From Bacteroidota bacterium (lineage in GTDB: Bacteria > Bacteroidota > Rhodothermia > Rhodothermales > UBA10348): a DNA stretch of 64,000 bases. Of the stretch, positions 1-64,000 are shown one piece after another. The stretch spans positions 1 through 64,000 of the forward strand of contig JADFHF010000014.1 of the NCBI GenBank assembly GCA_022567305.1, given 5' to 3'. Numbering within the stretch: position 1 is the stretch's first letter; each line of letters opens with the position of its first letter. The notes below the pieces were generated by a model. The model was not told the DNA's origin. It saw only the letters and a program-made list of their open reading frames with translations, and did not search any database. The position numbers and the translations under genes are program-made.

Positions 1-38
1 AGGACTGCGCCCGCGCTCGGGCATTCGCCGATTCCTAG

Positions 39-272
39 GTTGATGATGGGATCGGCTTCACAGGCCCCGGCAACTGGATCGAGGGGACCCACACGCTGTG
101 GAATCGGGTCACAACTGAGGGCGGCTAACGATTCGTGCGCGTGGATGCCGACGCAGCGAAGAAGGCGCCAGCTTTCGATCACGAGGGCTGGTGGCCTCGC
201 TTTCTGCTCTGGACAGCACTGAATAAGACCAGTAAGATCAATCGCCGCCTCGTTAGCAACGAGAAGCACTGA
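39..272 (+). pseudogene. Unrecognised decayed coding remnant
   Basis: One reading frame from about 39 to the TGA at 270-272 reads as protein-like sequence interrupted by one stop (TAA at 126-128). Before the stop it includes GPGNWIEGTHTLWNR; after it the frame continues with FDHEGWWPRFLLWTALNK and ends NEKH. The even composition and the clean continuation across the stop suggest the C-terminal end of a dead gene. I cannot name the family. The remnant lies beside a truncated GH130 gene, so this edge of the window looks eroded. Chance is a real alternative. Confidence 0.25.
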
Positions 273-694
273 GCGTCCAGCCTGGGTATAACAGGAGGAC
301 TTTCAATTGCCGTGCTAGCAGCGAAGATTAAGAAGTTTAATTTTTTAAGTGCATGTTCTGCCTCCCTAATACCGGAGTAAGTGTGAAACGTCGTGATTAG
401 ACGCGGGAAGCGCAACACCTGAGATAACCTCTTTGCTTTAGCTAGTAGGAAGTTTTAGCCTTACAAATATGGCACGTATATCAAGCCGCTCCAACCCCCG
501 CTCTACGAGACCCTTTTACCCCCTACCCCCAGGTGGAAATGATATTGCTGAATGGGAGATGAAAGAAGTGGACCCCGTTTTTCGGACAGGGACTAAAGTG
601 CGTAAATACTTAACCAATATCTTAACCTAATTAAGAGTTGTATCCTTATACCATTGTGCTGCAATCTATTATTGATCTTTTAGATATTATCCGA
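273..694. other. Non-coding, AT-rich spacer with a C-run cluster
   Basis: No convincing gene is visible. The stretch from about 300 to 694 is more AT-rich than its neighbours. It has one cluster of C-runs at 495-499, 511-513, 519-523 and 526-530, so the minus strand carries four G-runs there. It lies exactly where the minus-strand GH130 fragment loses its C-terminal half, so it may be foreign or rearranged DNA. Confidence 0.4.
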
Positions 695-1144
695 TTAATA
701 CAAGTAGTAAATATCGCCAATGCGGGTGCAGCGTGGATCTTCCACACCCAAATTGTGAAAGGATGCCCTCAGTTCAATCACCGCGTCTGTATGTCGGTAA
801 ACGAGTCGAAGATCGGGTGTGAACAAGGCGAGACCGAGTGAGGAGGAGGCATATCCACCGGGTGTTTCAGACTCTCCCTGAGCACGATAAATCATGGTGC
901 ATGCACCGCCGGCTCCATGAAGAGCATCCGTCTGCTCTTGCGATAGCGAGAGCACGCTGCAGAGCCCGGCCAGGGCATCAACGTTGGTGACGACACTAGC
1001 CGCCGGATTCAATACCACTCTACTTTCCCATGAATGAATCGGCTCGGGCTCAAGAATGGGTTGGCCGTCGTTGAGCCGCGTGGGCAAAACGCCTGGCTTT
1101 AGATTGATCGAACGCGATAATTGTGCTTTCGAGGTACTAGGCAC
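695..1144 (-). pseudogene. Truncated GH130 glycosidase/phosphorylase (N-terminal half)
   Basis: A 149-residue open frame matches the N-terminal half of the neighbouring full-length GH130 enzyme. It shares an ILEPEPIHSWES-type start, a VVLNPAA segment matching the NPGAW segment, and GVEDPRCTRIGDIYYLY matching GAEDPRISRIDDTYLITY. It stops just after this motif, where the full protein continues for about 200 more residues including the second half of the beta-propeller. The DNA beyond the stop is AT-rich and carries no further GH130 sequence. It reads as a paralogue, probably from a tandem duplication, whose 3' half was lost. Expression of a stable product is unlikely. Confidence 0.75.
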
Positions 1145-1164
1145 GGCTCGTCGTTATCGTGAGG

Positions 1165-2190
1165 TCACGAAGATGAGGTCGTTTCGCTAAGCAAACAAGA
1201 AAGTACATCTTCCAGTTTTGCGGTTGCATGACAGATGACGCGGTCGGCGGCGCCGTAGTAGAGATGCAGCGTGCCGTCAATGACCACGGCACCTTCCGGA
1301 AAGACGACATGGTCGACGTCGCCCAAAACCTCGAATTCCGTTTCGGGCTCGAGAACGGGAACGCGACTTCTTGCAAGGACGCGGGCAGGATCGTACAGGT
1401 CCAACAGCGCGATGCCTGCGCGATAAACCTGATTCTTGTCTACGCCGTGATAGATCAAGAGCCAGCCGTCCGGAGTCTCGATGGGAGTGGGCCCGGCTCC
1501 GATCTTCTTCTCTTCCCAGACCTCGTTGGGTTTCATAACCGTATGGCGTTCAAGGTCTTTGAGGTACGCCTGCCAAAATTTTTCGCCTGGACGGCACAGC
1601 GTCTCCAGATCATCGAAATACACAAGCTGGATATTCGGCTCAATACGGTGAAGCATCGCAATGCGACCATCGATGAGGCGCGGAAAAATCACCGCGTCCT
1701 TATCCCTAATAGGCGGACCAATTACACCGTGTTTGTCGACCGTTTCAAAATCAATCGTGCTTGCCAGACCAATCCTCACGCCGTCTACTGATCCAAAGGC
1801 CGGCGCCGAAAGCGCCGTGTACGTAATCAGGTACGTGTCGTCGATCCTGGAAATACGGGGATCCTCGGCGCCGAAGACATCGAAAGGGGCGTCGGGACTG
1901 ATGAACGGCGACTCCCTCAGCGAAAAGTGCACGCCGTCTGCGCTCGATGCATAACCGATATGCGACACGTATTCATCAAAACCTGTGAAGCTCTCTTCCT
2001 CAGCATGGCGGCGTTGATACCCTATCGGAATACCACGAACCAGGAGGTGCACCGTTTCGCCGTCGTACCAGGCGCCGGGGTTAAAAACGGCACCGCTCGC
2101 CCACGGGCTTCCGGGAACGGGCTGCAGAATGGGTTCCGGCGTGCGCGAAAATAACGGTCGTGTCTGCGCTCGAAGGGTAGAATCAATCAT
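1165..2190 (-). CDS. GH130 family beta-mannoside phosphorylase or mannosidase
   Basis: The 341-residue protein has no signal peptide, so a cytoplasmic enzyme is expected. It has the five-bladed propeller signatures of GH130: NPGAW (37-41), GAEDPRI (107-113, Asp110 the likely general acid), KDAVIFP (164-170), GAGPTPI (231-237), YHG (247-249) and FPEG...YYGAAD (297-316). Known GH130 enzymes phosphorolyse or hydrolyse beta-1,4- or beta-1,2-linked mannosides. The motifs I can read do not settle phosphorylase versus hydrolase. It ends an operon with a sugar-type ABC importer whose last permease gene stops 3 bp upstream, so it probably processes the imported oligosaccharide. A truncated paralogue follows directly. 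Confidence 0.9.
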   Translation of the reverse strand: MIDSTLRAQTRPLFSRTPEPILQPVPGSPWASGAVFNPGAWYDGETVHLLVRGIPIGYQRRHAEEESFTGFDEYVSHIGYASSADGVHFSLRESPFISPDAPFDVFGAEDPRISRIDDTYLITYTALSAPAFGSVDGVRIGLASTIDFETVDKHGVIGPPIRDKDAVIFPRLIDGRIAMLHRIEPNIQLVYFDDLETLCRPGEKFWQAYLKDLERHTVMKPNEVWEEKKIGAGPTPIETPDGWLLIYHGVDKNQVYRAGIALLDLYDPARVLARSRVPVLEPETEFEVLGDVDHVVFPEGAVVIDGTLHLYYGAADRVICHATAKLEDVLSCLLSETTSSS

Positions 2191-2193
2191 GTC

Positions 2194-3003
2194 TTACCCT
2201 TTAAGCCCGGACGATGCCATACTGGAGATGAAGTACCGCTGGAAGAAGAGGAAAAGGGCGATGATGGGCAATCCGAGCATGAAGGCTGCGGCTAGCTGCG
2301 GCCCGAGTTTGCCAAACGATCCGCCTCCTACAGAGAACAGCGCGACCATCTGCGGCATGGTCATCCACTCCTCCTTCCGGATCACCATAATCGGCCAGAG
2401 CACTTCGTTCCAGTTTCCTATGAAGACAATGATTCCAGCCGTCACGATGGCCGGAATCGACAATGGCCAAATGATAGTGAACAGTATCCTGAGCTCACCG
2501 CACCCGTCGATGCGTGCTGCTTCAAGAATGTCACCCGGGATGGTCAAGAAGCTCTGACGAAGAATAAGCACGGCCGTCGCGTTCATCAGAAAAGGCACGA
2601 TCAAACCCACAAGCGAGTCCGTCCAACCGAAACGGACTACGAGCGTGTACAGCGGAATCAGCATCACCATGCCCGGCACCATCATCGTGAAAAGGATCGT
2701 ATTGAACACGGTTTCTCGTCCCCGCCAGTTCAGTTTCGACAGGGCATAGGCGATCATCGAACTAAACAGCAAAACTGAACCGGTAACGGCGACGACGACA
2801 ATGAGGCTGTTCAGGAACGCCCGGACGATGGGTATCGATTCGAATACCAGGCGGTAGCTGTCCAGTGTCCAACTCGACGGCAAAAGCGTAAGCCCGCCAA
2901 TCTCAAGCTCGGGTTTGAAGGAAGCCAGCATCATCCACACAAATGGATACGCAAACGCCACGGCGCCCAGAATCAGTACGATATACAGGAGAAATTTCTT
3001 CAT
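2194..3003 (-). CDS. Carbohydrate ABC transporter permease, MalG/UgpE type
   Basis: A 269-residue inner-membrane permease with about six hydrophobic segments. The cytoplasmic EAA loop is at residues 161-180 (EAARIDGCGE followed by LRILFTIIWPL), the contact site for the ATPase. The N-terminus, with one membrane helix followed by FVWMMLASFKP, is typical of the MalG class. The start lies 4 bp after the stop of the MalF-type gene and the stop lies 3 bp before the GH130 start, so the four genes are almost certainly one transcript. Substrate is inferred from GH130 to be a mannose-containing oligosaccharide. No ATP-binding subunit is encoded nearby. Confidence 0.93.
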   Translation of the reverse strand: MKKFLLYIVLILGAVAFAYPFVWMMLASFKPELEIGGLTLLPSSWTLDSYRLVFESIPIVRAFLNSLIVVVAVTGSVLLFSSMIAYALSKLNWRGRETVFNTILFTMMVPGMVMLIPLYTLVVRFGWTDSLVGLIVPFLMNATAVLILRQSFLTIPGDILEAARIDGCGELRILFTIIWPLSIPAIVTAGIIVFIGNWNEVLWPIMVIRKEEWMTMPQMVALFSVGGGSFGKLGPQLAAAFMLGLPIIALFLFFQRYFISSMASSGLKG

Positions 3004-3007
3004 GCCG

Positions 3008-3928
3008 TCAGTAGACGTCCTCCTCTACGAATCGTCTCTGCACGAATACGACGACAAATATGATCAGTGCAAAGAACAGACCCAGCGCCGCCGCATATCC
3101 CATGTGATTGAAATAGAAAGCTTGATTGTAGATATAGAGTAGCGCGGACAAGGTGCTGTGCATCGGTCCTCCGCCCGTCAGGACATAAGGCTCAATGAAA
3201 AGAGAAAAGCCACCAATCGTTGAGAGCACAACGACTGTAACCATCATCGGATTAAGCAGTGGCAGCGTTACGTACCTCCAGCGTTGCCACGTGCTGGCGC
3301 CTTCCAGGTGCGCCACCTCATACATGGATTCGGGAATATTTTGAAGACCCGTCAAAAATAAGATGATGTAGAAACCGACGTTTTTCCATGTGGCCATGAG
3401 GGCAATCGACGGCATCGCCCACTTTGGTGATACCAGCCACGGGATGCGTTTGCCGCCAATCGCCGAAATCAAACTGTTGACATAGCCCGTTTCAAATGCA
3501 AACAACTGTTGAAACAGAATAGCGACGACAACGCCGGACACGACGACGGGCAGAAAATAAATCGACCGGAAAAAGTTGCGACCCTTCAGTTTCGTGTTCA
3601 GCAATTCGGCAAAGAAAAGCGCTACGAGAATCTGAAGCGGAATGTGAATGGCAAGAAACAGTCCCGTATTCAGAATCGCACGGAAAAACAGATCGTCCTG
3701 GAACAGTCGGATCACATTCTTCAGGCCGATGAATTCCATGGGCGTAACGATATCCCATCTGTGGAATACGAGCACGAACGCAAAAATAAGAGGATAGCCG
3801 AAAAAGATTGCCAGGTGGATGAGGTAGGGTGCCGAGAAGAGATAACCGATACGACGGCCGGCAGTGCGCCTCCGGGGTATCCTATTCTTTCGGTGGCCTG
3901 GCGCCAAGTTGCCTGCAATGGTGCTCAT
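3008..3928 (-). CDS. Carbohydrate ABC transporter permease, MalF/UgpA type
   Basis: A 306-residue membrane protein with a basic N-terminal tail (about residues 12-26), about six membrane segments and an EAA loop near 204-224 (YEVAHLEGASTWQRWRYV). The architecture matches UgpA/LacF-type permeases that form a heterodimer with MalG-type partners. The start codon overlaps the stop of the binding-protein gene by 4 bp (ATGA), implying translational coupling. It should form the inner-membrane channel for the sugar captured by the upstream lipoprotein. Confidence 0.93.
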   Translation of the reverse strand: MSTIAGNLAPGHRKNRIPRRRTAGRRIGYLFSAPYLIHLAIFFGYPLIFAFVLVFHRWDIVTPMEFIGLKNVIRLFQDDLFFRAILNTGLFLAIHIPLQILVALFFAELLNTKLKGRNFFRSIYFLPVVVSGVVVAILFQQLFAFETGYVNSLISAIGGKRIPWLVSPKWAMPSIALMATWKNVGFYIILFLTGLQNIPESMYEVAHLEGASTWQRWRYVTLPLLNPMMVTVVVLSTIGGFSLFIEPYVLTGGGPMHSTLSALLYIYNQAFYFNHMGYAAALGLFFALIIFVVVFVQRRFVEEDVY

Positions 3929-5235
3929 TCGTACCAGGCCTGAAGTTCCTTAATGCGTTCGATCGCCCGCGCTGTGGCTTCCTCGGGCGAACGCACGCCA
4001 TATACGGCTGCGGCCTCGTACTGCGCGGCGATTGCGTCCAGCATTTCCGGAAATGACCGCACGTCCTCTATACCACGCGTGAACATCATCTGCCTTGCAA
4101 ATGGTACCATTCTCGGGTTTTCCGCGAAATACGCTTCGAAAAACGGGTCCTCGAGCAAGCCTGCCCGAATGGGCAGTTGGGTTGCAATCTCAATCAGACG
4201 CAGATCGGCTTCTTTCGAGATCAGATGCTTCGCGAATCGCCAGGCGGCCTCCGGATACCTGGTGTTCGAAAAGATCGTAATGTTCTTGTAATCACCGTAT
4301 GTGAACGATTCTCCACGATAATCATCCGGGAGAGGGAGAGGAGCATACGCAAACTCAAGTTCAGCCGGCGCATTTTCTTCCAACCAAGCGATATTCCACG
4401 GCCCTACGAAATCGGTGGCGACGGTTTCCTGAATAAAGGGGTTCGACTGAAGTTTGGATCGCGGGAAATATCCGTTCGTGTAGAGTTCCTGAAAGAAGCC
4501 AAAAACGGTATTGGATACTTCCCGATCGATGCGGAGCTCGTTCTTTTGAAACAGCGTGCGTCCACCTGAGGCCGCAATGTAGAACGCATAATAGTCGAAG
4601 AACCGCTGGTGCCATATGGGCTGGATGTCCCGATAACCGATCCACTGGTCGACTTGTCCGTCCCCGTCAAGGTCCCTGGAAATCTTCTCAGCCGCGACTA
4701 GATATTCGCTGTACGTCCGAGGTGGTGATTCAATTCCGTACTCCCTGAACATGCGCACATTGTACTGCATCATGATCGGATTCGACTTCCAGGGAATCTG
4801 GTAGATATGACCGTCGCCGGCGCGCACACGCTCAATAAAATCGCCGGGTACGCGAGCGGCCATTATGGAATCGAAGTCCGGAAAAGAATCCAGGGCGATG
4901 ACACCTGCCGCGCGGACAAAATCGCTGACAATGCCCGGCCAGATATTGGAACAGACGTCTGGCGTCGTACCGGCGACGACGGCAGCGAGCAGGACCTCTT
5001 CGCTTGACTGGCCCGCGGGCAGGGGCTGAACCGTTACCTGTACATCGGGATTGGCCCTGTTCCAGGCATCAACCAGTTCCACCGCGAGACGCCTTTCTCC
5101 GGGATTCTGGGACGACCAGTACGTCAGGTGGGCGATTCCATCTTCTTCAAGGCCAGGGGCGTCGTGCGCGCCGCATCCTCCGAGAAAAAGAGCGGAGAGT
5201 AAGAGAACTCTAAGCAATTTGAATTCGGTCTTCAT
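3925..5235 (-). CDS. Sugar ABC transporter solute-binding lipoprotein (family 1)
   Basis: A 436-residue extracellular solute-binding protein. It starts with a lipoprotein signal (KLLRVLLLSALFLGGC, lipid-modified Cys21) followed by a family-1 two-lobed fold. Typical features are LTYWSSQNPGE..RLAVELVDAWNRANPDVQVTV near the N-terminus, TTPDV, and the C-terminal ATARAIERIKELQAWYE segment. It is the first gene of the minus-strand operon, overlapping the MalF-type permease by 4 bp. It should sit in the periplasm and deliver oligosaccharide to the permeases. The ligand cannot be read from sequence; GH130 in the operon points to a mannoside. Confidence 0.92.
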   Translation of the reverse strand: MKTEFKLLRVLLLSALFLGGCGAHDAPGLEEDGIAHLTYWSSQNPGERRLAVELVDAWNRANPDVQVTVQPLPAGQSSEEVLLAAVVAGTTPDVCSNIWPGIVSDFVRAAGVIALDSFPDFDSIMAARVPGDFIERVRAGDGHIYQIPWKSNPIMMQYNVRMFREYGIESPPRTYSEYLVAAEKISRDLDGDGQVDQWIGYRDIQPIWHQRFFDYYAFYIAASGGRTLFQKNELRIDREVSNTVFGFFQELYTNGYFPRSKLQSNPFIQETVATDFVGPWNIAWLEENAPAELEFAYAPLPLPDDYRGESFTYGDYKNITIFSNTRYPEAAWRFAKHLISKEADLRLIEIATQLPIRAGLLEDPFFEAYFAENPRMVPFARQMMFTRGIEDVRSFPEMLDAIAAQYEAAAVYGVRSPEEATARAIERIKELQAWYE

Positions 5236-5756
5236 GGAGCAGGCGGGATCGGTTCCTGAACAGACGACCTAGAAAAGATAACGAGCGAAGGTCAGGAAAA
5301 AAGACTGTTCCGTCTATCTCCCAAAACGACTAGGTCGGCTACAAATTATTGCAGGCCGGGTTTGAGATGAAACTCCATAGGGTGGAGCGTCACGCCCAAA
5401 TGGCCTACCTGTTAGCTGAACAGCCGTTGAATAAGGAGCTCGTCTGTACTATCTAAGAATTTTTCGAAAGAGGTACCGGCCTTCATCTCCTCAGTTCTGG
5501 ATTCGGTCACCCGATCACGACAGACCTTTTGGCTGACTCCGAAAAGAACAGACTCCCCAGCTGCCTGGAAAGCGGAAGCCTTGATGGTTCACGCCCGAGC
5601 CCCGCAAGATCGGTTCACGCCTGAAAAAGAGTCGTATATTGAAACCTCTCGTTCAGCTCACGAGAACACGACGGACGTCCAGGAATTGGAGCTTTGGACG
5701 AACGGCGTCAACGCTGTGGACCCATTCCCGGGCTTCGACTTGTTCGTTCTTCCGTG
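5236..5756. other. Divergent intergenic region without a recognisable gene
   Basis: About 520 bp separate the minus-strand ABC/GH130 operon from the plus-strand lipoprotein gene, so it should hold both promoters. I see a 10-bp direct repeat (GGTTCACGCC) starting near 5587 and again near 5612. No convincing operator or consensus promoter hexamers could be assigned. A short protein-like stretch on the minus strand around 5350-5405 is too brief to call. Confidence 0.4.
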
Positions 5757-8700
5757 ATGGCGGCAAAACCGAAAAAAACCTGGATGGAAATAGATGTTGG
5801 GCTCGGTTCTCCGAATAGCTGCTCAGCTATCCCCACACGCTACTTCTGCCGGGCGTCGTGTCGTCGAACAGCTCTCGTACTTGGACTGATCTCGGTCTGC
5901 CTCCTTAATTTCGGATGCTCCGACCGGAGTTATCTTCCAGCGACAGGTTCGGATGACTATGTGGAATCGGTGTCTCTTTGGTATGGGGCGGTTGCGCGCA
6001 TGGAAGTTGGTGAAGAACGAGGTGCCGAGTTTCAGTTGAGGCTTGCGACCGCAGTTGCGCCCGGTGAGCCCGCAATATGGTACAATCGGGCACTGCTGGC
6101 GCTTCGACGAGACGATATCGACGAGGCCACTGAATTCATCGATCGAGCTCTCGTACTGGCGCCGGAAGACGGGCACATTCTGCTTCTGGCCGGGCACGTG
6201 GAACGTTTCAGAGGTGCTCCCGAATCTGCCGAGTCATTCTACCGTCAGGCGATCGAATCCCAGTCGCCAAACCCGAGAGCGCTCTACGCTCTTCGTCAAC
6301 TACGCTCTGATCGAGAGGATGTCCGTCAGGAATCCCATGACTTAATGGGGAGAATCCTGGCGCTGGATCCTGACAATCTTCACGCACTTCTCGAGAGCAC
6401 CACCGACAAGCTTAGTGAGGGAGAATTTGAGTCTTCGATTGAACTTCTGAAGCGGGTACGCAAGCAATTATCACCGGGGCTGGATCCAGCGCACGAAGCG
6501 CTCACGGAACTACTCACCTTGATTGCAGAAGAGAATGCGAGTGTAGCGATCAATGAGCTTCATCACCTTGCCAACATTCTAAGGCGTTTTCCGAAGTACA
6601 GAGACGATTCAAAAAGGCTGGTGATGCCGCCACAACTGATAGCCGAAGAGATGTCAGAGTTTTTGTACCTACCGAATCCACCACGGGGCCCAGCTCCTGT
6701 CGATACGTCGTTGGTTTTCACGAGGGAAGTGGTCGAAGCTGGACAGGAGGCCCTGAACTGGATTGGTGCGCCCATCCTGCAGGATGACGGATATCCCGTG
6801 TGGGTAACCGCCGGTGGTGGATCGGTAGAAATCGGCAGCGATATTTCCGTGCCCATTTTGGCCCCATCGAGCGGATCCACGACTCATACCGAAATGGTTA
6901 TTCCCATCGACTTTGACTACGACTTCAGAGTCGATTTGGCCGTGGCCGGACCCGATGGATTTCGTCTGCTTCGCCAGGACGAGTCGAAAGCATTCAGCGA
7001 TGTATCGACCGAGCTGTCGCTCTCTCGATCAATCCTCAGCCGGTCGTACTCAGGAGGTTGGGCTGTAGATCTGGATAGCGAAGGAGACATGGATCTGGTC
7101 CTGAGCACGCCCGGAGGACCCCTGATCGTCTTGCGTAACAACGGGGACGGATCGTTTCAATCGATCCAGCTGTTCGAGGCAGCCGAGGATGTTAAAGACG
7201 CGGTCTGGATGGATGCGGATGCAGACGGAGATTTGGATGCATTTCTGTTGGATGGCCGTGGTTCGATCGACTTTTATCGTAATGAGGGAGCTGGCCGGTA
7301 CGTACAGAACGCTCGGGACGTCGAGCTGCCGCGGCTGCTGACGATCACCTCGTCCGATTTGAACTATGACGGTCTGATGGACCTCCTAGGCATTACTGCC
7401 GACGGAATGCTTGTCCGGATTACCCCTGACATTTCTCTTCCCAAGTGGGATATCCAAGAGGTCGCCTCACTCAAGGAGCTCCTGCCAGAAGTCGGTCGTC
7501 CGAGTTTCGTGCACGTCGAGACCGGCGACTTGGACAACAACGGAACGCTCGACGTCCTCGCTTCAATCGGCTACACCACAGCCGTTCTACTCATGGAGGT
7601 CGACGGGCACCTTATTCGACATTTGGACATCGACAACCTGATGGTTTTTGAAGTCATGGATCTCGTGGGTGTCGGTCGCCTGGATCTGGTGGGACTGGAC
7701 TCCGTCGGCACACCCGTCCAAATGATGAACATGGCCCAGAATTCCTATCGCTCAAGAACGCTTCGGCCGCGAACGGCCGACGATCTCGGCGACCGGCGAA
7801 TCAATTCCTATGGAATCGGAGGAACGATCGAGCTGAAAGCCGGACCCCACTTGCAATTCAGGCCGATTACGGGACCGGTCGTACACTTCGGCCTGGGAGC
7901 GCAAACACTCGCCGACGTGGCCCGTATTCGCTGGCCGAACGGTGTGGCCCAGAACGTCTTCGACCTGGAATCGGATCAAGCCATTCTCGCCCGCGAAGGC
8001 CTCAATGCTTCCTGTCCCTGGCTCTTTACATTCGACGGAGAGCGCATGGAATTCGTGGAAGACTTCATGATGCGTTCTCCCCTGGGGTTTCGGATAGGCG
8101 ACTCAGAGACGATGCGCATTCTGACAACAGAGGACCGTATCAAGATCGGCGGTGAGCGGCTGGCACCGACGAACGGCATATACGACGTCCGCTTGGCAGC
8201 GGAGCTATGGGAAACGATCTATGTGGATCAACTGTCCCTGATTGCGGTCGATCATCCGGCGGGTACGGAGTTCTATCTGAATGAAACGTTTTCAGACCCG
8301 TCGCCGTCCCTCGAGCCCCTTCTGACGGGCCCCGATCGAGCCATCAGCGAAGCGTGGGACGATACCGGCAGAATTGTAACTGATGTTCTGAAGGCTTTGG
8401 ACGGAGAGTATCTGCGCGGATTCTCCATCGGTCCTCATCTGGGACAGGCGGAAGATCACTATGTGGAGATCGACCTCGGTCCATTGTTTGTAACGTCGAA
8501 GAACAGATGGCTCGTCGCAGAGGGTTGGCTTCGGGCAGGGAACAGCACTGTAAGCCTGGCTATGAGTCAGGCCGCGCGACCCGTTCCTCCGGAGCTCGTA
8601 TTGGAATATCCAGATGCGGACGGGAACTGGTCCCAACGCGAAGTCAGTCTTGGAATTCCTTTCGGAATATCCAAGTCCTTGCTCATCGACCTGGATAAAG

Positions 8701-9302
8701 CCATATCGCACGGAACCACGTCACGAATCCGGATTCGCACGAACCTTGAAATTTACTGGGACCATATATTCTGGACGACATCCCTTCCGGGTGACCCACT
8801 GATACAGCGGCGGCTCGATCTTACGTGGACAGATCTCCGATACCGGGGTTTTTCTCTAGTTGAGGCAGGTGAACGTTGGACCCCGGAGGTGCCCGACTAC
8901 AACAACATCGTCCACCGCAAGCCCGTCTGGAGAGAACTCAGTGGTTATTACACCCGATATGGGGATGTACGCGATCTGATTTCCGAGTCCGACAACCGAT
9001 ATGTCATTATGAACGCGGGCGATGAACTCGCACTTCATTTTTCAGCCTCTGAACCACCACGTGAGGGCTGGGTTAGAGATTTTATACTTGTCGGAGACGG
9101 CTGGACAAAGGACGGAGGCCATAGCACCGTGTTTTCAAAGACCGTTCTTCCACTCCCGGATCATCAGGCACCATACGCTCCTACCTCCGCCGTTCAATTA
9201 GAGACGGACCCTGTCTACATTCGCCACGCTACAGATTGGCAGGTGTTTCACACCCGTTTTGTTTCACCGGAACCCTTGCTCTCAAGGGCGGTATCGCACT
9301 GA
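5757..9302 (+). CDS. Giant TPR + FG-GAP + ASPIC/UnbV lipoprotein
   Basis: From the ATG at 5757 the product is 1181 residues; the open frame extends upstream to a TTG at 5694. A hydrophobic stretch ending VCLLNFGC gives a lipobox with Cys at about residue 54, an unusually long n-region, so the true start is uncertain. Order of parts: TPR-like helical repeats (about 70-280), FG-GAP/VCBS propeller repeats with Asp-rich calcium loops such as DSEGDMDLVL, DADGDLDAFL and DNNGTLDVLA (about 380-640), an ASPIC/UnbV domain (about 665-745, GIGGTIELKAG and HFGLGAQTLADVARIRWPNG), then about 430 residues I do not recognise. Such proteins are envelope-anchored and thought to bind ligands. It opens a series of three UnbV proteins in this window; function is unknown. 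Confidence 0.85.
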   Translation: MAAKPKKTWMEIDVGLGSPNSCSAIPTRYFCRASCRRTALVLGLISVCLLNFGCSDRSYLPATGSDDYVESVSLWYGAVARMEVGEERGAEFQLRLATAVAPGEPAIWYNRALLALRRDDIDEATEFIDRALVLAPEDGHILLLAGHVERFRGAPESAESFYRQAIESQSPNPRALYALRQLRSDREDVRQESHDLMGRILALDPDNLHALLESTTDKLSEGEFESSIELLKRVRKQLSPGLDPAHEALTELLTLIAEENASVAINELHHLANILRRFPKYRDDSKRLVMPPQLIAEEMSEFLYLPNPPRGPAPVDTSLVFTREVVEAGQEALNWIGAPILQDDGYPVWVTAGGGSVEIGSDISVPILAPSSGSTTHTEMVIPIDFDYDFRVDLAVAGPDGFRLLRQDESKAFSDVSTELSLSRSILSRSYSGGWAVDLDSEGDMDLVLSTPGGPLIVLRNNGDGSFQSIQLFEAAEDVKDAVWMDADADGDLDAFLLDGRGSIDFYRNEGAGRYVQNARDVELPRLLTITSSDLNYDGLMDLLGITADGMLVRITPDISLPKWDIQEVASLKELLPEVGRPSFVHVETGDLDNNGTLDVLASIGYTTAVLLMEVDGHLIRHLDIDNLMVFEVMDLVGVGRLDLVGLDSVGTPVQMMNMAQNSYRSRTLRPRTADDLGDRRINSYGIGGTIELKAGPHLQFRPITGPVVHFGLGAQTLADVARIRWPNGVAQNVFDLESDQAILAREGLNASCPWLFTFDGERMEFVEDFMMRSPLGFRIGDSETMRILTTEDRIKIGGERLAPTNGIYDVRLAAELWETIYVDQLSLIAVDHPAGTEFYLNETFSDPSPSLEPLLTGPDRAISEAWDDTGRIVTDVLKALDGEYLRGFSIGPHLGQAEDHYVEIDLGPLFVTSKNRWLVAEGWLRAGNSTVSLAMSQAARPVPPELVLEYPDADGNWSQREVSLGIPFGISKSLLIDLDKAISHGTTSRIRIRTNLEIYWDHIFWTTSLPGDPLIQRRLDLTWTDLRYRGFSLVEAGERWTPEVPDYNNIVHRKPVWRELSGYYTRYGDVRDLISESDNRYVIMNAGDELALHFSASEPPREGWVRDFILVGDGWTKDGGHSTVFSKTVLPLPDHQAPYAPTSAVQLETDPVYIRHATDWQVFHTRFVSPEPLLSRAVSH

Positions 9303-9387
9303 GATCGAGCGTCATGGAGACCACTCTAGTGTCCACGGCAGATTCCTGTAGTGCCAGTATCGATCGGGAAGCTCCCAAAGGAGTTCG

Positions 9388-9407
9388 GCCAGAAGATGGC
9401 TTTTTTT
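9388..9407 (+). terminator. Weak intrinsic terminator
   Basis: GCCA-GAAGA-TGGC is followed at once by seven T residues (9401-9407). A second small hairpin (AGCTCC-CAAA-GGAGTT) lies just upstream. It is placed between two same-strand lipoprotein genes and could end the first or attenuate the second. The stem is only 4 bp. Confidence 0.4.
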
Positions 9408-9443
9408 GTAATGTCTGGCGGTTTGTGCTAGCGTGCGGTGCGA

Positions 9444-12400
9444 ATGTACTCAAATCAAGTCTGCAGTCCATGCCCCACTCGTGCCAACGGCACTCCGCCA
9501 GATAGAGTGCCGCCACTTGGTCTGTTCATCGTCGTTCTGCTGATTCCGCTGGTCTTCGGAGCGTGCCGGCCTGAAACTTCCGGTCCGCTCTTCGTGCGCC
9601 TTGACTCCGACGCGACAGGGGTCTCATTCGTCAATCTCGTCGAGGATGACACGACGTTCAATATGCTCACCTACCTCTACTTCTATGACGGAGGAGGAAT
9701 AGCAGCTGGAGACGTAAACAATGACGGGCTCGTTGATCTCTACTTCACAGCCAATCTGCTCCCGAATCGCCTCTACTTGAACCGAGGAAACCTCGTCTTC
9801 GAAGACGTGACCGAGACGGCCGGTGTTGCCGGTGAAGCCTTTTGGGCGACGGGAGTGACCATGGCTGACGTCAACGGCGATGGGTTCCTAGATATTTACG
9901 TGTCGACGAGCATGTTCCCAGACAAGAAGAGTCGAAACGAGCTCTTCATCAACAACGGAGACGGAACGTTCGACGAGCTTGCAGCCGATTTTGGGCTGGA
10001 TTATCGGGGATACTCGACCCAGGCAGCCTTCTTCGATTACGATCTGGATGGCGATCTGGATGTCTATCTGCTCAACCATTCGACGCACCTGGAGGAATCG
10101 TTCGGATTAGCAGACACGCTCCGAGACAAGCGTCATCCAAGCGCGGGAGACAAACTCTTCCGAAACGACGCAAATCGCTTCATCGATGTAAGCAAAGATG
10201 CGGGTATTTACGGGAGTCAACTTGGCTACGGCCTGGGCGTCGTTGTGAGCGACCTCGACGTGGACGGATGTCCCGATCTGTTTGTCGCAAACGACTTCCA
10301 CGAACACGACTACCTCTATTACAACAATTGCGACGGGACTTTCGAAGAGCGAATTGCCCGTTCGACGGGGCTTACGAGCCGTGCCTCGATGGGAGTCGAT
10401 GCCGCGGATTTCAACAATGACGGCTTGCCGGACATTTTTGTTCTTGACATGTTGCCCGACCGCCAGGAAGTGGTTAACACCTCTTTTAGCACGGAAGCGC
10501 TTGAGCTTTACAATCTGCAGCGCCGCTTTGGCTACCACCATCAGGTGATGCGAAACACACTTCAGCTAAACCGAGGCGATCGGCGGTTCAGCGAAATCGC
10601 TTTTCTGGCTGGAGTTCCAGCCACCGACTGGAGCTGGACGCCGCTATTTTGCGATCTTGACAACGATGGCTACAAGGATCTATTCGTAACGAACGGAATC
10701 TTCCGTCGACCGAATGACAGAGACTTCATTCGAGCTATTTCGTCGCGGACGAATCAGTCCATCCTGGAACGAGGCTTACGTCAGGAGGATATGGGGCTTG
10801 TTGAGCTGATGCCCGAGGCTCCCGGCGTCAATTATGCCTTCCGAAATGAGGGGAATCTGACGTTCTCGAACGTCTCTTCTTCCTGGGGCTTGGATGAATC
10901 GGGCTATTCGAGCGGCGCGGTCTATGCCGATCTGGACAACGACGGGGATCTGGATCTGGTATTGAATAACTTAAATACTACCGCATCGATCTACGAGAAT
11001 CGGACGAATCGTCTTCTCGATCATCATTCCCTGACGATTTCGTTGAGGGGAGATGGCCCGAACACATTTGGAATCGGCACGAAGGTGTTCGCCTATACCG
11101 CGGGTCTGGAACAATTGGTTGAGCTCTTTCCTACCCGCGGTTTTCAATCCTCGGTCGATCCGAGGATTCACATCGGTCTGGGAACGGCAGAGATCATCGA
11201 TTCGCTTCGTGTCGTCTGGCCGGACGGCAGATATCAGGAATTGACGGGCGTTGCGGTCGATACCGCGCTGACACTTCGACAGAGAGAGGCCACAGGGGCC
11301 TATTTATTTCGTGGGCCGGCTGAAATGAAACTGTTCGAAGACGTCACGGCCCGCGTTTCGATGCCATATCGGCATGAAGAGAACAAATTTGTCGATTTCA
11401 ATCGAGAACGTCTTATTCCCCATATGCTCTCCACGGAAGGACCCGCGCTTGCCGTTGGCGACGTGAACGGCGATGGGCGTGATGATCTATTCGTCGGAGG
11501 CGCCAAGCATCAGGCCGGCAGTTTGCTTATCCAACGACCTGACGGGACTTTCGAATCATTTGGAGAGAATACATGGCGGGCCGATAGCCTTCATGAAGAT
11601 GTCGACGCAGTTTTTTTCGATGCCGATTCTGACGGTGACCTCGATCTTTTCGTCGTCAGCGGTGGCAACGAGTTCTGGGGACAACACGATGCGCTGAGGG
11701 ACAGGCTCTATCTCAATGACGGCGATGGGCGCTTTTCGCGCTCGGAGAGTGCCCTGCCGGAGTACTTTGCCAACGGATGTTGCGTAGCGCTTTCAGATTT
11801 TGATCTGGACGGTGATCTGGATCTCTTCGTGGGGAGCCGTGTGATATCGCGGCAGTACGGCGCCGTTCCGAATAGCTTTCTCCTGGAAAACGACGGAACC
11901 GGCCGTTTCACAGACGTTTCCGGGTCCAAAGCTAGCGATCTCACCCGTGTCGGGATGGTAACTGACGCCGTCTGGGCGGACGTCAACGGCGACCACACGC
12001 CAGATCTCATCGTCGTTGGAGAATGGATGCCAATCAAGGTTTTTATGTCGAATCAGGGCCGTCTGACAGATCAAACGGAATCGGCCGGATTCGGGGGAAC
12101 CCTGGGCTGGTGGAACGCCGTTGCGGCGGCTGATCTCGATGGCGACGGCGACATGGATCTGATTGCAGGAAATCTTGGCCGAAACTCACTGATTCAGGCT
12201 TTCTCGAACGAACCTGTTCATATGATGATCAAAGATGTGGACGGCAACGGCGAGGATGAACACTTGATTACGACGTTTCGCAATGAGGGACGTTTCCTCT
12301 TGGCCACGCCGGATGAGCTTTTTCAACAAGTCCCTCGGCTCTTTCGAAAATACCCGTCCTACACGGAATTTGGAGCTGGCCGGCTCGAAGAGGTCTTTTC

Positions 12401-12821
12401 AACTTTGGAGTTGGAAGGAGCAGTCGAAAAGGAAGCGCGCATGCTGTACTCGATTTATGCCGAGAATCAAGGCGACGGCACTTTTCGCGTGACTGAGCTT
12501 CCAGTCGGGGCCCAGATGTCGCCGGTGTTTGCAATACTGACGGAGGATTTCAATCTCGACGGGCGTATGGACGTGCTTCTCGGCGGCAATTTCTTTGGCG
12601 TTCGTCCGCAGCGCGGGCGCTACACGGCGAGCTTCGGTACGCTGCTCCTTGGCTCGGGAACAGGTGTATTTCGAGAGGTATCGCCCCACGAGAGCGGCCT
12701 TTACATCGACGGTCAGGTACGAGACATGGCAACCATCGATTTGGCTACTGAGGGGTTTGCCGTCGTCATCGCGCGCAACGATGATCGGCTACAGGTGATC
12801 AACATATTGTCACCTCGTTGA
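9444..12821 (+). CDS. FG-GAP/VCBS repeat, ASPIC/UnbV (CRTAC1-type) lipoprotein
   Basis: About 1125 residues from the ATG at 9444; a GTG at 9507 would give a shorter signal starting VPPLGLFIVV and is possible. The signal ends PLVFGAC, a lipobox. A first propeller set carries many DxNxDG-like loops (DVNNDGLVDLY, DVNGDGFLDIY, DYDLDGDLDVY, DLDVDGCPDLF, DFNNDGLPDIF). An ASPIC/UnbV domain spans about 530-610 (FGIGTKVFAYTAG, HIGLGTAEIIDSLRVVWPDG). A second propeller set follows from about 665, opening EGPALAVGDVNGDGRDDLF. It is a full-length paralogue of the gene at 20377. Surface anchoring and ligand binding are inferred; no enzymatic motif is visible. Confidence 0.9.
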   Translation: MYSNQVCSPCPTRANGTPPDRVPPLGLFIVVLLIPLVFGACRPETSGPLFVRLDSDATGVSFVNLVEDDTTFNMLTYLYFYDGGGIAAGDVNNDGLVDLYFTANLLPNRLYLNRGNLVFEDVTETAGVAGEAFWATGVTMADVNGDGFLDIYVSTSMFPDKKSRNELFINNGDGTFDELAADFGLDYRGYSTQAAFFDYDLDGDLDVYLLNHSTHLEESFGLADTLRDKRHPSAGDKLFRNDANRFIDVSKDAGIYGSQLGYGLGVVVSDLDVDGCPDLFVANDFHEHDYLYYNNCDGTFEERIARSTGLTSRASMGVDAADFNNDGLPDIFVLDMLPDRQEVVNTSFSTEALELYNLQRRFGYHHQVMRNTLQLNRGDRRFSEIAFLAGVPATDWSWTPLFCDLDNDGYKDLFVTNGIFRRPNDRDFIRAISSRTNQSILERGLRQEDMGLVELMPEAPGVNYAFRNEGNLTFSNVSSSWGLDESGYSSGAVYADLDNDGDLDLVLNNLNTTASIYENRTNRLLDHHSLTISLRGDGPNTFGIGTKVFAYTAGLEQLVELFPTRGFQSSVDPRIHIGLGTAEIIDSLRVVWPDGRYQELTGVAVDTALTLRQREATGAYLFRGPAEMKLFEDVTARVSMPYRHEENKFVDFNRERLIPHMLSTEGPALAVGDVNGDGRDDLFVGGAKHQAGSLLIQRPDGTFESFGENTWRADSLHEDVDAVFFDADSDGDLDLFVVSGGNEFWGQHDALRDRLYLNDGDGRFSRSESALPEYFANGCCVALSDFDLDGDLDLFVGSRVISRQYGAVPNSFLLENDGTGRFTDVSGSKASDLTRVGMVTDAVWADVNGDHTPDLIVVGEWMPIKVFMSNQGRLTDQTESAGFGGTLGWWNAVAAADLDGDGDMDLIAGNLGRNSLIQAFSNEPVHMMIKDVDGNGEDEHLITTFRNEGRFLLATPDELFQQVPRLFRKYPSYTEFGAGRLEEVFSTLELEGAVEKEARMLYSIYAENQGDGTFRVTELPVGAQMSPVFAILTEDFNLDGRMDVLLGGNFFGVRPQRGRYTASFGTLLLGSGTGVFREVSPHESGLYIDGQVRDMATIDLATEGFAVVIARNDDRLQVINILSPR

Positions 12822-12844
12822 GCGCCGATTATCGGCTAGGCACG

Positions 12845-15175
12845 TTAGCGGCCCACGAGAAAGGATTTCGTGACGCTCGACGCCCCGATCTCGAGGCGAT
12901 AGAAGTAAAGACCTGATGAAAGGTGAGTCACGTCCCATTGAAATTCGTAGATCCCGGCGTCATGAACACCGGACGTGAGCAGGACCAACTTCCTTCCCAA
13001 GACGTCATATACCTCCAGTTTGATGTCGCTTGTGCCAGGAAGGGCATAGACTACCGTCACCGACTTCGTGGTCGGATTGGGATAGCTGCTCACACGCGGT
13101 TCGGAGCCCACACTGGAAAATAGATAGCGGTCCTCTTCAGTTGCCGGTTTGAAGCGGACGGCGTACCCCCCGCCGGGGGCAAGACGTAATTCAATTACGT
13201 CGCCGTAATCCACGAGTTTTTTCTCCGTCGCAAGGAGATAAGGCTTGCTCGCCCAGTCGGCACCGGGCCCGTCCCGGTATATTTCAGCAACATACGTCGT
13301 CCCGACTTCGAGAAAGTCGAGTTGGGCTTCCAATGTGCGTTCCTTTTCGTCGGTTATGCTCCCCAGGTACCAATCCTCACTATGGCGATCTTTTCTGACG
13401 ATGGTCACATAGTTCCCAATACTCCCGTGAATCACCTTCGTGTCCTCCCAGTCTACCGGCACATCCCGAATGAACCGAAAAGCTCTCATATTCGTCTCGT
13501 AATTTTCCGGAAGGTCCGCAGCCATCTGCAGAGGGCTGTATAGGATCACATATAGGGCCAACTGCTTCGCCAACGTCGTATTGACGCGATTGTTAGGGCG
13601 CGCTGGCTCAAGCGTCAGGTCAAATATGCCTGGTGTAAAATCCATCGGTCCCGCCAAGAGACGGGTAAACGGTAGGATCGTCGTATGCTCCGGAGGATTC
13701 CCTCCATCTCCCGACCAGGCATTATACTCCTGACCCCGGGCCCCCTCTCTAGTCATCATATTCGGAAACGTGCGGCGAATGCCCGTGTCTTTAATCGGTT
13801 CGTGTACATCGAGCATGATACGTCGTCGTCCGGCCTCTTCAACTGTCCGGCGGTAATGACGAACCATGTATTGACCGTGATGCCATTCAAATTGTGTCCT
13901 CCCATCAAAATCCAGGCGCTTGATTCCCTGGCCAAAACCGACATATCCGGTTTTCACGGTCCGAACGCCGAGCTGTTGGTAATAATCGAAGGCCTCGCCC
14001 ATCTGCCGTTCGTAATTGATGATTCCCACTCCCGTCTCGTGATGACCGATCAAAGACACGCTTTTCTCGGCTGCGTACCGAGTAACCTCCTGAATATCGA
14101 AATCGTCATAGGGAGTCGTGAATTGAAAGAGGTCACCGTTCTCGATCCAGTTACCGTCCCACCCTACATTCCAACCCTCCACGAGCACACCATCAAAACC
14201 GTACTTGGCCGCAAAATCGATGTATCGCTTTGCGTTTGACGTAGTCGCACCGTGATTGGGACCCGAGCCCCACGTGGACCTGCCAAGATGCATCTCCCAC
14301 CAGACACCCACGTACTTACCGGGCTTTACCCAGGAAACATCTCCGAGTACGTTGGGCTCGTTGAGATTCAGGATCATGTACGACGTAATGAGGCCGCCCG
14401 GAGAATCAGCAATCTGAATGGTCCTCCACGGAGTCATCATGGGTAGTGAAGACCGGACTTTGACGCCATCCGACCACGGGACGAGATCGGCTTTCAGAAT
14501 ATGATCACCCGATCGCGCAAGGGTCATGCTTGCATAGTCCGTCAGAGCGGCCTCGTGAATGCTGAGGAAGATTCCCTCATCCGTTTCCAGTGTAAGGGGA
14601 GTATGCACGGTATCGAGCGTACTGACCCGAGACTGTTTGTAGAGGTTCTCGTACCGCTGTTCGTGGTGCGCTGGAATCCACCATGCTAGGTAATCACCCT
14701 CCAGTGCGAATTCAGTGACCTCTTCCAGAATACCAAATTGTGCGAACGAGGACTGCTCAGACATCTCGTATCGGAATCCGATGCCGTCGTTGAACACCCG
14801 GAAAACAAGGGTCATCCTCCGGTCCACTCCTGACAACTCCTTCAAATCAATTCGCAGTTCTCGGTAATGATTTCGGATGATCGTCCTTTCACCCCAAGGC
14901 TGCATCCATGTCTCATCGAACTGGCTTTCGGCGCTCGACTCGATCGCAAAATGATCCAGCATGTCCGGTGCGTTCAGCAATCTGAAGCCCAGACGCGAAG
15001 CAGCGATGATGGGTGTCCCTGCCCGTGTCACGTGATAGAATGGGGCTCCGCTCTCGAGAGAAAAAGTGAGGCGAATCACGCCATTCGGGGAAGACACCTC
15101 AAGAACTTGTCCATAGGCATGCAAATGGACGACAAGAAATAACACTGGAACTAAGAGCTTTCGGAGATACCGCAT
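12845..15175 (-). CDS. GH97 inverting alpha-glucosidase-type glycosidase with type IX sorting domain
   Basis: The frame begins at 15247, but the signal peptide MRYLRKLLVPVLFLVV...AYGQ supports the ATG at 15175, giving 776 residues. It has the GH97 N-terminal beta-sandwich, a TIM barrel and a C-terminal domain. Candidate catalytic glutamates are Glu380 (GHHETG), Glu459 (DVHEP) and Glu483 (ARGQEYN). The last two are spaced as the catalytic pair of SusB, and the barrel strand reads VKTGYVG without an Asp nucleophile, so an inverting mechanism is likely. The last 85 residues (from YPNPTTKSV to SFLVGR) form a type IX secretion sorting domain, placing the enzyme at the cell surface or outside. It is divergent from susC/susD, consistent with a glucan-utilisation locus. 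Confidence 0.92.
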   Translation of the reverse strand: MRYLRKLLVPVLFLVVHLHAYGQVLEVSSPNGVIRLTFSLESGAPFYHVTRAGTPIIAASRLGFRLLNAPDMLDHFAIESSAESQFDETWMQPWGERTIIRNHYRELRIDLKELSGVDRRMTLVFRVFNDGIGFRYEMSEQSSFAQFGILEEVTEFALEGDYLAWWIPAHHEQRYENLYKQSRVSTLDTVHTPLTLETDEGIFLSIHEAALTDYASMTLARSGDHILKADLVPWSDGVKVRSSLPMMTPWRTIQIADSPGGLITSYMILNLNEPNVLGDVSWVKPGKYVGVWWEMHLGRSTWGSGPNHGATTSNAKRYIDFAAKYGFDGVLVEGWNVGWDGNWIENGDLFQFTTPYDDFDIQEVTRYAAEKSVSLIGHHETGVGIINYERQMGEAFDYYQQLGVRTVKTGYVGFGQGIKRLDFDGRTQFEWHHGQYMVRHYRRTVEEAGRRRIMLDVHEPIKDTGIRRTFPNMMTREGARGQEYNAWSGDGGNPPEHTTILPFTRLLAGPMDFTPGIFDLTLEPARPNNRVNTTLAKQLALYVILYSPLQMAADLPENYETNMRAFRFIRDVPVDWEDTKVIHGSIGNYVTIVRKDRHSEDWYLGSITDEKERTLEAQLDFLEVGTTYVAEIYRDGPGADWASKPYLLATEKKLVDYGDVIELRLAPGGGYAVRFKPATEEDRYLFSSVGSEPRVSSYPNPTTKSVTVVYALPGTSDIKLEVYDVLGRKLVLLTSGVHDAGIYEFQWDVTHLSSGLYFYRLEIGASSVTKSFLVGR

Positions 15176-15500
15176 GACACAACCAAATCGACCATGGTCC
15201 AGACCCGCACCCAACATATGATTCGGTCCGATGTGAAGTTCAATCACCTGACGGATTTATCCATTCCTGACGGCGTCGTTACTCGAACACCCGTCACGAA
15301 TCACCAGCGGATAGGGCCGTGAATGCCCGTTATGAATAATGTTTATTGAACGGATTTGGTCTTGCTTTTCTGTGAACTTTCCTTCATCTTTTACGCCGAT
15401 ATAATCGCTGGTTCTGGAACTGTTAAAAGGCCGCGTTAGCACGATTGCGACGGGTTCTCCTTATGACCGATTTCCTCTCACCACAAGCGGGTTGAATAAA
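15176..15500. promoter_or_regulatory. Divergent control region between GH97 gene and susC
   Basis: About 325 bp separate the two start codons, so promoters for both directions must lie here. A small dyad AATAA-TGT-TTATT lies at 15335-15347, and a TATAAT hexamer at 15400-15405 has no matching -35 element at normal spacing. No regulator gene is adjacent. The call rests on gene arrangement, not on a recognised operator. Confidence 0.4.
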
Positions 15501-18500
15501 ATGATCAAAAGATGCGCATTATTGAGCCTCTTTGCACTACTGGGTGTTAGTGTAGTTCTTGGCCAGGGAAGAGAGGTGACCGGAACCGTAACGGATGGCG
15601 CTTTAGGTATAGCTCTTCCCGGTGTCAATATCACGATTGAGGGTACGACTCTAGGTACGACCACGGCCCTCGACGGCACTTACCGCATTGCGATCCGGGG
15701 CAGCAGCGACGTACTGCTTTTCTCGTTTGTCGGCTTCCAGACCGCCCGGGAGGTAGTGGGAGATCGTTCGGTCATTGATGTCGTCATGCTCGAAGACCTG
15801 GCGCTTCTCGAAGAGGTGGTCGTCATCGGTTACGGTGTTCAAAGGAGAGGAGAGGTGACGGGTTCTACTGCCACACTCAATGTCGACGATGCGAATAAAG
15901 GCCTCATTGCGGCTCCTGACGAATTTATTCGCGGCCGCATAGCAGGCGTCACGGTAACTCAGAACAACGGCGAACCGGGATCCGCGTTCATCATTCGTAT
16001 CCGTGGCGGTACGTCGATCAGTGCGAGCAACGAGCCGCTCTATGTCATCGATGGCATTCCTATTGACAACTCCCCCATAACCCCGGACGGAATCGGCATT
16101 AGTGGTCAGTCGCCGGCAGCTCGTAATCCGCTCAATACGATAAATCCAAATGATATCGCCAGCATGACGATACTGAAGGACGCCTCAGCGACCGCCATTT
16201 ATGGTTCGAGAGGCGCCAACGGAGTCATTCTGATTACAACGAAACAGGGCTCGGCGGGGAGGCTGACAGTGGACTACGACGGTTACGTTTCCGCGCAATC
16301 CCTTGCGAATAAACTCGATCTGGTTTCCGCATCCCAGTATCGAAGTTTCATCGCGGATCAGGTCAGCGCAGGGAACCTGACCCAGGCGGCACTCGACAAC
16401 CTGGGCGATGCGAACACGGATTGGCAGGATGAAGTGATGCAGACGGCTATCGCCCAGTCCCACAACCTGGCCTTTTCTGGTGGAACGACGGATGCTCAGT
16501 ATCGTGTATCGCTTGGCTATCTCAACCAGGAGGGGCTCGTCCAGCAGTCCGGTTTTGAAAGACTAACGGGGCGACTGAATGCCCAACAGAATGCCATGGA
16601 CGGCAAGCTGCGCCTCACTGTGAATCTTACGAGTTCGTTCATAAACGACGACTTCATTGCATACAACTCGACTTCGGGATTCGAAGGAGCCATCATGCAG
16701 AGTATATTCGAAATGAATCCGACATTTCCCGTAAGGGAGGGTGACGAGTTCTTCGAAATAGGCCCAGGTCGAGTACGTCCTGCAAACCCGGTTGCTCTCG
16801 CCAACGAGATAGAGGACAATTCCAAAACGACGCGCACCCTCGGAAATTTCTCTGCCGAATACGACGTTCTGGATAACCTGACGGCAAAGATCCAAGTTGG
16901 TGGAGATCGGGCGCAGGCCTCACGCCGCATTTTCTTTCCGGCGGCAAGTCCGGGTGGCTCAGAATTCAATGGTCTTGCGGCACAGATTAACAGGGAGCGC
17001 AGTTCCTATACGGTCCAGACCTATCTCACGTTCGACGACACCTTTAAGCAGGAGCACCGTCTCAATGTATTGGGCGGATATGAGTTCAACCAGTATATCG
17101 TTGAGTCCTTTGGTGCCCAAACCCGTGATTTCGTCACCGATCTGACCGGATTCGACGCTCTGCAAGCCGGAGCGTTACGCCAGGAAATTTCATCCGACAA
17201 GAATCGGAATCGGCTCATTTCGTTTTTCGGACGTGCGAACTACGGCTTCAAGGACCGGTACTTTCTTACGGCCGTCTTGCGTTATGACGGTTCGTCCAGG
17301 TTTGGATCGGGTAACAAGTGGGCTACGTTCCCTGCTTTGTCAGCCGCCTGGCGAATCTCGGATGAGGCGTTCATGAGCGGCAACGATTTCATCTCCGATC
17401 TCCGGATCAAGGCAGGTTGGGGAATCGTGGGGAGTCAGGAGATCGGAAACAACCTCGCCCTTGCGACCCTCGCAGCCGATGCGGCCAATATCGCAGTCAT
17501 CGGTGGGCTGCCGGTCACAGGATTTGCGCCCGCCGCGTTTGCAAATCCGGATCTGAAGTGGGAGGAGACGTCCTCCATCAACATCGGTGTCGATTTCGGA
17601 CTTTCGAACGGTAAGTACAACGGTACGATCGAGTACTACCAGAAGAACACAACAGATCTCCTCCTTGAGATCTCGGTACCGCAGCCAGCTCCGGTCCCGA
17701 CGCGCATCGAAAATATCGGGGAAGTGGATAACACGGGGCTGGAACTCAGTTTCGACGCCTTGATTCTGGATCGGCCGGACCTGAATCTAACGATCGGGGG
17801 TGTGTTCGCGAGCAATAGCAATAAGGTTAAAAGCCTTGGCCCTCGCGACCAGATCATTACCGGAACCGTGCAAGGTCGAGGCCAATCCGGTACGTTCTCG
17901 CAGCTCATCATACCCGGCGAACCACTGGGTACGTTTTTCGGCCCGGTCTTCACGGGCATCGCAGACGGCGCACAGCAATTTGCCGATTTGGATGGCGACG
18001 GAACGGTTGAAATCACGAGCGATGATCGTCAGATCCTGGGAAATGCCCAGCCGGACTTCACATACGGATTGCAATTCCTTCTAAACTACAAGGAATGGGA
18101 TTTCAGTCTGTTTGTCCGTGGGGAGCAAGGCCGGGACATTTTCAACAACACGGCCCTCGTGTACGAGACGAAGAGTTCTGCCACCCAAAACGTAAACTTC
18201 TTCGCCTCGGCACTGGATGACGGTACAGCCTTGAGGGAGCCTGCGAAATTCTCAAGCCGGTATATACAAGATGGATCGTTCTTACGTATTGACAATCTGA
18301 CGGTTGGCTATACAATCGATGCAAAGAGTCTATCTCAGTTTGCTCAGAGAGCGCGTGTATACGTGACCGTGCAAAACCTGTTAAACATCACCGGTTACGA
18401 TGGTTATGATCCGGAGGTTGACACACAGGGCAATGTAGGCCTGGCTGTGCTGGGTGTTGACTATACGAGTTATCCACGACCGAGAACATTTACGTTCGGA

Positions 18501-18518
18501 GTCAGCCTAGGATTTTGA
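15501..18518 (+). CDS. SusC/RagA-family TonB-dependent outer-membrane transporter
   Basis: 1005 residues from the ATG at 15501; a TTG lies 9 bp upstream in frame. Signal peptide MIKRCALLSLFALLGVSVVLGQG. Then a carboxypeptidase-regulatory-like domain (about 24-95), a TonB-box-like segment LEEVVVIGYGVQ, a plug domain with VIDGIPIDNSP and MTILKDASATAIYGSRGANG, and a long beta-barrel ending in aromatic FTFGVSLGF. SusC proteins import oligomers across the outer membrane using TonB energy with a SusD lid. The SusD gene follows 68 bp downstream, and a GH97 glycosidase gene is divergent upstream, suggesting an alpha-glucoside substrate, though this is inferred only from position. Confidence 0.95.
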   Translation: MIKRCALLSLFALLGVSVVLGQGREVTGTVTDGALGIALPGVNITIEGTTLGTTTALDGTYRIAIRGSSDVLLFSFVGFQTAREVVGDRSVIDVVMLEDLALLEEVVVIGYGVQRRGEVTGSTATLNVDDANKGLIAAPDEFIRGRIAGVTVTQNNGEPGSAFIIRIRGGTSISASNEPLYVIDGIPIDNSPITPDGIGISGQSPAARNPLNTINPNDIASMTILKDASATAIYGSRGANGVILITTKQGSAGRLTVDYDGYVSAQSLANKLDLVSASQYRSFIADQVSAGNLTQAALDNLGDANTDWQDEVMQTAIAQSHNLAFSGGTTDAQYRVSLGYLNQEGLVQQSGFERLTGRLNAQQNAMDGKLRLTVNLTSSFINDDFIAYNSTSGFEGAIMQSIFEMNPTFPVREGDEFFEIGPGRVRPANPVALANEIEDNSKTTRTLGNFSAEYDVLDNLTAKIQVGGDRAQASRRIFFPAASPGGSEFNGLAAQINRERSSYTVQTYLTFDDTFKQEHRLNVLGGYEFNQYIVESFGAQTRDFVTDLTGFDALQAGALRQEISSDKNRNRLISFFGRANYGFKDRYFLTAVLRYDGSSRFGSGNKWATFPALSAAWRISDEAFMSGNDFISDLRIKAGWGIVGSQEIGNNLALATLAADAANIAVIGGLPVTGFAPAAFANPDLKWEETSSINIGVDFGLSNGKYNGTIEYYQKNTTDLLLEISVPQPAPVPTRIENIGEVDNTGLELSFDALILDRPDLNLTIGGVFASNSNKVKSLGPRDQIITGTVQGRGQSGTFSQLIIPGEPLGTFFGPVFTGIADGAQQFADLDGDGTVEITSDDRQILGNAQPDFTYGLQFLLNYKEWDFSLFVRGEQGRDIFNNTALVYETKSSATQNVNFFASALDDGTALREPAKFSSRYIQDGSFLRIDNLTVGYTIDAKSLSQFAQRARVYVTVQNLLNITGYDGYDPEVDTQGNVGLAVLGVDYTSYPRPRTFTFGVSLGF

Positions 18519-18586
18519 CATTAGAACATCAAACTCGACGACCGCCTCGCGCGCCGCTCGATCAACCATAGATTTTGTATAAAGCT

Positions 18587-20152
18587 ATGAAGAACATGAA
18601 AAAGAACCCGAGACGATTGATGACAGTTGTACTGACTGCTCTCATCATTCCTTTAGGTTTTATCCTACAGTCCTGCACGGACCTCGCTGAAGACACGTTT
18701 GGCGTCGTGACACCCGAACAGTTCTACAATACCGATGCAGAGATACTGGCAGGCCTGGCACCGATCTACTCCCAGCTCCGAAGCATGATGGATGACTGGC
18801 ACAATCTGAGTCAGATAACTTCCGACGAAACCGTCGTGCCCACCCGTGGATCGGACTGGTTTGACGGCGGGCGGTGGCTCGCGATCCACCGCCACACGTG
18901 GGATGCAGGACTCACGGACTTGAATGGCGCCTGGAACGCCTCTTTTACGGGTATTGCTCGAGCCAACGGGCTACTTCAGATTCTGGAAGAGTCGGGCAGC
19001 ACCGATGACCAACTGAAGGCGGAAATCCGGTTCCTTCGCGCTTGGTATTACTATACGCTGATGGATTTCTTCGGCAATATTCCTATCGTGGGTGACGACG
19101 AGTTTATCGTAGACCAAGACAATCCTCCCGCGAACGAGGCGCGTGCTACCGTATTCGATTTCGTCGAATCGGAAGTGGAGTTCGCACGTGACAATCTGCC
19201 TGCATCGTGGCCGAGCTCTGGCTACGGCCGCGTAACGAAAGGCGCCGCAAGCGCCTTGCTCGCCAATATGTACTTGAATGCGGAGATCTTCAGGGGTACA
19301 CTGACGGCGGGCGGTATAACTAAAGGGTCCACGATGTGGCAGGAGGCGATTACGGCTGCCGATGCCGTCATCAATTCTGGTCAGTACAGCCTCTCGTCCT
19401 CGTACTTCGACAATTTTTCTCCGACAAACGAGAACTCTCCTGAACTCATCTTTGTCGTTGCAACCCTTCCGGTCGGAGGGCTTGGGATGAACTTCCAAAT
19501 GCGTTCGCTGCACTACAATCAGTGGACGCCCTCTCCGTGGAACGGCTTCTCAACGATCGCGTCGGTGTACGCGAAGTGGGATGCAAATGATCTTCGGCGC
19601 CAGATATTCCTGGCGGGTCCCCAGGTCAATCTCGAGACGGGGGAACCGGCTTTTGACCGTTCGGACAATCCCCTCGTTTTCGTTGAAACCTTCGGCAACA
19701 TAGAGGACGCCACCGAGGGCGAAGGGATCCGACCGCTGAAATTTCCTCCCGACCCCGCGCGTGCAGGTGGAGATAACGGAAACGATTACCCCTTCTTCCG
19801 GCTTGCTGAAATACTCCTGATTAAGGCCGAAGCGATGAATGAATTGGGCGGTCCGTCAGGAACAGTGGTCGATTTGCTTAATCAGCTTCGTGAACGTGCA
19901 TTTGAATTCGCAGACTTCGTACCACTCAGCGCCGGTGATTTCACACAGTCCAGCCTGCGTGATTTCATTTTCGACGAACGAGTACGCGAGCTTGCGTTCG
20001 AAGCGAAACGTCGTCAGGACCTCATCCGCGCAGGGAAGTTTACGGAACCATGGGAGTTCAAGACTAATTTCGAGCCTTACCGCGTATTCTTCCCCATTCC
20101 ACAGGTTCAGTTGGACTCTAACCCGAATCTCATACAGAATCCGGGATACTAG
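18587..20152 (+). CDS. SusD/RagB-family surface glycan-binding lipoprotein
   Basis: The frame opens with TTG at 18575; the ATG at 18587 (or 18596) fits the signal peptide better, giving 521 residues. A basic n-region, hydrophobic core and FILQSC lipobox mark an outer-membrane lipoprotein. SusD hallmarks are LNGAWNASFTGIARANGLL, EIRFLRAWYYYTLMDFFGNI, TPR-like helices, RLAEILLIKAEAMNELGG and the closing DERVRELAFEAKRRQDLIR segment. It should act as the lid that captures substrate for the adjacent SusC channel. A strong terminator follows 42 bp after the stop. Confidence 0.95.
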   Translation: MKNMKKNPRRLMTVVLTALIIPLGFILQSCTDLAEDTFGVVTPEQFYNTDAEILAGLAPIYSQLRSMMDDWHNLSQITSDETVVPTRGSDWFDGGRWLAIHRHTWDAGLTDLNGAWNASFTGIARANGLLQILEESGSTDDQLKAEIRFLRAWYYYTLMDFFGNIPIVGDDEFIVDQDNPPANEARATVFDFVESEVEFARDNLPASWPSSGYGRVTKGAASALLANMYLNAEIFRGTLTAGGITKGSTMWQEAITAADAVINSGQYSLSSSYFDNFSPTNENSPELIFVVATLPVGGLGMNFQMRSLHYNQWTPSPWNGFSTIASVYAKWDANDLRRQIFLAGPQVNLETGEPAFDRSDNPLVFVETFGNIEDATEGEGIRPLKFPPDPARAGGDNGNDYPFFRLAEILLIKAEAMNELGGPSGTVVDLLNQLRERAFEFADFVPLSAGDFTQSSLRDFIFDERVRELAFEAKRRQDLIRAGKFTEPWEFKTNFEPYRVFFPIPQVQLDSNPNLIQNPGY

Positions 20153-20194
20153 GTGTAAATATGTAGCTGATCTGTGGGGCTGAGCCTCATTCTT

Positions 20195-20232
20195 AGGCTT
20201 GGCCGAACCTGTTCGGCCAAGCCTTTGTTTTT
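20195..20232 (+). terminator. Strong intrinsic terminator after susD
   Basis: A perfect 14-bp inverted repeat (20195-20208 and 20211-20224, with CT between them) is followed by TTGTTTTT. It separates susC-susD from the downstream UnbV gene, so that gene probably has its own promoter or depends on read-through. Confidence 0.88.
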
Positions 20233-20376
20233 GCCAAGAAGCGGAATGGTCCACTTGGATCATCTATGATGGGCCGTTCTCTATTGGAACCGCCAAATGC
20301 GATCGGCGTCGACTCCCCGTACTCCCCGCGGGTTGACACGCAGCGTCGAAGAGTAACGACTCGTCGCAAAGCCGTC

Positions 20377-23300
20377 ATGTTCATGAGAATAAAAATTTCG
20401 TTATTTGGCCTGCTCACGGTCGTCGCGTGTTTAGAGACGGGGTGCCGCGGAGTCGTCGAGCCTTTCGAGAGCCTGGACGATACCGTCTTCACACTTCTTT
20501 CGCCGTCTGAAACCGGTCTCGATTTTACTAATCGACTGAACGACACCGAAGAATTCAACGTGTTTACGTACCGGAACTACTACAACGGAGGGGGTGTGGG
20601 AATTGCCGACCTCAACGGAGATGGTCTCGCAGACGTTTATATGACCGCCAATCAACTTCCAAATCGACTCTACCTGAATCGGGGTGATTTCCGTTTCGAA
20701 GAAGTCTCCGAAAAGGCGGGTGTAACTGGACATCGGGGGTGGTCGACAGGAATTAGTATTGCAGATGTGAATTCAGACGGTCTCCTCGATCTATATGTAT
20801 CCCATGCGGGCAATGCCGATGGAGAGGAAACCGCCAATGAGCTTTTTATCAATTTGGGCGCAGATGAGAACGGAATTCCTCGCTTTGAAGAACGAGCAGC
20901 CGAATTCGGCCTGGCGGATGAGGGATACTCAACCCACGCTTCGTTTTTCGACTACGATCGCGACGGCGATCTGGATGTCTATGTGCTGAATAATTCGTTT
21001 CGGTCTGTTGACAGTTTCGGACTCAGAAATATCCGTCATATACGCGACGAACGTGGTGGAGACAAGCTGTATCGCAACGACGACGGCCATTTTGTAGACG
21101 TCACCGTGTCAGCGGGCATTTTCAGCAGCGAGATCGGATTCGGACTGGGCGTTACACTCGGTGACGTAAATCAGGACGGTTGGATGGACTTGTACATCTC
21201 GAATGATTTCTTCGAACGAGACTATCTCTACATCAATGCGGGCGACGGGACATTCGATGAACAACTCGAATCATGGATGGGGCACATCAGCCTGTCGTCC
21301 ATGGGCGCAGATATGGGGGACATCAACAACGACGGATTTCCTGAAATTCACGTCACAGATATGCTCCCGGAAAGCGATCGCCGCTTAAAACTGACCTCCT
21401 CCTTTGAGTCCTGGGACACGTATAGCGCCAAGCTACGAAATGATTACTATCACCAGTACATGCGCAATATGCTCCACTTGAACAACACGGACGGCACGTT
21501 TAGCGAGATCGGTGAACTGTCGGGAGTCTCCCGCACGGACTGGAGCTGGGGTTCTCTCGTTGCAGACTTCGATCAGGATGGTTTGAAGGACATCTTTGTA
21601 GCCAATGGCATTTACAAGGATGTCACGAACCGGGACTTCATCGATTATTTTGCGAACGAAGAAACGATTCAGCGATTTGTCGAAGGCAAGGATCTAACAT
21701 TTCTCAACCTCTTGGAGCGGATTCCTTCCGAGTCCATCCCGAATTATGCTTTCCGCAATGAAGGGAACCTGACTTTTGTGAACATAGGCGAAGAATGGGG
21801 CCTCGCAACCACAGGCTTCTCAAACGGGGCGGCATTCGGCGACCTCGACAATGACGGGGATCTCGATCTGGTCGTCAATAATGTCAATATGCCCGCCTTC
21901 GTTTATCGGTCCAACGTGCGCCAACGCCTCTCGCCTAATTATCTCCAGGTTGAACTCGCTGGAAACAATGCGAATCGGTTCGGGATCGGTGCCAGAGTGA
22001 CCCTTCATGTAGATTCAGAACGGCTCGTTCTGGAGCAAACACCGATGCGGGGGTTCCAGTCGTCCGTAGACTATATCATGACATTCGGGTTGGGACTGCG
22101 CGACGCTATTGATTCGCTGACCGTCTCGTGGCCTGACGGATTATCGCAGACCGTACACGACGTAGAAATCAATCGGCGAATTCGATTGAGTCAGGACAAT
22201 GCGACGGAAACGGCGGAAGCCGATCCAGCCCCGGTAAAAGCTCGTCTCTTTCGCGAGATTACGGATGAGCTGGATCTGGAATTCGTACATCACGAAAACA
22301 ATTTTGTTGACTTCAACCGTGAGACCCTGATCCCGCGAATGGTCTCGACCGAGGGACCGCGTGTGGCCGTGGCCGATGTGAATGGCGATGGACTGGACGA
22401 TTTCTTCATTGGTGGAGCCAAAGAATTCGCCGGCCACCTTTTCGTGCAGGTGCCTGGCAATCAATTCGTGTCGATCAGCGAGGAGACTTTCGAGCAGGAC
22501 GCACTTTCCGAGGATGTCGCCGCCGCATTCTTCGATGCGGACGGCGACGGAGATGTGGATCTTTTTGTGGCGAGCGGAGGCAATGAGTGGACCGAACTTG
22601 CGCCAGGTTTGCAAGATCGTCTCTATCTGAACGACGGATTGGGTCACATGACACGCGCCCTGGATGCGATTCCCCGGGTGTTCGAGAGCTCGTCCTCAGT
22701 ACGGCCGAATGATTTCGACCGCGACGGCGATATCGATCTCTTTGTAGGTGGACGGCTTATCCCGTGGAAATACGGTCTTCCGACAAAGAGTCGGCTTTTG
22801 TCCAACCGAGGAGACGGCACGTTCGAAGATGTCACGATGACTATTGCTCCCGCACTGACTGGGCTGGGCATGGTAACCGACGCGACCTGGGCGGATTATG
22901 ATGCCGACGGGGATGACGATCTGATTGTCGTCGGAGACTGGATGCCTATTCAAATTCTCGCTAACGACCATGGATCCTTCGTGCCGGTCGACGCCGGTCT
23001 TGGCCACACTGAAGGCTGGTGGACGCGTATCGAGGCTGCAGATCTGGATGGGGACGGAGACGTCGACCTGGTTGTAGGCAACTTCGGCCAGAACAATCGA
23101 TTCAACGTTTCGCCTGCCACTCCGATCACGATGCATGTCAACGACTTCGATCGAAACGGCTGGATTGAGCAGGTGGTCTCGTTTTACCGCGGTGAGCGAT
23201 CCTATCCGATGGCGCTACGGGGTGAATTGTCAAATCGTCTCAGCTTTTTGAAAAAAAAGTACACGGACTACGCAGGATTTGCTGAGCAAAGTGTGGAAGA

Positions 23301-23742
23301 CATTTTCAGTAAAGAGCAACTAAGCGGGGCAGTCGTAAAAAGAGCGGTTACGCTCGAATCGGCCATTCTTCTGAATGAAGGAAATGGCAGGTTTCGTCGG
23401 ATAAGTTTGCCGGTGGAGGCACAACTCGCTCCCGTCTTTGGCATCCTTATCAGTGACTTCAACAAGGATGCCATACCGGACATTCTGTTGGCCGGTAATT
23501 TCTTCGGCTTCGCCCCGCAATTTGGCAGAATGGACGCCAATTACGGCCTGCTCCTAGTTGGCAACGGCGATGGCACGTTTGAGTCCATTTCGTCGAAGAA
23601 CTCTGGGTTCTCTGTTGCGGGCGAGACAAGAGATTTGGCTTCTTTGGAGATCGACGGCCATTCAGCGGTGCTTGTGGCAAAGAATGACGCTCGTCCCCAG
23701 TTTTTCCGGCTCATGGGGAATTCGGAAAGTGTAAGGCAATGA
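20377..23742 (+). CDS. FG-GAP/VCBS repeat, ASPIC/UnbV (CRTAC1-type) lipoprotein
   Basis: The frame begins at 20266, but the signal MFMRIKISLFGLLTVVACLE followed by TGC supports the ATG at 20377 (1121 residues). Architecture matches the gene at 9444: a first propeller set (DLNGDGLADVY, DVNSDGLLDLY, DYDRDGDLDVY, DVNQDGWMDLY), an ASPIC/UnbV domain about 520-605 (FGIGARVTLHVDS, FGLGLRDAIDSLTVSWPDG), and a second propeller set introduced by DFNRETLIPRMVSTEGP. The shared blocks around the UnbV domain show the two are paralogues. It lies between susD and a haloperoxidase-like gene, an order consistent with a shared uptake or surface-processing role. No catalytic motif is visible. Confidence 0.9.
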   Translation: MFMRIKISLFGLLTVVACLETGCRGVVEPFESLDDTVFTLLSPSETGLDFTNRLNDTEEFNVFTYRNYYNGGGVGIADLNGDGLADVYMTANQLPNRLYLNRGDFRFEEVSEKAGVTGHRGWSTGISIADVNSDGLLDLYVSHAGNADGEETANELFINLGADENGIPRFEERAAEFGLADEGYSTHASFFDYDRDGDLDVYVLNNSFRSVDSFGLRNIRHIRDERGGDKLYRNDDGHFVDVTVSAGIFSSEIGFGLGVTLGDVNQDGWMDLYISNDFFERDYLYINAGDGTFDEQLESWMGHISLSSMGADMGDINNDGFPEIHVTDMLPESDRRLKLTSSFESWDTYSAKLRNDYYHQYMRNMLHLNNTDGTFSEIGELSGVSRTDWSWGSLVADFDQDGLKDIFVANGIYKDVTNRDFIDYFANEETIQRFVEGKDLTFLNLLERIPSESIPNYAFRNEGNLTFVNIGEEWGLATTGFSNGAAFGDLDNDGDLDLVVNNVNMPAFVYRSNVRQRLSPNYLQVELAGNNANRFGIGARVTLHVDSERLVLEQTPMRGFQSSVDYIMTFGLGLRDAIDSLTVSWPDGLSQTVHDVEINRRIRLSQDNATETAEADPAPVKARLFREITDELDLEFVHHENNFVDFNRETLIPRMVSTEGPRVAVADVNGDGLDDFFIGGAKEFAGHLFVQVPGNQFVSISEETFEQDALSEDVAAAFFDADGDGDVDLFVASGGNEWTELAPGLQDRLYLNDGLGHMTRALDAIPRVFESSSSVRPNDFDRDGDIDLFVGGRLIPWKYGLPTKSRLLSNRGDGTFEDVTMTIAPALTGLGMVTDATWADYDADGDDDLIVVGDWMPIQILANDHGSFVPVDAGLGHTEGWWTRIEAADLDGDGDVDLVVGNFGQNNRFNVSPATPITMHVNDFDRNGWIEQVVSFYRGERSYPMALRGELSNRLSFLKKKYTDYAGFAEQSVEDIFSKEQLSGAVVKRAVTLESAILLNEGNGRFRRISLPVEAQLAPVFGILISDFNKDAIPDILLAGNFFGFAPQFGRMDANYGLLLVGNGDGTFESISSKNSGFSVAGETRDLASLEIDGHSAVLVAKNDARPQFFRLMGNSESVRQ

Positions 23743-23844
23743 CCGAACGTACTCGCGTGTAACAAAGACCAGGACCTCATGAACTTCAGTATTTATCCTG
23801 AGTGAACTTTTGTTCAGCGTAACAAGGTTAACATTATCGATACG

Positions 23845-25206
23845 ATGAAAGCGTTACCTCGAAAATGGGCAGGTCTCCTGGTGCTCGTCGTTCTGACCGG
23901 ATGCGCGGACGACGGCACGGAGTACCGGACGAGGGTCTCCGATCCGGAGCTCCTGCATAGTACGGTCAAGAAACTCACCGATATTACGGTGCATGACATC
24001 TTCAGCCCGCCCCATGCGAGTCGAGCGTATGTGTATTCTTCCATTGCTGCATATGAGGCCCTCGTTCCGTCATTACCGCAATACCGCACGCTCGCAGGGC
24101 AGCTCAACGAGCTGCTCCCTATCCCCGAACCAGATTCCGAGACAGAAATAATCCCCGAGATCGCCAGCCTTCACGCCTTCGCGGCCGTAGCGCGAGAAAT
24201 GGTCTTCTCCCAGTCTGAGATCGACGCCTTCGTCGCGGATCTGGACCAAAACCTTCGGTCTCTAGGAATACCGCGACAGATCTTTCAGTCTTCCGTTGAT
24301 TACGGGAGCCAAGTAGCCCGGCATATTCTCGCCTGGGCTGGAACGGACAATTACAAAGAGACCAGAAGTAGTTCCAAGTATGAAGTGACGGATGATCCTG
24401 CGAGGTGGGTTCCGACTCCTCCAGCGTACCTGGACGCCATTGAGCCCTCCTGGAACGAATTGAGGCCGTTCGTCATGCACTCTACCGACCAGTTCAAACC
24501 CTCGCCTCCTACTCCTTACGATTCGCGGGAGAACAGTGTTTTTTACGAAGAGGCGTATGACGTCTATGAAACACATCAGAATCTGGATGAGGAACGAACC
24601 GAAATCGCTGCTTTCTGGGACTGCAATCCGTATGTGATGCATACCAGTGGGCATGTGATGTTCGCGACCAAGAAAGTGACACCCGGGGGCCACTGGATGG
24701 GCATAGCCACCATCGCCAGCCGGCTTGACGGAGCCGATTTTGCGAAATCAGCGTTGATTTACGCGAAAACATCCATCGCCCTGGCGGACGGCTTTATTTC
24801 CAGTTGGGACGAGAAGTACCGGAGCGATCTGGTCAGGCCGGAGACGTACATCAATCGGTTCATCGATGAAGACTGGGTGCCCGTCCTTCAGACGCCGCCC
24901 TTTCCCGAGCACACGAGTGCCCATAGCGTGATCTCAACGGCGGCTGCCCTCGTCCTCACAGATATTTTCGGTCCGGACTTTGAGTTTGACGACACGACAG
25001 AGCTCGAATTCGGGCTTCCCATGCGATCATTCTCCTCCTTCATCGAGGCCTCCGAGGAGGCAGCCATCAGCAGACTGTACGGAGGAATCCACTATCGGCC
25101 CGCCATCGTGGAGGGTATCGTGCAAGGTCGCGGGGTGGGCCGGCTTGTTCTCGAGCGTGCGAACATGGATGGAGAGCGATTGGCCGAAGTCGTCGAACTC
25201 GAGTGA
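23845..25206 (+). CDS. Vanadium-haloperoxidase/PAP2-superfamily lipoprotein
   Basis: 453 residues with a lipoprotein signal (LLVLVVLTGC, Cys20). The three PAP2/vanadium-haloperoxidase signatures are in order: KxxxxxxRP (Lys324, Arg331-Pro332), a PSGH-like segment PEHTSAHS (354-361) and SRxxxxxH (Ser409, Arg410, His416). These residues bind vanadate in haloperoxidases or phosphate in acid phosphatases. The remainder (about 45-300) is the helical N-terminal part seen in vanadium-dependent haloperoxidase-like proteins of Bacteroidota. Halide oxidation cannot be told from phosphatase activity here. It follows the UnbV gene by 102 bp on the same strand. Location: envelope-anchored. Confidence 0.88.
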   Translation: MKALPRKWAGLLVLVVLTGCADDGTEYRTRVSDPELLHSTVKKLTDITVHDIFSPPHASRAYVYSSIAAYEALVPSLPQYRTLAGQLNELLPIPEPDSETEIIPEIASLHAFAAVAREMVFSQSEIDAFVADLDQNLRSLGIPRQIFQSSVDYGSQVARHILAWAGTDNYKETRSSSKYEVTDDPARWVPTPPAYLDAIEPSWNELRPFVMHSTDQFKPSPPTPYDSRENSVFYEEAYDVYETHQNLDEERTEIAAFWDCNPYVMHTSGHVMFATKKVTPGGHWMGIATIASRLDGADFAKSALIYAKTSIALADGFISSWDEKYRSDLVRPETYINRFIDEDWVPVLQTPPFPEHTSAHSVISTAAALVLTDIFGPDFEFDDTTELEFGLPMRSFSSFIEASEEAAISRLYGGIHYRPAIVEGIVQGRGVGRLVLERANMDGERLAEVVELE

Positions 25207-25338
25207 ACCGTCGAACGGACATGAAGCGGGATTAGGTCATTCCTGTGTGCCCCAGAAACCGACACCGATAGATCGGGTACCAGGCTGTCAGCGATCCCGC
25301 AATATTATGCGTTCCAGTGAGCGCGGGGGTGGACCAAG

Positions 25339-25833
25339 GTGGCAACTATCTTCTACAGCCTCCGAAGTTGTGCCTTCCTAGCCATAGTCCTACTCCTCGG
25401 AGTAGGATGCGCGACTTCAAGCGAAGCGACTAAGTCTGACGCACCTGAAGGTGTATCGATCGGGTACGGGGATCAAGATAGAGACGATGTCCAAGGGGCC
25501 GTGACCAGTGTGGACATGGATGAGTCTGCGCGAAAAACTGCTCGAACCGTAGCCGAGATTCTCCGTGGACGTGTGTCGGGAGTCACCGTATTGCCAGCCC
25601 CTGGCGGAGGACTGCAGATTCGAATCCGTGGCGCCGCATCGTTTGCTCGGAACGCTTCTCCACTTTACATCGTCGATGGGATGCCCGTCCAAGCAGACCG
25701 AGATGGAACACTCACGATGTTGAATCCCTTTGACATCGAATCGATTTCGGTTCTGAAAGATGCTTCAGCAACGGCGATTTACGGCATGCGCGGAGCCCAC
25801 GGTGTCATCATCATAAAGACGAAGATCAGGTAA
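25339..25833 (+). CDS. Stand-alone TonB-receptor plug-domain lipoprotein
   Basis: 164 residues starting at a GTG. A signal peptide ends LLLGVGC (Cys24), a clear lipobox. Residues about 70-164 are one SusC-type plug domain: ILRGRVSGVTVLPAPGGG, IRIRGAASF, PLYIVDGMPV, DIESISVLKDASATAIYGMR and GAHGVIIIKTK. In a full receptor the barrel would start straight after this; here the gene ends with a stop and no barrel sequence follows. The lipobox and intact reading frame argue for a genuine small protein rather than a truncated receptor. It may cap or regulate a transporter. It lies between the haloperoxidase-like gene and two symporter genes. Confidence 0.85.
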   Translation: MATIFYSLRSCAFLAIVLLLGVGCATSSEATKSDAPEGVSIGYGDQDRDDVQGAVTSVDMDESARKTARTVAEILRGRVSGVTVLPAPGGGLQIRIRGAASFARNASPLYIVDGMPVQADRDGTLTMLNPFDIESISVLKDASATAIYGMRGAHGVIIIKTKIR

Positions 25834-26067
25834 CCCTGACTGTCTTGCTGGGTGGGAGAAGACGCCCGGACAGTTCCCATAGGGCTTTTCTTAGACCGAT
25901 ACTCCATCGGCTAATTTTGTATACTCTCGTCGCCCCTTCCTGGATGATCGTGTTATCCTGGGTTTGAAATTCTCGCGATCCGGAGCATGCCAGATGGTAT
26001 GAGTCCGGCCCGGTCTGCATCGAATCTGGCAACTGTCTTCCCGACTATGGAATCGATCTGAGCTACC

Positions 26068-27723
26068 ATGCCAGAGTTTACACTGCATGCTGTCGACTTG
26101 GTAATGGTCGGTCTTTACGTTGTCTTTATCATAGCCGTCGGGTTTTACGTATCAAAGAGAGCCAGTACGACCGATGATTATTTTCTTGCTGGTCGAACGC
26201 TTACCTGGTGGCTCATTGGCTTCTCTCTGTTTGCCTCCAACGTCTCTTCGAGCACGCTGGTTGGGCTTTCCTCGAGCGCTTACAGTACGGGTATTGCCGT
26301 CTATAATTATGAATGGATGGCGGCGCTCGTTTTAGTCGTCTTCATCGTCTTCTTTCTACCTTTCTATCTCAGATCACGCGTTTTCACCCTGCCGGAGTTT
26401 CTCGAGCTGCGCTTCGACGGACGCTCTCGGTATTACGTCTCGGGTGTGATGGTCTTGATGAATATCGCTATAGACACGGCAGCAGCGCTTTACGCCGGAT
26501 CCCTCGTCGTGCAGATACTGTATCCAGAGTTGCCGCTATGGATTGCCGTCGTCATTCTTGGCGCACTGGCAGGACTCTACACCGTAGCAGGCGGTCTGAA
26601 AGCAGTCGTTTATACGGACGCTGTTCAAGCCGTTCTGCTTTTGCTAGGCTCGCTCATTGTTGCCTGGCTTTCCTTTGAGGCAATCGGCTCTTGGAGCGCC
26701 GTCACAGCCGTAGTCCCAGAATCGGACCTAAGCCTCATCATGCCTGCTGACGATCCCTCCCTACCATGGCCTGGCCTCTTGACCGGAGTCTTCCTACTCG
26801 GGTTCTACTTTTGGGGTACTAATCAATTCATGGTGCAGCGGATGCTTGGCGCAAAAGACCTCAATCACGGTAGATGGGGGGCACTTTTTGCTGGATTCCT
26901 AAAGCTCACGGTCATTTTTATCATGGTGCTTCCAGGAATATTCGGGCGGTTGCTGTACCCGATCGAACAGTATCCAGCGCTTGTCAACTCTGACCTGATT
27001 TTCCCGATCATGATGTTCGATCTCCTTCCGGTGGGCATTCGCGGATTGATTATTGCCGCGCTCGTGGCGGCTATCATGTCGAGTGTAGACTCAACGCTCA
27101 ATTCTGCCTCCACACTGGTCACAATGGACTTCGTGAAGAAGCTGCGTCCGACGATCGGTAATCGAGGCCTCGTGGTAACCGGTCGGATCGTTACCTTTGT
27201 TTTCATGGCTCTCGCTATAATCTGGGCGCCCAACATTGCCAAATTTCCAAATCTTTGGACCTATCTACAGGCTGTGTTGGCCTACCTAAGCCCTCCTATC
27301 GTGGCGTGTTTCATTGTCGGCGTATTTTGGAAGCGGGCGAGTCGGAATAGCGCTTTTGCGGCGTTGATCGCCGGTCACTTCGTAGCTGCTGTCGTTTTTC
27401 TTGCCGTCTTAAGCAATAGACTGATTGTACAGACGGGAGTGCTCTCCGCGGAACAGCTTAACCTCGTAGACTCTGGAGTCCCTGTGATTCATTTCCTTTA
27501 TCTAGTGCCCCTGCTGCTTCTTGTCAGCATCGGTGTGATGGTAATCACCAGCCTATACTCAGGAAAACCAGATCCGGAACAGATCGATCAGCTAACATGG
27601 TCGCCTGAATTCTTCCGCGCTGAAACAGCCGAATTGAAGGAACTTCCGTGGTATCAGAACTATCGGATTCTTGCGGTTGGGATGTTGATCCTGATCGCCG
27701 TTTTCGTCGGGATATTCTGGTAG
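26068..27723 (+). CDS. Sodium:solute symporter (SSF/SGLT-like)
   Basis: 551 residues, strongly hydrophobic with about 13-14 membrane helices. The N-terminus has DYFLAGRTLTWWLIGFSLFASNVSS, the SSF helix 1-2 region. The middle has VAGGLKAVVYTDAVQAV, the classic SSF signature, and a later VAAIMSSVDSTLNSASTLVTMD segment contributes to the Na+ site. Most similar in style to SGLT-like sugar or inositol symporters. It lies 30 bp upstream of a second SSF gene, so the two are probably co-transcribed. It should carry the substrate across the inner membrane after SusC-type outer-membrane uptake; the substrate is unknown. Confidence 0.92.
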   Translation: MPEFTLHAVDLVMVGLYVVFIIAVGFYVSKRASTTDDYFLAGRTLTWWLIGFSLFASNVSSSTLVGLSSSAYSTGIAVYNYEWMAALVLVVFIVFFLPFYLRSRVFTLPEFLELRFDGRSRYYVSGVMVLMNIAIDTAAALYAGSLVVQILYPELPLWIAVVILGALAGLYTVAGGLKAVVYTDAVQAVLLLLGSLIVAWLSFEAIGSWSAVTAVVPESDLSLIMPADDPSLPWPGLLTGVFLLGFYFWGTNQFMVQRMLGAKDLNHGRWGALFAGFLKLTVIFIMVLPGIFGRLLYPIEQYPALVNSDLIFPIMMFDLLPVGIRGLIIAALVAAIMSSVDSTLNSASTLVTMDFVKKLRPTIGNRGLVVTGRIVTFVFMALAIIWAPNIAKFPNLWTYLQAVLAYLSPPIVACFIVGVFWKRASRNSAFAALIAGHFVAAVVFLAVLSNRLIVQTGVLSAEQLNLVDSGVPVIHFLYLVPLLLLVSIGVMVITSLYSGKPDPEQIDQLTWSPEFFRAETAELKELPWYQNYRILAVGMLILIAVFVGIFW

Positions 27724-27753
27724 TCGTTCCGGATCAACAAGCCCGTATGTGAC

Positions 27754-29676
27754 ATGGTCGATCTTCTAATAATACTCGCTTTCATTATCTACGCCATCGC
27801 GGCAGGCTTTCGCTCGAAACGTAAAGCCTCCGAAAATCTTCAGGAATATTTTTTAGCAGGAAAAACAATTTCTGGATGGCGAGCCGGCCTGAGTATGGCA
27901 GCGACCCAATTCGCGGCCGATACACCCCTTCTTGTAACCGGACTCATCGCCACGGGGGGCATATTTCTTGTCTGGCGATTGTGGATTTACGGTCTGGCTT
28001 TTTTACTGATGGCATTCGTTTTCGCGTCTGGGTGGCGCCGCGCTGGCGTCTTGACGGATGCGGAATTAACGGAGGTTCGTTACAGTGGACGAGGAGTTCT
28101 GGGGCTTCGCGTACTAAAGGCGGTATACTACGGCACCGTGATCAACTGTGTCGTTATGGCCATGGTCCTCGTCGCCGCCGTGCGCATTGCCGAAGTCTTC
28201 TTGCCGTGGCACGAATGGCTTCCGGGAGGCCTCTATAACGGTATCGCCTCATTCGTCGGATTGCTCGGCCTCTCGTTCGGTGAAAGCGTAACGGGCCTTT
28301 CTCCGGGTTTCGCGAGCACGAATGCCTTTCTGAGCATTGTGCTGATCATCGCTTTCACGGCTTTGTATTCCACGACCGGCGGCCTCAGAAGCGTCATCGC
28401 TACCGACGTCATGCAGTTCGGGTTGGCTATGGTCGGTACGCTCGCCTACGCCTGGATCGTCGTTCGACACGCAGGCGGATTTGGGGAACTCGTGGATCAG
28501 ATGGTTTCGATCTATGGGACTGAAAGAGCGGGCGAGATGCTCTCGTTCGGACCACCAGATCTAGCTCCGGCAATTCTAATGCCATTTCTTATAATTATCG
28601 GGCTTCAATGGTTCTTCCAGATGAATAGCGACGGCACCGGATACCTCGCCCAACGTTCGATGGCATGCTCGACCGATCGTGATGCCCGCGTAGCTGGCGT
28701 TGTTTTCGCCTGGGCCCAAATTTTGTTCCGGAGCCTGATCTGGCTTGCGATCGGCGTTGGTCTGCTCGTTCTGTATCCGTTTGTGCTCTCCGATGCTTCC
28801 GCTGACGGTTTCACTGCAGCACGCGAACTGACATTCGTACAGGGAATCGAAGATCTTCTCCCCGTCGGGATCCGAGGCCTGATGCTTACGGGACTGCTTG
28901 CAGCGCTCGCCTCAACCATTGATACACACTTAAACTGGGGCGCTTCCTATTGGAGCAACGATATCTATGCAAGACTCATCTGCCAGCACTGGCGGCATCG
29001 AGATCCCTCGAATCGTGAACTGGTATTGGTTGCGAGGCTTTCAAACATCCTGATTATTGGGATCGCACTCGTAATTATGGTCAATTTGGGATCGATTCAG
29101 GAGGCGTGGTACCTGTCACTATTATTCGGTGCAGGTGTGGGTTCGGTTCTCGTTCTGAGGTGGTTGTGGGAGAGGATCAATCTGTACTCCGAGTTGGGCG
29201 CCATCGTCGCCTCATTTGTGATGGCTCCCCTCTTGCTGATGACCATGGGGATGGAGACCGAGTCAGAGTGGATCCGGCTTACGCTTATGGCGGCCGTAAC
29301 AACAGCGGTGGCTGTCGGCGTTACCTGGTTTACTCCTTCTACGGACCGGGCTGTGCTCCAGAAATTCTATCGACGCGTTCGTCCCATGGGCGCGTGGGGC
29401 AATATCGCCGCCTCCGTGGGAGACGATCCGACTGCTCCTCGTAGAGAACTCTGGCGCCGGATCCGCATGACAATCATCTGTGCCGCTTCCCTTTTTCTGC
29501 TTCTCGTCGGACTCGGACGATTGATGATCAGTATGCCTGAAGCATCCCAGTTCTTAACCTGGGTGCTGATTCTTGCAGGAATCGGCCTCATCCCGCTCTG
29601 GTGGCGCCAGGCGTTCACCGAGGAGACCCTCGACGAGGCTCGTCATCAGATTCCGAGTGCGGACTCAGGGGACTGA
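27754..29676 (+). CDS. Second sodium:solute symporter (SSF family)
   Basis: 640 residues with about 12-14 membrane segments. SSF features: EYFLAGKTISGWRAGLSMAATQFAADTP near the N-terminus, TTGGLRSVIATDVMQFGLAM in the middle, and LLAALASTIDTHLNWGASYWSND for the second sodium-site region. The C-terminus adds an extended cytoplasmic loop and one more helix. It belongs to a different SSF subgroup from its upstream neighbour. The substrate is not evident. Its stop is 2 bp from the stop of the convergent PfkB kinase gene. Confidence 0.92.
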   Translation: MVDLLIILAFIIYAIAAGFRSKRKASENLQEYFLAGKTISGWRAGLSMAATQFAADTPLLVTGLIATGGIFLVWRLWIYGLAFLLMAFVFASGWRRAGVLTDAELTEVRYSGRGVLGLRVLKAVYYGTVINCVVMAMVLVAAVRIAEVFLPWHEWLPGGLYNGIASFVGLLGLSFGESVTGLSPGFASTNAFLSIVLIIAFTALYSTTGGLRSVIATDVMQFGLAMVGTLAYAWIVVRHAGGFGELVDQMVSIYGTERAGEMLSFGPPDLAPAILMPFLIIIGLQWFFQMNSDGTGYLAQRSMACSTDRDARVAGVVFAWAQILFRSLIWLAIGVGLLVLYPFVLSDASADGFTAARELTFVQGIEDLLPVGIRGLMLTGLLAALASTIDTHLNWGASYWSNDIYARLICQHWRHRDPSNRELVLVARLSNILIIGIALVIMVNLGSIQEAWYLSLLFGAGVGSVLVLRWLWERINLYSELGAIVASFVMAPLLLMTMGMETESEWIRLTLMAAVTTAVAVGVTWFTPSTDRAVLQKFYRRVRPMGAWGNIAASVGDDPTAPRRELWRRIRMTIICAASLFLLLVGLGRLMISMPEASQFLTWVLILAGIGLIPLWWRQAFTEETLDEARHQIPSADSGD

Positions 29677-29677
29677 T

Positions 29678-30673
29678 TCAGTCCTCATGAAAGTCAAAGT
29701 CATGGGCACTTTCTGAAGCGACACACCGGCGTGCGACACGATTCCCGTCCCGCGCAGCGTCGAAAACGGACTCGAAATCCCGCCCGACCAGTCCGGCGAT
29801 AAACCCGGCACACCAGGCGTCGCCAGCTCCAGTGGCATCGGTGACATTCGATGACTCAACCCGGATGATTTCAGCCCGATCATCACGATCTACGACCGCG
29901 CAGCCGTCTTTTCCCATAGTAATAATGACCGCCGTCGCTTCGCCGCACATCTGCCGCAATCGTCTGGCGGCGGAGACAGCGTGTTCTCCATCACCCATCG
30001 GCATTTGGCTGTTTCCCAGTATCTGCTGCGCCTCCATTAGATTGGGAATGAGATAGTCTGTGAACAAAAGAACCGGCCCAAGCGCCCGTTGCCAATCCTC
30101 TGATGTGTGTCCATGCACGAGTGTCGTGTTGACAGAAACCCTTAATTGCGGACGGTGTTGCTTCGCACGCTCAACGACCTCACCCAAATCTTCGCCCCCA
30201 AAATTGGGCAGTATTCCCAGTGAGGACAGGTGCAATAATCTCAGACCATTTCCGCGATCCTGGATCCAGCGTTCCAACATTCCTGCGTCCAAGCGTGAGC
30301 TCGTGCCGGGCATATATACAAAACTGGGCTCACCATCTTCCGCAACGGAGATGAGCGCGTGCGCCGTTGGGTTGTCAGTACCGTTGGTGCCTAACAATAA
30401 CGATTGATCAAAGTGAACACCACTTCTCGCGAGCCGCTCCAGAATGAACCTACCGTAATAATCGTCCGAAATCGATGCCACGAGGTGGGAATTCACATCA
30501 AGTCTGGAGAGAACGATGGCCGTGTTCAACGCATTGCCGCCTACCGAGACCTTTGGGTTGGTTATGACAGCGCGTTCACCTCGACCCGGCCAGTGGTTCA
30601 ATCCGGTTAGATAAACATCCACACATGCGTTTCCGACACAGGCGACAAGATCATTTTTTCTACGATCAAACAT
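29678..30673 (-). CDS. PfkB-family carbohydrate kinase
   Basis: 331 residues with the PfkB/ribokinase fold. The substrate-side motif GGNALNTAIVLSRL is at 45-58; the ATP-side signature DATGAGDAWCAGF is at 279-291 with Asp285 the catalytic base. FSDYLIPNL-like LLFTDYLIPNLMEAQQIL is the usual NxxE region. It phosphorylates a sugar or nucleoside; the sequence does not specify which. Its position, convergent with two symporter genes, makes phosphorylation of an imported sugar plausible. The upstream flank (30674-30826) holds no gene. Confidence 0.92.
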   Translation of the reverse strand: MFDRRKNDLVACVGNACVDVYLTGLNHWPGRGERAVITNPKVSVGGNALNTAIVLSRLDVNSHLVASISDDYYGRFILERLARSGVHFDQSLLLGTNGTDNPTAHALISVAEDGEPSFVYMPGTSSRLDAGMLERWIQDRGNGLRLLHLSSLGILPNFGGEDLGEVVERAKQHRPQLRVSVNTTLVHGHTSEDWQRALGPVLLFTDYLIPNLMEAQQILGNSQMPMGDGEHAVSAARRLRQMCGEATAVIITMGKDGCAVVDRDDRAEIIRVESSNVTDATGAGDAWCAGFIAGLVGRDFESVFDAARDGNRVARRCVASESAHDFDFHED

Positions 30674-30826
30674 TCAGCAAACTCTTTTTCCACAGAGCAA
30701 GGCCGGCATACACCATTTTGCAAGAATAACCGCTGGGTTCGGATATGGACATAACGGCAAACGGATTCGCTCGTATTCGACGTGTGATGAACTGAATATG
30801 CCAAAAAAACCGGGAATAAACATGCA

Positions 30827-31249
30827 TTGTCAGGCCCTCTCTTTCGGGCGTTCGATTTGTCGATTCGGCTCATCGACGAGATTGACGGAGAACTTCATCA
30901 CGACGGAAACCACTTATCGCTGGCCCGTTATGATCCGGAAGGCATTATAATCCGTGCTGGACTTAGCAAATGGTATGGCGCGGGTGGATGGCGTCTCGTA
31001 ACATTCACTCTCACGGAAGGCCTAAGCTGGCTTCTCGAAGAAACCGTCGTAGCAACCTTACCCGGCACCTCCTTTGGGTGCGCGCCAGATTCACTGAGGC
31101 TCAGAATGGCAAAGGTTGACTTTGACGGAACCGAGGCCCTTTAAGCCGCTGGTGAAGCACCGGACGCGACCGAACTCCCTTTGGAATTCCTTGAACAGCA
31201 CGGTAGGCCGATCGTAGAAGCGAGCCCGTGCGTGAGTGGATCGCGTTAA
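30827..31249 (+). pseudogene. Aminotransferase class I/II pseudogene, truncated and internally deleted
   Basis: The frame begins in the middle of a PLP-dependent aminotransferase: IDEIDGELHHDGNH then SLARYDPEGIIIRAGLSKWYGAGGWRL, where SKW carries the PLP lysine. It reaches EGLSWLLEE and jumps to VATLPGTSFG...RLRMAKVDFDGTEAL, which lies well over 80 residues later in intact relatives. After a TAA at 31142-31144 the same frame continues with recognisable C-terminal sequence (ELPLEFLEQHGRPIVEA) to a stop at 31247-31249. The N-terminal half, an internal block and one codon are therefore lost or mutated. It cannot encode a working enzyme. Confidence 0.82.
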
Positions 31250-31282
31250 CGTCGTAAACTGTTGAATACTCTTCTTGGATCT

Positions 31283-33811
31283 TTACCGAATTACGTAACT
31301 CGCACTGAAGAACAGATGTCTGGTCGCGTGTGGAAAAAACTGCGGACCCACGACGCTGACGTTTCCGTACGCCAGCACCTTCTCGTCCAATACATTGTTT
31401 ACGTCGAACCCGATTCGGAGCCCTGCAAACGTCGATGTGGGTGAGAATTCATACCGAAGGGAACCATCTAGAAGAGTAAATGCTTCCGTAACGAGAGATT
31501 CCGAAACCGTCCCATCCGGCAGCTCTCCGTTGCTATTATCGATGTACTGTTTGCCCACATGAGTCGCATGGACGTTTGCCGTTAGGCTCCCAACGGTATA
31601 CGTGATACCCAGATTTCCAGAAACGTCTGGAAAACCCGCAATCGGATTATCGTCTCTTGCGAGGTTTACGGTTGAGAAGTCTGCTAGAGTGACAAATTCT
31701 TCAAACGAAAGAAAACGATTCCTGCTCAGCGTCAGGTTTCCGGCGAATACCAGGCCCGATAATATTACGGCAGAGCTTTCCAGCTCCACCCCCATATGCC
31801 GAGACCGGTCCGCGTTCCCGGTTCGTGGGACTCCGAACTGATCGAGCCCGCCCGAGGGTACAATTTCATCCTGGAATCCCATATAGAACAAATTCAGGGC
31901 AGCATGATATCTTTTGTGCTTTGCAATCAGGCCGATCTCGATATCGACCAATCGTTCCGCATCCACCAGCGGTCGATCAAAATCGATACGATCATCCGGC
32001 CCGGGGTGAAACGCCGGTAGAAAACCAGCCCCCGCCTCCTCCCCATCATACAATGTCTTCATTCGCGGTTCGCGGTTGGCGATGGCGACGCTGGCATAGG
32101 CGGATACGTTTTGTTCGGGATTGAACGTGATGCCGATCCTGGGATTGACAAAAACGTAAGGGACTCGGAAATCGTTGCCGAAATAGTCCTCATCGTAGAC
32201 TCGATACGACCGATAGGTCAGCTGAACGTCAGCCTGAATGGCCCACTTCTCCGACGGTCGGATCAAAGTGGACCCTGAAAGTGACGCAATGGCCTTTTCA
32301 CCCCGAAATGAATAGACGCGGACATCGTTCTCGGATCCAACGAGCTCAATCGGAATCCCTGTGGCCTCCTGAATTCGCCCCCAGCGCAACGATCTGTGCA
32401 GGCGAAGCTCCGCACCAATACGTGTCGTCAACGTCTCGCCTGTAAACGTAACGCTTGGTAACCATCCGACCTGCCACTGATCCAGAAAGGCCCTGAAAAG
32501 CACAGATACATCAGGTCGTGAAATAAAGAGGGGCGCTACCCGATCCGTGTCGGGCACGAATCCATCGGGGAGGCGCAGATAGTCCGCTGACCTGAACGTC
32601 CCGCCAAAATCAAAAAACCCTTTCCCCTGAATCCAGAATAATGCCTGGCTCAGCCGGGCCGAACTCGAGAGTCGGAGATCGTGATGGAGCTCTAGGTGAG
32701 GCTGGTGAAAATCTTCCAGGTCTCGAGCGAAGGCGCTGAAATTGTATTTCCGATCGATCTCCGTTCCAAAATCGTCGACGATGGTCTGTTTGTTGGCTGC
32801 TTTCGGGATGCCCGAGTAGGCTAAGCCGTCTCTCTGCGGTCCTCCGTACGCCTGCAGGGTGACAGATGATCGTAGACCGTACCGCGTGACTCCGGCAAAA
32901 AAGCGCCAGAATTCTGTCCACGACCAGTCCCGATATCCATCCGAGAGCAAACGACTCAGTCTACCAAACACCACATATTTTCCCTGTACCAACCCGGAAT
33001 TCGCTTCAAAAGAAATCCTCCGGGTATTAAAGGCACCTGCACCGATCTCGGTTTTAAAGTATCTGAATGGCCGATATGGAAATGCACGAATATTTACAGC
33101 CCCTCCGATGGCCGCTGGACCATAAAACGATGAACCGGCACCCCGCTGTACCTGGATGTCGTCGATCACTCCTTGAATATCGAAGAAATTGATCCAGAAT
33201 ACATTGAACTCTTCGGGGTCATTCTGAGGTATTCCATTGATTGAAATAGCCAGGCGGCGCTGGCCAAAACCTCTCATCCTGAGCGTTGAATAGCCAATTC
33301 CGTTTCCGTTTTCAGAGTAAAATGTTGTTGATGGCAAGCGAGCCAGTAGAACGGGCAAATCCTTCATTTCGGGTAACCGCTCCAGCTGCTCGGCCGACAG
33401 GTTGCTCACGGTTACGGGGTGAAGCTGGAGTTTCGTTCGATTCGAACTCACCACAACTCCTGTCTGTGGGATAGCCCGAGTACTGAGGAGAATTCTGATT
33501 CCGCGCTGATCATTCGAAGTCAGATCCAGCGATACGACCTGCGAAACGTACCCGACAAAAGAGACCGTCAGGTCGTAGCGTCGAGCTTGCACGTCGGAAA
33601 ATCGGAATTCCCCGACTTCATTCGCGGACATCCCATAGCGCTGAAACCCGGAGGATTTGTATGAGAGAACCACAGAGGCGCCTTCTAACGCGCCTCCCGT
33701 TTCATCAACCACAACGCCTGAAACCAGACGTTGAGCATAACCCCACTGACTGAACCCGGTAAATCCAAGAAGTACGAGTACCAGGACGAGAATCATTCGT
33801 GATCGTTGCAT
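31283..33811 (-). CDS. TonB-dependent receptor for thiamin or a thiamin precursor
   Basis: 842 residues from the ATG at 33811, which follows GGAAA at suitable spacing; an in-frame start 36 bp upstream would lie inside the terminator T-tract. Signal peptide MQRSRMILVLVLVLLGF...YAQ. A carboxypeptidase-regulatory-like domain (about 27-110), a plug (about 120-240, with RGAGSSFYGPAAIGGAVNI) and a 22-strand-type barrel ending HLFFSASYVIR. A TPP riboswitch and terminator lie directly upstream, so the cargo is probably thiamin or a degradation product; TPP-regulated receptors of this kind are known in Bacteroidota. It stands alone, with no inner-membrane thiamin transporter next to it. Confidence 0.92.
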   Translation of the reverse strand: MQRSRMILVLVLVLLGFTGFSQWGYAQRLVSGVVVDETGGALEGASVVLSYKSSGFQRYGMSANEVGEFRFSDVQARRYDLTVSFVGYVSQVVSLDLTSNDQRGIRILLSTRAIPQTGVVVSSNRTKLQLHPVTVSNLSAEQLERLPEMKDLPVLLARLPSTTFYSENGNGIGYSTLRMRGFGQRRLAISINGIPQNDPEEFNVFWINFFDIQGVIDDIQVQRGAGSSFYGPAAIGGAVNIRAFPYRPFRYFKTEIGAGAFNTRRISFEANSGLVQGKYVVFGRLSRLLSDGYRDWSWTEFWRFFAGVTRYGLRSSVTLQAYGGPQRDGLAYSGIPKAANKQTIVDDFGTEIDRKYNFSAFARDLEDFHQPHLELHHDLRLSSSARLSQALFWIQGKGFFDFGGTFRSADYLRLPDGFVPDTDRVAPLFISRPDVSVLFRAFLDQWQVGWLPSVTFTGETLTTRIGAELRLHRSLRWGRIQEATGIPIELVGSENDVRVYSFRGEKAIASLSGSTLIRPSEKWAIQADVQLTYRSYRVYDEDYFGNDFRVPYVFVNPRIGITFNPEQNVSAYASVAIANREPRMKTLYDGEEAGAGFLPAFHPGPDDRIDFDRPLVDAERLVDIEIGLIAKHKRYHAALNLFYMGFQDEIVPSGGLDQFGVPRTGNADRSRHMGVELESSAVILSGLVFAGNLTLSRNRFLSFEEFVTLADFSTVNLARDDNPIAGFPDVSGNLGITYTVGSLTANVHATHVGKQYIDNSNGELPDGTVSESLVTEAFTLLDGSLRYEFSPTSTFAGLRIGFDVNNVLDEKVLAYGNVSVVGPQFFPHATRHLFFSASYVIR

Positions 33812-33830
33812 CCGATTTCCAACGCGAATA

Positions 33831-33872
33831 AAATAAAAAAAGGGCACCCCTCAGAATCTGTGGATTACCCTT
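33831..33872 (-). terminator. Riboswitch-controlled intrinsic terminator
   Basis: On the minus strand AAGGGTAATCC (33872-33862) pairs with GGGGTGCCCTT (33850-33840) with two G-T wobbles and one mismatch, followed by a T-rich tract (33840-33831). It lies between the TPP aptamer and the receptor start codon, the usual place for an expression platform. Its 5' arm AAGGGTA is also complementary to TACCCTT inside the aptamer (33962-33956), giving a mutually exclusive antiterminator. Confidence 0.75.
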
Positions 33873-33918
33873 CGACACGACTCGGTTCTGCTGAACAATA
33901 AAAAGAGTCGCAGGCTGG

Positions 33919-33999
33919 CTGTTTTCCTTCGCCGGCATAATCCGGATCAGGTTCCAAGGGTATTCTCTCAGCCTGCCAATTTACAGGCACCCCCAACAG
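33919..33999 (-). promoter_or_regulatory. TPP riboswitch (thi-box aptamer)
   Basis: The minus strand shows the conserved thi-box blocks in order: CTGTT (5' arm of P1), GGGGGTGCC, GGCTGAGA, ACCCTTGGAACCTGATC, GGATTATGCCGGCGAAGG, and AACAG closing P1. These form the pyrimidine-binding and pyrophosphate-binding arms of the TPP aptamer. The downstream gene is a TonB-dependent receptor. High TPP should favour termination and reduce receptor synthesis. Confidence 0.95.
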
Positions 34000-34151
34000 A
34001 TGCTGGAACAGGATGTCAAATTGCTCTGATCGTATACTTGCAAATACTCTGTCTGTTCTCATGGAGACCGGACCTTGACTCTCGTCAGAGCGTAAGCGGG
34101 CTCACCAGAACTCGTTCTTTTCCCGTAATTGCCATTTTCAGAGGAATCATC

Positions 34152-35201
34152 ATGGCAGCAATTCATATCCCACCCGGATGGCGTATTCCCGAATCGAGAG
34201 CCACTTCCGAATCCGCCTATCAGAATCGAAGAGCTTTTCTGAAAAAAATGGGCTTGGGGACGATCGCCGTTGCCTCTGCGGCGCACTTTCCGGGATGTGG
34301 ACCTAAAGCAGCCCATACCACTCCGACCCTTCTTCCAGACGGGCCGCTGGATACGATCCCGAAATTGGCTCCGAGGGAGGGTTATCCGGCCATGCGAAGC
34401 CGGTCCTTTGACGTACCTGAAAGACCGATAACGACGTACGTTGCAGCGGCTTCGTATAACAATTTTTACGAATTCATTTTTGATGGTGATTTAAAAAACG
34501 TGTGGCCACTCACGGGAGCGTATGAACCGTTCCCAATGACGATTGCGGTCAAAGGTCTGGTTGAGAAACCGTTCACGCTCGACGTGGCCGACCTCATACG
34601 GGAGATGGATCTGGAAGAACGGCTGTACCGATTCCGATGCGTCGAAGCCTGGTCAATGACGATTCCCTGGACCGGCTTCCCGCTACGCAGATTAATCGAG
34701 AGGTGTAAACCGCTATCGTCGGCGACTCACGTTCGATTCGTGAGCGTAAATCGACCCAAGCAGATGCCCGGAATTACCAAGGGTCATTGGTACCCATGGC
34801 CCTACTACGAGGGCTTGCGCATGGCGGAGGCGACCAACAATCTGGCGTTTGTTGCTACCGGGATGTACGGAAATCCGCTACCGAAGCAGAACGGCTCGCC
34901 CCTTCGACTGGTGCTGCCGTGGAAGTATGGCTACAAAGGCCCGAAAGCCGTTGTCGAAATCGAGTTCGTCGACAGACAGCCACCTACCTTCTGGAACGAC
35001 CTCCAAGTGAAGGAATACGGATTCCTGTCAAATGTCAATCCAAACATCCCTCATGTTAGATGGACCCAGGCCAAGGAGCGCTTCATCAGCGATGTGGATA
35101 CCATTGAAGAGCGCCCGACGGCCCTTTTCAACGGGTATTCGACCTGGGTCGGTAGTCTCTATCCGGACGAACCAACAGAGTTTACCCGGATGGTTCGCTA
35201 G
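34152..35201 (+). CDS. msrP: Periplasmic protein-methionine-sulfoxide reductase catalytic subunit (MsrP/YedY family)
   Basis: The frame starts at 34038, but MAAIHIPPGWRIPESRATSE at the ATG of 34152 is the typical N-terminus, giving 349 residues. A twin-arginine signal (QNRRAFLKKMGLGTIAVASAA, residues 24-44) exports the folded molybdoenzyme. The molybdenum ligand is Cys163 in YRFRCVEAWSM. C-terminal GSPLRLVLPWKYGYKGPK and FWNDLQVKEYGFLSNVNPN are family blocks. MsrP repairs oxidised periplasmic methionines using electrons from the membrane haem protein MsrQ. No msrQ is adjacent; the next gene is convergent and overlaps by 4 bp. Confidence 0.95.
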   Translation: MAAIHIPPGWRIPESRATSESAYQNRRAFLKKMGLGTIAVASAAHFPGCGPKAAHTTPTLLPDGPLDTIPKLAPREGYPAMRSRSFDVPERPITTYVAAASYNNFYEFIFDGDLKNVWPLTGAYEPFPMTIAVKGLVEKPFTLDVADLIREMDLEERLYRFRCVEAWSMTIPWTGFPLRRLIERCKPLSSATHVRFVSVNRPKQMPGITKGHWYPWPYYEGLRMAEATNNLAFVATGMYGNPLPKQNGSPLRLVLPWKYGYKGPKAVVEIEFVDRQPPTFWNDLQVKEYGFLSNVNPNIPHVRWTQAKERFISDVDTIEERPTALFNGYSTWVGSLYPDEPTEFTRMVR

Positions 35202-35704
35202 GGGGCGCTACCCGGTGGAGTCGGCGGAACTTGCCCGAACGGTTCGCTGAGGGACGCTTTCTTCAGGGATCGATTCCAGGCGAAGACGGCTACGAATGCC
35301 ATCCACATAGCAATAAACGTCATCGCTGCATTGCTCAGGGCGATACGGCGCTGGGTGCCAATAATCGACGAGATGACCACCTCCTGCCCGCTCCCTTCGA
35401 GGACGCGTACGTGAAGGGTGTCTTTTTCGACGCGATGCGCGATAGAGTAGGGTAATGACAGCTTAGTGCGCTCGAGGATTCTGCCATCAGGGAGCTCGAT
35501 TTTCAGGTCCAGCTCGGCGTGGGTAACATCTTTCCGATCGGATCGATCATACCGCGTTACCTCAGCTATCGCCGATACACCCTCGTTTGCCGTGCGGCCG
35601 AGATCCAGGGTTACTTTGATGAAATACCCGGAGAAAAAGAGTAAAAGGAGAGGTACGACCCAGGCACCCCGGGCTATCAGATGGCTTGGCGAAAGCGTGT
35701 TCAA
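35198..35704 (-). CDS. Small membrane protein, DUF3592-like
   Basis: 168 residues with a membrane helix at about 13-32 (ARGAWVVPLLLLFFSGYF), a soluble beta-rich middle (about 40-118) and a second helix at about 122-145, followed by a Pro-rich tail. This two-helix layout with a small domain between, including AIAEVTRYDRSD and ILERTKLSLPYSI, resembles DUF3592 proteins. Function unknown. Its stop overlaps the convergent msrP stop. It lies 6 bp after the stop of the HNH gene, so the two share a transcript. Confidence 0.7.
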   Translation of the reverse strand: MNTLSPSHLIARGAWVVPLLLLFFSGYFIKVTLDLGRTANEGVSAIAEVTRYDRSDRKDVTHAELDLKIELPDGRILERTKLSLPYSIAHRVEKDTLHVRVLEGSGQEVVISSIIGTQRRIALSNAAMTFIAMWMAFVAVFAWNRSLKKASLSEPFGQVPPTPPGSAP

Positions 35705-35710
35705 ATTGAC

Positions 35711-36211
35711 CTACGACAAAAACAGATACGGTTTCCAGGTGTCGTCCAGTGACCCCACGAAGTCACGAATGTACATTACGTAGCTCGGACGAAATGGCTT
35801 TCTTGAAAGCTTCATCGCAGCCTCGGAAGGGGTGCGATTCCCTTTTCGGTTGTTGCACGGAATGCAGGCCGTCACCAGGTTTTCCCAGGTGTCTTTTCCG
35901 CCGCGAGATTTCGGTACCACGTGATCAACCGTGAGTTGGTTTTTGCTGTTACAATATTGACAGCGGTGACGGTCACGTCTGAGTACGTTCTTTCTCGTGA
36001 TCATGATCTTCTTATACGGCACGCGGATGTACGCCTTCAGTCTAACGATGCTCGGCCACGGAATCTGCAAATTCGGTGATCGAACAAATCGACCGGATTC
36101 AGCCTCCACCAACTCCGCTTTCTGCAAGATTACGAGAACCGTAGCTCTCCGAACACTTGTGATCGTGAGAGCCCGATAGTCTTGGTTGAGCACGAGGACG
36201 TGACCGGTCAT
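35711..36211 (-). CDS. HNH endonuclease family protein
   Basis: 166 residues. A zinc knuckle is formed by Cys84-x2-Cys87 (RCQYCNS) and Cys116-x2-Cys119 (ACIPCNNRKG), framing the HNH core with Asp96-His97 (TVDHVVPKSRGG) and Asn120/121. The N-terminus (MTGHVLVLNQDYRALTITS) is characteristic of a widespread chromosomal HNH family whose role is unsettled. No restriction, phage or toxin partner is nearby, so a housekeeping nuclease is more likely than a mobile or defence one. Confidence 0.88.
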   Translation of the reverse strand: MTGHVLVLNQDYRALTITSVRRATVLVILQKAELVEAESGRFVRSPNLQIPWPSIVRLKAYIRVPYKKIMITRKNVLRRDRHRCQYCNSKNQLTVDHVVPKSRGGKDTWENLVTACIPCNNRKGNRTPSEAAMKLSRKPFRPSYVMYIRDFVGSLDDTWKPYLFLS

Positions 36212-36489
36212 CGAACCAGCCTCCCCTCTTCAAACCGAGATGAGCGAGTTGCGTTTTGCGCCGAGATACGAGATGTGATAGAAACAAAGACGAATTGGAA
36301 TACGGTACCTCCTAATGGATTCGCAAGAGCGGACTGTAGCTTGGTAAATTAGTGCGTCAATACTGCTCTTTGTAATGATGCTTCTTTATGGCGCTTCGTT
36401 CAATTTAGAGATTACAACTAAAACAATTATCGTCCATCGACAAAAGCCCTTCACTTCTGCTCTAGTGAGTAGTCTCTTCCTGTTGGACT

Positions 36490-37404
36490 TCAACGAGTTC
36501 GGTGCTCTTCAATGGCGTCAAGGTCGGCATCCATTCTTATGATCAACTCAATAACGCCATCCACAACGGACACGTAAAAATCCTGCGTGATGTATTCATA
36601 GTCATCGCCCGGTTGGTGATACCCTGCGTGGTCTTCGACGCCGAAATAGATAAACGGTATGCCTTGCGTGTGAAAGGGTCCATGGTCGGATGCCATGGTC
36701 CAATCGTCTGACCCCGTTCCCGGCTCGTCGTGTCCAAGCAGCAGCGTAAAATCGCGATCGGAATCAATACCCTGGACAAATTCTTCGAGATACGGATACT
36801 GCCGTATCCCGACCGCATAGAGCTCATGTGTCTCGCTCCGACTGATCATATCCAGGTTAATGTTCAGCGATATGGAGGATATTGGCAGGCACGGATCATC
36901 GAGGAACGCCCGAGCCCCTCTGAGACCTTTCTCCTCTGCATCAAAAGCGGCAATAATCAAAGTGTGTCGCGCCGGGTGCCGAGTGAAGTAAGAAGCAATC
37001 GCAACGAGTGCGGCGGCGCCTGACGCGTTGTCGTCCGCTCCGTTAAAAATTTCACCCCCTCGAATGCCTACGTGATCGTAATGAGCGGAAATCACGATGG
37101 CTTTCCCGGGCGAGTCAGACCCTTCGATTCGCCCAATCAGATTTACACCTTCCCGATCGTCGTCAAGCGGGAATGACTGTTCTATGGACTCTCCGCACGC
37201 CATGAGGCTAAGAGAGGCAAATCTTGTCTTCAAGTACTCCCTTGCTTTGGCCCCTCCTGCTGTTCCTGCATCTCGTCCCTCGTAATCATCGGACGAGAGT
37301 GTCTCGACGTCTTTTAGCAACGCCAGAGCGTCGAATCGCTCTTGGCTGAGACCGGGATGCGCGCTGAGCGCGATCATGGAGAGAAGTAGAAACCGTATGG
37401 TCAT
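36490..37404 (-). CDS. Secreted M28-family zinc metallopeptidase
   Basis: 304 residues with a signal peptide (MTIRFLLLSMIALSAHPGLS). Co-catalytic zinc ligands of the M28 family can be read: His108 (SAHYDHVG), Asp124 (NGADDNASG, bridging), Glu157/Glu158 (DAEEKGLRG, catalytic base and ligand), Asp185 (NLDMISRS) and His263 (DHAGYHQPGDDYE). It should act as an aminopeptidase in the periplasm or outside, releasing amino acids from peptides. The 278-bp upstream region to the HNH gene contains no gene I can support. Confidence 0.93.
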   Translation of the reverse strand: MTIRFLLLSMIALSAHPGLSQERFDALALLKDVETLSSDDYEGRDAGTAGGAKAREYLKTRFASLSLMACGESIEQSFPLDDDREGVNLIGRIEGSDSPGKAIVISAHYDHVGIRGGEIFNGADDNASGAAALVAIASYFTRHPARHTLIIAAFDAEEKGLRGARAFLDDPCLPISSISLNINLDMISRSETHELYAVGIRQYPYLEEFVQGIDSDRDFTLLLGHDEPGTGSDDWTMASDHGPFHTQGIPFIYFGVEDHAGYHQPGDDYEYITQDFYVSVVDGVIELIIRMDADLDAIEEHRTR

Positions 37405-37472
37405 GAATCGATGGACAGATTGTGGAAATGCCGGTAACGGAGCGTCAACGAGTCGGTTTCCTTTAAAGCAGA

Positions 37473-37502
37473 AAAGGGATCGTGCAAAAGCACGACCCCT
37501 TT
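37473..37502 (-). terminator. Intrinsic terminator
   Basis: On the minus strand a GTCGTGC-TTTT-GCACGAT-type hairpin extended by AAAGGG/CCCTTT is followed by TTTCTGCTTT. It sits 34 bp past the stop of the 37536-37991 gene and before the M28 peptidase gene, so it ends the former. Confidence 0.75.
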
Positions 37503-37535
37503 ATCCCATCACAATGAGTTTATCCTTGTTACAGT

Positions 37536-37991
37536 CTATGCGATATTCGATTCAGCAAGTACGGCCTGAATCGTCTTACGAATGTTTTTCGATCGTTCAA
37601 ATCGCACGCTTCGCTTTAAGAATTCGAGAGCCCAGTCACTATTCATATTAGCCAGCGTCACAACGGCCATCCTCCTGAGGTTTTCCTTGTCACCGTTTCG
37701 ATAAATTCGCATGACGTCAAAAACCGCAGCTGCCACATCAAGATTATCTCCGTGACGAATGACGAGTCTCATGGCTGCCTGCTGCACTCCATCGTGTGAA
37801 GATTGCAATGCCTCAACGAGGTTCGTGCTAAACTGGGTCCAGTCGACTTTTGAATGCGCGCTGCGCGCAGAAGCTTGCAGTGCTTCGATTGCGTCGTTTT
37901 CACCCGGATTAGACTCGGTTCCGGCAACTGAGATACCGACGATGCCAATAGATAGAAATGCTACAACCAGTAGCGAGAATAAATTTTTCAC
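37536..37991 (-). CDS. Secreted HEAT-repeat-like small protein
   Basis: 151 residues with a signal peptide (MKNLFSLLVVAFLSIGIVGISVAG). The mature part consists of paired helices: WTQFSTNLVEALQSSHDGVQ, AAMRLVIRHGDNL, LRRMAVVTLANMN, SDWALEFLKRSVRFE. The pattern resembles HEAT/ARM repeats, as if two to three repeats form a small solenoid. I do not recognise a named family. It has its own terminator and is probably monocistronic. Confidence 0.7.
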   Translation of the reverse strand: MKNLFSLLVVAFLSIGIVGISVAGTESNPGENDAIEALQASARSAHSKVDWTQFSTNLVEALQSSHDGVQQAAMRLVIRHGDNLDVAAAVFDVMRIYRNGDKENLRRMAVVTLANMNSDWALEFLKRSVRFERSKNIRKTIQAVLAESNIA

Positions 37992-38124
37992 AGCTTGACC
38001 CTCCCAAATACTTGCTATGACGATGAGATATTGTTGAGAGGCGCTCTACGGCAGCTGACTGCTGAGAGTTGCAAGATCCGCAGGAATTAATTCACCGGGT
38101 TCACTGGGGGACAGGGCCAACCAG

Positions 38125-39375
38125 CTAAGACTTGGATCCCTTGAGCCCGCGTGCCGACCGTTCTGCAAGTAGGTTGGCATCATAGGATCGAACCCGATTT
38201 GCTCGGGAGGCATACCGGCTCAAACCAATCTGAATCAGTCGTTCGACCAGTTCAGGGAATTCCACTCCGGTCGGTTTCCAGAGGTAAAATGACAGAGAAC
38301 CCGGGATCGTGTTGATCTCATTGAAATAGACCCTACCCGAGTCTTCGTCCATCAGAAAATCAATTCGGGCAGCTCCCGCGCATCCAAGCAATTGAAAAAT
38401 TTGGACGGCAAGAGAACGGACTCGTGTCGCCAGATCTTCAGACACCGGTGCTGGAATCAGTCTCTCTTGTGAGGCCATTCCGCCCTGGGCGTCCGGGTGT
38501 TTGGCGCCTATTCTCTGGGCACGTACACCTTGGTCACCTACTCCTTTGCCACCGACGTCGCCCGACATATACTTGTCTTCGTACGTGAGAATACCCCTCG
38601 TAACCGGTTCCTCCAGAACGCTCGCAACCGCATCATCTTCGTCGCCAAGCACACTACAGTTAAGCTCTCGCAGGTTCACGATTGCTTTTTCGATCATGAC
38701 ATCTTCGTCGTATCGAAAGGCTTCTTCGATCGCGTAGTCGAGTTTTTCGCGTGATTCCACGTGACTAATTCCGACCGAGGAGCCGAGTTTGACCGGCTTG
38801 ACGACCAGAGGGAGACCCAGAGACGAAGTGAGTTGATCGAGCCAGATTTCTTCGCGATCCGCCCACTGCTTCTCACGCACATTTTGAGACGGTAAGACCG
38901 GAATTTCAAACGATTCGCAGTATTGTTTTGCACGAACCTTGTCCATCGCCAGTGACGAGGCCAACACTCCGCTTCCCGTATAGGGGACATCCAAGAGCTC
39001 ACACAATCCCTGCATGCCCCCGTTTTCGCCCGAGCCTCCGTGCAATCCGAGAAACATCACATCTATGGTCCATTCTCTCGAAGTCCGGGAAAAAAATCCT
39101 CGATTCGCGTCCTCCCTGAGGTGGAGTCGCCTATTCATTCCTGGAATGATCTCGACTCGCGTCGCCTTTTTCAACAACGCGGAAACATCGGTATACGCTT
39201 CGATACTGAGTAACTCATCTCCCGTATACCACATTCCATCCTTCGCCAGGTAGATGGCAACCGGGGTATATCGCGATCGATCCATGGCTGAGGCGGCTTG
39301 AAGCGAGGTGATAATCGAAACCTCGTGTTCCGGCGAAAGTCCTCCGAATACGATTCCGATGGAGAGAGACGACAT
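38125..39375 (-). CDS. ddl: D-alanine--D-alanine ligase
   Basis: The frame opens at 39507, but the ATG at 39375 (MSSLSIGIVFGGLSPEHEVS) is the normal Ddl start, giving 416 residues. ATP-grasp features: GLHGGSGENGGMQGLCELLDVPYTGSG, SLAMDKVRAKQ, PLVVKPVKLGSSVG, and the metal site RIDFLMDE...YFNEINTIPGS. It joins two D-alanines for peptidoglycan; alanine racemase is encoded in the same window. Odd feature: in the loop after YEDKYMSG there is an extra 25-residue stretch (38479-38553) of five pentapeptides. The protein is therefore longer than most Ddl. Confidence 0.95.
   Translation of the reverse strand: MSSLSIGIVFGGLSPEHEVSIITSLQAASAMDRSRYTPVAIYLAKDGMWYTGDELLSIEAYTDVSALLKKATRVEIIPGMNRRLHLREDANRGFFSRTSREWTIDVMFLGLHGGSGENGGMQGLCELLDVPYTGSGVLASSLAMDKVRAKQYCESFEIPVLPSQNVREKQWADREEIWLDQLTSSLGLPLVVKPVKLGSSVGISHVESREKLDYAIEEAFRYDEDVMIEKAIVNLRELNCSVLGDEDDAVASVLEEPVTRGILTYEDKYMSGDVGGKGVGDQGVRAQRIGAKHPDAQGGMASQERLIPAPVSEDLATRVRSLAVQIFQLLGCAGAARIDFLMDEDSGRVYFNEINTIPGSLSFYLWKPTGVEFPELVERLIQIGLSRYASRANRVRSYDANLLAERSARGLKGSKS
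38479..38553 (-). repeat. In-frame 5 x 15-bp expansion inside ddl
   Basis: Five consecutive 15-bp units encode GGKGV, GDQGV, RAQRI, GAKHP and DAQGG. The first two units match at 12 of 15 bases; the later ones are more diverged. The stretch is low in complexity and absent from typical Ddl loops, so it looks like an old tandem expansion kept in frame. Confidence 0.6.
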
Positions 39376-39437
39376 GCAAGGTCTGCTTGTATGAAAGTCG
39401 ATAAAATACGGCGTCCAGATCTTTAGACCCGTACCGA

Positions 39438-39459
39438 AAGCAAAGGGTGCCTCTTGCTT
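39438..39459. repeat. Inverted repeat in ddl/phosphoesterase divergent region
   Basis: AAGCAAAGG and CCTCTTGCTT form a 9-bp stem with one bulge and a GTG loop. It lies in the 126-bp gap between the divergent ddl and phosphoesterase start codons. It could be an operator or an untranslated-leader hairpin; no factor is suggested by the sequence. Confidence 0.3.
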
Positions 39460-39501
39460 AGCGGATTCAGTTCGCCGATCTTTCGCGCCGGGTTTCACAT
39501 T

Positions 39502-40203
39502 ATGCAAATCGCACTCATTTCAGACGTCCACTCGAACCTCCAGGCGCTTGAAGCCGTCATGGAGCGTATTGACGGGGTGTCCGTCGATACGATCTTTTGT
39601 CTCGGGGATGTGGTCGGTTACGGAGCGGATCCATCCGCGTGTCTCGAGATCGTCCGTGAACGGTGTTCGGGCATCGTTTTGGGAAACCACGACCTAGCCG
39701 TTTCGACCGGATTGCACGCATCCTACCTACCGAAAGATGGCCGGAAGGCCGCTCGACAAAATCGGAAAGCTCTGTCGGAGGGTGAGCTCGAGTTCCTTAA
39801 GTCGTTACCCTATTTTCTTGAGGAGGAGGCGTGTTCGCTGGTCCACGCGACACCACTAACCCCTGAGAGATGGATCAGGCTGAGCTCATTTCAGCTGTCC
39901 CAGGCGCAGTTTGATTGCTTTGAGACGGATGTATGCTTTATGGGTCATTCACACAAACCGAGTGTGATCTCCGATAAACTCGGTGTTCACCAGGTTCGCC
40001 ACGGTCACCGTTACCTGATCAACATTGGGAGCGTCGGCCAGCCCAGAGACGGCGACCCTCGAGCATGCGTCGCGTTTTTTAATACCGAACGATGCGAGTA
40101 TCGTCTTGAGCGGATCGAATATGATATCGAAAAGGCCGCAGAACGTATCAAAGAAGAAGGTCTACCGAAGCGCCTTGGAAAGCGACTGGCCATCGGCGTT
40201 TGA
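39502..40203 (+). CDS. Calcineurin-like metallophosphoesterase (YfcE/MJ0936-like)
   Basis: 233 residues from the ATG at 39502, the start of the conserved MQIALISDVHSNLQALEAVM. Metal-binding motifs in order: D-x-H (SDVHSN), GD (CLGDVVGYG), GNHD (VLGNHDLAV), and GHSH (FMGHSHKPSV), followed by INIGSVGQPRDGDPRA. Proteins of this family hydrolyse phosphodiesters or small phosphoesters; the true substrate is uncertain. It is divergent from ddl. Three 13-bp tandem units follow the stop. Confidence 0.9.
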   Translation: MQIALISDVHSNLQALEAVMERIDGVSVDTIFCLGDVVGYGADPSACLEIVRERCSGIVLGNHDLAVSTGLHASYLPKDGRKAARQNRKALSEGELEFLKSLPYFLEEEACSLVHATPLTPERWIRLSSFQLSQAQFDCFETDVCFMGHSHKPSVISDKLGVHQVRHGHRYLINIGSVGQPRDGDPRACVAFFNTERCEYRLERIEYDIEKAAERIKEEGLPKRLGKRLAIGV

Positions 40204-40205
40204 AA

Positions 40206-40244
40206 GGGGCGTTTAGAAGAGGCGTTTAGAAAGTTGGTCTAGAA
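40206..40244. repeat. Tandem repeat, three 13-bp units
   Basis: Units GGGGCGTTTAGAA, GAGGCGTTTAGAA and AGTTGGTCTAGAA lie end to end just after the phosphoesterase stop. The first two differ by one base, the third is more diverged. They fill the gap to the convergent dihydroorotase gene. Confidence 0.75.
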
Positions 40245-40265
40245 ATGATGTATCTCCACGACCCA

Positions 40266-41570
40266 CTACACATCGTTTTCAACCAATTGACTTCGATTGT
40301 AGATGGCGAATGCCCTTCCGATCATGGGGCTTCCGATGAACGGTGTGTTCCGACTCTTTGAATGGATATGTGAGCGTTCAAAGGTCCATTGGGTGTCGGC
40401 ATCAAAAACAGTCAGGTTCGCCTCGGCACCCACAAAGATTTCAGGCATCGCCAATTTGAGAACGCGTCGCGGTGCCGTGGTAATTTTTGCTATCGCTTCA
40501 GCGATGGATAGAATGCCGGGTTCGATGAGTTCTCTACCGATCAGACCCCAAGCCGTCTCCAGTCCAATGATTCCAAATGGTGCAGCCGTGAACTCAACCT
40601 CTTTTTCGAACGATGCATGCGGAGCATGGTCCGTACAAATTGCATCGATCGTCCCGTCTTTCAATCCCTCCTTTATGGCCTCCACGTCCTCAGTCGTTCG
40701 AAGAGGCGGATGCATCTTCAGGTGGGTATCGAAGGACCGAGTCTCCACTTCCTCATGTGTAAGTGAAAAATGGTGTGGACAAACTTCCGCAGTAACGGGA
40801 ATCCCCTTCCGCTTTGCGTCGCGGACCAGTTCTACTGCACCGGTTGACGAGATGTGCGCCACGTGGACATGTCCGCCCGTAAAATCGGCGAGCAGAATGT
40901 CGCGAGCGATCATGACCTCTTCAGACAGCGATGGAATGCCGGCCAGACCCAGACGAGTAGAAACGGCTCCTTCATGCATCTGTCCATGCGGATTCAAAGA
41001 GAGTTCTTCCATGTGGTTGATGATCGGCGCATCCAGCATCTTGGCGTATTCGAGTGCATGACGCATGAGAGATGCATCCTGGACCGGCGACCCGTCGTCA
41101 CTGAATGCGACTGCGCCTCCCGCTTTCAGGTCGGCCATTTCTGCCAACTGCTCACCCTCACGCTTTTGCGAAACGCAAGCGATCGGATGTACATCTACAG
41201 GTGTGTCATCACCCCTTTCCCGGACAAATTCTACGACATCGCGGGTATGTATGGGCGGATCGGTATTCGGCATGCAGGCTACGGCCGTAAAGCCGCCGAA
41301 TGCAGCTGCCCTGCACCCAGATTCGATCGTCTCTTTGTGCTCGTGACCCGGCTCACGCAAATGAACATGCATATCCATCCATCCGATGGAAATCAATTTC
41401 CCCGTTGCATCCAGCTCATGGGTTCCGTTGGACGACAGACCCTCACCGATCTCGACTATTTGTCCATCCTTGATCAGAATGTCCCCGCGTTCGGACTGGT
41501 CTGCGCCGGGATAATAAATCGATCCCCCTTTGATAAGCAGGTCAGGCGTATGATAATCGTTCGGTGCCAT
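40266..41570 (-). CDS. pyrC: Dihydroorotase, class I
   Basis: 434 residues of the amidohydrolase superfamily. Zinc-binding HxH is His68/His70 (WMDMHVHLREPGHEHKE); further signatures are ACMPNTDPP, HVAHISSTG, TAEVCPHHFSLT and ICTDHAPHASFEKE, whose Asp is the catalytic base. It cyclises carbamoyl-aspartate to dihydroorotate in pyrimidine synthesis, in the cytoplasm. Its ATG overlaps the stop of the upstream DPP-IV-like gene by one base (TGATG), so it is translationally coupled to a peptidase that has no obvious link to pyrimidines. Confidence 0.95.
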   Translation of the reverse strand: MAPNDYHTPDLLIKGGSIYYPGADQSERGDILIKDGQIVEIGEGLSSNGTHELDATGKLISIGWMDMHVHLREPGHEHKETIESGCRAAAFGGFTAVACMPNTDPPIHTRDVVEFVRERGDDTPVDVHPIACVSQKREGEQLAEMADLKAGGAVAFSDDGSPVQDASLMRHALEYAKMLDAPIINHMEELSLNPHGQMHEGAVSTRLGLAGIPSLSEEVMIARDILLADFTGGHVHVAHISSTGAVELVRDAKRKGIPVTAEVCPHHFSLTHEEVETRSFDTHLKMHPPLRTTEDVEAIKEGLKDGTIDAICTDHAPHASFEKEVEFTAAPFGIIGLETAWGLIGRELIEPGILSIAEAIAKITTAPRRVLKLAMPEIFVGAEANLTVFDADTQWTFERSHIHSKSRNTPFIGSPMIGRAFAIYNRSQLVENDV

Positions 41571-43876
41571 CAGAGATTCTCCTTGATAAACTCTGTGACG
41601 GCTGTGAATAGATGGAGACGCGTTTTCCCTCCGCTGATGCCGTGATTTCGACCGGGATACATCATAAACGAGAATGGTTTGTTGGCAGCTTGCAACGCAT
41701 CGATCATCTGTACCGAATTCTGGAAATGGACATTGTCGTCATAGTCTCCATGGATGATGAGCAGCTTTTGACGCTCTGACAAATTCTTCGCGTAATTGAT
41801 GGGAGCGCCTTCGCCATATCCCGCCTTGTTCTTCTCTGGGGTGGACATGTATCGTTCGGTATAAATCGTGTCGTATAGGCGCCAATCGGTGACAGGAGCT
41901 ACAGATACACCCACTTTGAATACATCCGGTCCCTCGCCCGTGAGCATCGACATCAACGTTATGTACCCGCCATAAGACCAGCCCCAGATCCCGATACGAT
42001 CCCCGTCCACATACGGAAGAGAACCTAGGTGTTTTGCGGCTGCAATCTGATCTGCGGCTTCTACCTGACCCAAACGTTCATACGTCATGCTCTTGAATTT
42101 CTTTCCTCTGGCGCCCGTCCCCCGGTTGTCCACGCTCGCGATCAGAATATCTAATTCTTCAACCAGGTAGGCATGCCACAGATATCTGGAATCTCCCCAG
42201 GTGTCTCGAACCGTTTGCGATCCCGGTCCTCCGTAGACATACATCAACAGTGGATAAGATTTCTCCGAATCAAAATCGCTCGGCTTCATCAGGTATGCAT
42301 TTAGACTGGTTCCGTCGGCGCTGGGTACGGTGAAGAATTGGGGCTCGGGCAGGTTGTATTCCGAAAGCTCTTTCTTTAGCGCCCGGTTGCCCTCCAACAC
42401 CTTGATTTGCACACCGTTCGATCGGTGCAGTGTCCAAGATCGGGGTGACGTTGTATTCGAATAGGAGTCGATAAAGTGCGAAAAATCGGACGACAGGTTT
42501 ACGGAGTGCGACCCGGCCTTATCAGTAACCCGAACCGGATGCGAAGTCGTAGCCCCTTCGTCTCCTGCCTCGGCTTCGATAGAAATACTGTAAAGCTGCC
42601 GCTCAAGCGGGTTGTTAATGGCCGCAGTAAAATAGGCCAGCTGATTTTCTTCGTCGATCCCGTGAAAAGCCGTTACATCCCACTCGCCGGCGGTAATTGC
42701 AGAAATTTGATTTCCGTTCAAGTCGTAGAGGTAGAGGTGATTGAAGCCACTCGTCTCACTCATCCACACGAAATGATTTCCGTCCTTCAAGAACGTGATC
42801 TTGGACTCGCCGACACTGATCCAACTGGACTCCTTTTCAGTCAGGATAATGGATGGGGTCGCTGACTCGGGGTCGCCCAATAAGAGATCTAAATTGTTCT
42901 GGTAACGGTTTAAACGAATCATCCATACCCATTGCTGTCCATCTGTTAAGGGGGTCCATCCCATTCGAGATATATACTCATACTGGTCGCCTCCCTCATG
43001 CCAGGTGTCCGTATCGATAAACTGCGACACACCCGTCCCGACGTCGATGATGCCGATCTGAATCTCGCTATTGGATTCACCGGCCTTGGGGTACCGAAAA
43101 TGATCATAGTCAGGATACTGGCCACGAAGGTCCGTCATAGCGAAATCACGCGTTGCACTTTCGTCCAACTTGAAATAGGATATAAATCGTCCATCCGGAC
43201 TCCATTGCCATCCATCGCGAAGACCGAATTCTTCCTCATAAACCCAGTCGAAAGTCCCGTTAATGATCGATCCGTCTGCACCGTCGGTGGTCAGCGCTTT
43301 TTCGGTCATGGATTCCAGGTCGACGACGAACAAATTCCTCTCGCGGACGAATGCGACCGAATTTCCATCCGGACTGAACTTGGCAAACATCTGAAATCCC
43401 TGGCTTCGATCGCTAAGAGGTGTAAGGTCGCCGGATTCGAATTCGTAGATGTAGTAGAATCCTTTCGTCGGAAGTCTCCAGACTCGCTCTGAATCGGTAT
43501 AAATCAGAACTTTTGTATTGTCCGCTGAGAACGCATAGTTCTCGATGGCGATCAGACGATCAACGTCAATCCCGAATAGAATCGAACCGTCGATCAAAAC
43601 GTGGCGCTCATCCGTCTCCAGATTGTAGGACAATAGATTCGTTCCACCATCCTCTTCATCAGATTCGGTATATCTGATAACCGGTCCTTCTGCGGCCCAA
43701 CGACCACCCGCAAAGAACTTCCCGTCAAATTTTTGGGAATCATGGATATCGGTGAGCGTAAGTGAGCGCGGAACGTCGACTTGTCTGGCTGCGGACGTGT
43801 CCGCACCAAAAGCGAGAATGACCACGCAAAACCCTACACTCAACGGCGCCGTCATTTTATTGAATCTTGTTCTCAT
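41570..43876 (-). CDS. S9-family prolyl peptidase (DPP-IV-like)
   Basis: The frame begins at 43948; the ATG at 43876 (or 43855) precedes a signal peptide (TAPLSVGFCVVILAFGADTS), giving about 768 residues. The N-terminal beta-propeller (about 50-490) contains TKGFYYIYEFESGDLTPLS-type repeats and the DPP-IV double Glu in WVYEEEFGLRDG, which selects N-terminal dipeptides. The hydrolase domain has the triad Ser634 (GWSYGGY), Asp714 (DDNVH) and His745 (GRNHGI). It should release X-Pro dipeptides in the periplasm. It overlaps pyrC by one base. Confidence 0.94.
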   Translation of the reverse strand: MRTRFNKMTAPLSVGFCVVILAFGADTSAARQVDVPRSLTLTDIHDSQKFDGKFFAGGRWAAEGPVIRYTESDEEDGGTNLLSYNLETDERHVLIDGSILFGIDVDRLIAIENYAFSADNTKVLIYTDSERVWRLPTKGFYYIYEFESGDLTPLSDRSQGFQMFAKFSPDGNSVAFVRERNLFVVDLESMTEKALTTDGADGSIINGTFDWVYEEEFGLRDGWQWSPDGRFISYFKLDESATRDFAMTDLRGQYPDYDHFRYPKAGESNSEIQIGIIDVGTGVSQFIDTDTWHEGGDQYEYISRMGWTPLTDGQQWVWMIRLNRYQNNLDLLLGDPESATPSIILTEKESSWISVGESKITFLKDGNHFVWMSETSGFNHLYLYDLNGNQISAITAGEWDVTAFHGIDEENQLAYFTAAINNPLERQLYSISIEAEAGDEGATTSHPVRVTDKAGSHSVNLSSDFSHFIDSYSNTTSPRSWTLHRSNGVQIKVLEGNRALKKELSEYNLPEPQFFTVPSADGTSLNAYLMKPSDFDSEKSYPLLMYVYGGPGSQTVRDTWGDSRYLWHAYLVEELDILIASVDNRGTGARGKKFKSMTYERLGQVEAADQIAAAKHLGSLPYVDGDRIGIWGWSYGGYITLMSMLTGEGPDVFKVGVSVAPVTDWRLYDTIYTERYMSTPEKNKAGYGEGAPINYAKNLSERQKLLIIHGDYDDNVHFQNSVQMIDALQAANKPFSFMMYPGRNHGISGGKTRLHLFTAVTEFIKENL

Positions 43877-43979
43877 CGACTTGATCGGGGATCGCGGTGG
43901 TTCGCTAGAGCCTGGTTCCACATGACCTGTTTTCCCTTGGGGATCCAAGGTAAAGCCCCCACATTTATGATTTAAGCAC

Positions 43980-44008
43980 TTGACATCCGATCATTAAAGA
44001 GTTCAAAT
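43980..44008 (+). promoter_or_regulatory. Candidate sigma-70-type promoter for alr
   Basis: TTGACA (43980-43985) is a perfect -35 hexamer; after 17 bp comes TCAAAT (44003-44008), matching TATAAT at four of six positions. The start codon of alanine racemase is about 105 bp downstream. Promoters in Bacteroidota often deviate from this consensus, so the match could be chance. Confidence 0.4.
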
Positions 44009-44114
44009 ACTCTCCACATCCGCTCATATTAGGCTGTGTAGCGAATCGCGCTCGACGCAAGTAACTTCAGGCCCTCCTCAACCATCCGGATGATTCACAT
44101 TCGCGTCGTCAATT

Positions 44115-45236
44115 ATGGGTCTGGATCCTCATCATTTGACTCCAACGAAGGCCCTCGTCGACCTGGCGAGCCTAACCCATAATCTTCGTGTTTTTCAGCG
44201 TCAAGCGCCAGGCATCAAATTGATCGGAGTCGTTAAGGCCGACGCGTATGGACACGGAAGCCTTGAAGTTTCGAGGGCACTTCTCTCCAACGGAGTCCGC
44301 AGCCTGGCCGTTGCGACCGTTGCAGAGGCGGTTGAGCTACGCCGGGCAGGGATTGCCGAAACGATCCTGGTTTTTGGCGCCCCTCGGAGAGACTCAATAG
44401 CAGCATGCGTCGAATATGACCTTGAGCCATTCATAACCGGACCCGAATCCGTGGACATCATACGGCCGTATTCCGGACTTCGGGTGCATCTATTGGTTGA
44501 CACAGGCATGGCTCGACTCGGCATTCATCCGGATGAGGTGGAAGCGATCGTCCAAGCCATCGACCAGATGCCTGGTGTTCACTTGCAGGCTCTCAGCACC
44601 CACTTTGCGACTGCAGGCCAGCCAGGGTCTTCCTTTGCCCGCGAGCAATGGAGTAGATTCAAGGCCGTTTTGTCGAAACTCGGACCAAGTCCCGCCCCGG
44701 TCCATATGGCAAGCAGTAGCGCCGTGTTCACGATTCCCGAATCCATCGATCCGAACATCGTGGAATCAGCCAGAATTGGCATTGGGCTGTACGGTTTGCT
44801 TGAACCAATGCCTGGTGCCCCAGAGTCGATCTTCAAACCGGTTATGACGTTTCAATCCGAGGTGGCGCACGTGAAATGGGTGGAAGCGGGAGCACCGGTC
44901 TCTTACAACTCAGGATGGCGAGCTCCGGCCAGAACCCGAATCGCTACGGTTGCCGCGGGGTACGCCGATGGATATCCCAGGATTCTAACCACCCGATCGT
45001 CGGTCGGAATCAATGGTTCGCTTTATCCTGTCGTCGGAGCAATTTGCATGGATCTGTTCATGGTCGATCTAGGTTCAGAACCAGATAACAAGCCCGAGAT
45101 CGTCCCGGGAGAGACGGTGATTCTCTTCGGTTCTGGAGGACCCAGTGCCCTTGATATTGCCAAACAGGCCGAGACCATTCCATATGAGTTAGTTTGCGGT
45201 GTCGGGTCTCGCGTCCTGCGGATCTACTCGTCCTGA
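44115..45236 (+). CDS. alr: Alanine racemase
   Basis: 373 residues, fold-type III PLP enzyme. The PLP lysine is Lys41 in GVVKADAYGHG; the second catalytic base is Tyr264 in APVSYNSGWRAP, in the C-terminal beta-domain; AAGYADGYPR and GAICMDLFMVDLG are also conserved. It converts L- to D-alanine for peptidoglycan and so feeds the Ddl encoded at 38125-39375. The response-regulator gene begins 137 bp after its stop. Confidence 0.95.
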   Translation: MGLDPHHLTPTKALVDLASLTHNLRVFQRQAPGIKLIGVVKADAYGHGSLEVSRALLSNGVRSLAVATVAEAVELRRAGIAETILVFGAPRRDSIAACVEYDLEPFITGPESVDIIRPYSGLRVHLLVDTGMARLGIHPDEVEAIVQAIDQMPGVHLQALSTHFATAGQPGSSFAREQWSRFKAVLSKLGPSPAPVHMASSSAVFTIPESIDPNIVESARIGIGLYGLLEPMPGAPESIFKPVMTFQSEVAHVKWVEAGAPVSYNSGWRAPARTRIATVAAGYADGYPRILTTRSSVGINGSLYPVVGAICMDLFMVDLGSEPDNKPEIVPGETVILFGSGGPSALDIAKQAETIPYELVCGVGSRVLRIYSS

Positions 45237-45373
45237 CTTCGGATCTTTTTTCGCCACCTGTAATTCGTCGGGAAAGTATTATATTCAGGCGATTCTCAGG
45301 CAGTTTGTCCACCGGATCTGTTGCCCCTAGAAGAATCCAAACCCCACACGGAAAGATAGCAAGGACACATATC

Positions 45374-46117
45374 ATGGCGAGTACTTTCGATCCAGCAGAA
45401 CTACACATCCTGGTCGTAGATGACGAAGAGGATATCGTAGAGGTCGTTGGACATTTCCTAAAACAGGAGAATTTCAACGTCCACAAGGCCTATTCTGGAA
45501 CCGAGGCTCTTGAAAAAGCATCGCCAGAAATTGACTTAATCGTTCTCGACATCATGCTTCCGGAAATGGATGGATACGAGGTTTGCAGGCGACTTCGATC
45601 TCGGGTCGAAACCGAGATGATCCCCATCATTTTCCTTTCTGCCAAAAGTGAAGAAGATGATCAGATCAAAGGCCTTATGCTCGGCGCAGATGCTTATTTG
45701 ACCAAACCCGTGTCACCACAGGTTATTGTCGCTCATGTAAAAGCCGTTCTTCGGCGATCTGGAATTGAAGAAAGTCGCACGTTAACGGTTAATAATCTGA
45801 CCATCTATGAGGATGAATACCGGGCCTCGTTGGACGGTAAAGATCTCGGCCTCACACTCACTGAGTTCGAATTGGTCCGATATTTAGTTCGTCATCCCAG
45901 AAAGGCCTTTACTCGTCAGCAGCTTCTCGAGACCATTTGGAAGGATGCCATGATGGTTACCGAACGTACGGTCGATGCACACATTAAGAACCTTCGGGAG
46001 AAGCTCGGCTCATTTGCTCAGCATATTCAGACGGTACGAGGCGTTGGATACCGATTCGTAAAGGAAGAAGGTGCTTCGGAAGAGCGTGTCCAAGAGGAGA
46101 ACGTCAACGACGAATAG
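45374..46117 (+). CDS. OmpR/PhoB-family response regulator
   Basis: 247 residues from the ATG at 45374; the open frame extends upstream into alr but without family sequence. Receiver domain: acidic pair Asp16/Asp17 (LVVDDEED), phospho-acceptor Asp59 (LIVLDIMLPEMDG), Ser in FLSAKSEED and Lys in YLTKPVSP. The C-terminal winged helix (about 145-235) has LTEFELVRYLVRHPRKAFTR and VDAHIKNLREKLG. The partner histidine kinase follows 70 bp downstream. Similar in style to PhoB; the regulon is unknown. Confidence 0.93.
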   Translation: MASTFDPAELHILVVDDEEDIVEVVGHFLKQENFNVHKAYSGTEALEKASPEIDLIVLDIMLPEMDGYEVCRRLRSRVETEMIPIIFLSAKSEEDDQIKGLMLGADAYLTKPVSPQVIVAHVKAVLRRSGIEESRTLTVNNLTIYEDEYRASLDGKDLGLTLTEFELVRYLVRHPRKAFTRQQLLETIWKDAMMVTERTVDAHIKNLREKLGSFAQHIQTVRGVGYRFVKEEGASEERVQEENVNDE

Positions 46118-46187
46118 GCTGAACGGGCTGCATTCCCGTTCGATTCCTCTCAATCCTGATTGATTCAAACCGACCGGCCCCCTCCCC

Positions 46188-47660
46188 GTGTCTTCTTCAT
46201 TCCGATTAGCCCTGGACCGATTGTTCATGACGTTCTATCCAAGGCGTGCCTCGACGCAAGCCTGGATGAGTCTAACGTTGTTGTTCTTCGTGGGAATGGC
46301 TGTGGTGGCGGTGGCTCTTTATTTCACTTTCATTCTTCGGAATGAAATCCAGGTCGCCTTCCAACAAACCATGTCGGGACAGGTGTCTCGGACTGCGCAA
46401 ACAGTGGCAGCGGCTGAAAACGAATACGACCGCCTGGAGACCATTCGCGATATTGCCCGATTTTCGAATCTTCGGGTCACGGTTATGGACGGCGATCGAC
46501 TCCTGTTAGACATTTTTGATGATGAGCAGATTGAAAATGCCTCGCTCGAAACGCGAGAAGAAATGGAGCTATCGATCCCTGGAGAAACCAAGTTTGCAGA
46601 GCGCGATGAAAATGGGCTTCACATGTATTACGCGGCAACGAAGCTCGAGAACTCTGGACTGATTGTTCGGATTGGTCAATCTGAACCACCCTTGTTTGCG
46701 CTGATTCAGAGGATGCAGGTCACGCTGGGTGTAGCCATGATCATGGCCCTCCTCTTGGCCGTTTTAGGAAGCTGGATAGCTGCTAAGCAGGTCACGGAGC
46801 CGCTAAAAGCGATTAGTAGAAGTGCCCGCTCCATCAGCGCCGGAGACCTCCAGGAAATAATCGAAGTTGACTCACGGGCTGCTGAATTTCAGGATCTCGC
46901 CGAAAGCCTGAACCACATGTCGACTGCCTTCCGCGAGAAGATCGAAGAACTCGAGCGATTGGCACATCTACAGAATGAGTTCATAGGAAATGTCTCGCAC
47001 GAGGTTCGAAACCCAATCTTTTCTGTAGGCGGATATCTGGAGGCGCTGTCGGCCGGCAATTTGACGGCGGATCAGAGAAGATTTTATGCGGAGAAGGGAC
47101 TTTTGAATCTGGAACGGCTGAATAACTTGTTCACCGACCTGATCGAAATTGCTCGACTCGAATTCAGAGAGGATCTCATCAAACCGAGTGTATTCGATCT
47201 AAAGGAATTGGCCGGAGACATTTACGAGTTTGAAATAGGAAAGGCAGACGAAAAAGGATTGGACCTCGTATTTGAAAGTCCATCACTAGAAGTCGTCGGA
47301 GACCGGGCCAGGATTCGACAAGTCATTATCAATCTCATTGAAAACGCGATCGCGTATTCCGATCAGGGCTCGGTACGCTTTACCTATCGACGACATCTGG
47401 ACAAAGTGCGAATCGAAGTCAGCGACACGGGACGAGGAATTCCGAAGGAGCATCTGGAAAAAATCTTTCAGCGGTTTCACCGGGTAGACCCGGATCGATC
47501 CAGGAAGAGCGGCGGCACTGGACTTGGACTCAGTATTGTGAAACAGATTCTGCATGCCCACGGCGAAAATATTCAAGTAGAGAGCACTCCGGGAAGCGGA
47601 ACACGCTTTTGGTTTGAACTCCCACATGCGGAGGAACCGTTCACAGAAAGTCATACGTAG
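46188..47660 (+). CDS. Membrane sensor histidine kinase (PhoR-like)
   Basis: 490 residues from a GTG; an ATG at 46227 (residue 14) is an alternative. Membrane helix 1 at about 27-50, a roughly 130-residue periplasmic sensor, membrane helix 2 at about 182-203 (ATLGVAMI-like VTLGVAMIMALLLAVLGSW), HAMP to about 255, then HisKA with phosphorylated His271 (FIGNVSHEVRNPIFS) and HATPase with N box VIINLIENAI, G1 SDTGRGIP, F box IFQRFHRVDPD and G2 GTGLGLSIV. It should phosphorylate the regulator just upstream. A terminator follows. Confidence 0.93.
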   Translation: MSSSFRLALDRLFMTFYPRRASTQAWMSLTLLFFVGMAVVAVALYFTFILRNEIQVAFQQTMSGQVSRTAQTVAAAENEYDRLETIRDIARFSNLRVTVMDGDRLLLDIFDDEQIENASLETREEMELSIPGETKFAERDENGLHMYYAATKLENSGLIVRIGQSEPPLFALIQRMQVTLGVAMIMALLLAVLGSWIAAKQVTEPLKAISRSARSISAGDLQEIIEVDSRAAEFQDLAESLNHMSTAFREKIEELERLAHLQNEFIGNVSHEVRNPIFSVGGYLEALSAGNLTADQRRFYAEKGLLNLERLNNLFTDLIEIARLEFREDLIKPSVFDLKELAGDIYEFEIGKADEKGLDLVFESPSLEVVGDRARIRQVIINLIENAIAYSDQGSVRFTYRRHLDKVRIEVSDTGRGIPKEHLEKIFQRFHRVDPDRSRKSGGTGLGLSIVKQILHAHGENIQVESTPGSGTRFWFELPHAEEPFTESHT

Positions 47661-47678
47661 TTCTTCTTATATGCCCTC

Positions 47679-47704
47679 TATGGTCCCAATAGGCCATATT
47701 TTTC
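47679..47704 (+). terminator. Intrinsic terminator after histidine kinase
   Basis: TATGGTC (47679-47685) pairs with GGCCATA (47692-47698) with one wobble around a CCAATA loop, followed by TTTTT. It lies 18 bp after the kinase stop. The remaining gap to 47966 holds no gene apart from a 13-bp tandem repeat at 47848-47873. Confidence 0.75.
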
Positions 47705-47847
47705 GGAAAATCAGGTCTCAGCCTGGTTCATTTTTTCGGGAAGATTCATCCCGTCGTGTCTTAAATCCGCAAACAATTTCGTATCTATAACGTAGATGAT
47801 GTGACTCCAGAAAATGCCCACAACCCGTTTCTCGGATGGTTTTCCTG

Positions 47848-47873
47848 ATTTCTGATCGTAATTTCTGATCGTT
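47848..47873. repeat. Tandem repeat, two 13-bp units
   Basis: ATTTCTGATCGTA is followed directly by ATTTCTGATCGTT, one mismatch in 13. It lies in the 306-bp non-coding region before the E1 dehydrogenase gene. Confidence 0.75.
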
Positions 47874-47966
47874 ATTGAGGGGACTGTTCACGAAATCACT
47901 CTATATTCCCGTTTTTGAGGTCCGATCCTTGTGGGCTCATGAGCGACTCAGGAAGTCTTACGGATT

Positions 47967-50120
47967 ATGGCCAGAACGACGAAAACGAAAGAATCTCAAG
48001 CCGATCGCGTGTCAGAATCCGTGTCAGATTCCTTTTCGTCCGGTAATGGTACGCTAGATTCGAGCGATCTGGACCTTTCTTCTATCCTGGAGTCCGATCT
48101 GGAGATTCACGCTGTCGGCCCTGCTGATTTCGAGACGGATACGCTGCTGCATGTGTACAGAACCATGCTGACATCGCGCCGCCTCGATGAAAAAATGCTC
48201 ACCTTGCTGAAGCAGGGGAAAGGATTCTTCCATATCGGATGCGCTGGGCATGAAGCGACTCAAGCGGCCACGGGACTCCTTCTTAAACCGGGTCACGATT
48301 GGTTCAATCTCTACTATAGAGACCTAACCAATTATCTGATGCTCGACGGCACACCTGAAGAGGTAATGCTCCTCCACTATTCAAAGGCAAGCGACCCGAA
48401 TAGTGGTGGCCGGCAAATGTCAGAGCATTACAGCAGTCCCGAACGATTCATTCTTCCCCTTTCGTCTTCGGTTGGTTCACAGTTTTTACCGACGGTCGGG
48501 TGTGGGTTGGCGCTGCAGTACCAGGAGACGGATGCGCTGGCATTTTGCTCGTGCGGTGATGGAGCCACCTCGCAGGGGGATTTCCATGAGGCTCTAAACT
48601 GGTCAGCACGCTCTGATCTGCCCGTGTTCTTTCTGGTCCAGGATAACAAGTATGCCATTTCGGTCCCAGTTGAAGATCAGACCGCAGGGGGCACAGCATT
48701 TAAATTAGCCCGTGGATATGAAGGGCTCAGTCGAATCGTTGCAGACGGCACGGATTTCTTTGAGATGTACGCCGTTGCTAAGGCGACCATTGAACACATT
48801 CGAAGCGGCAACGGACCCGTCTGTGTTGTCGCAAACGTAGTGCGGCTTCTCCCTCATTCATCGTCAGACGATCACGCTAAATATCGCACCCCCGACGAGC
48901 TCAAAGAGGATCGGGACCAGGATCCCATTGTGCGCTTAGAGGATACGCTTCGGGACGCGAATATTCTGACGGATGAACTTATTGAAGAGATGCGTGCTGA
49001 AGTCACCTCGACCGTGGAAGCGGCGTCAACGTGGGCCGATGCCCAGGCCGACCCTGAGCCGGAATCCGCCACACGACATGTCTACTTCGAAGGAAAATTG
49101 GATCTAGCGTACGAAAGTTCCGAACCATCGGGCGAAACCATTGTGCTTGTTGATGCCATCAATCATGCGCTGCATGAAGAGATGGAGCGAAATGACAAAA
49201 TGGTGATCTACGGAGAAGATGTAGCGGGAGACAAAGGTGGCGTATTTACTGCAACTAGAGACCTTACGGATCGATTTGGTGCGGATCGCTGCTTTAACTC
49301 CCCGCTTGCAGAGGCGTCGATCGTCGGAACGGCGGTTGGCCTGGCCGCAGCCGGTTATAAACCGGTTGTCGAAATTCAATTCGCCGATTATATCTGGCCG
49401 GCGATGCAGATGCTCCGAAATCAGGTGGCGTCTTTCAGGTATCGTTCAGACGGTGCGTGGGGATGCCCGATGGTTATTCGCGTGCCGACGGGTGGATACA
49501 TTCACGGAGGGCCTTGCCATTCCCAGAATATCGAAGGTCTCTTCGCGCACTGGCCGGGACTTTTGGTTGCATTCCCGTCAAATGCCGCTGACGCGAAGGG
49601 CCTCCTGAAAACGGCAATTCGAATGGAAGATCCTATTATCTTCCTTGAGCATAAAGGACTCTATCGCTCGGCTGCGGCGCGGTCTCCGGAGCCGGATTCC
49701 GATTACCTCCTCCCATTTGGAAAAGCGAACGTCGTCAAAACGGGCACGGATGTTACCATCGTCACGTACGGGATGATGGTGCACAAATCGGTGGCCGCCG
49801 CCCGGCAACTCGAAAGCGAGGGCATCTCGGTCGAAATCATCGACCTTAGAACGATCCTGCCTATGGATAGCGAAACAATCTTTGCATCTGTTGAAAAGAC
49901 GAACCGGGCACTTATCGTTTACGAGGATCACGAATTCGGTGGATTCGGAGCAGAGATATCTGCACAGCTGGCGGATAAAATGTTCGGGTCGCTGGACGCA
50001 CCCATTCGCCGTGTAGCCGGAAAATTTGCATATATTGGATTCGCTGATCCGATCGAACGCGCCCTTCTACCTCAGGACGAAGACATTCTGAACGCCGTAC
50101 GCTCTCTGGCAGCGTATTGA
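47967..50120 (+). CDS. Fused alpha-beta E1 subunit of a 2-oxoacid dehydrogenase (branched-chain/pyruvate type)
   Basis: 717 residues combining both E1 chains. The alpha part (about 55-360) has TSRRLDEKMLTLLKQGKGFF, a TPP-binding motif CSCGDGATSQGDFHEALN...QDNKYAISVP, and LLPHSSSDDHAKYR. The beta part (about 395-717) has IYGEDVAGDKGGVFTATRDL, RCFNSPLAEASIVGTAVG, EIQFADYIWPAMQ and YEDHEFGGFGAEI. It decarboxylates a 2-oxoacid with TPP and passes the acyl group to an E2 encoded elsewhere. LPHSSSDDHAKYR favours a branched-chain 2-oxoacid substrate, but pyruvate is possible. The N-terminal 50 residues are Ser- and acid-rich. It needs the cofactor whose uptake is regulated by the riboswitch at 33919-33999. 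Confidence 0.93.
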   Translation: MARTTKTKESQADRVSESVSDSFSSGNGTLDSSDLDLSSILESDLEIHAVGPADFETDTLLHVYRTMLTSRRLDEKMLTLLKQGKGFFHIGCAGHEATQAATGLLLKPGHDWFNLYYRDLTNYLMLDGTPEEVMLLHYSKASDPNSGGRQMSEHYSSPERFILPLSSSVGSQFLPTVGCGLALQYQETDALAFCSCGDGATSQGDFHEALNWSARSDLPVFFLVQDNKYAISVPVEDQTAGGTAFKLARGYEGLSRIVADGTDFFEMYAVAKATIEHIRSGNGPVCVVANVVRLLPHSSSDDHAKYRTPDELKEDRDQDPIVRLEDTLRDANILTDELIEEMRAEVTSTVEAASTWADAQADPEPESATRHVYFEGKLDLAYESSEPSGETIVLVDAINHALHEEMERNDKMVIYGEDVAGDKGGVFTATRDLTDRFGADRCFNSPLAEASIVGTAVGLAAAGYKPVVEIQFADYIWPAMQMLRNQVASFRYRSDGAWGCPMVIRVPTGGYIHGGPCHSQNIEGLFAHWPGLLVAFPSNAADAKGLLKTAIRMEDPIIFLEHKGLYRSAAARSPEPDSDYLLPFGKANVVKTGTDVTIVTYGMMVHKSVAAARQLESEGISVEIIDLRTILPMDSETIFASVEKTNRALIVYEDHEFGGFGAEISAQLADKMFGSLDAPIRRVAGKFAYIGFADPIERALLPQDEDILNAVRSLAAY

Positions 50121-50167
50121 CAGATCCAGATCGTCAGGTGTAGCGATTTCAGCGCGGCGATGATGAC

Positions 50168-51331
50168 TTAGACCGAGTCGAGCACCCCTTTCAAATCGTT
50201 GATAAGGTCATCGACGTCCTCGATCCCTACCGAGACCCGAATCAAACTGTCATGGAGTCCGGCGGCCCGTCGCTCGTCTGCTGGTATCGAAGCGTGAGTC
50301 ATGGTCGCCGGATGATTGATTAGACTTTCTACGCCCCCCAGGCTTTCGGCAAGCGTGAACAATTCAGTTCCGGACAAAACTTTCATCGCCGTCTCGATTC
50401 GCTCGTCGACGAGCAAGAAGGATAGCATCCCTCCAAACGCATCCATTTGTTCCTTGGCAGTTTCATGACCCGGATTGGACGGGAGGCCCGGGTAATAAAC
50501 CGTTCCCACCTTGGCGTGCGACTCCAGAAATGTCGCAATTTCGGAGGCGTTCTCGGAGTGGCGCTGCATGCGTACGTGGAGCGTCTTCGTCCCACGAAGC
50601 GTCAGAAAACAATCCATTGGACCGGGTACGGCGCCGGCGCTTTTTACCAGGAATCGTAGCCGCTCGGCCCAGTCATCGTTGCTCGTACAAACAGCCCCTC
50701 CGATCACGTCGGAGTGGCCACCAATGTACTTCGTGGTCGAGTGGAGAACCATGTCGACTCCGTGCTCCAGGGGACGTTGCAAGATTGGAGTAGCGTATGT
50801 GTTATCGACTACGGATACGGCCCCGCTTTCACGAGCAAGTATCGCGAGAGCCTTGATATCAACGATTTTACACAGCGGATTGGTGGGTGTCTCAATCCAA
50901 ATGAGCTTGGTGGATACCTTTAAATTCTTTCTCACCGTGTCCAAAGAGGACATGTCAATGAAATCAGACTCGATTCCGAATGGACCAAAGACCTGACGAA
51001 TTAGACGATAGGTCCCCCCGTAGAGGTCGTTTGACGCCAATATGTGATCGCCGGGTTTGAGACACTTGATAATGGCATCGGTAGCCGCCACTCCGGAAGA
51101 AAAGCAGATGCCATGTTTAGCACCCTCCAACCCCGCCAGGTTGGCCTCCAGTGCCGAGCGTGTAGGATTCGTGACCCGTCCGTATTCGTACCCCTTGTTC
51201 ACACCCGGTGCTTCCTGTACATACGTGGACGTTTGATACACCGGAGTCATTATCGCCCCGGTCGCCGGATCCGGTTGCTGACCGGCGTGGACTGCCAGCG
51301 TACCCAGTCCCAATTTTATTTCAGAAGCCAT
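50168..51331 (-). CDS. Cystathionine gamma-synthase/lyase-family PLP enzyme
   Basis: The frame opens at 51421, but MASEIKLGLGTLAVHAGQQPD at the ATG of 51331 is the usual start, giving 387 residues. The PLP-binding lysine is Lys201 in VLHSTTKYIGGHSDVIGG; YEYGRVTNPTRSALE and SSGVAATDAI contact the cofactor phosphate; SLGGVESLINHPATMTHASI is the C-terminal signature. Members perform gamma-replacement (methionine synthesis) or gamma/beta-elimination (transsulfuration); these cannot be separated by eye. It is convergent with the E1 dehydrogenase gene. A terminator lies between it and the TPR gene upstream. Confidence 0.93.
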   Translation of the reverse strand: MASEIKLGLGTLAVHAGQQPDPATGAIMTPVYQTSTYVQEAPGVNKGYEYGRVTNPTRSALEANLAGLEGAKHGICFSSGVAATDAIIKCLKPGDHILASNDLYGGTYRLIRQVFGPFGIESDFIDMSSLDTVRKNLKVSTKLIWIETPTNPLCKIVDIKALAILARESGAVSVVDNTYATPILQRPLEHGVDMVLHSTTKYIGGHSDVIGGAVCTSNDDWAERLRFLVKSAGAVPGPMDCFLTLRGTKTLHVRMQRHSENASEIATFLESHAKVGTVYYPGLPSNPGHETAKEQMDAFGGMLSFLLVDERIETAMKVLSGTELFTLAESLGGVESLINHPATMTHASIPADERRAAGLHDSLIRVSVGIEDVDDLINDLKGVLDSV

Positions 51332-51419
51332 AGCCATTCTCCCCCGGAGCGTTACGTTGTGATTTACACAGAAATTCGAGGCATCCGAATCCAGACGAAC
51401 CGCTGCCCGACTCAGAAAC

Positions 51420-51450
51420 AAGTCCGGACCTCCCTGGGAAGCCCGGACTT
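51420..51450 (-). terminator. Intrinsic terminator after TPR lipoprotein gene
   Basis: The arms AAGTCCGG and CCGGACTT (51420-51427, 51443-51450) enclose an inner stem CTTCC/GGAGG. On the minus strand the hairpin lies 43 bp past the TPR gene stop and is followed by GTTTCTG, a weak T-tract. Confidence 0.6.
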
Positions 51451-51493
51451 ATGAGATTCGGTCGACGGTACGCTAAGAAAGGTGTGGGCGCTC

Positions 51494-52705
51494 CTAGCCA
51501 TCCGACGTATCATCGAAACCCGCACATGCGGAAACCGCTTCTGCGAGGTCAGTATGATCCGTCTGAACGTATGACTGAAAGAGTGCCATACAGACGTCCG
51601 TTGGATCGTCTCCGGAAGCTTCAAAGAGCGTCTTGGCCCTCTCAAGAGGGCTTACGGCCTTAGCGAACAGATCTCTTCGCTCGTCGGCTAGTGCGTTGAT
51701 CTCGGTATCCGCTTCAGAGATTTCGTCGGACGACATCGAGTCACGATTCGCTCTCAGCTGATCGTCCAGTTCCGTGATTTGCTCATTCACAGCAACAGCC
51801 TGATTGATGTAAGCCGCACCCAGATTATAGTGTGCGTTTCCGTACTCCGGATCGATGCCTAATGCGGCAATCAGTTGTACGATCGCCTCGTCATACCGCT
51901 CTACTTGAACGAGAAGTGATCCGTAGTTGTACCTAAACAATTTGTTATCGGGGTCGCGCTCCACGGCGCTCCCGTACATCTCCATGGCACGATCAATTTG
52001 GCCAGCCAACTGAAATGCATTCAGGAGCTCGGTTTGAAGATCGACATCGTCAGGATAAAAGGAACTGGCCTGTTCAAGCAGATCTATTGAATCGCCAAAG
52101 CGATCATTTGCCTGGTAGAGACTCGCCAGGAATCGATAGGTGTCCACGTCCGTGTCTCCTTTTTCGAGTGCCATCTCGAACGGTCCGATGGCCTCATTGG
52201 AGCGATTCGCGTTCATGAGTGAATAGGCCTGATTGACGTACGCACTCGCCGAGTCCGGTTGTATCGCCGAAGCCGTCTGGAAATAGGTAACAGACGAGTT
52301 GTACTCGCTTTCCTGATTCTTGCCGCGATTGAATGCCTGAGTTCCTCGCTGAAACTCGTTCTGATAAGCAAATCGAAGAGCCAACGTGACTTCGTCCGCC
52401 AAAGTCGGGTCCAATTCAACCGTGCGCTCATACGCGTCAAGCATTTCCATGATCAGATTGGTATGCTCCGTTACATCGGGCGTAGCCAAGGCTTTCTCAG
52501 AAAGAACACGGCCTTTCAGCTGGTACGCTTCGACGTTGTTGGGATCGTTCGAAAGAGCTATACCTAGATTTTCCAGGGCACGATCGTAATTCTTGTTTCT
52601 GAGATTCAACTTAGCTCCTTCCACATTCGGATCGCTGGAACATCCGTCCGCCGCGACTAGGAAGATGAAGGAGAACAGAAGAGCTATGATGGGAAGTCGC
52701 TTCAT
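51494..52705 (-). CDS. TPR-repeat lipoprotein
   Basis: 403 residues with a lipoprotein signal (FSFIFLVAADGC, Cys22). At least seven tetratricopeptide units follow, for instance AKLNLRNKNYDRALENLGIA, AYVNQAYSLMNANRSNEAIG and YGSLLVQVERYDEAIVQLIA. A Glu/Asp-rich helix near 305-340 (INQAVAVNEQITELDDQLRA) interrupts the series, possibly a coiled coil. Such lipoproteins act as scaffolds in envelope complexes; the partner is unknown. It is followed by a terminator and is probably monocistronic. Confidence 0.88.
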   Translation of the reverse strand: MKRLPIIALLFSFIFLVAADGCSSDPNVEGAKLNLRNKNYDRALENLGIALSNDPNNVEAYQLKGRVLSEKALATPDVTEHTNLIMEMLDAYERTVELDPTLADEVTLALRFAYQNEFQRGTQAFNRGKNQESEYNSSVTYFQTASAIQPDSASAYVNQAYSLMNANRSNEAIGPFEMALEKGDTDVDTYRFLASLYQANDRFGDSIDLLEQASSFYPDDVDLQTELLNAFQLAGQIDRAMEMYGSAVERDPDNKLFRYNYGSLLVQVERYDEAIVQLIAALGIDPEYGNAHYNLGAAYINQAVAVNEQITELDDQLRANRDSMSSDEISEADTEINALADERRDLFAKAVSPLERAKTLFEASGDDPTDVCMALFQSYVQTDHTDLAEAVSACAGFDDTSDG

Positions 52706-52934
52706 GATATTATCCGATGATCTTGTACTGTCGTCGAGTCGGGCACCTGAATCGATGGCGGGATTCCAGGTTCAGGTTACTTTGCTGCAATACTTCTTAC
52801 CGTAATGTCTTACAGAAATCTCATACGGCGAATGGATGAAAACGGTCCATCCGCGTATAAAATATTGGAGTGATGAAATTAATATTACGATTGAGTTCAT
52901 ACAACCGTTAATAAAGAGTTCTTAGTCTATCCAC

Positions 52935-54002
52935 GTGAACCAGACGAAAGACCCCTCGAGACCGTCAATGTTGTTGGGAGAGCATAATAAGCCATATAAC
53001 CAGGCCGTACGAGTATTTCTGAATGGGCTGTTTGATTACGCGGGCCTGTTTCCGCCGGCTTCTCTATCGCTCGAAGATGCCATGAGCAAATACGCGCAGT
53101 ATCGCCTTCAGCCCGATTCGTGGATGATTGGACCCTTCGTTTGTCACGTCTCCTCACTCAGTGACCTGGATGCGTTCGGCGATCTTTTTACCGTTTCGCC
53201 CCCGTTTCGGTTCAGTATTCTCACCCGGACGACCGAAGATTCCTCAAGTATGCGGCGGCGGCTGCAGGAAGACCTGGCGGAAATGAAACGATTTATCGAA
53301 CGACATTCGGGAAGAGTTTCTACAGAAATGATCGAAATGTGGGTTCCCCGGGACGCTAGCGAAGGTCCACGAAACGCGGAAGCCATGCTGTCTGAATTGC
53401 GCAGCCTCCAGAGGGAAAGCCCAGTCATTCTTGATTCGATTTTTTTGGAAGTATCGAGAGATGAGAACTTCGCTTTTCATCTCGAAAATGTGGCGTTGGC
53501 GATTGAATCGTCCGGGGAATCCGCTCCACGCTTCGGTCTCAAGCTCCGATGTGGAGGAATGGATGCATGCGCTTTTCCAACACCTGAGCACATCGCGGAA
53601 TTTCTGAAAATTGCGACGCGCCATCATGTGAGGTTCAAAGCAACCGCCGGCCTGCACCACCCGGTCCGGCACGTGGACGAGAATACAGGCTTCATGATGC
53701 ACGGATTCCTGAACGTGTTTTTCGCCGCCGCGCTCGACGCGGTTCATAATGTTGATACGAACACGCTTGTCCGGATTCTGAACGAGATGGATGCAGATGC
53801 CTTTGTTTTTTCCGACGAAGAAATTCGATGGCGCGATATGGCCGTCTCCACAAATGCCCTTGAACAGATACGTGAGCGGCTTGCCGTATCAATCGGTAGT
53901 TGCAGTTTCGATGATCCGAGACAAGATCTGGTCTCGCTCGAGTGGCTGACTCCGGAGAGTGTCGTCACCCACGAAAACACGCCTGACAACCGCCTTAACT
54001 AA
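52935..54002 (+). CDS. Conserved-looking protein of unknown function paired with fahA
   Basis: 355 residues from a GTG at 52935; an ATG at 52968 would remove eleven residues, and recognisable protein sequence ([20 protein letters not shown]) starts near residue 29. No signal or membrane segment. Repeating strand-helix units such as [37 protein letters not shown] and [21 protein letters not shown] suggest a TIM-barrel-like fold, with KLRCGG and KATAGLHH as likely active-site strands, but I cannot name an enzyme family. It ends 10 bp before the fumarylacetoacetase start, so the two are almost certainly co-transcribed, and a role in aromatic amino acid breakdown is the best guess. Confidence 0.75.
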
Positions 54003-54012
54003 CGGAAACTTT

Positions 54013-55257
54013 ATGAGCCCAGTTCGCTCCTTCATTGATGTGCCTGTCGACCACGACTTCCCCATTCAGAACCTCCCTTATGGTGTTTTTGAGACGAAGA
54101 GTGGAAACAGGCCGTGCGTGGCCATTGGTGATTTTATCCTCGATTTGGCTACGCTTGAATCTGAGGGCCTCCTTCAGACCGAGCAAAAATTCTTCAGCGG
54201 AGATACACTCAATGCGTTCATGGAGGGTGGGCCTACGGCTTGGAAGGCCGTAAGAAGTCGACTTCAGGAGTTACTCTCATCAGAATCTGATGAACTCCGA
54301 GATGATGGCGATCTCAAATCCCGAACGCTCCACGACATGCCCTCGGTTCGCATGGTCTTGCCCGCATCCATCGGTGACTACACCGATTTTTATTCATCCC
54401 GCGAACATGCTACGAACGTGGGTACCATGTTTCGAGGTGCGGACAACGCCCTGATGGAGAACTGGCTCCACCTTCCTGTCGGCTATCACGGTAGAGCTAG
54501 TTCCATAATCGTTTCAGGTACGGACGTCCACCGACCGAAGGGTCAACTGAAACCGGAAAATGAACCACCTGTGCATGCTCCTTCTAAGTTGTTGGATTTT
54601 GAGTTGGAAATGGGATTCTTCGTGGGTCCCGGCAACCAGCTCGGGTATCCGATAGACATCCAGGATGCTGAGGATCACATTTTTGGATTCGTCCTCGTCA
54701 ACGACTGGAGTGCACGCGACATTCAGAAATGGGAATATGTGCCGCTCGGACCGTTCCTTGGGAAGAGCTTCGCAACGACGATCTCTCCATGGATCGTCAC
54801 GCTCGACGCTCTGGAACCCTTCCGATGTGCAGGACCGCCCCAGGACCCCGCCCCGCTTCCCTATCTGAATGGGTCCGAAAATGGAGCTTTCGATATCGTT
54901 CTGGAGGTCGGAATTCAGACGCCATCCATGTCAGAGCCATCCATTGTCTGCCAGTCAAATTTCAAATATCTCTACTGGTCAGCCGCACAGCAGCTTGCTC
55001 ATCATACGGTCAATGGCTGCAATACGCGGCCGGGAGATTTAATGGCATCCGGAACGATCAGCGGCTCCACTCCGGACAGCTATGGCTCGATGCTTGAACT
55101 TTCCTGGCGAGGCAGTAAACCGCTCTCTCTTTCTAATGGAGAGGAGCGAAAATTCATTCAGGACGAGGATCAGGTCATCATATCTGGATACGCCCAGGGC
55201 CCGGATTACCGGATTGGTTTTGGTGAAGCAGCGGGGACATTGCGTCCGGCTCGCTAA
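54013..55257 (+). CDS. fahA: Fumarylacetoacetase
   Basis: 414 residues from the ATG at 54013, preceded by GGAAAC; the frame extends upstream without family sequence. Catalytic features match the animal and bacterial enzyme: metal ligand Asp125 and catalytic His132 in [17 protein letters not shown], metal ligands in [12 protein letters not shown], and [20 protein letters not shown]. It cleaves fumarylacetoacetate to fumarate and acetoacetate, the last step of tyrosine and phenylalanine degradation, in the cytoplasm. The unknown gene upstream is in the same operon; homogentisate dioxygenase is not in the window. Confidence 0.95.
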
Positions 55258-55526
55258 ACTGACATGCGGTCAGGTAGCTCAGGCCGAAATGGCACATCGG
55301 GTGGATCAGGTGCCGTCAATATTTCAGATTCTGGAATGGCGTAGCCGCTTGTGCGGCAATTTCTTCGGCAGTCTGTGCTGAAATGGCATGATGCACTTGT
55401 CGAAATGGCAGTTTTCGGCGATTGGCATCTCCCTTGCTACTTAATGGATTGAAGAATTTTACAACTCGGCTCCTCGACTGAGGACCCATTTATTTGAAAT
55501 AATATTGATCAATGGAGGTAATACCA

Positions 55527-55973
55527 ATGACCAAACTAGTTCGTTTTTCAGCGCGAGCTGACCTAAACAGGCTGCAGCACGAGTTCGACCGCGTATTTGG
55601 GAATTTCTTCCCTGCATTCGGATTTTCCAATGATTCGGAACCGTCCGCCTCATGGGCTCCTAGAATTGATGTCGTCGAGACAGACGACGCATTCCTTTTT
55701 GAGTTCGATGTACCGGGCGTATCGAAGGAAGACATTCACGTCAATCTGCAGGACGGAATACTGACCATCAGCGGAGAACGAAAAACACGTGAGCTTGAGG
55801 AAACGGAAGACGTTGTCCGTGTAGAGCGAGTCAAGGGACATTTCTACCGCTCCTTCTCCGTGCCTTCAGCTATCGACGAAAAGAAGATCGAAGCCAACTA
55901 CGAGAACGGTGTGCTCTCGCTTCGCCTGCCAAAAGCCGAGGAGAGCAAACCTCGCAAAATCAAGATTTCCTGA
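55527..55973 (+). CDS. Hsp20/alpha-crystallin small heat-shock protein
   Basis: 148 residues from the ATG at 55527. An ATG 15 bp upstream is unlikely because it overlaps a strong GGAGGT Shine-Dalgarno that is 8 bp before 55527. The alpha-crystallin domain covers about 45-140, from WAPRIDVVETDDAFLFEFDV to the closing motif ENGVLSLRLPK, and the C-terminus ends with KPRKIKIS, an IxI-type tail for oligomer assembly. It is an ATP-independent holdase chaperone in the cytoplasm. The 269-bp upstream region has no gene and contains three copies of GAAATGGCA (55286, 55380, 55402). A perfect terminator follows. Confidence 0.95.
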   Translation: MTKLVRFSARADLNRLQHEFDRVFGNFFPAFGFSNDSEPSASWAPRIDVVETDDAFLFEFDVPGVSKEDIHVNLQDGILTISGERKTRELEETEDVVRVERVKGHFYRSFSVPSAIDEKKIEANYENGVLSLRLPKAEESKPRKIKIS

Positions 55974-56001
55974 TCCTTCCAGATCGAGAGATCGAACCAG
56001 G

Positions 56002-56036
56002 GGGTCCGGCCGTTGATTTGGCCGGACCCTTTTTAT
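56002..56036 (+). terminator. Strong intrinsic terminator after hsp20
   Basis: GGGTCCGGCC (56002-56011) and GGCCGGACCC (56020-56029) form a perfect 10-bp stem with an 8-base loop, followed by TTTTTATTT. Confidence 0.92.
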
Positions 56037-56070
56037 TTGGGGTCAAGTCGATAGATCAATTAGCGAGGAG

Positions 56071-56096
56071 AATTTGCTAAGTCAATTTGCTAAGTC
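56071..56096. repeat. Perfect tandem repeat, two 13-bp units
   Basis: AATTTGCTAAGTC occurs twice with no gap. The first bases of the convergent histidine kinase stop (56090-56092) lie inside the second copy, so the duplication reached a gene end without changing the protein beyond its last residues. Confidence 0.85.
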
Positions 56097-57598
56097 AGAG
56101 CATCGGGGTCCACCACGGGGAGAGTCAGTCTCATGCTTGTACCCACTCCCGGCGTGCTTTCTGCTTCAAGTGACCCGCCGTGTAATTCAGCGATGGCTCT
56201 GCTAATGGCAAGCCCAAGTCCCGTTCCGTGCTCGTCGCGAGTTCTAGAGGCTTCACCTCGGTAGTACCGATCGAAAATGTACGAAAGTGATTCGGCATCC
56301 ATGCCCTCTCCCGAATCGCTCACTTCAATGATTAACTGATTGTCTTCGTATCGGGCGAGAAGGGATATTCGTCCACCAGCGTCCGTGTGCCGCTTCGCGT
56401 TGGAGAGCAGATTGTCGAGAAGACGCTTCAATCGGACACCATCTGCCTGCACGACAGGTAACGTCGACGGGATGTCGGTAACGAGAACGATTGCCTTGTT
56501 AGAAAGCTGTCCGACATGGCTGCGAGCTACTTCGTGTAGAAGTTCGGCGATCAGTACAGGTTCGCTCCGCAGCTGGGGAGACGGGTTTTCAAGTTGACTC
56601 AGCTCGAAGAGATCGTCGACCATTTTGTTCAGGTACGCGGCCTGCCTCTGGGCCGCGTTGAGTGCGTTTTGAGACTCGTCCGTCCTATTCTCACCGTGAA
56701 ATCGGAGTGCCTCCTCAATGTGTCCTCTTAGCGCAGCCAAAGGTGTCCTTAGATCGTGACCGACATTGGCTACCAGTTCTCGCCGCATTCGATCAGTCGT
56801 CTGAAGCGCTTCCACACTCTCTGCTACCTGGGCTGCCATTTGATTGATGGTTGCGCCCAATTGTGCAATTTCGTCGGAGCCCTTGATCTGAACCCTTGCC
56901 TCGTAATTTCCAGAACCAATTTCGAACACACGCGCCGTCATTCTCTTCAAGGGCCGAACCATCCACCAACTAAACACTGCAGCGAGTGCAACAGCAAGTA
57001 GAATCGATACCAGGATCACTGTGAACAACGCCGTTTGAAACGCCTCTCGCGTCGGAGCGAGTTCTCGGGAAATGCTCCGCTCGATGGGCTGAATTATGTA
57101 ACCGCCAATTAACAGGCCTGACGCATCATAGAGTGGAGACACCGCAAAACCCCCTTTCACCAGTTCAGACTTACGGTCAATCGAAATCTCACCGGATCCG
57201 ATAGACCTCGCGTACGTGGGTGGAAGAACAGGTACCATTGATGAATCAGCTACATCACCACTAAAAGCCTCAGAGATCGGATAAATCGTATGTAGGACGA
57301 CCCCGGACGTATCGGCAACAATGATCGGATCGGGGAATCGAAGGGACAAATTGGAGAGCAGAGTCGGGGCCAGATCCTTAAGTCCTTCGCTTGAAAACGG
57401 CCCGGCCCGTTCAATTTCTTCCGCGAGCGCATCGATTCTGACGCGTAAACTGTTCTCAGCCAGATCGGCGCTTCGATCGGAAGCCAGATAGGCGGACAGG
57501 CCGATTGCCAGCAAGCCCGTGGCCAGTTGCACGATCACAAGAGCCGCCGAGACTCGCCAGAAGATCAAGTGTCGACGGCGGAATCGATCTTGCACCAT
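56090..57598 (-). CDS. Membrane sensor histidine kinase (BaeS-like)
   Basis: 502 residues. Membrane helix 1 at about 13-40, a periplasmic sensor of about 145 residues, membrane helix 2 near 188-212 (LFTVILVSILLAVALAAVFS), HAMP (about 214-266), HisKA with the His in ELVANVGHDLRTPLAAL, and HATPase with N box LLDNLLSNAKRH, G1 VSDSGEGMD, F box IFDRYYRGEASRT and G2 GTGLGLAIS. It shares one base with the stop of the regulator gene upstream (TAATG), so regulator and kinase are translationally coupled. Signal unknown. Confidence 0.94.
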   Translation of the reverse strand: MVQDRFRRRHLIFWRVSAALVIVQLATGLLAIGLSAYLASDRSADLAENSLRVRIDALAEEIERAGPFSSEGLKDLAPTLLSNLSLRFPDPIIVADTSGVVLHTIYPISEAFSGDVADSSMVPVLPPTYARSIGSGEISIDRKSELVKGGFAVSPLYDASGLLIGGYIIQPIERSISRELAPTREAFQTALFTVILVSILLAVALAAVFSWWMVRPLKRMTARVFEIGSGNYEARVQIKGSDEIAQLGATINQMAAQVAESVEALQTTDRMRRELVANVGHDLRTPLAALRGHIEEALRFHGENRTDESQNALNAAQRQAAYLNKMVDDLFELSQLENPSPQLRSEPVLIAELLHEVARSHVGQLSNKAIVLVTDIPSTLPVVQADGVRLKRLLDNLLSNAKRHTDAGGRISLLARYEDNQLIIEVSDSGEGMDAESLSYIFDRYYRGEASRTRDEHGTGLGLAISRAIAELHGGSLEAESTPGVGTSMRLTLPVVDPDALT

Positions 57599-58317
57599 TA
57601 GTCATCCGGTTCAGATTGAAACTTGTATCCTACCCCCCAGACGGTTCGAATGTACCTGGGATTCCCTGGATCCTCTTCGATCTTAGCCCGAAGTCGCTGG
57701 ACATGGGAATCGACGGTTCTGTCGTATCCCTCATACTGGATATCCCATATCTTGTCCAGGAGCTGGAGACGGGTGAATGGTCTGTCGAGATTACGGGCAA
57801 GATAATGGAGTAAATCGAACTCCAGCACAGTCAGTCGAGCGTCCTTCTCACCGACCAGGACTTTACGTTTGACCGGATCAATCAAAAGATGATCGATTAA
57901 TATTGGGTCCTCGGAGATCTCACCGTGTTCCATCTGTTCATGGGTGATTCGAATGCGACGGAGCGCTGACCGAACCCGCGCGACCAACTCACCCAGGCTG
58001 AACGGTTTTGTAACGTAATCATCTGCGCCCACTTCGAGGCCGACAACCCGATCTATTTCTTCTGATTTTGCCGTCAGCATAATGATATACAGAAGTGGGT
58101 ATTGGGCCCGAAGTTGCCGACAGACCTCGAGCCCGTCGATTTCTGGAATCATGATGTCCAACAACACCAGATCAGGCAGGCGATTTGCAATGTGAGTCAG
58201 AGCTTCAGGGCCTGTTTCGGCTACGTCAACCGAGTATCCCGAATCTTCGAGACGCTGCGTGACCAGGCCCCGCAATTCGGCGTCATCTTCAACGAGTAAA
58301 ATTTTCGGGAGGGACAC
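57598..58317 (-). CDS. OmpR-family response regulator
   Basis: 239 residues from a GTG at 58317 (VSLPKILLVEDDAEL); the frame runs further upstream without family sequence. Receiver: acidic pair at 11-12, phospho-acceptor Asp54 (LVLLDIMIPEIDG), YVTKPFSLGEL. Winged helix: LTVLEFDLLHYLARNLDRPFTR and GYDRTVDSHVQRLRAKIEED...TVWGVGYKF. It controls transcription on command of the coupled kinase. A divergent gene for a secreted protein starts 148 bp away, with a dyad between them; it is a likely target. Confidence 0.93.
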   Translation of the reverse strand: MSLPKILLVEDDAELRGLVTQRLEDSGYSVDVAETGPEALTHIANRLPDLVLLDIMIPEIDGLEVCRQLRAQYPLLYIIMLTAKSEEIDRVVGLEVGADDYVTKPFSLGELVARVRSALRRIRITHEQMEHGEISEDPILIDHLLIDPVKRKVLVGEKDARLTVLEFDLLHYLARNLDRPFTRLQLLDKIWDIQYEGYDRTVDSHVQRLRAKIEEDPGNPRYIRTVWGVGYKFQSEPDD

Positions 58318-58415
58318 AGTTCGGTTCGAGTAAAATGGCCGCTGATTCGCAAATAAATTCAATATACGTGCCGAAAATCCAACAATATGGCAGTCGATAG
58401 ATAGATGTGGAACCG

Positions 58416-58431
58416 TCACAGATTTGTGACA
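58416..58431. promoter_or_regulatory. Inverted repeat GTCACA-GATT-TGTGAC, candidate operator
   Basis: A perfect 6-4-6 dyad lies between the divergent two-component operon (start 58317) and the secreted-protein gene (start 58465), 34 bp before the latter. Such a position suits a transcription-factor site. OmpR-type regulators usually bind direct repeats, so another factor may be involved. Confidence 0.4.
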
Positions 58432-58464
58432 TCTTGCGGAGCTGTTTGAGGTATTATGTAGGCG

Positions 58465-59229
58465 ATGAAAGCATGTAGAAAATATGTTATCGGTGTCCTG
58501 CTGGTCCTGTTAGGGTTCGTGGGCGGGATTCCGGGTGGGTTTTTAGGCGCGAAGGATGTTTCGGCACAAGACAACCGGCGTCTTTTGAGAACTTGGATGC
58601 AGGGTCAGCGATCTGCCGTCGAGAAGATTGGTTCGCTCCGCGTAGTCGAATCTGTAGAACAGGTCATGGACAGTGGGTTTGGTAAACAGGAACTTCGGTT
58701 TGAAGCCGTGCGTGAACTGGGTCCTGATGCGCAGTCGCCGGGTCGAACGATTTCTCGGATTCGATTTAACGGCCGAGAAGTACCCGTTGATCGAGGAGAA
58801 AGAGTCCGTCGTCGCTTTCGCTCGATGCTTCGACCGGAAATGGCTCGACTCCTGGACGCGTATCGATTTCCTGTGCGGGAGATTGCTCGCATGGTGCCGT
58901 CGAGATCCATCACACAGGAAGCGCTCGATGGAACTCCGATGTGGCGTGTCGACTCGGTCCCGAGAAATCAGGGCGGACCGATCGAACGGCTGACCGCATG
59001 GTTCGATCAAGACGATTTCCGGCTTCAAGCTTCGCAAACCGTGCTTTCTTTACCGCGCGGCAATTCGCTCCGAATTCGGACGGCATATGATCGGTTCGAC
59101 GGAATCGATCTACCGGTTCACCGCCAGGTTGAAGGCTCGACACCTGTTCGAAGACGGATGAGGCTCTTTACCATGTTGTTTGAACAGCGTGTCGAGTACT
59201 CCGACTACGAGATCACTCGTAAAGATTGA
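58465..59229 (+). CDS. Secreted protein of unknown function
   Basis: 254 residues with a signal peptide (VIGVLLVLLGFVGGIPGGFLG, cleavage near DVSAQ at about 36). The mature part is rich in Arg and in beta-strand-like segments such as LRVVESVEQVMDSGF, MWRVDSVPRNQGG, LTAWFDQDDFRLQASQTVL and LFEQRVEYSDYEIT. The alternation recalls LolA/LolB-like outer-membrane carrier folds, but I see no sequence signature, so this is only a suggestion. It is divergent from a two-component system and 42 bp upstream of the Nudix gene. Confidence 0.7.
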   Translation: MKACRKYVIGVLLVLLGFVGGIPGGFLGAKDVSAQDNRRLLRTWMQGQRSAVEKIGSLRVVESVEQVMDSGFGKQELRFEAVRELGPDAQSPGRTISRIRFNGREVPVDRGERVRRRFRSMLRPEMARLLDAYRFPVREIARMVPSRSITQEALDGTPMWRVDSVPRNQGGPIERLTAWFDQDDFRLQASQTVLSLPRGNSLRIRTAYDRFDGIDLPVHRQVEGSTPVRRRMRLFTMLFEQRVEYSDYEITRKD

Positions 59230-59271
59230 TAGGCCCGGAACCTTACCCAGGCGGCAACGCTAAAGCCGCCC

Positions 59272-59916
59272 GTGACTCAGTTCGCTTCATATCATCAATT
59301 TCTGGACCAATTGAGGCGTGCCCTCGTCGATCCACCCGGCCAGAGAGCTCAGTTTGAAATGGCTCCGGAATACCGAAAAAGCTTTGATCTGGCGTCAGTC
59401 GATGGAAAGCCAACACGTGAAGCAGCAGTCATGGCGCTCTTCTATCCGGATCGGGATGACCCCGGTCAACCGAAGCTGCTTCTCACACTTCGGCCCAAGG
59501 GAATGACGACACACGCCGGACAAGTCGCTTTCCCTGGTGGAGGAAGAGAACGACAAGAAGAGTTTTCGGATACCGCCCTCCGGGAAACAGAGGAGGAAGT
59601 CTCGATTCCCCGGTCCGAAATACGTCTCCTTGGTAAGCTTACACCGCTCTACATTCCTCCGTCTAATTTTTACGTCGAACCGTTTGTGGGTGCACTCCCA
59701 CATTATCCCATCATGGCGAAAACATCAGCGGAGGTTGCCTCAGTCTTCGGTGTTTTAGTTGAAGAGTTGAAAAATCCGGAGATTCGCGCGACCACAGAGA
59801 AAATTATTCGGGGAAATGTCGTTACCGTACCCTGCTATGAAATCAACAACGAGTTGGTCTGGGGTGCCACGGCGATGATACTGGCCGAACTTGTAGCTGT
59901 CCTCGATCGATTTTAG
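59272..59916 (+). CDS. Nudix CoA pyrophosphatase (NudL/YeaB-like)
   Basis: 214 residues from a GTG. The Nudix box runs from Gly90 to Ile112: G-x5-E (Glu96), x7, then RETEEEVSI (104-112). The usual Gly of the box is Ser111, a small deviation. The flanking LLTLRPKGMTTHAGQVAFPGG is the CoA-specific UPF0035 region of NudL-type enzymes, which cut CoA and its derivatives to phosphopantetheine and 3',5'-ADP. It probably shares a transcript with the secreted-protein gene upstream and is convergent with the phosphohexomutase gene. Confidence 0.9.
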   Translation: MTQFASYHQFLDQLRRALVDPPGQRAQFEMAPEYRKSFDLASVDGKPTREAAVMALFYPDRDDPGQPKLLLTLRPKGMTTHAGQVAFPGGGRERQEEFSDTALRETEEEVSIPRSEIRLLGKLTPLYIPPSNFYVEPFVGALPHYPIMAKTSAEVASVFGVLVEELKNPEIRATTEKIIRGNVVTVPCYEINNELVWGATAMILAELVAVLDRF

Positions 59917-59930
59917 CCATATGCCTACTT

Positions 59931-59958
59931 CTGAATGCGAGATGCTGAATGCCAGATG
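59931..59958. repeat. Tandem repeat, two 14-bp units
   Basis: CTGAATGCGAGATG is followed directly by CTGAATGCCAGATG (one mismatch), then by a partial third copy (CCGAAT). It lies between two convergent genes. Confidence 0.75.
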
Positions 59959-59979
59959 CCGAATTGGGATAGAAGGGGG

Positions 59980-61404
59980 TTAAATACCCAGTTGTCGAAC
60001 GGCATCCATGACATTGGCCTCCGCATGCTCGCGACTCTGCGCTTCAGAGTAAATCCGTAGTACCGGTTCGGTCCCGGACGGGCGAACAAGAAGCCACCCC
60101 TCTTGCATTCGGTGCTTGAAGCCGTCAAGCGTCTCAAGGCTTGTGACCTTCGATCCGTTGATCTCCGAAAGACCTCCTGAGTCAGCAAGGATTTTCAGTG
60201 CGCTCTCCTTGGCTTCGACGCTGGTGTGCTTATCCAGCCGGAAATACTCGTGAGGACCATATTCAGCCTGCAGTGCGTCGACCAACTCTGAGAGTTTGCG
60301 GTTTCGATACGCCATCATCTCCAGCACCAGCGCCCCGATGTAGATGCCGTCTCTTTCGGGAATATGTCCGGTGACCGCTATGCCCCCTGATTCCTCTCCG
60401 CCGACGAGGACATTCCCGTCGAGAAAATACCCTCCGATATACTTGAAGCCGATCGGTGTCGTGAGCACGTTCAGTCCAAGCGATTCACCCATGACGTCGA
60501 GCATGTCTGTCGTCGAAAATGTCTTGACGATATCTCCAACCAGCCCCCGATCCTCGTGAAGATATTGGACAAGAAGGGCCAGCAGTTTATGTGAGTCAAC
60601 AAATCGCCCGTTCTCATCGCACATTCCGATTCGGTCTGCATCTCCGTCGTTGGCAATCCCGGCCGAACACGCTTCAGATGTAACTCTTGCGGAAAGATCA
60701 GTCAGATTCATTTCTATCGGTTCAGGTGGGGTGCCCCCGAAAAATGGATCTAGCGTCGAGTGAATCTCAACGACGAAATCCGCTCCCAGCAACTCCGTAA
60801 AGATCCCCCGTCCTGCTCCATACATGGCATCGTGGACAATCCGTAAGCTCGACTCACGAATGAGATCCAGATTTAGTCGCTCCCTGAGATGATTGACATA
60901 GTCGCTTCGGACCGCGCGATGTTCGACCATTCCTTGTTCGACGTAGGACTCGAAAGTTGATACGTGAGAGCTATCGTATGTCGGTGGAGGTATTCTTTGT
61001 TCAATGTCCTCAATCATTTCTGGGAGCGCGGATCCTCCAAAGTAGCCCTTAATCTTGAAACCGTTGTATTCCGCTCGATTATGACTGGCGGTAATTACGA
61101 CTCCGGCGCTACACCCATATTCTTTTGTGGCCCAACTAATTGCAGGTGTTGGAGTAACGTTATCCGCGAAATAAGAACGAATCCCCTCGCTGGCCATGAG
61201 GCACGCAGTCGTGCGAGCCGCCGCCTCCCCAAGCGATCGAGGATCGTGCCCGATAACAACGAAAGACTCCGGTCCGTAGGTCTCTTTCACCCACGAAGCA
61301 GTCGCAGCGGCCACTCGAGCCACATTTGTCAGAGAGTAGTCCTCGCCAACCACAGCCCTCCAACCGTCGGTACCAAAACGAATGTCGTTATTGGAACGAG
61401 GCAT
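59980..61404 (-). CDS. Phosphoglucomutase/phosphomannomutase family enzyme
   Basis: 474 residues, alpha-D-phosphohexomutase. N-terminal FGTDGWRAVVGEDYS; catalytic phosphoserine Ser107 in VVITASHNRAEYNGFK; metal loop DGDADRIG near 255; sugar-binding GGEESGGIA; phosphate-binding RPSGTEPVLRIY near the C-terminus. It interconverts hexose 1- and 6-phosphates; the glucose versus mannose preference cannot be read from sequence. The start codon is 3 bp after the recN stop, so secA, recN and this gene appear to form one unit. Confidence 0.94.
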   Translation of the reverse strand: MPRSNNDIRFGTDGWRAVVGEDYSLTNVARVAAATASWVKETYGPESFVVIGHDPRSLGEAAARTTACLMASEGIRSYFADNVTPTPAISWATKEYGCSAGVVITASHNRAEYNGFKIKGYFGGSALPEMIEDIEQRIPPPTYDSSHVSTFESYVEQGMVEHRAVRSDYVNHLRERLNLDLIRESSLRIVHDAMYGAGRGIFTELLGADFVVEIHSTLDPFFGGTPPEPIEMNLTDLSARVTSEACSAGIANDGDADRIGMCDENGRFVDSHKLLALLVQYLHEDRGLVGDIVKTFSTTDMLDVMGESLGLNVLTTPIGFKYIGGYFLDGNVLVGGEESGGIAVTGHIPERDGIYIGALVLEMMAYRNRKLSELVDALQAEYGPHEYFRLDKHTSVEAKESALKILADSGGLSEINGSKVTSLETLDGFKHRMQEGWLLVRPSGTEPVLRIYSEAQSREHAEANVMDAVRQLGI

Positions 61405-61407
61405 TTC

Positions 61408-63132
61408 TTAGTCGGATGTGGAGGCAGGTCGCAGATCGATGAGTACCTGAGCATTAGCCCGTGCGGCTTCGGTAATCTGATCGCCGCTGATCAGAGACGC
61501 AATCTCATCCGTTCTCTCCGCAGTGTCGAGACAGCGAATGGATGTCGAGGTCCGATCGTTATCAACAGATTTCTCCACCTTATAGTGCGTATCAGCAAGA
61601 GAAGCCACCTGGGGTAAATGGGTGATCGCGAGAATCTGATGGTACCGTCCCAGGGCATTCAATTTTTCGCCCACCCGTTGAGCTAGCCTTCCCGAAATAC
61701 CCGCATCGATCTCGTCAAAAATGAGAATGGGCAGGCGATCGCTTTTAGCCAGAATGGATTTGAGTGCCAACATAATCCGGCTGACCTCTCCGCCGGACGC
61801 CACTCGGGCCAGTGGACGGACGCCCTCGCCAGTATTGGTGGAAATGAAGAAACCGATGTTGTCGACGCCGAATGCTTGGGCTTTGAAACGATTCGGGGAT
61901 TCATCCTCCTCATCAGAGATCCAGCCATCCGGATCTGCATCTCGCTCGAAGCGCACCTCGAACTTCGCATCGGGCATGCCCAGTTCTTCGAGCTCCAGAA
62001 GAATAGAAGCTTCAATTCGCCCGGCCACCTCCTGCCTCTTCAGGGACTGTCGAATGGCTACGTCGGAAAGTTCTTCCAATGCTTGGCCGATCTCTTCGTC
62101 GAGACGGGCCAGCGTACCCTCATAATCGACCGCTACGGTATATTTATCTCCGATTTCGGCGCGTAATTCCAGAACAGCTTCCAACGTTCCTCCGTATCGC
62201 ATCTTCAGCCGATCCAGAGCGATGAGCCGTTCTCGGATTTCTTCGAGGCGATCGGGATTGAACTCCACTTGCGAGTTGTATCCCTGTAGCACCTTCGCCG
62301 ATTCTGCAACGGCAATCTGCGCCGCTGAGATCTCTTTCTGGAGTGGATCAAACGTCTCGTCGATCCGGGCGAGATCCTGAAGCTCATTCCGAATGCGAAC
62401 CAGGTGGTCCTGGACGGAGTCTTCCGCTTCGTAAAGCTCATCGAACAGAGACGCTGTCGCTGTAAAGAGTCGCTCCGCATTTTCCAGTATTCGGCGTTCA
62501 CTATTCAGTGAATCCTCCTCGCTGATCCGCGGATCAATCGAGTCGATCTCTTGGATCTGGAATTCAAACACTTGCCGCTGCTGCCGAAGCTCTTCTTCTT
62601 TTCGTTTCAGTTCCGTCCTGATTCGATAGAGCTCGGAGACTTTTGCGCGGCTCACCAGATATGTATTCCGTATCCCTTCCAGACCACCAAACTTATCCAC
62701 CAGTTGAACATGTTTTTCTGTTCGCAGTAGCGACTGGTGCTCATGTTGTCCGTGCAAATCGACGAGTTCCAATCCCATGGCCCTGAGCTGTTGTACGGAG
62801 GCCGGCGAGTCGTTGATGAACGCACGACTCTTTCCCTTCGATATCTCTCTCCGGAGAATCAGCTTAGTATCGTTGTCAAAATTTCCTTCATCTAGGAGGG
62901 CGCAGATTTCGGTCATATCCGACACATCAAATACTCCCTCAACGATGGCTTTTCGAGCGCCCGAACGAATCGAATCCGTCTGAGCACGCTCACCAAGAAT
63001 CAGCTTTAAAGCCCCGACCAGGATAGATTTTCCTGCGCCGGTTTCGCCCGTGATGATGCTAAACCCGCTGGAGAACTGAACTTCAAGTTCGTCGATCAGC
63101 GCGTAGTCTTTGATATAGAGGGATTCGAGCAA
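61408..63132 (-). CDS. recN: DNA repair protein RecN
   Basis: 574 residues, SMC-like ATPase. Walker A at 29-36 (GETGAGKS); a long central coiled-coil region (about 150-370) with LKRKEEELRQQRQVFEFQI; the ABC signature ASGGEVSRIMLALKSIL; Walker B LPILIFDEIDAGISG; and the final ITHLPQVASLADTHYKVEK. It binds DNA ends and promotes double-strand break repair. No SOS-box was identified upstream. It begins 22 bp after the SecA stop. Confidence 0.95.
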   Translation of the reverse strand: MLESLYIKDYALIDELEVQFSSGFSIITGETGAGKSILVGALKLILGERAQTDSIRSGARKAIVEGVFDVSDMTEICALLDEGNFDNDTKLILRREISKGKSRAFINDSPASVQQLRAMGLELVDLHGQHEHQSLLRTEKHVQLVDKFGGLEGIRNTYLVSRAKVSELYRIRTELKRKEEELRQQRQVFEFQIQEIDSIDPRISEEDSLNSERRILENAERLFTATASLFDELYEAEDSVQDHLVRIRNELQDLARIDETFDPLQKEISAAQIAVAESAKVLQGYNSQVEFNPDRLEEIRERLIALDRLKMRYGGTLEAVLELRAEIGDKYTVAVDYEGTLARLDEEIGQALEELSDVAIRQSLKRQEVAGRIEASILLELEELGMPDAKFEVRFERDADPDGWISDEEDESPNRFKAQAFGVDNIGFFISTNTGEGVRPLARVASGGEVSRIMLALKSILAKSDRLPILIFDEIDAGISGRLAQRVGEKLNALGRYHQILAITHLPQVASLADTHYKVEKSVDNDRTSTSIRCLDTAERTDEIASLISGDQITEAARANAQVLIDLRPASTSD

Positions 63133-63154
63133 TGGTCTCTCTTAATGCGCAAAA

Positions 63155-64000
63155 TTATCGTCCGTGACAGTGTTTGTATTTCTTGCCGCTTCCACAAGGA
63201 CACGGTTCATTACGACCCACTTTCTCCGCAACCGTAACCGGAGCTTCTTTCGCCGTCGGATCTTTTCGTGCGGCTGAGTTGCTCCCGGAAGCCTTAACAT
63301 CGTACGACGAAGACTGCGATTCGTGTATGGACTTCGCCTTTTTCGGATCCAATCGTCGTGCAGTACTCCGCTTGGCTCTCGGCGGAGCCTGCCTGTCGAC
63401 CAGTGGCCCTGACCGGAAGATAAACGAAATCAGTTCTCGATTGATCTCCTCGATCATCTCGGCGAACAACTTGAACGCCTCCATCTTGTATTCGATCAGA
63501 GGATCGCGTTGACCATAAGCACGAAGGCCTATCGCCTCCTTCACCTCATCCAGATTTCGAAGGTGGTCAGTCCAGTGTGCGTCGATGTGCGACAGCATGG
63601 CCACCCTTTCGATGGCGTCGTTTACTTCCTGCCCCTTCGATTCAATGGCCGTTTCGACGGACACAACGGCTCGCATTATTCGACGCCCGTCTGTGAAATC
63701 GACAAAAACCTTTTCGGGCTTGTTCTCTTGATCGCTTTCGGCGATCTGCTTCATGCTCTCAAAGAACGGCCGAGCCAGCGCTGTGCGTTTGCGGCTGTAA
63801 TAATCGACGGCCGCATCGAATACTCTGTCCGCAACGCCGTCGTCGCCAAGTTTATAAAACGTCTCTCGATCCATTACGAAATCCAGAGCAATCGTCCGGA
63901 GAAGCTCCTCTCGCATCTCTTCGAGATTTCCCTCTCCGTGGTGCGTTTTGACCGTCGCGTCAACCACCTGATTCAACATATCGAGAATCTCGCCGCGAAT
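63155..64000 (-). CDS. secA: Protein translocase SecA, C-terminal part (gene runs off the right edge)
   Basis: The last about 280 residues are present; the frame continues unbroken to 64000. Helical wing/scaffold sequence includes [37 protein letters not shown], the strongly conserved SecA block. A basic, disordered linker ([17 protein letters not shown]) leads to the zinc-binding SEC-C tail [15 protein letters not shown], which contacts SecB or ribosomes. The ATPase and preprotein-binding domains lie outside the window. Confidence 0.95.

Follow-up and report, generated by a model that had tools for sequence, protein, structure and literature searches.

Introduction

Among the described systems closest to the locus considered here is OMthi (BT2390) of Bacteroides thetaiotaomicron, a TonB receptor which, together with PnuT and Tnr3, has a role in B1 acquisition and whose gene is likewise preceded by a TPP riboswitch (PMC5613172). 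When BT2390 was deleted in a biosynthesis mutant, the thiamin EC50 rose from 2.8 to 15.8 nM (PMC5613172); our literature search yielded no binding data for this protein. In Caldithrix abyssi, the locus Cabys_3975-3977 comprises a TPP switch, a TonB receptor, a sodium symporter and a thiamin pyrophosphokinase (TPK), the receptor being described as highly similar to BT2390 (PMC5317091), and among the papers retrieved this is the one report of the receptor-TPK-symporter operon type. Marine surveys refer to Omr1, a putative B1 receptor of unclear specificity, which by description is comparable in that a TonB receptor is located near a TPP switch in marine auxotrophs (PMC10881298, PMC12442306). Finally, ThiV of SAR11 represents TPP-switched uptake in an organism that has retained the thiazole branch but, lacking ThiC, is auxotrophic for pyrimidine; among the B1 auxotrophies of marine microorganisms, that for pyrimidine is described as the most common (PMC11452348). 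Outer-membrane receptors collecting B1 vitamers, and their vitamer preferences, have been little tested so far.

The present analysis concerns a TPP riboswitch and the TonB-dependent receptor gene behind it, both located within a stretch of 64,000 nt (the window) from a 95.6% complete Rhodothermales genome of 3.76 Mb (G000). While B. thetaiotaomicron makes thiamin, has its biosynthesis operon under a second TPP switch and possesses PnuT as well as a pyrophosphokinase (PMC5613172), the receptor gene of G000 has the only TPP switch of its genome, and ThiC, TPK and PnuC are absent. The C. abyssi locus is of the type encountered in 33 loci outside Rhodothermales, the receptors of which are homologous to that of the window; the latter, however, stands alone, without TPK or symporter. 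Similarly, ThiV parallels the window in regulation and auxotrophy but is an inner-membrane symporter instead of an outer-membrane receptor. Since the C. abyssi locus has been published with a BT2390-like receptor, neither the receptor family nor its likely cargo, thiamin, is new. It is the setting that is new, namely a TPK-less pyrimidine auxotroph with its only TPP switch on an outer-membrane receptor; a literature search on thiamin auxotrophy in Rhodothermales returned nothing.

A TPP riboswitch precedes a TonB-dependent receptor gene

A complete TPP riboswitch aptamer (THI element, RF00059) occupies positions 33907..34004 of the minus strand, where the Rfam covariance model matches over its full length (model positions 1-105/105) with 73.0 bits (gathering score 54.3; E 1.9e-12). 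It is the sole Rfam match within the window and the sole match to the Rfam TPP model in the whole genome. A first-pass annotation, made from the letters of the sequence, had read the minus-strand leader as a thi-box element controlling a receptor with a regulatory-like domain, plug and barrel. The covariance match bears out the riboswitch, the extent of which had to be corrected, as the aptamer reaches 34004, and all three domains of the receptor were recovered above their Pfam cut-offs in an 854-aa ORF (31283-33847, minus strand): a carboxypeptidase-regulatory-like domain (PF13620; residues 42-121, 33485..33724), a TonB plug domain (PF07715; residues 143-250, 33098..33421) and a TonB-dependent beta-barrel (PF00593; residues 330-819, 31391..32860). 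The receptor gene itself was annotated correctly, except, probably, for its start: GTG 33847 sits within the stem of the terminator described below, whereas ATG 33811 opens a signal-peptide-like stretch and is the likelier start, so that the gene probably spans 31283..33811 on the minus strand, with the stop at 31283.

Possession of both plug and barrel places the protein among the TonB-dependent receptors, in agreement with an AlphaFold model of this fold (pLDDT 85, pTM 0.79) for which every best Foldseek match was a TonB receptor. The top match and nearest solved fold is PqqU/YncD, the PQQ receptor of Escherichia coli (9c4o, 6v81; TM 0.84 on target), which is likewise a cofactor receptor but merely 16-17% identical, so its ligand is not transferable; by sequence, no close solved structure was found.

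Terminator and predicted antiterminator

Just 5' of the ATG, the minus strand carries an intrinsic terminator (33829..33873), formed by GAAGGGUAAUCC...GGGGUGCCCUU and followed by a U run. The free energy of its hairpin, -15.3 kcal/mol, was equalled in 4/1000 dinucleotide shuffles of the 98-nt stretch between aptamer and ATG. Folding of the entire leader was not better than that of shuffled sequences (z -0.38), for which reason the specific terminator alone was tested further. When the ligand-free nascent RNA was folded up to the last terminator arm, it adopted a structure other than aptamer plus terminator. Herein, AUCUGU (33996-34001) is predicted to pair with ACAGAU (33856-33861) with a probability of 0.52-0.86, and UACCCUU (33956-33962) with AAGGGUA (33866-33872). 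Both cross-pairings would disrupt the aptamer and take up the terminator's 5' arm (and its loop), which makes the two aptamer segments within 33956..34001 of the minus strand the predicted antiterminator strands. This assignment is suggestive only, as the aptamer-terminator cross-pairing was equalled in 9/200 shuffles, a weak control.

The terminator and the predicted antiterminator indicate a transcriptional OFF switch with a predicted response to its ligand. Upon binding of TPP, the aptamer would stay closed, allowing the downstream terminator to form and truncating the receptor mRNA. On the other hand, when TPP is scarce the 5' terminator arm would pair with aptamer sequence and the receptor would be made. 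Against this explanation counts the finding that the OMthi transcript of B. thetaiotaomicron is unchanged by thiamin (PMC5613172). In a survey of related leaders, a clear terminator was present in 34/37 from outside Rhodothermales versus 9/36 from Rhodothermales, the window's being among the nine, as compared to 32/360 mononucleotide-shuffled controls. Given that 27/36 Rhodothermales leaders are devoid of a clear terminator, the mechanism of the switch may differ among close relatives.

Thiamin metabolism of the source genome

In G000, one gene cluster encodes ThiO, ThiS, ThiG, a TenI-like protein and ThiD, while ThiE, TenA and ThiL are encoded elsewhere, all of them on contigs other than that of the window. 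ThiO, ThiS, ThiD, ThiE, TenA and ThiL exceed their NCBIfam cut-offs, TenA barely so (130.6 vs 130), and ThiG exceeds its Pfam cut-off. By its Cys motif, APCPWLY, TenA appears to be of the cysteine type as described in PMC10470507, an assignment made by eye. Contamination is unlikely because in the relative G098 the thi cluster and TenA are flanked by the same genes as in G000 (ORFs judged by eye). ThiC, TPK (PF04263) and PnuC (PF04973) were not found in G000, which hence does not combine PnuT with a thiamin pyrophosphokinase as the OMthi-PnuT-Tnr3 system does. Since ThiC is the pyrimidine synthase, G000 needs pyrimidine from outside.

The earlier proposal that the receptor must feed a distant system agrees with the location of these genes. 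As to the inner-membrane step, G000 contains neither PnuC nor a symporter of the TPK-operon or the Salinibacter type (see below), and no thiamin kinase was seen near ThiL. PnuC was considered as an inner-membrane thiamin transporter and discarded: in addition to its absence from G000, it adjoins a NadR-like gene (by eye) in two relatives (L125, L130), and since nicotinamide riboside may be its substrate, its co-occurrence with the receptor was not used as evidence. Another rejected candidate, the G000 symporter at C7:32082-33329, scores 200 bits, well below the at least 619 bits of TPK-operon members, and adjoins a predicted aminotransferase and a peptidase (by eye).

Distribution among Rhodothermales

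Across 114 Rhodothermales genomes the receptor, present in 53, is mostly solitary, its downstream genes being mainly convergent. A switch lies at most 600 nt 5' of the receptor gene in 46/53 receptor genomes, and 44/53 have exactly one TPP switch, whereas among the 27 genomes encoding ThiC the switch is situated ahead of ThiC in 21. ThiC occurs in none of the 53 receptor genomes as opposed to 27 of the remaining 61 (Fisher 2e-9, a count that takes the genomes to be independent although they are not), and the occurrence of ThiC and of the receptor largely follows the families within the order. TPK (PF04263) was detected in 0/114 genomes, with positive matches in all seven control genomes, while ThiL is present in 112; this order-wide absence of TPK with ThiL retained constitutes a clear puzzle. 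The symporter of the TPK-operon type is missing as well, the best Rhodothermales match scoring 200 bits versus at least 619 for the operon members tested.

With respect to the remaining pathway, 27 of the receptor genomes encode both ThiE and TenA, two ThiE alone and 24 neither. The latter (e.g. G003, G012, G092 and G106) possess ThiL but are devoid of ThiC, ThiE-family proteins and TPK, and thus show no visible route from thiamin to TPP. In Salinibacter altiplanensis (G062; L139 4365-9140, minus strand, also L200), switch, receptor, symporter and TenA follow each other consecutively in one direction, and the same order recurs in the related genome G069 (L140 725-5705, minus strand, also L202). 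This symporter is of another subfamily than that of the TPK operons, with close orthologues confined to a single genus, in four genomes that all encode the receptor. According to the receptor tree, the pathway tail has changed about four to five times while the receptor persisted. In one ThiC-lacking relative (G053; L018 1501-3099), a TPP switch was noticed before a gene for an NMT1/THI5-type substrate-binding-like protein (by eye).

The receptor family beyond Rhodothermales

An alignment of 33 receptors, used to scan 84,980 species genomes, retrieved 417 relatives, the best 80 of which were kept; these derive from Rhodothermales and from KSB1, Calditrichota, Ignavibacteria and Chlorobi records, among others. 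By means of a covariance model built from Rhodothermales aptamers, a TPP switch was located immediately 5' of the receptor gene in 72 of these best 80, and of the eight relatives without upstream switch, four are truncated by a contig end. In 33 loci, all from outside Rhodothermales, the switch is followed by receptor and TPK genes in the same direction, and in 28 of these 33 a sodium symporter gene comes next after TPK, again in the same direction. The TPK_catalytic, TPK_B1_binding and SSF domains were confirmed on sampled operon members.

The window's receptor shares 37-43% identity with receptors whose operons include TPK, and this homology to TPP-switched receptors accompanied by TPK assigns it to the OMthi/Omr1 family, for which thiamin transport or binding is predicted; the link to BT2390 runs through the description given in PMC5317091. 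The receptor-TPK-symporter operon across the family is the strongest evidence on the predicted cargo.

Some loci deviate from this pattern. Four Rhodothermales receptor loci (L189, L191, L198, L203) have no TPP switch despite available upstream sequence, and three of them match only from residue 186 or a later one. In a Caldithrix sp. (L218 515-9424), two adjacent TPP switches precede a ThiM-ThiE-ThiL-ThiD-TenA cluster (ThiL by eye) and a receptor-TPK-symporter operon, respectively, and in a Neomarinimicrobiota locus (L234 1167-1264 and 1383-1484), tandem TPP aptamers are located 5' of a single receptor gene.

Probable cargo and rival explanations

Taken together, we consider it probable that a TPP-off riboswitch controls an OMthi/Omr1-family receptor importing a pyrimidine-containing B1 vitamer, most likely intact thiamin. 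The receptor would bring this vitamer into the periplasm, the imported material would be converted to HMP by TenA and to HMP-PP by ThiD, ThiE would join HMP-PP to the cell's own thiazole phosphate, and ThiL would phosphorylate the product to TPP. ThiL is placed as the final step because no thiamin pyrophosphokinase was found. Intact thiamin is favoured since about four to five changes of tail with the receptor kept speak for a cargo that every tail can use; free pyrimidine is of no use to genomes without ThiE, and the cargo serving all would be thiamin, which TenA would cleave in genomes lacking TPK. Without TPK, thiamin is usable only via TenA cleavage or a hypothetical thiamin kinase, and the 24 receptor genomes devoid of ThiE-family proteins and TPK are not explained by this reading, but need imported thiamin phosphate or such a kinase. 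A more specific scenario, which we put forward tentatively and hold to be possible rather than probable, is a cut-and-rebuild route in TPK-less Rhodothermales: an ancestral thiamin receptor would supply TenA with thiamin or its pyrimidine fragments, and the resulting HMP would be rebuilt with home-made thiazole, the receptor being the sole TPP-controlled step and having a new inner-membrane partner, as exemplified by the receptor-symporter-TenA order of Salinibacter.

The evidence pulls two ways, in that the Salinibacter operon and the pairing of ThiE with TenA point to pyrimidine salvage, whereas the TPK of the deep family and the receptor tree point to thiamin. Hence, the receptor in the window's lineage might be specific for the free pyrimidine or breakdown products (HMP, AmMP, FAMP) instead of thiamin. 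G000 needs the pyrimidine half only and has TenA with its catalytic Cys motif, ThiD and ThiE; in Salinibacter the receptor is followed by symporter and TenA; ThiE and TenA travel together in the receptor genomes; and SAR11 imports HMP, most likely via its TPP-switched symporter ThiV (PMC11452348). Nevertheless, receptor orthologues, many of them 53-54% identical, occur in the 24 genomes without ThiE, which are unable to use HMP, and in the deep family the receptor is accompanied by TPK, an enzyme acting on thiamin, which renders specificity for pyrimidines rather unlikely. The same pairing outside Rhodothermales speaks against import of thiamin monophosphate or diphosphate, used directly or via ThiL; we regard this as distinctly improbable, even though TPK is missing from 114/114 genomes, ThiL is present in 112, and no alternative means of using B1 is apparent in the 24 receptor genomes. 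Hardly any credence is given to a thiazole cargo, which was among the breakdown products proposed in the first-pass annotation and for which salvage is known elsewhere, because G000 encodes its own thiazole branch (ThiO-ThiS-ThiG-TenI) and, without ThiC, is short of the pyrimidine half only. Of the uptake initially proposed, of thiamin or a breakdown product, a B1 vitamer receptor under a TPP switch is supported, while the thiazole option is unlikely. Although sequence cannot separate thiamin, its pyrimidine fragments and thiamin phosphate, we would rank thiamin first, pyrimidine vitamers second and thiamin phosphate third, with thiazole very unlikely. The accompanying statement that ligands of TPP-linked receptors are poorly defined is accurate as regards binding data and close solved structures, but too sweeping in view of the raised thiamin need upon loss of BT2390 (PMC5613172). 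The family offers a natural experiment, as the same receptor is kept with tails of three kinds: TPK operons, able to use thiamin directly; TenA with ThiE, which can probably use pyrimidine; and tails in which the genes found would allow neither; because one receptor family spans these different tails, ligand specificity and its evolutionary change are directly testable.

A rival of another kind concerns the reach of the switch, which might extend to a downstream PfkB kinase gene (29678-30673) and make the receptor part of a neighbouring sugar cluster. This kinase is the next gene on the same strand, and two symporters lie beyond it. It is, however, 610 nt away, leaving the receptor monocistronic by position; neither kinase nor symporters were found beside the receptor in any of the 20 relatives examined, where mostly convergent genes follow downstream; by score the kinase is ribokinase-like and far under every equivalog cut-off; and the window's symporters reach 99 bits at best versus at least 619 for the thiamin-operon type. 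Such an extended control is highly improbable, and the original view that the receptor is the sole gene the leader can control probably holds. The kinase and both symporters were accordingly rejected as partners of the receptor, their neighbourhood not being conserved and the symporters not being of the operon type.

Other features of the window

The two sodium symporter genes are encoded on the plus strand and end 2 bp from the convergent, ribokinase-like PfkB kinase gene of the minus strand (26068-30673 in total), an arrangement that is probably sugar-related and adjoins a polysaccharide-type gene cluster. A sugar-utilisation-like cluster at 5694-23742 comprises a SusC-like receptor (15492-18518), SusD (18575-20152), a GH97 enzyme (12845-15247, minus strand) and three FG-GAP/UnbV_ASPIC proteins. 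Between the two, a 164-aa ORF (25339-25833) exhibits a complete plug domain and a SusC/RagA signature without a barrel, and may represent an orphan plug protein or a remnant. On the other side of the riboswitch, 34038-36211 encodes an MsrP-like molybdopterin oxidoreductase, a small membrane protein and a 166-aa ORF, which are kept beside the receptor in many Rhodothermales.
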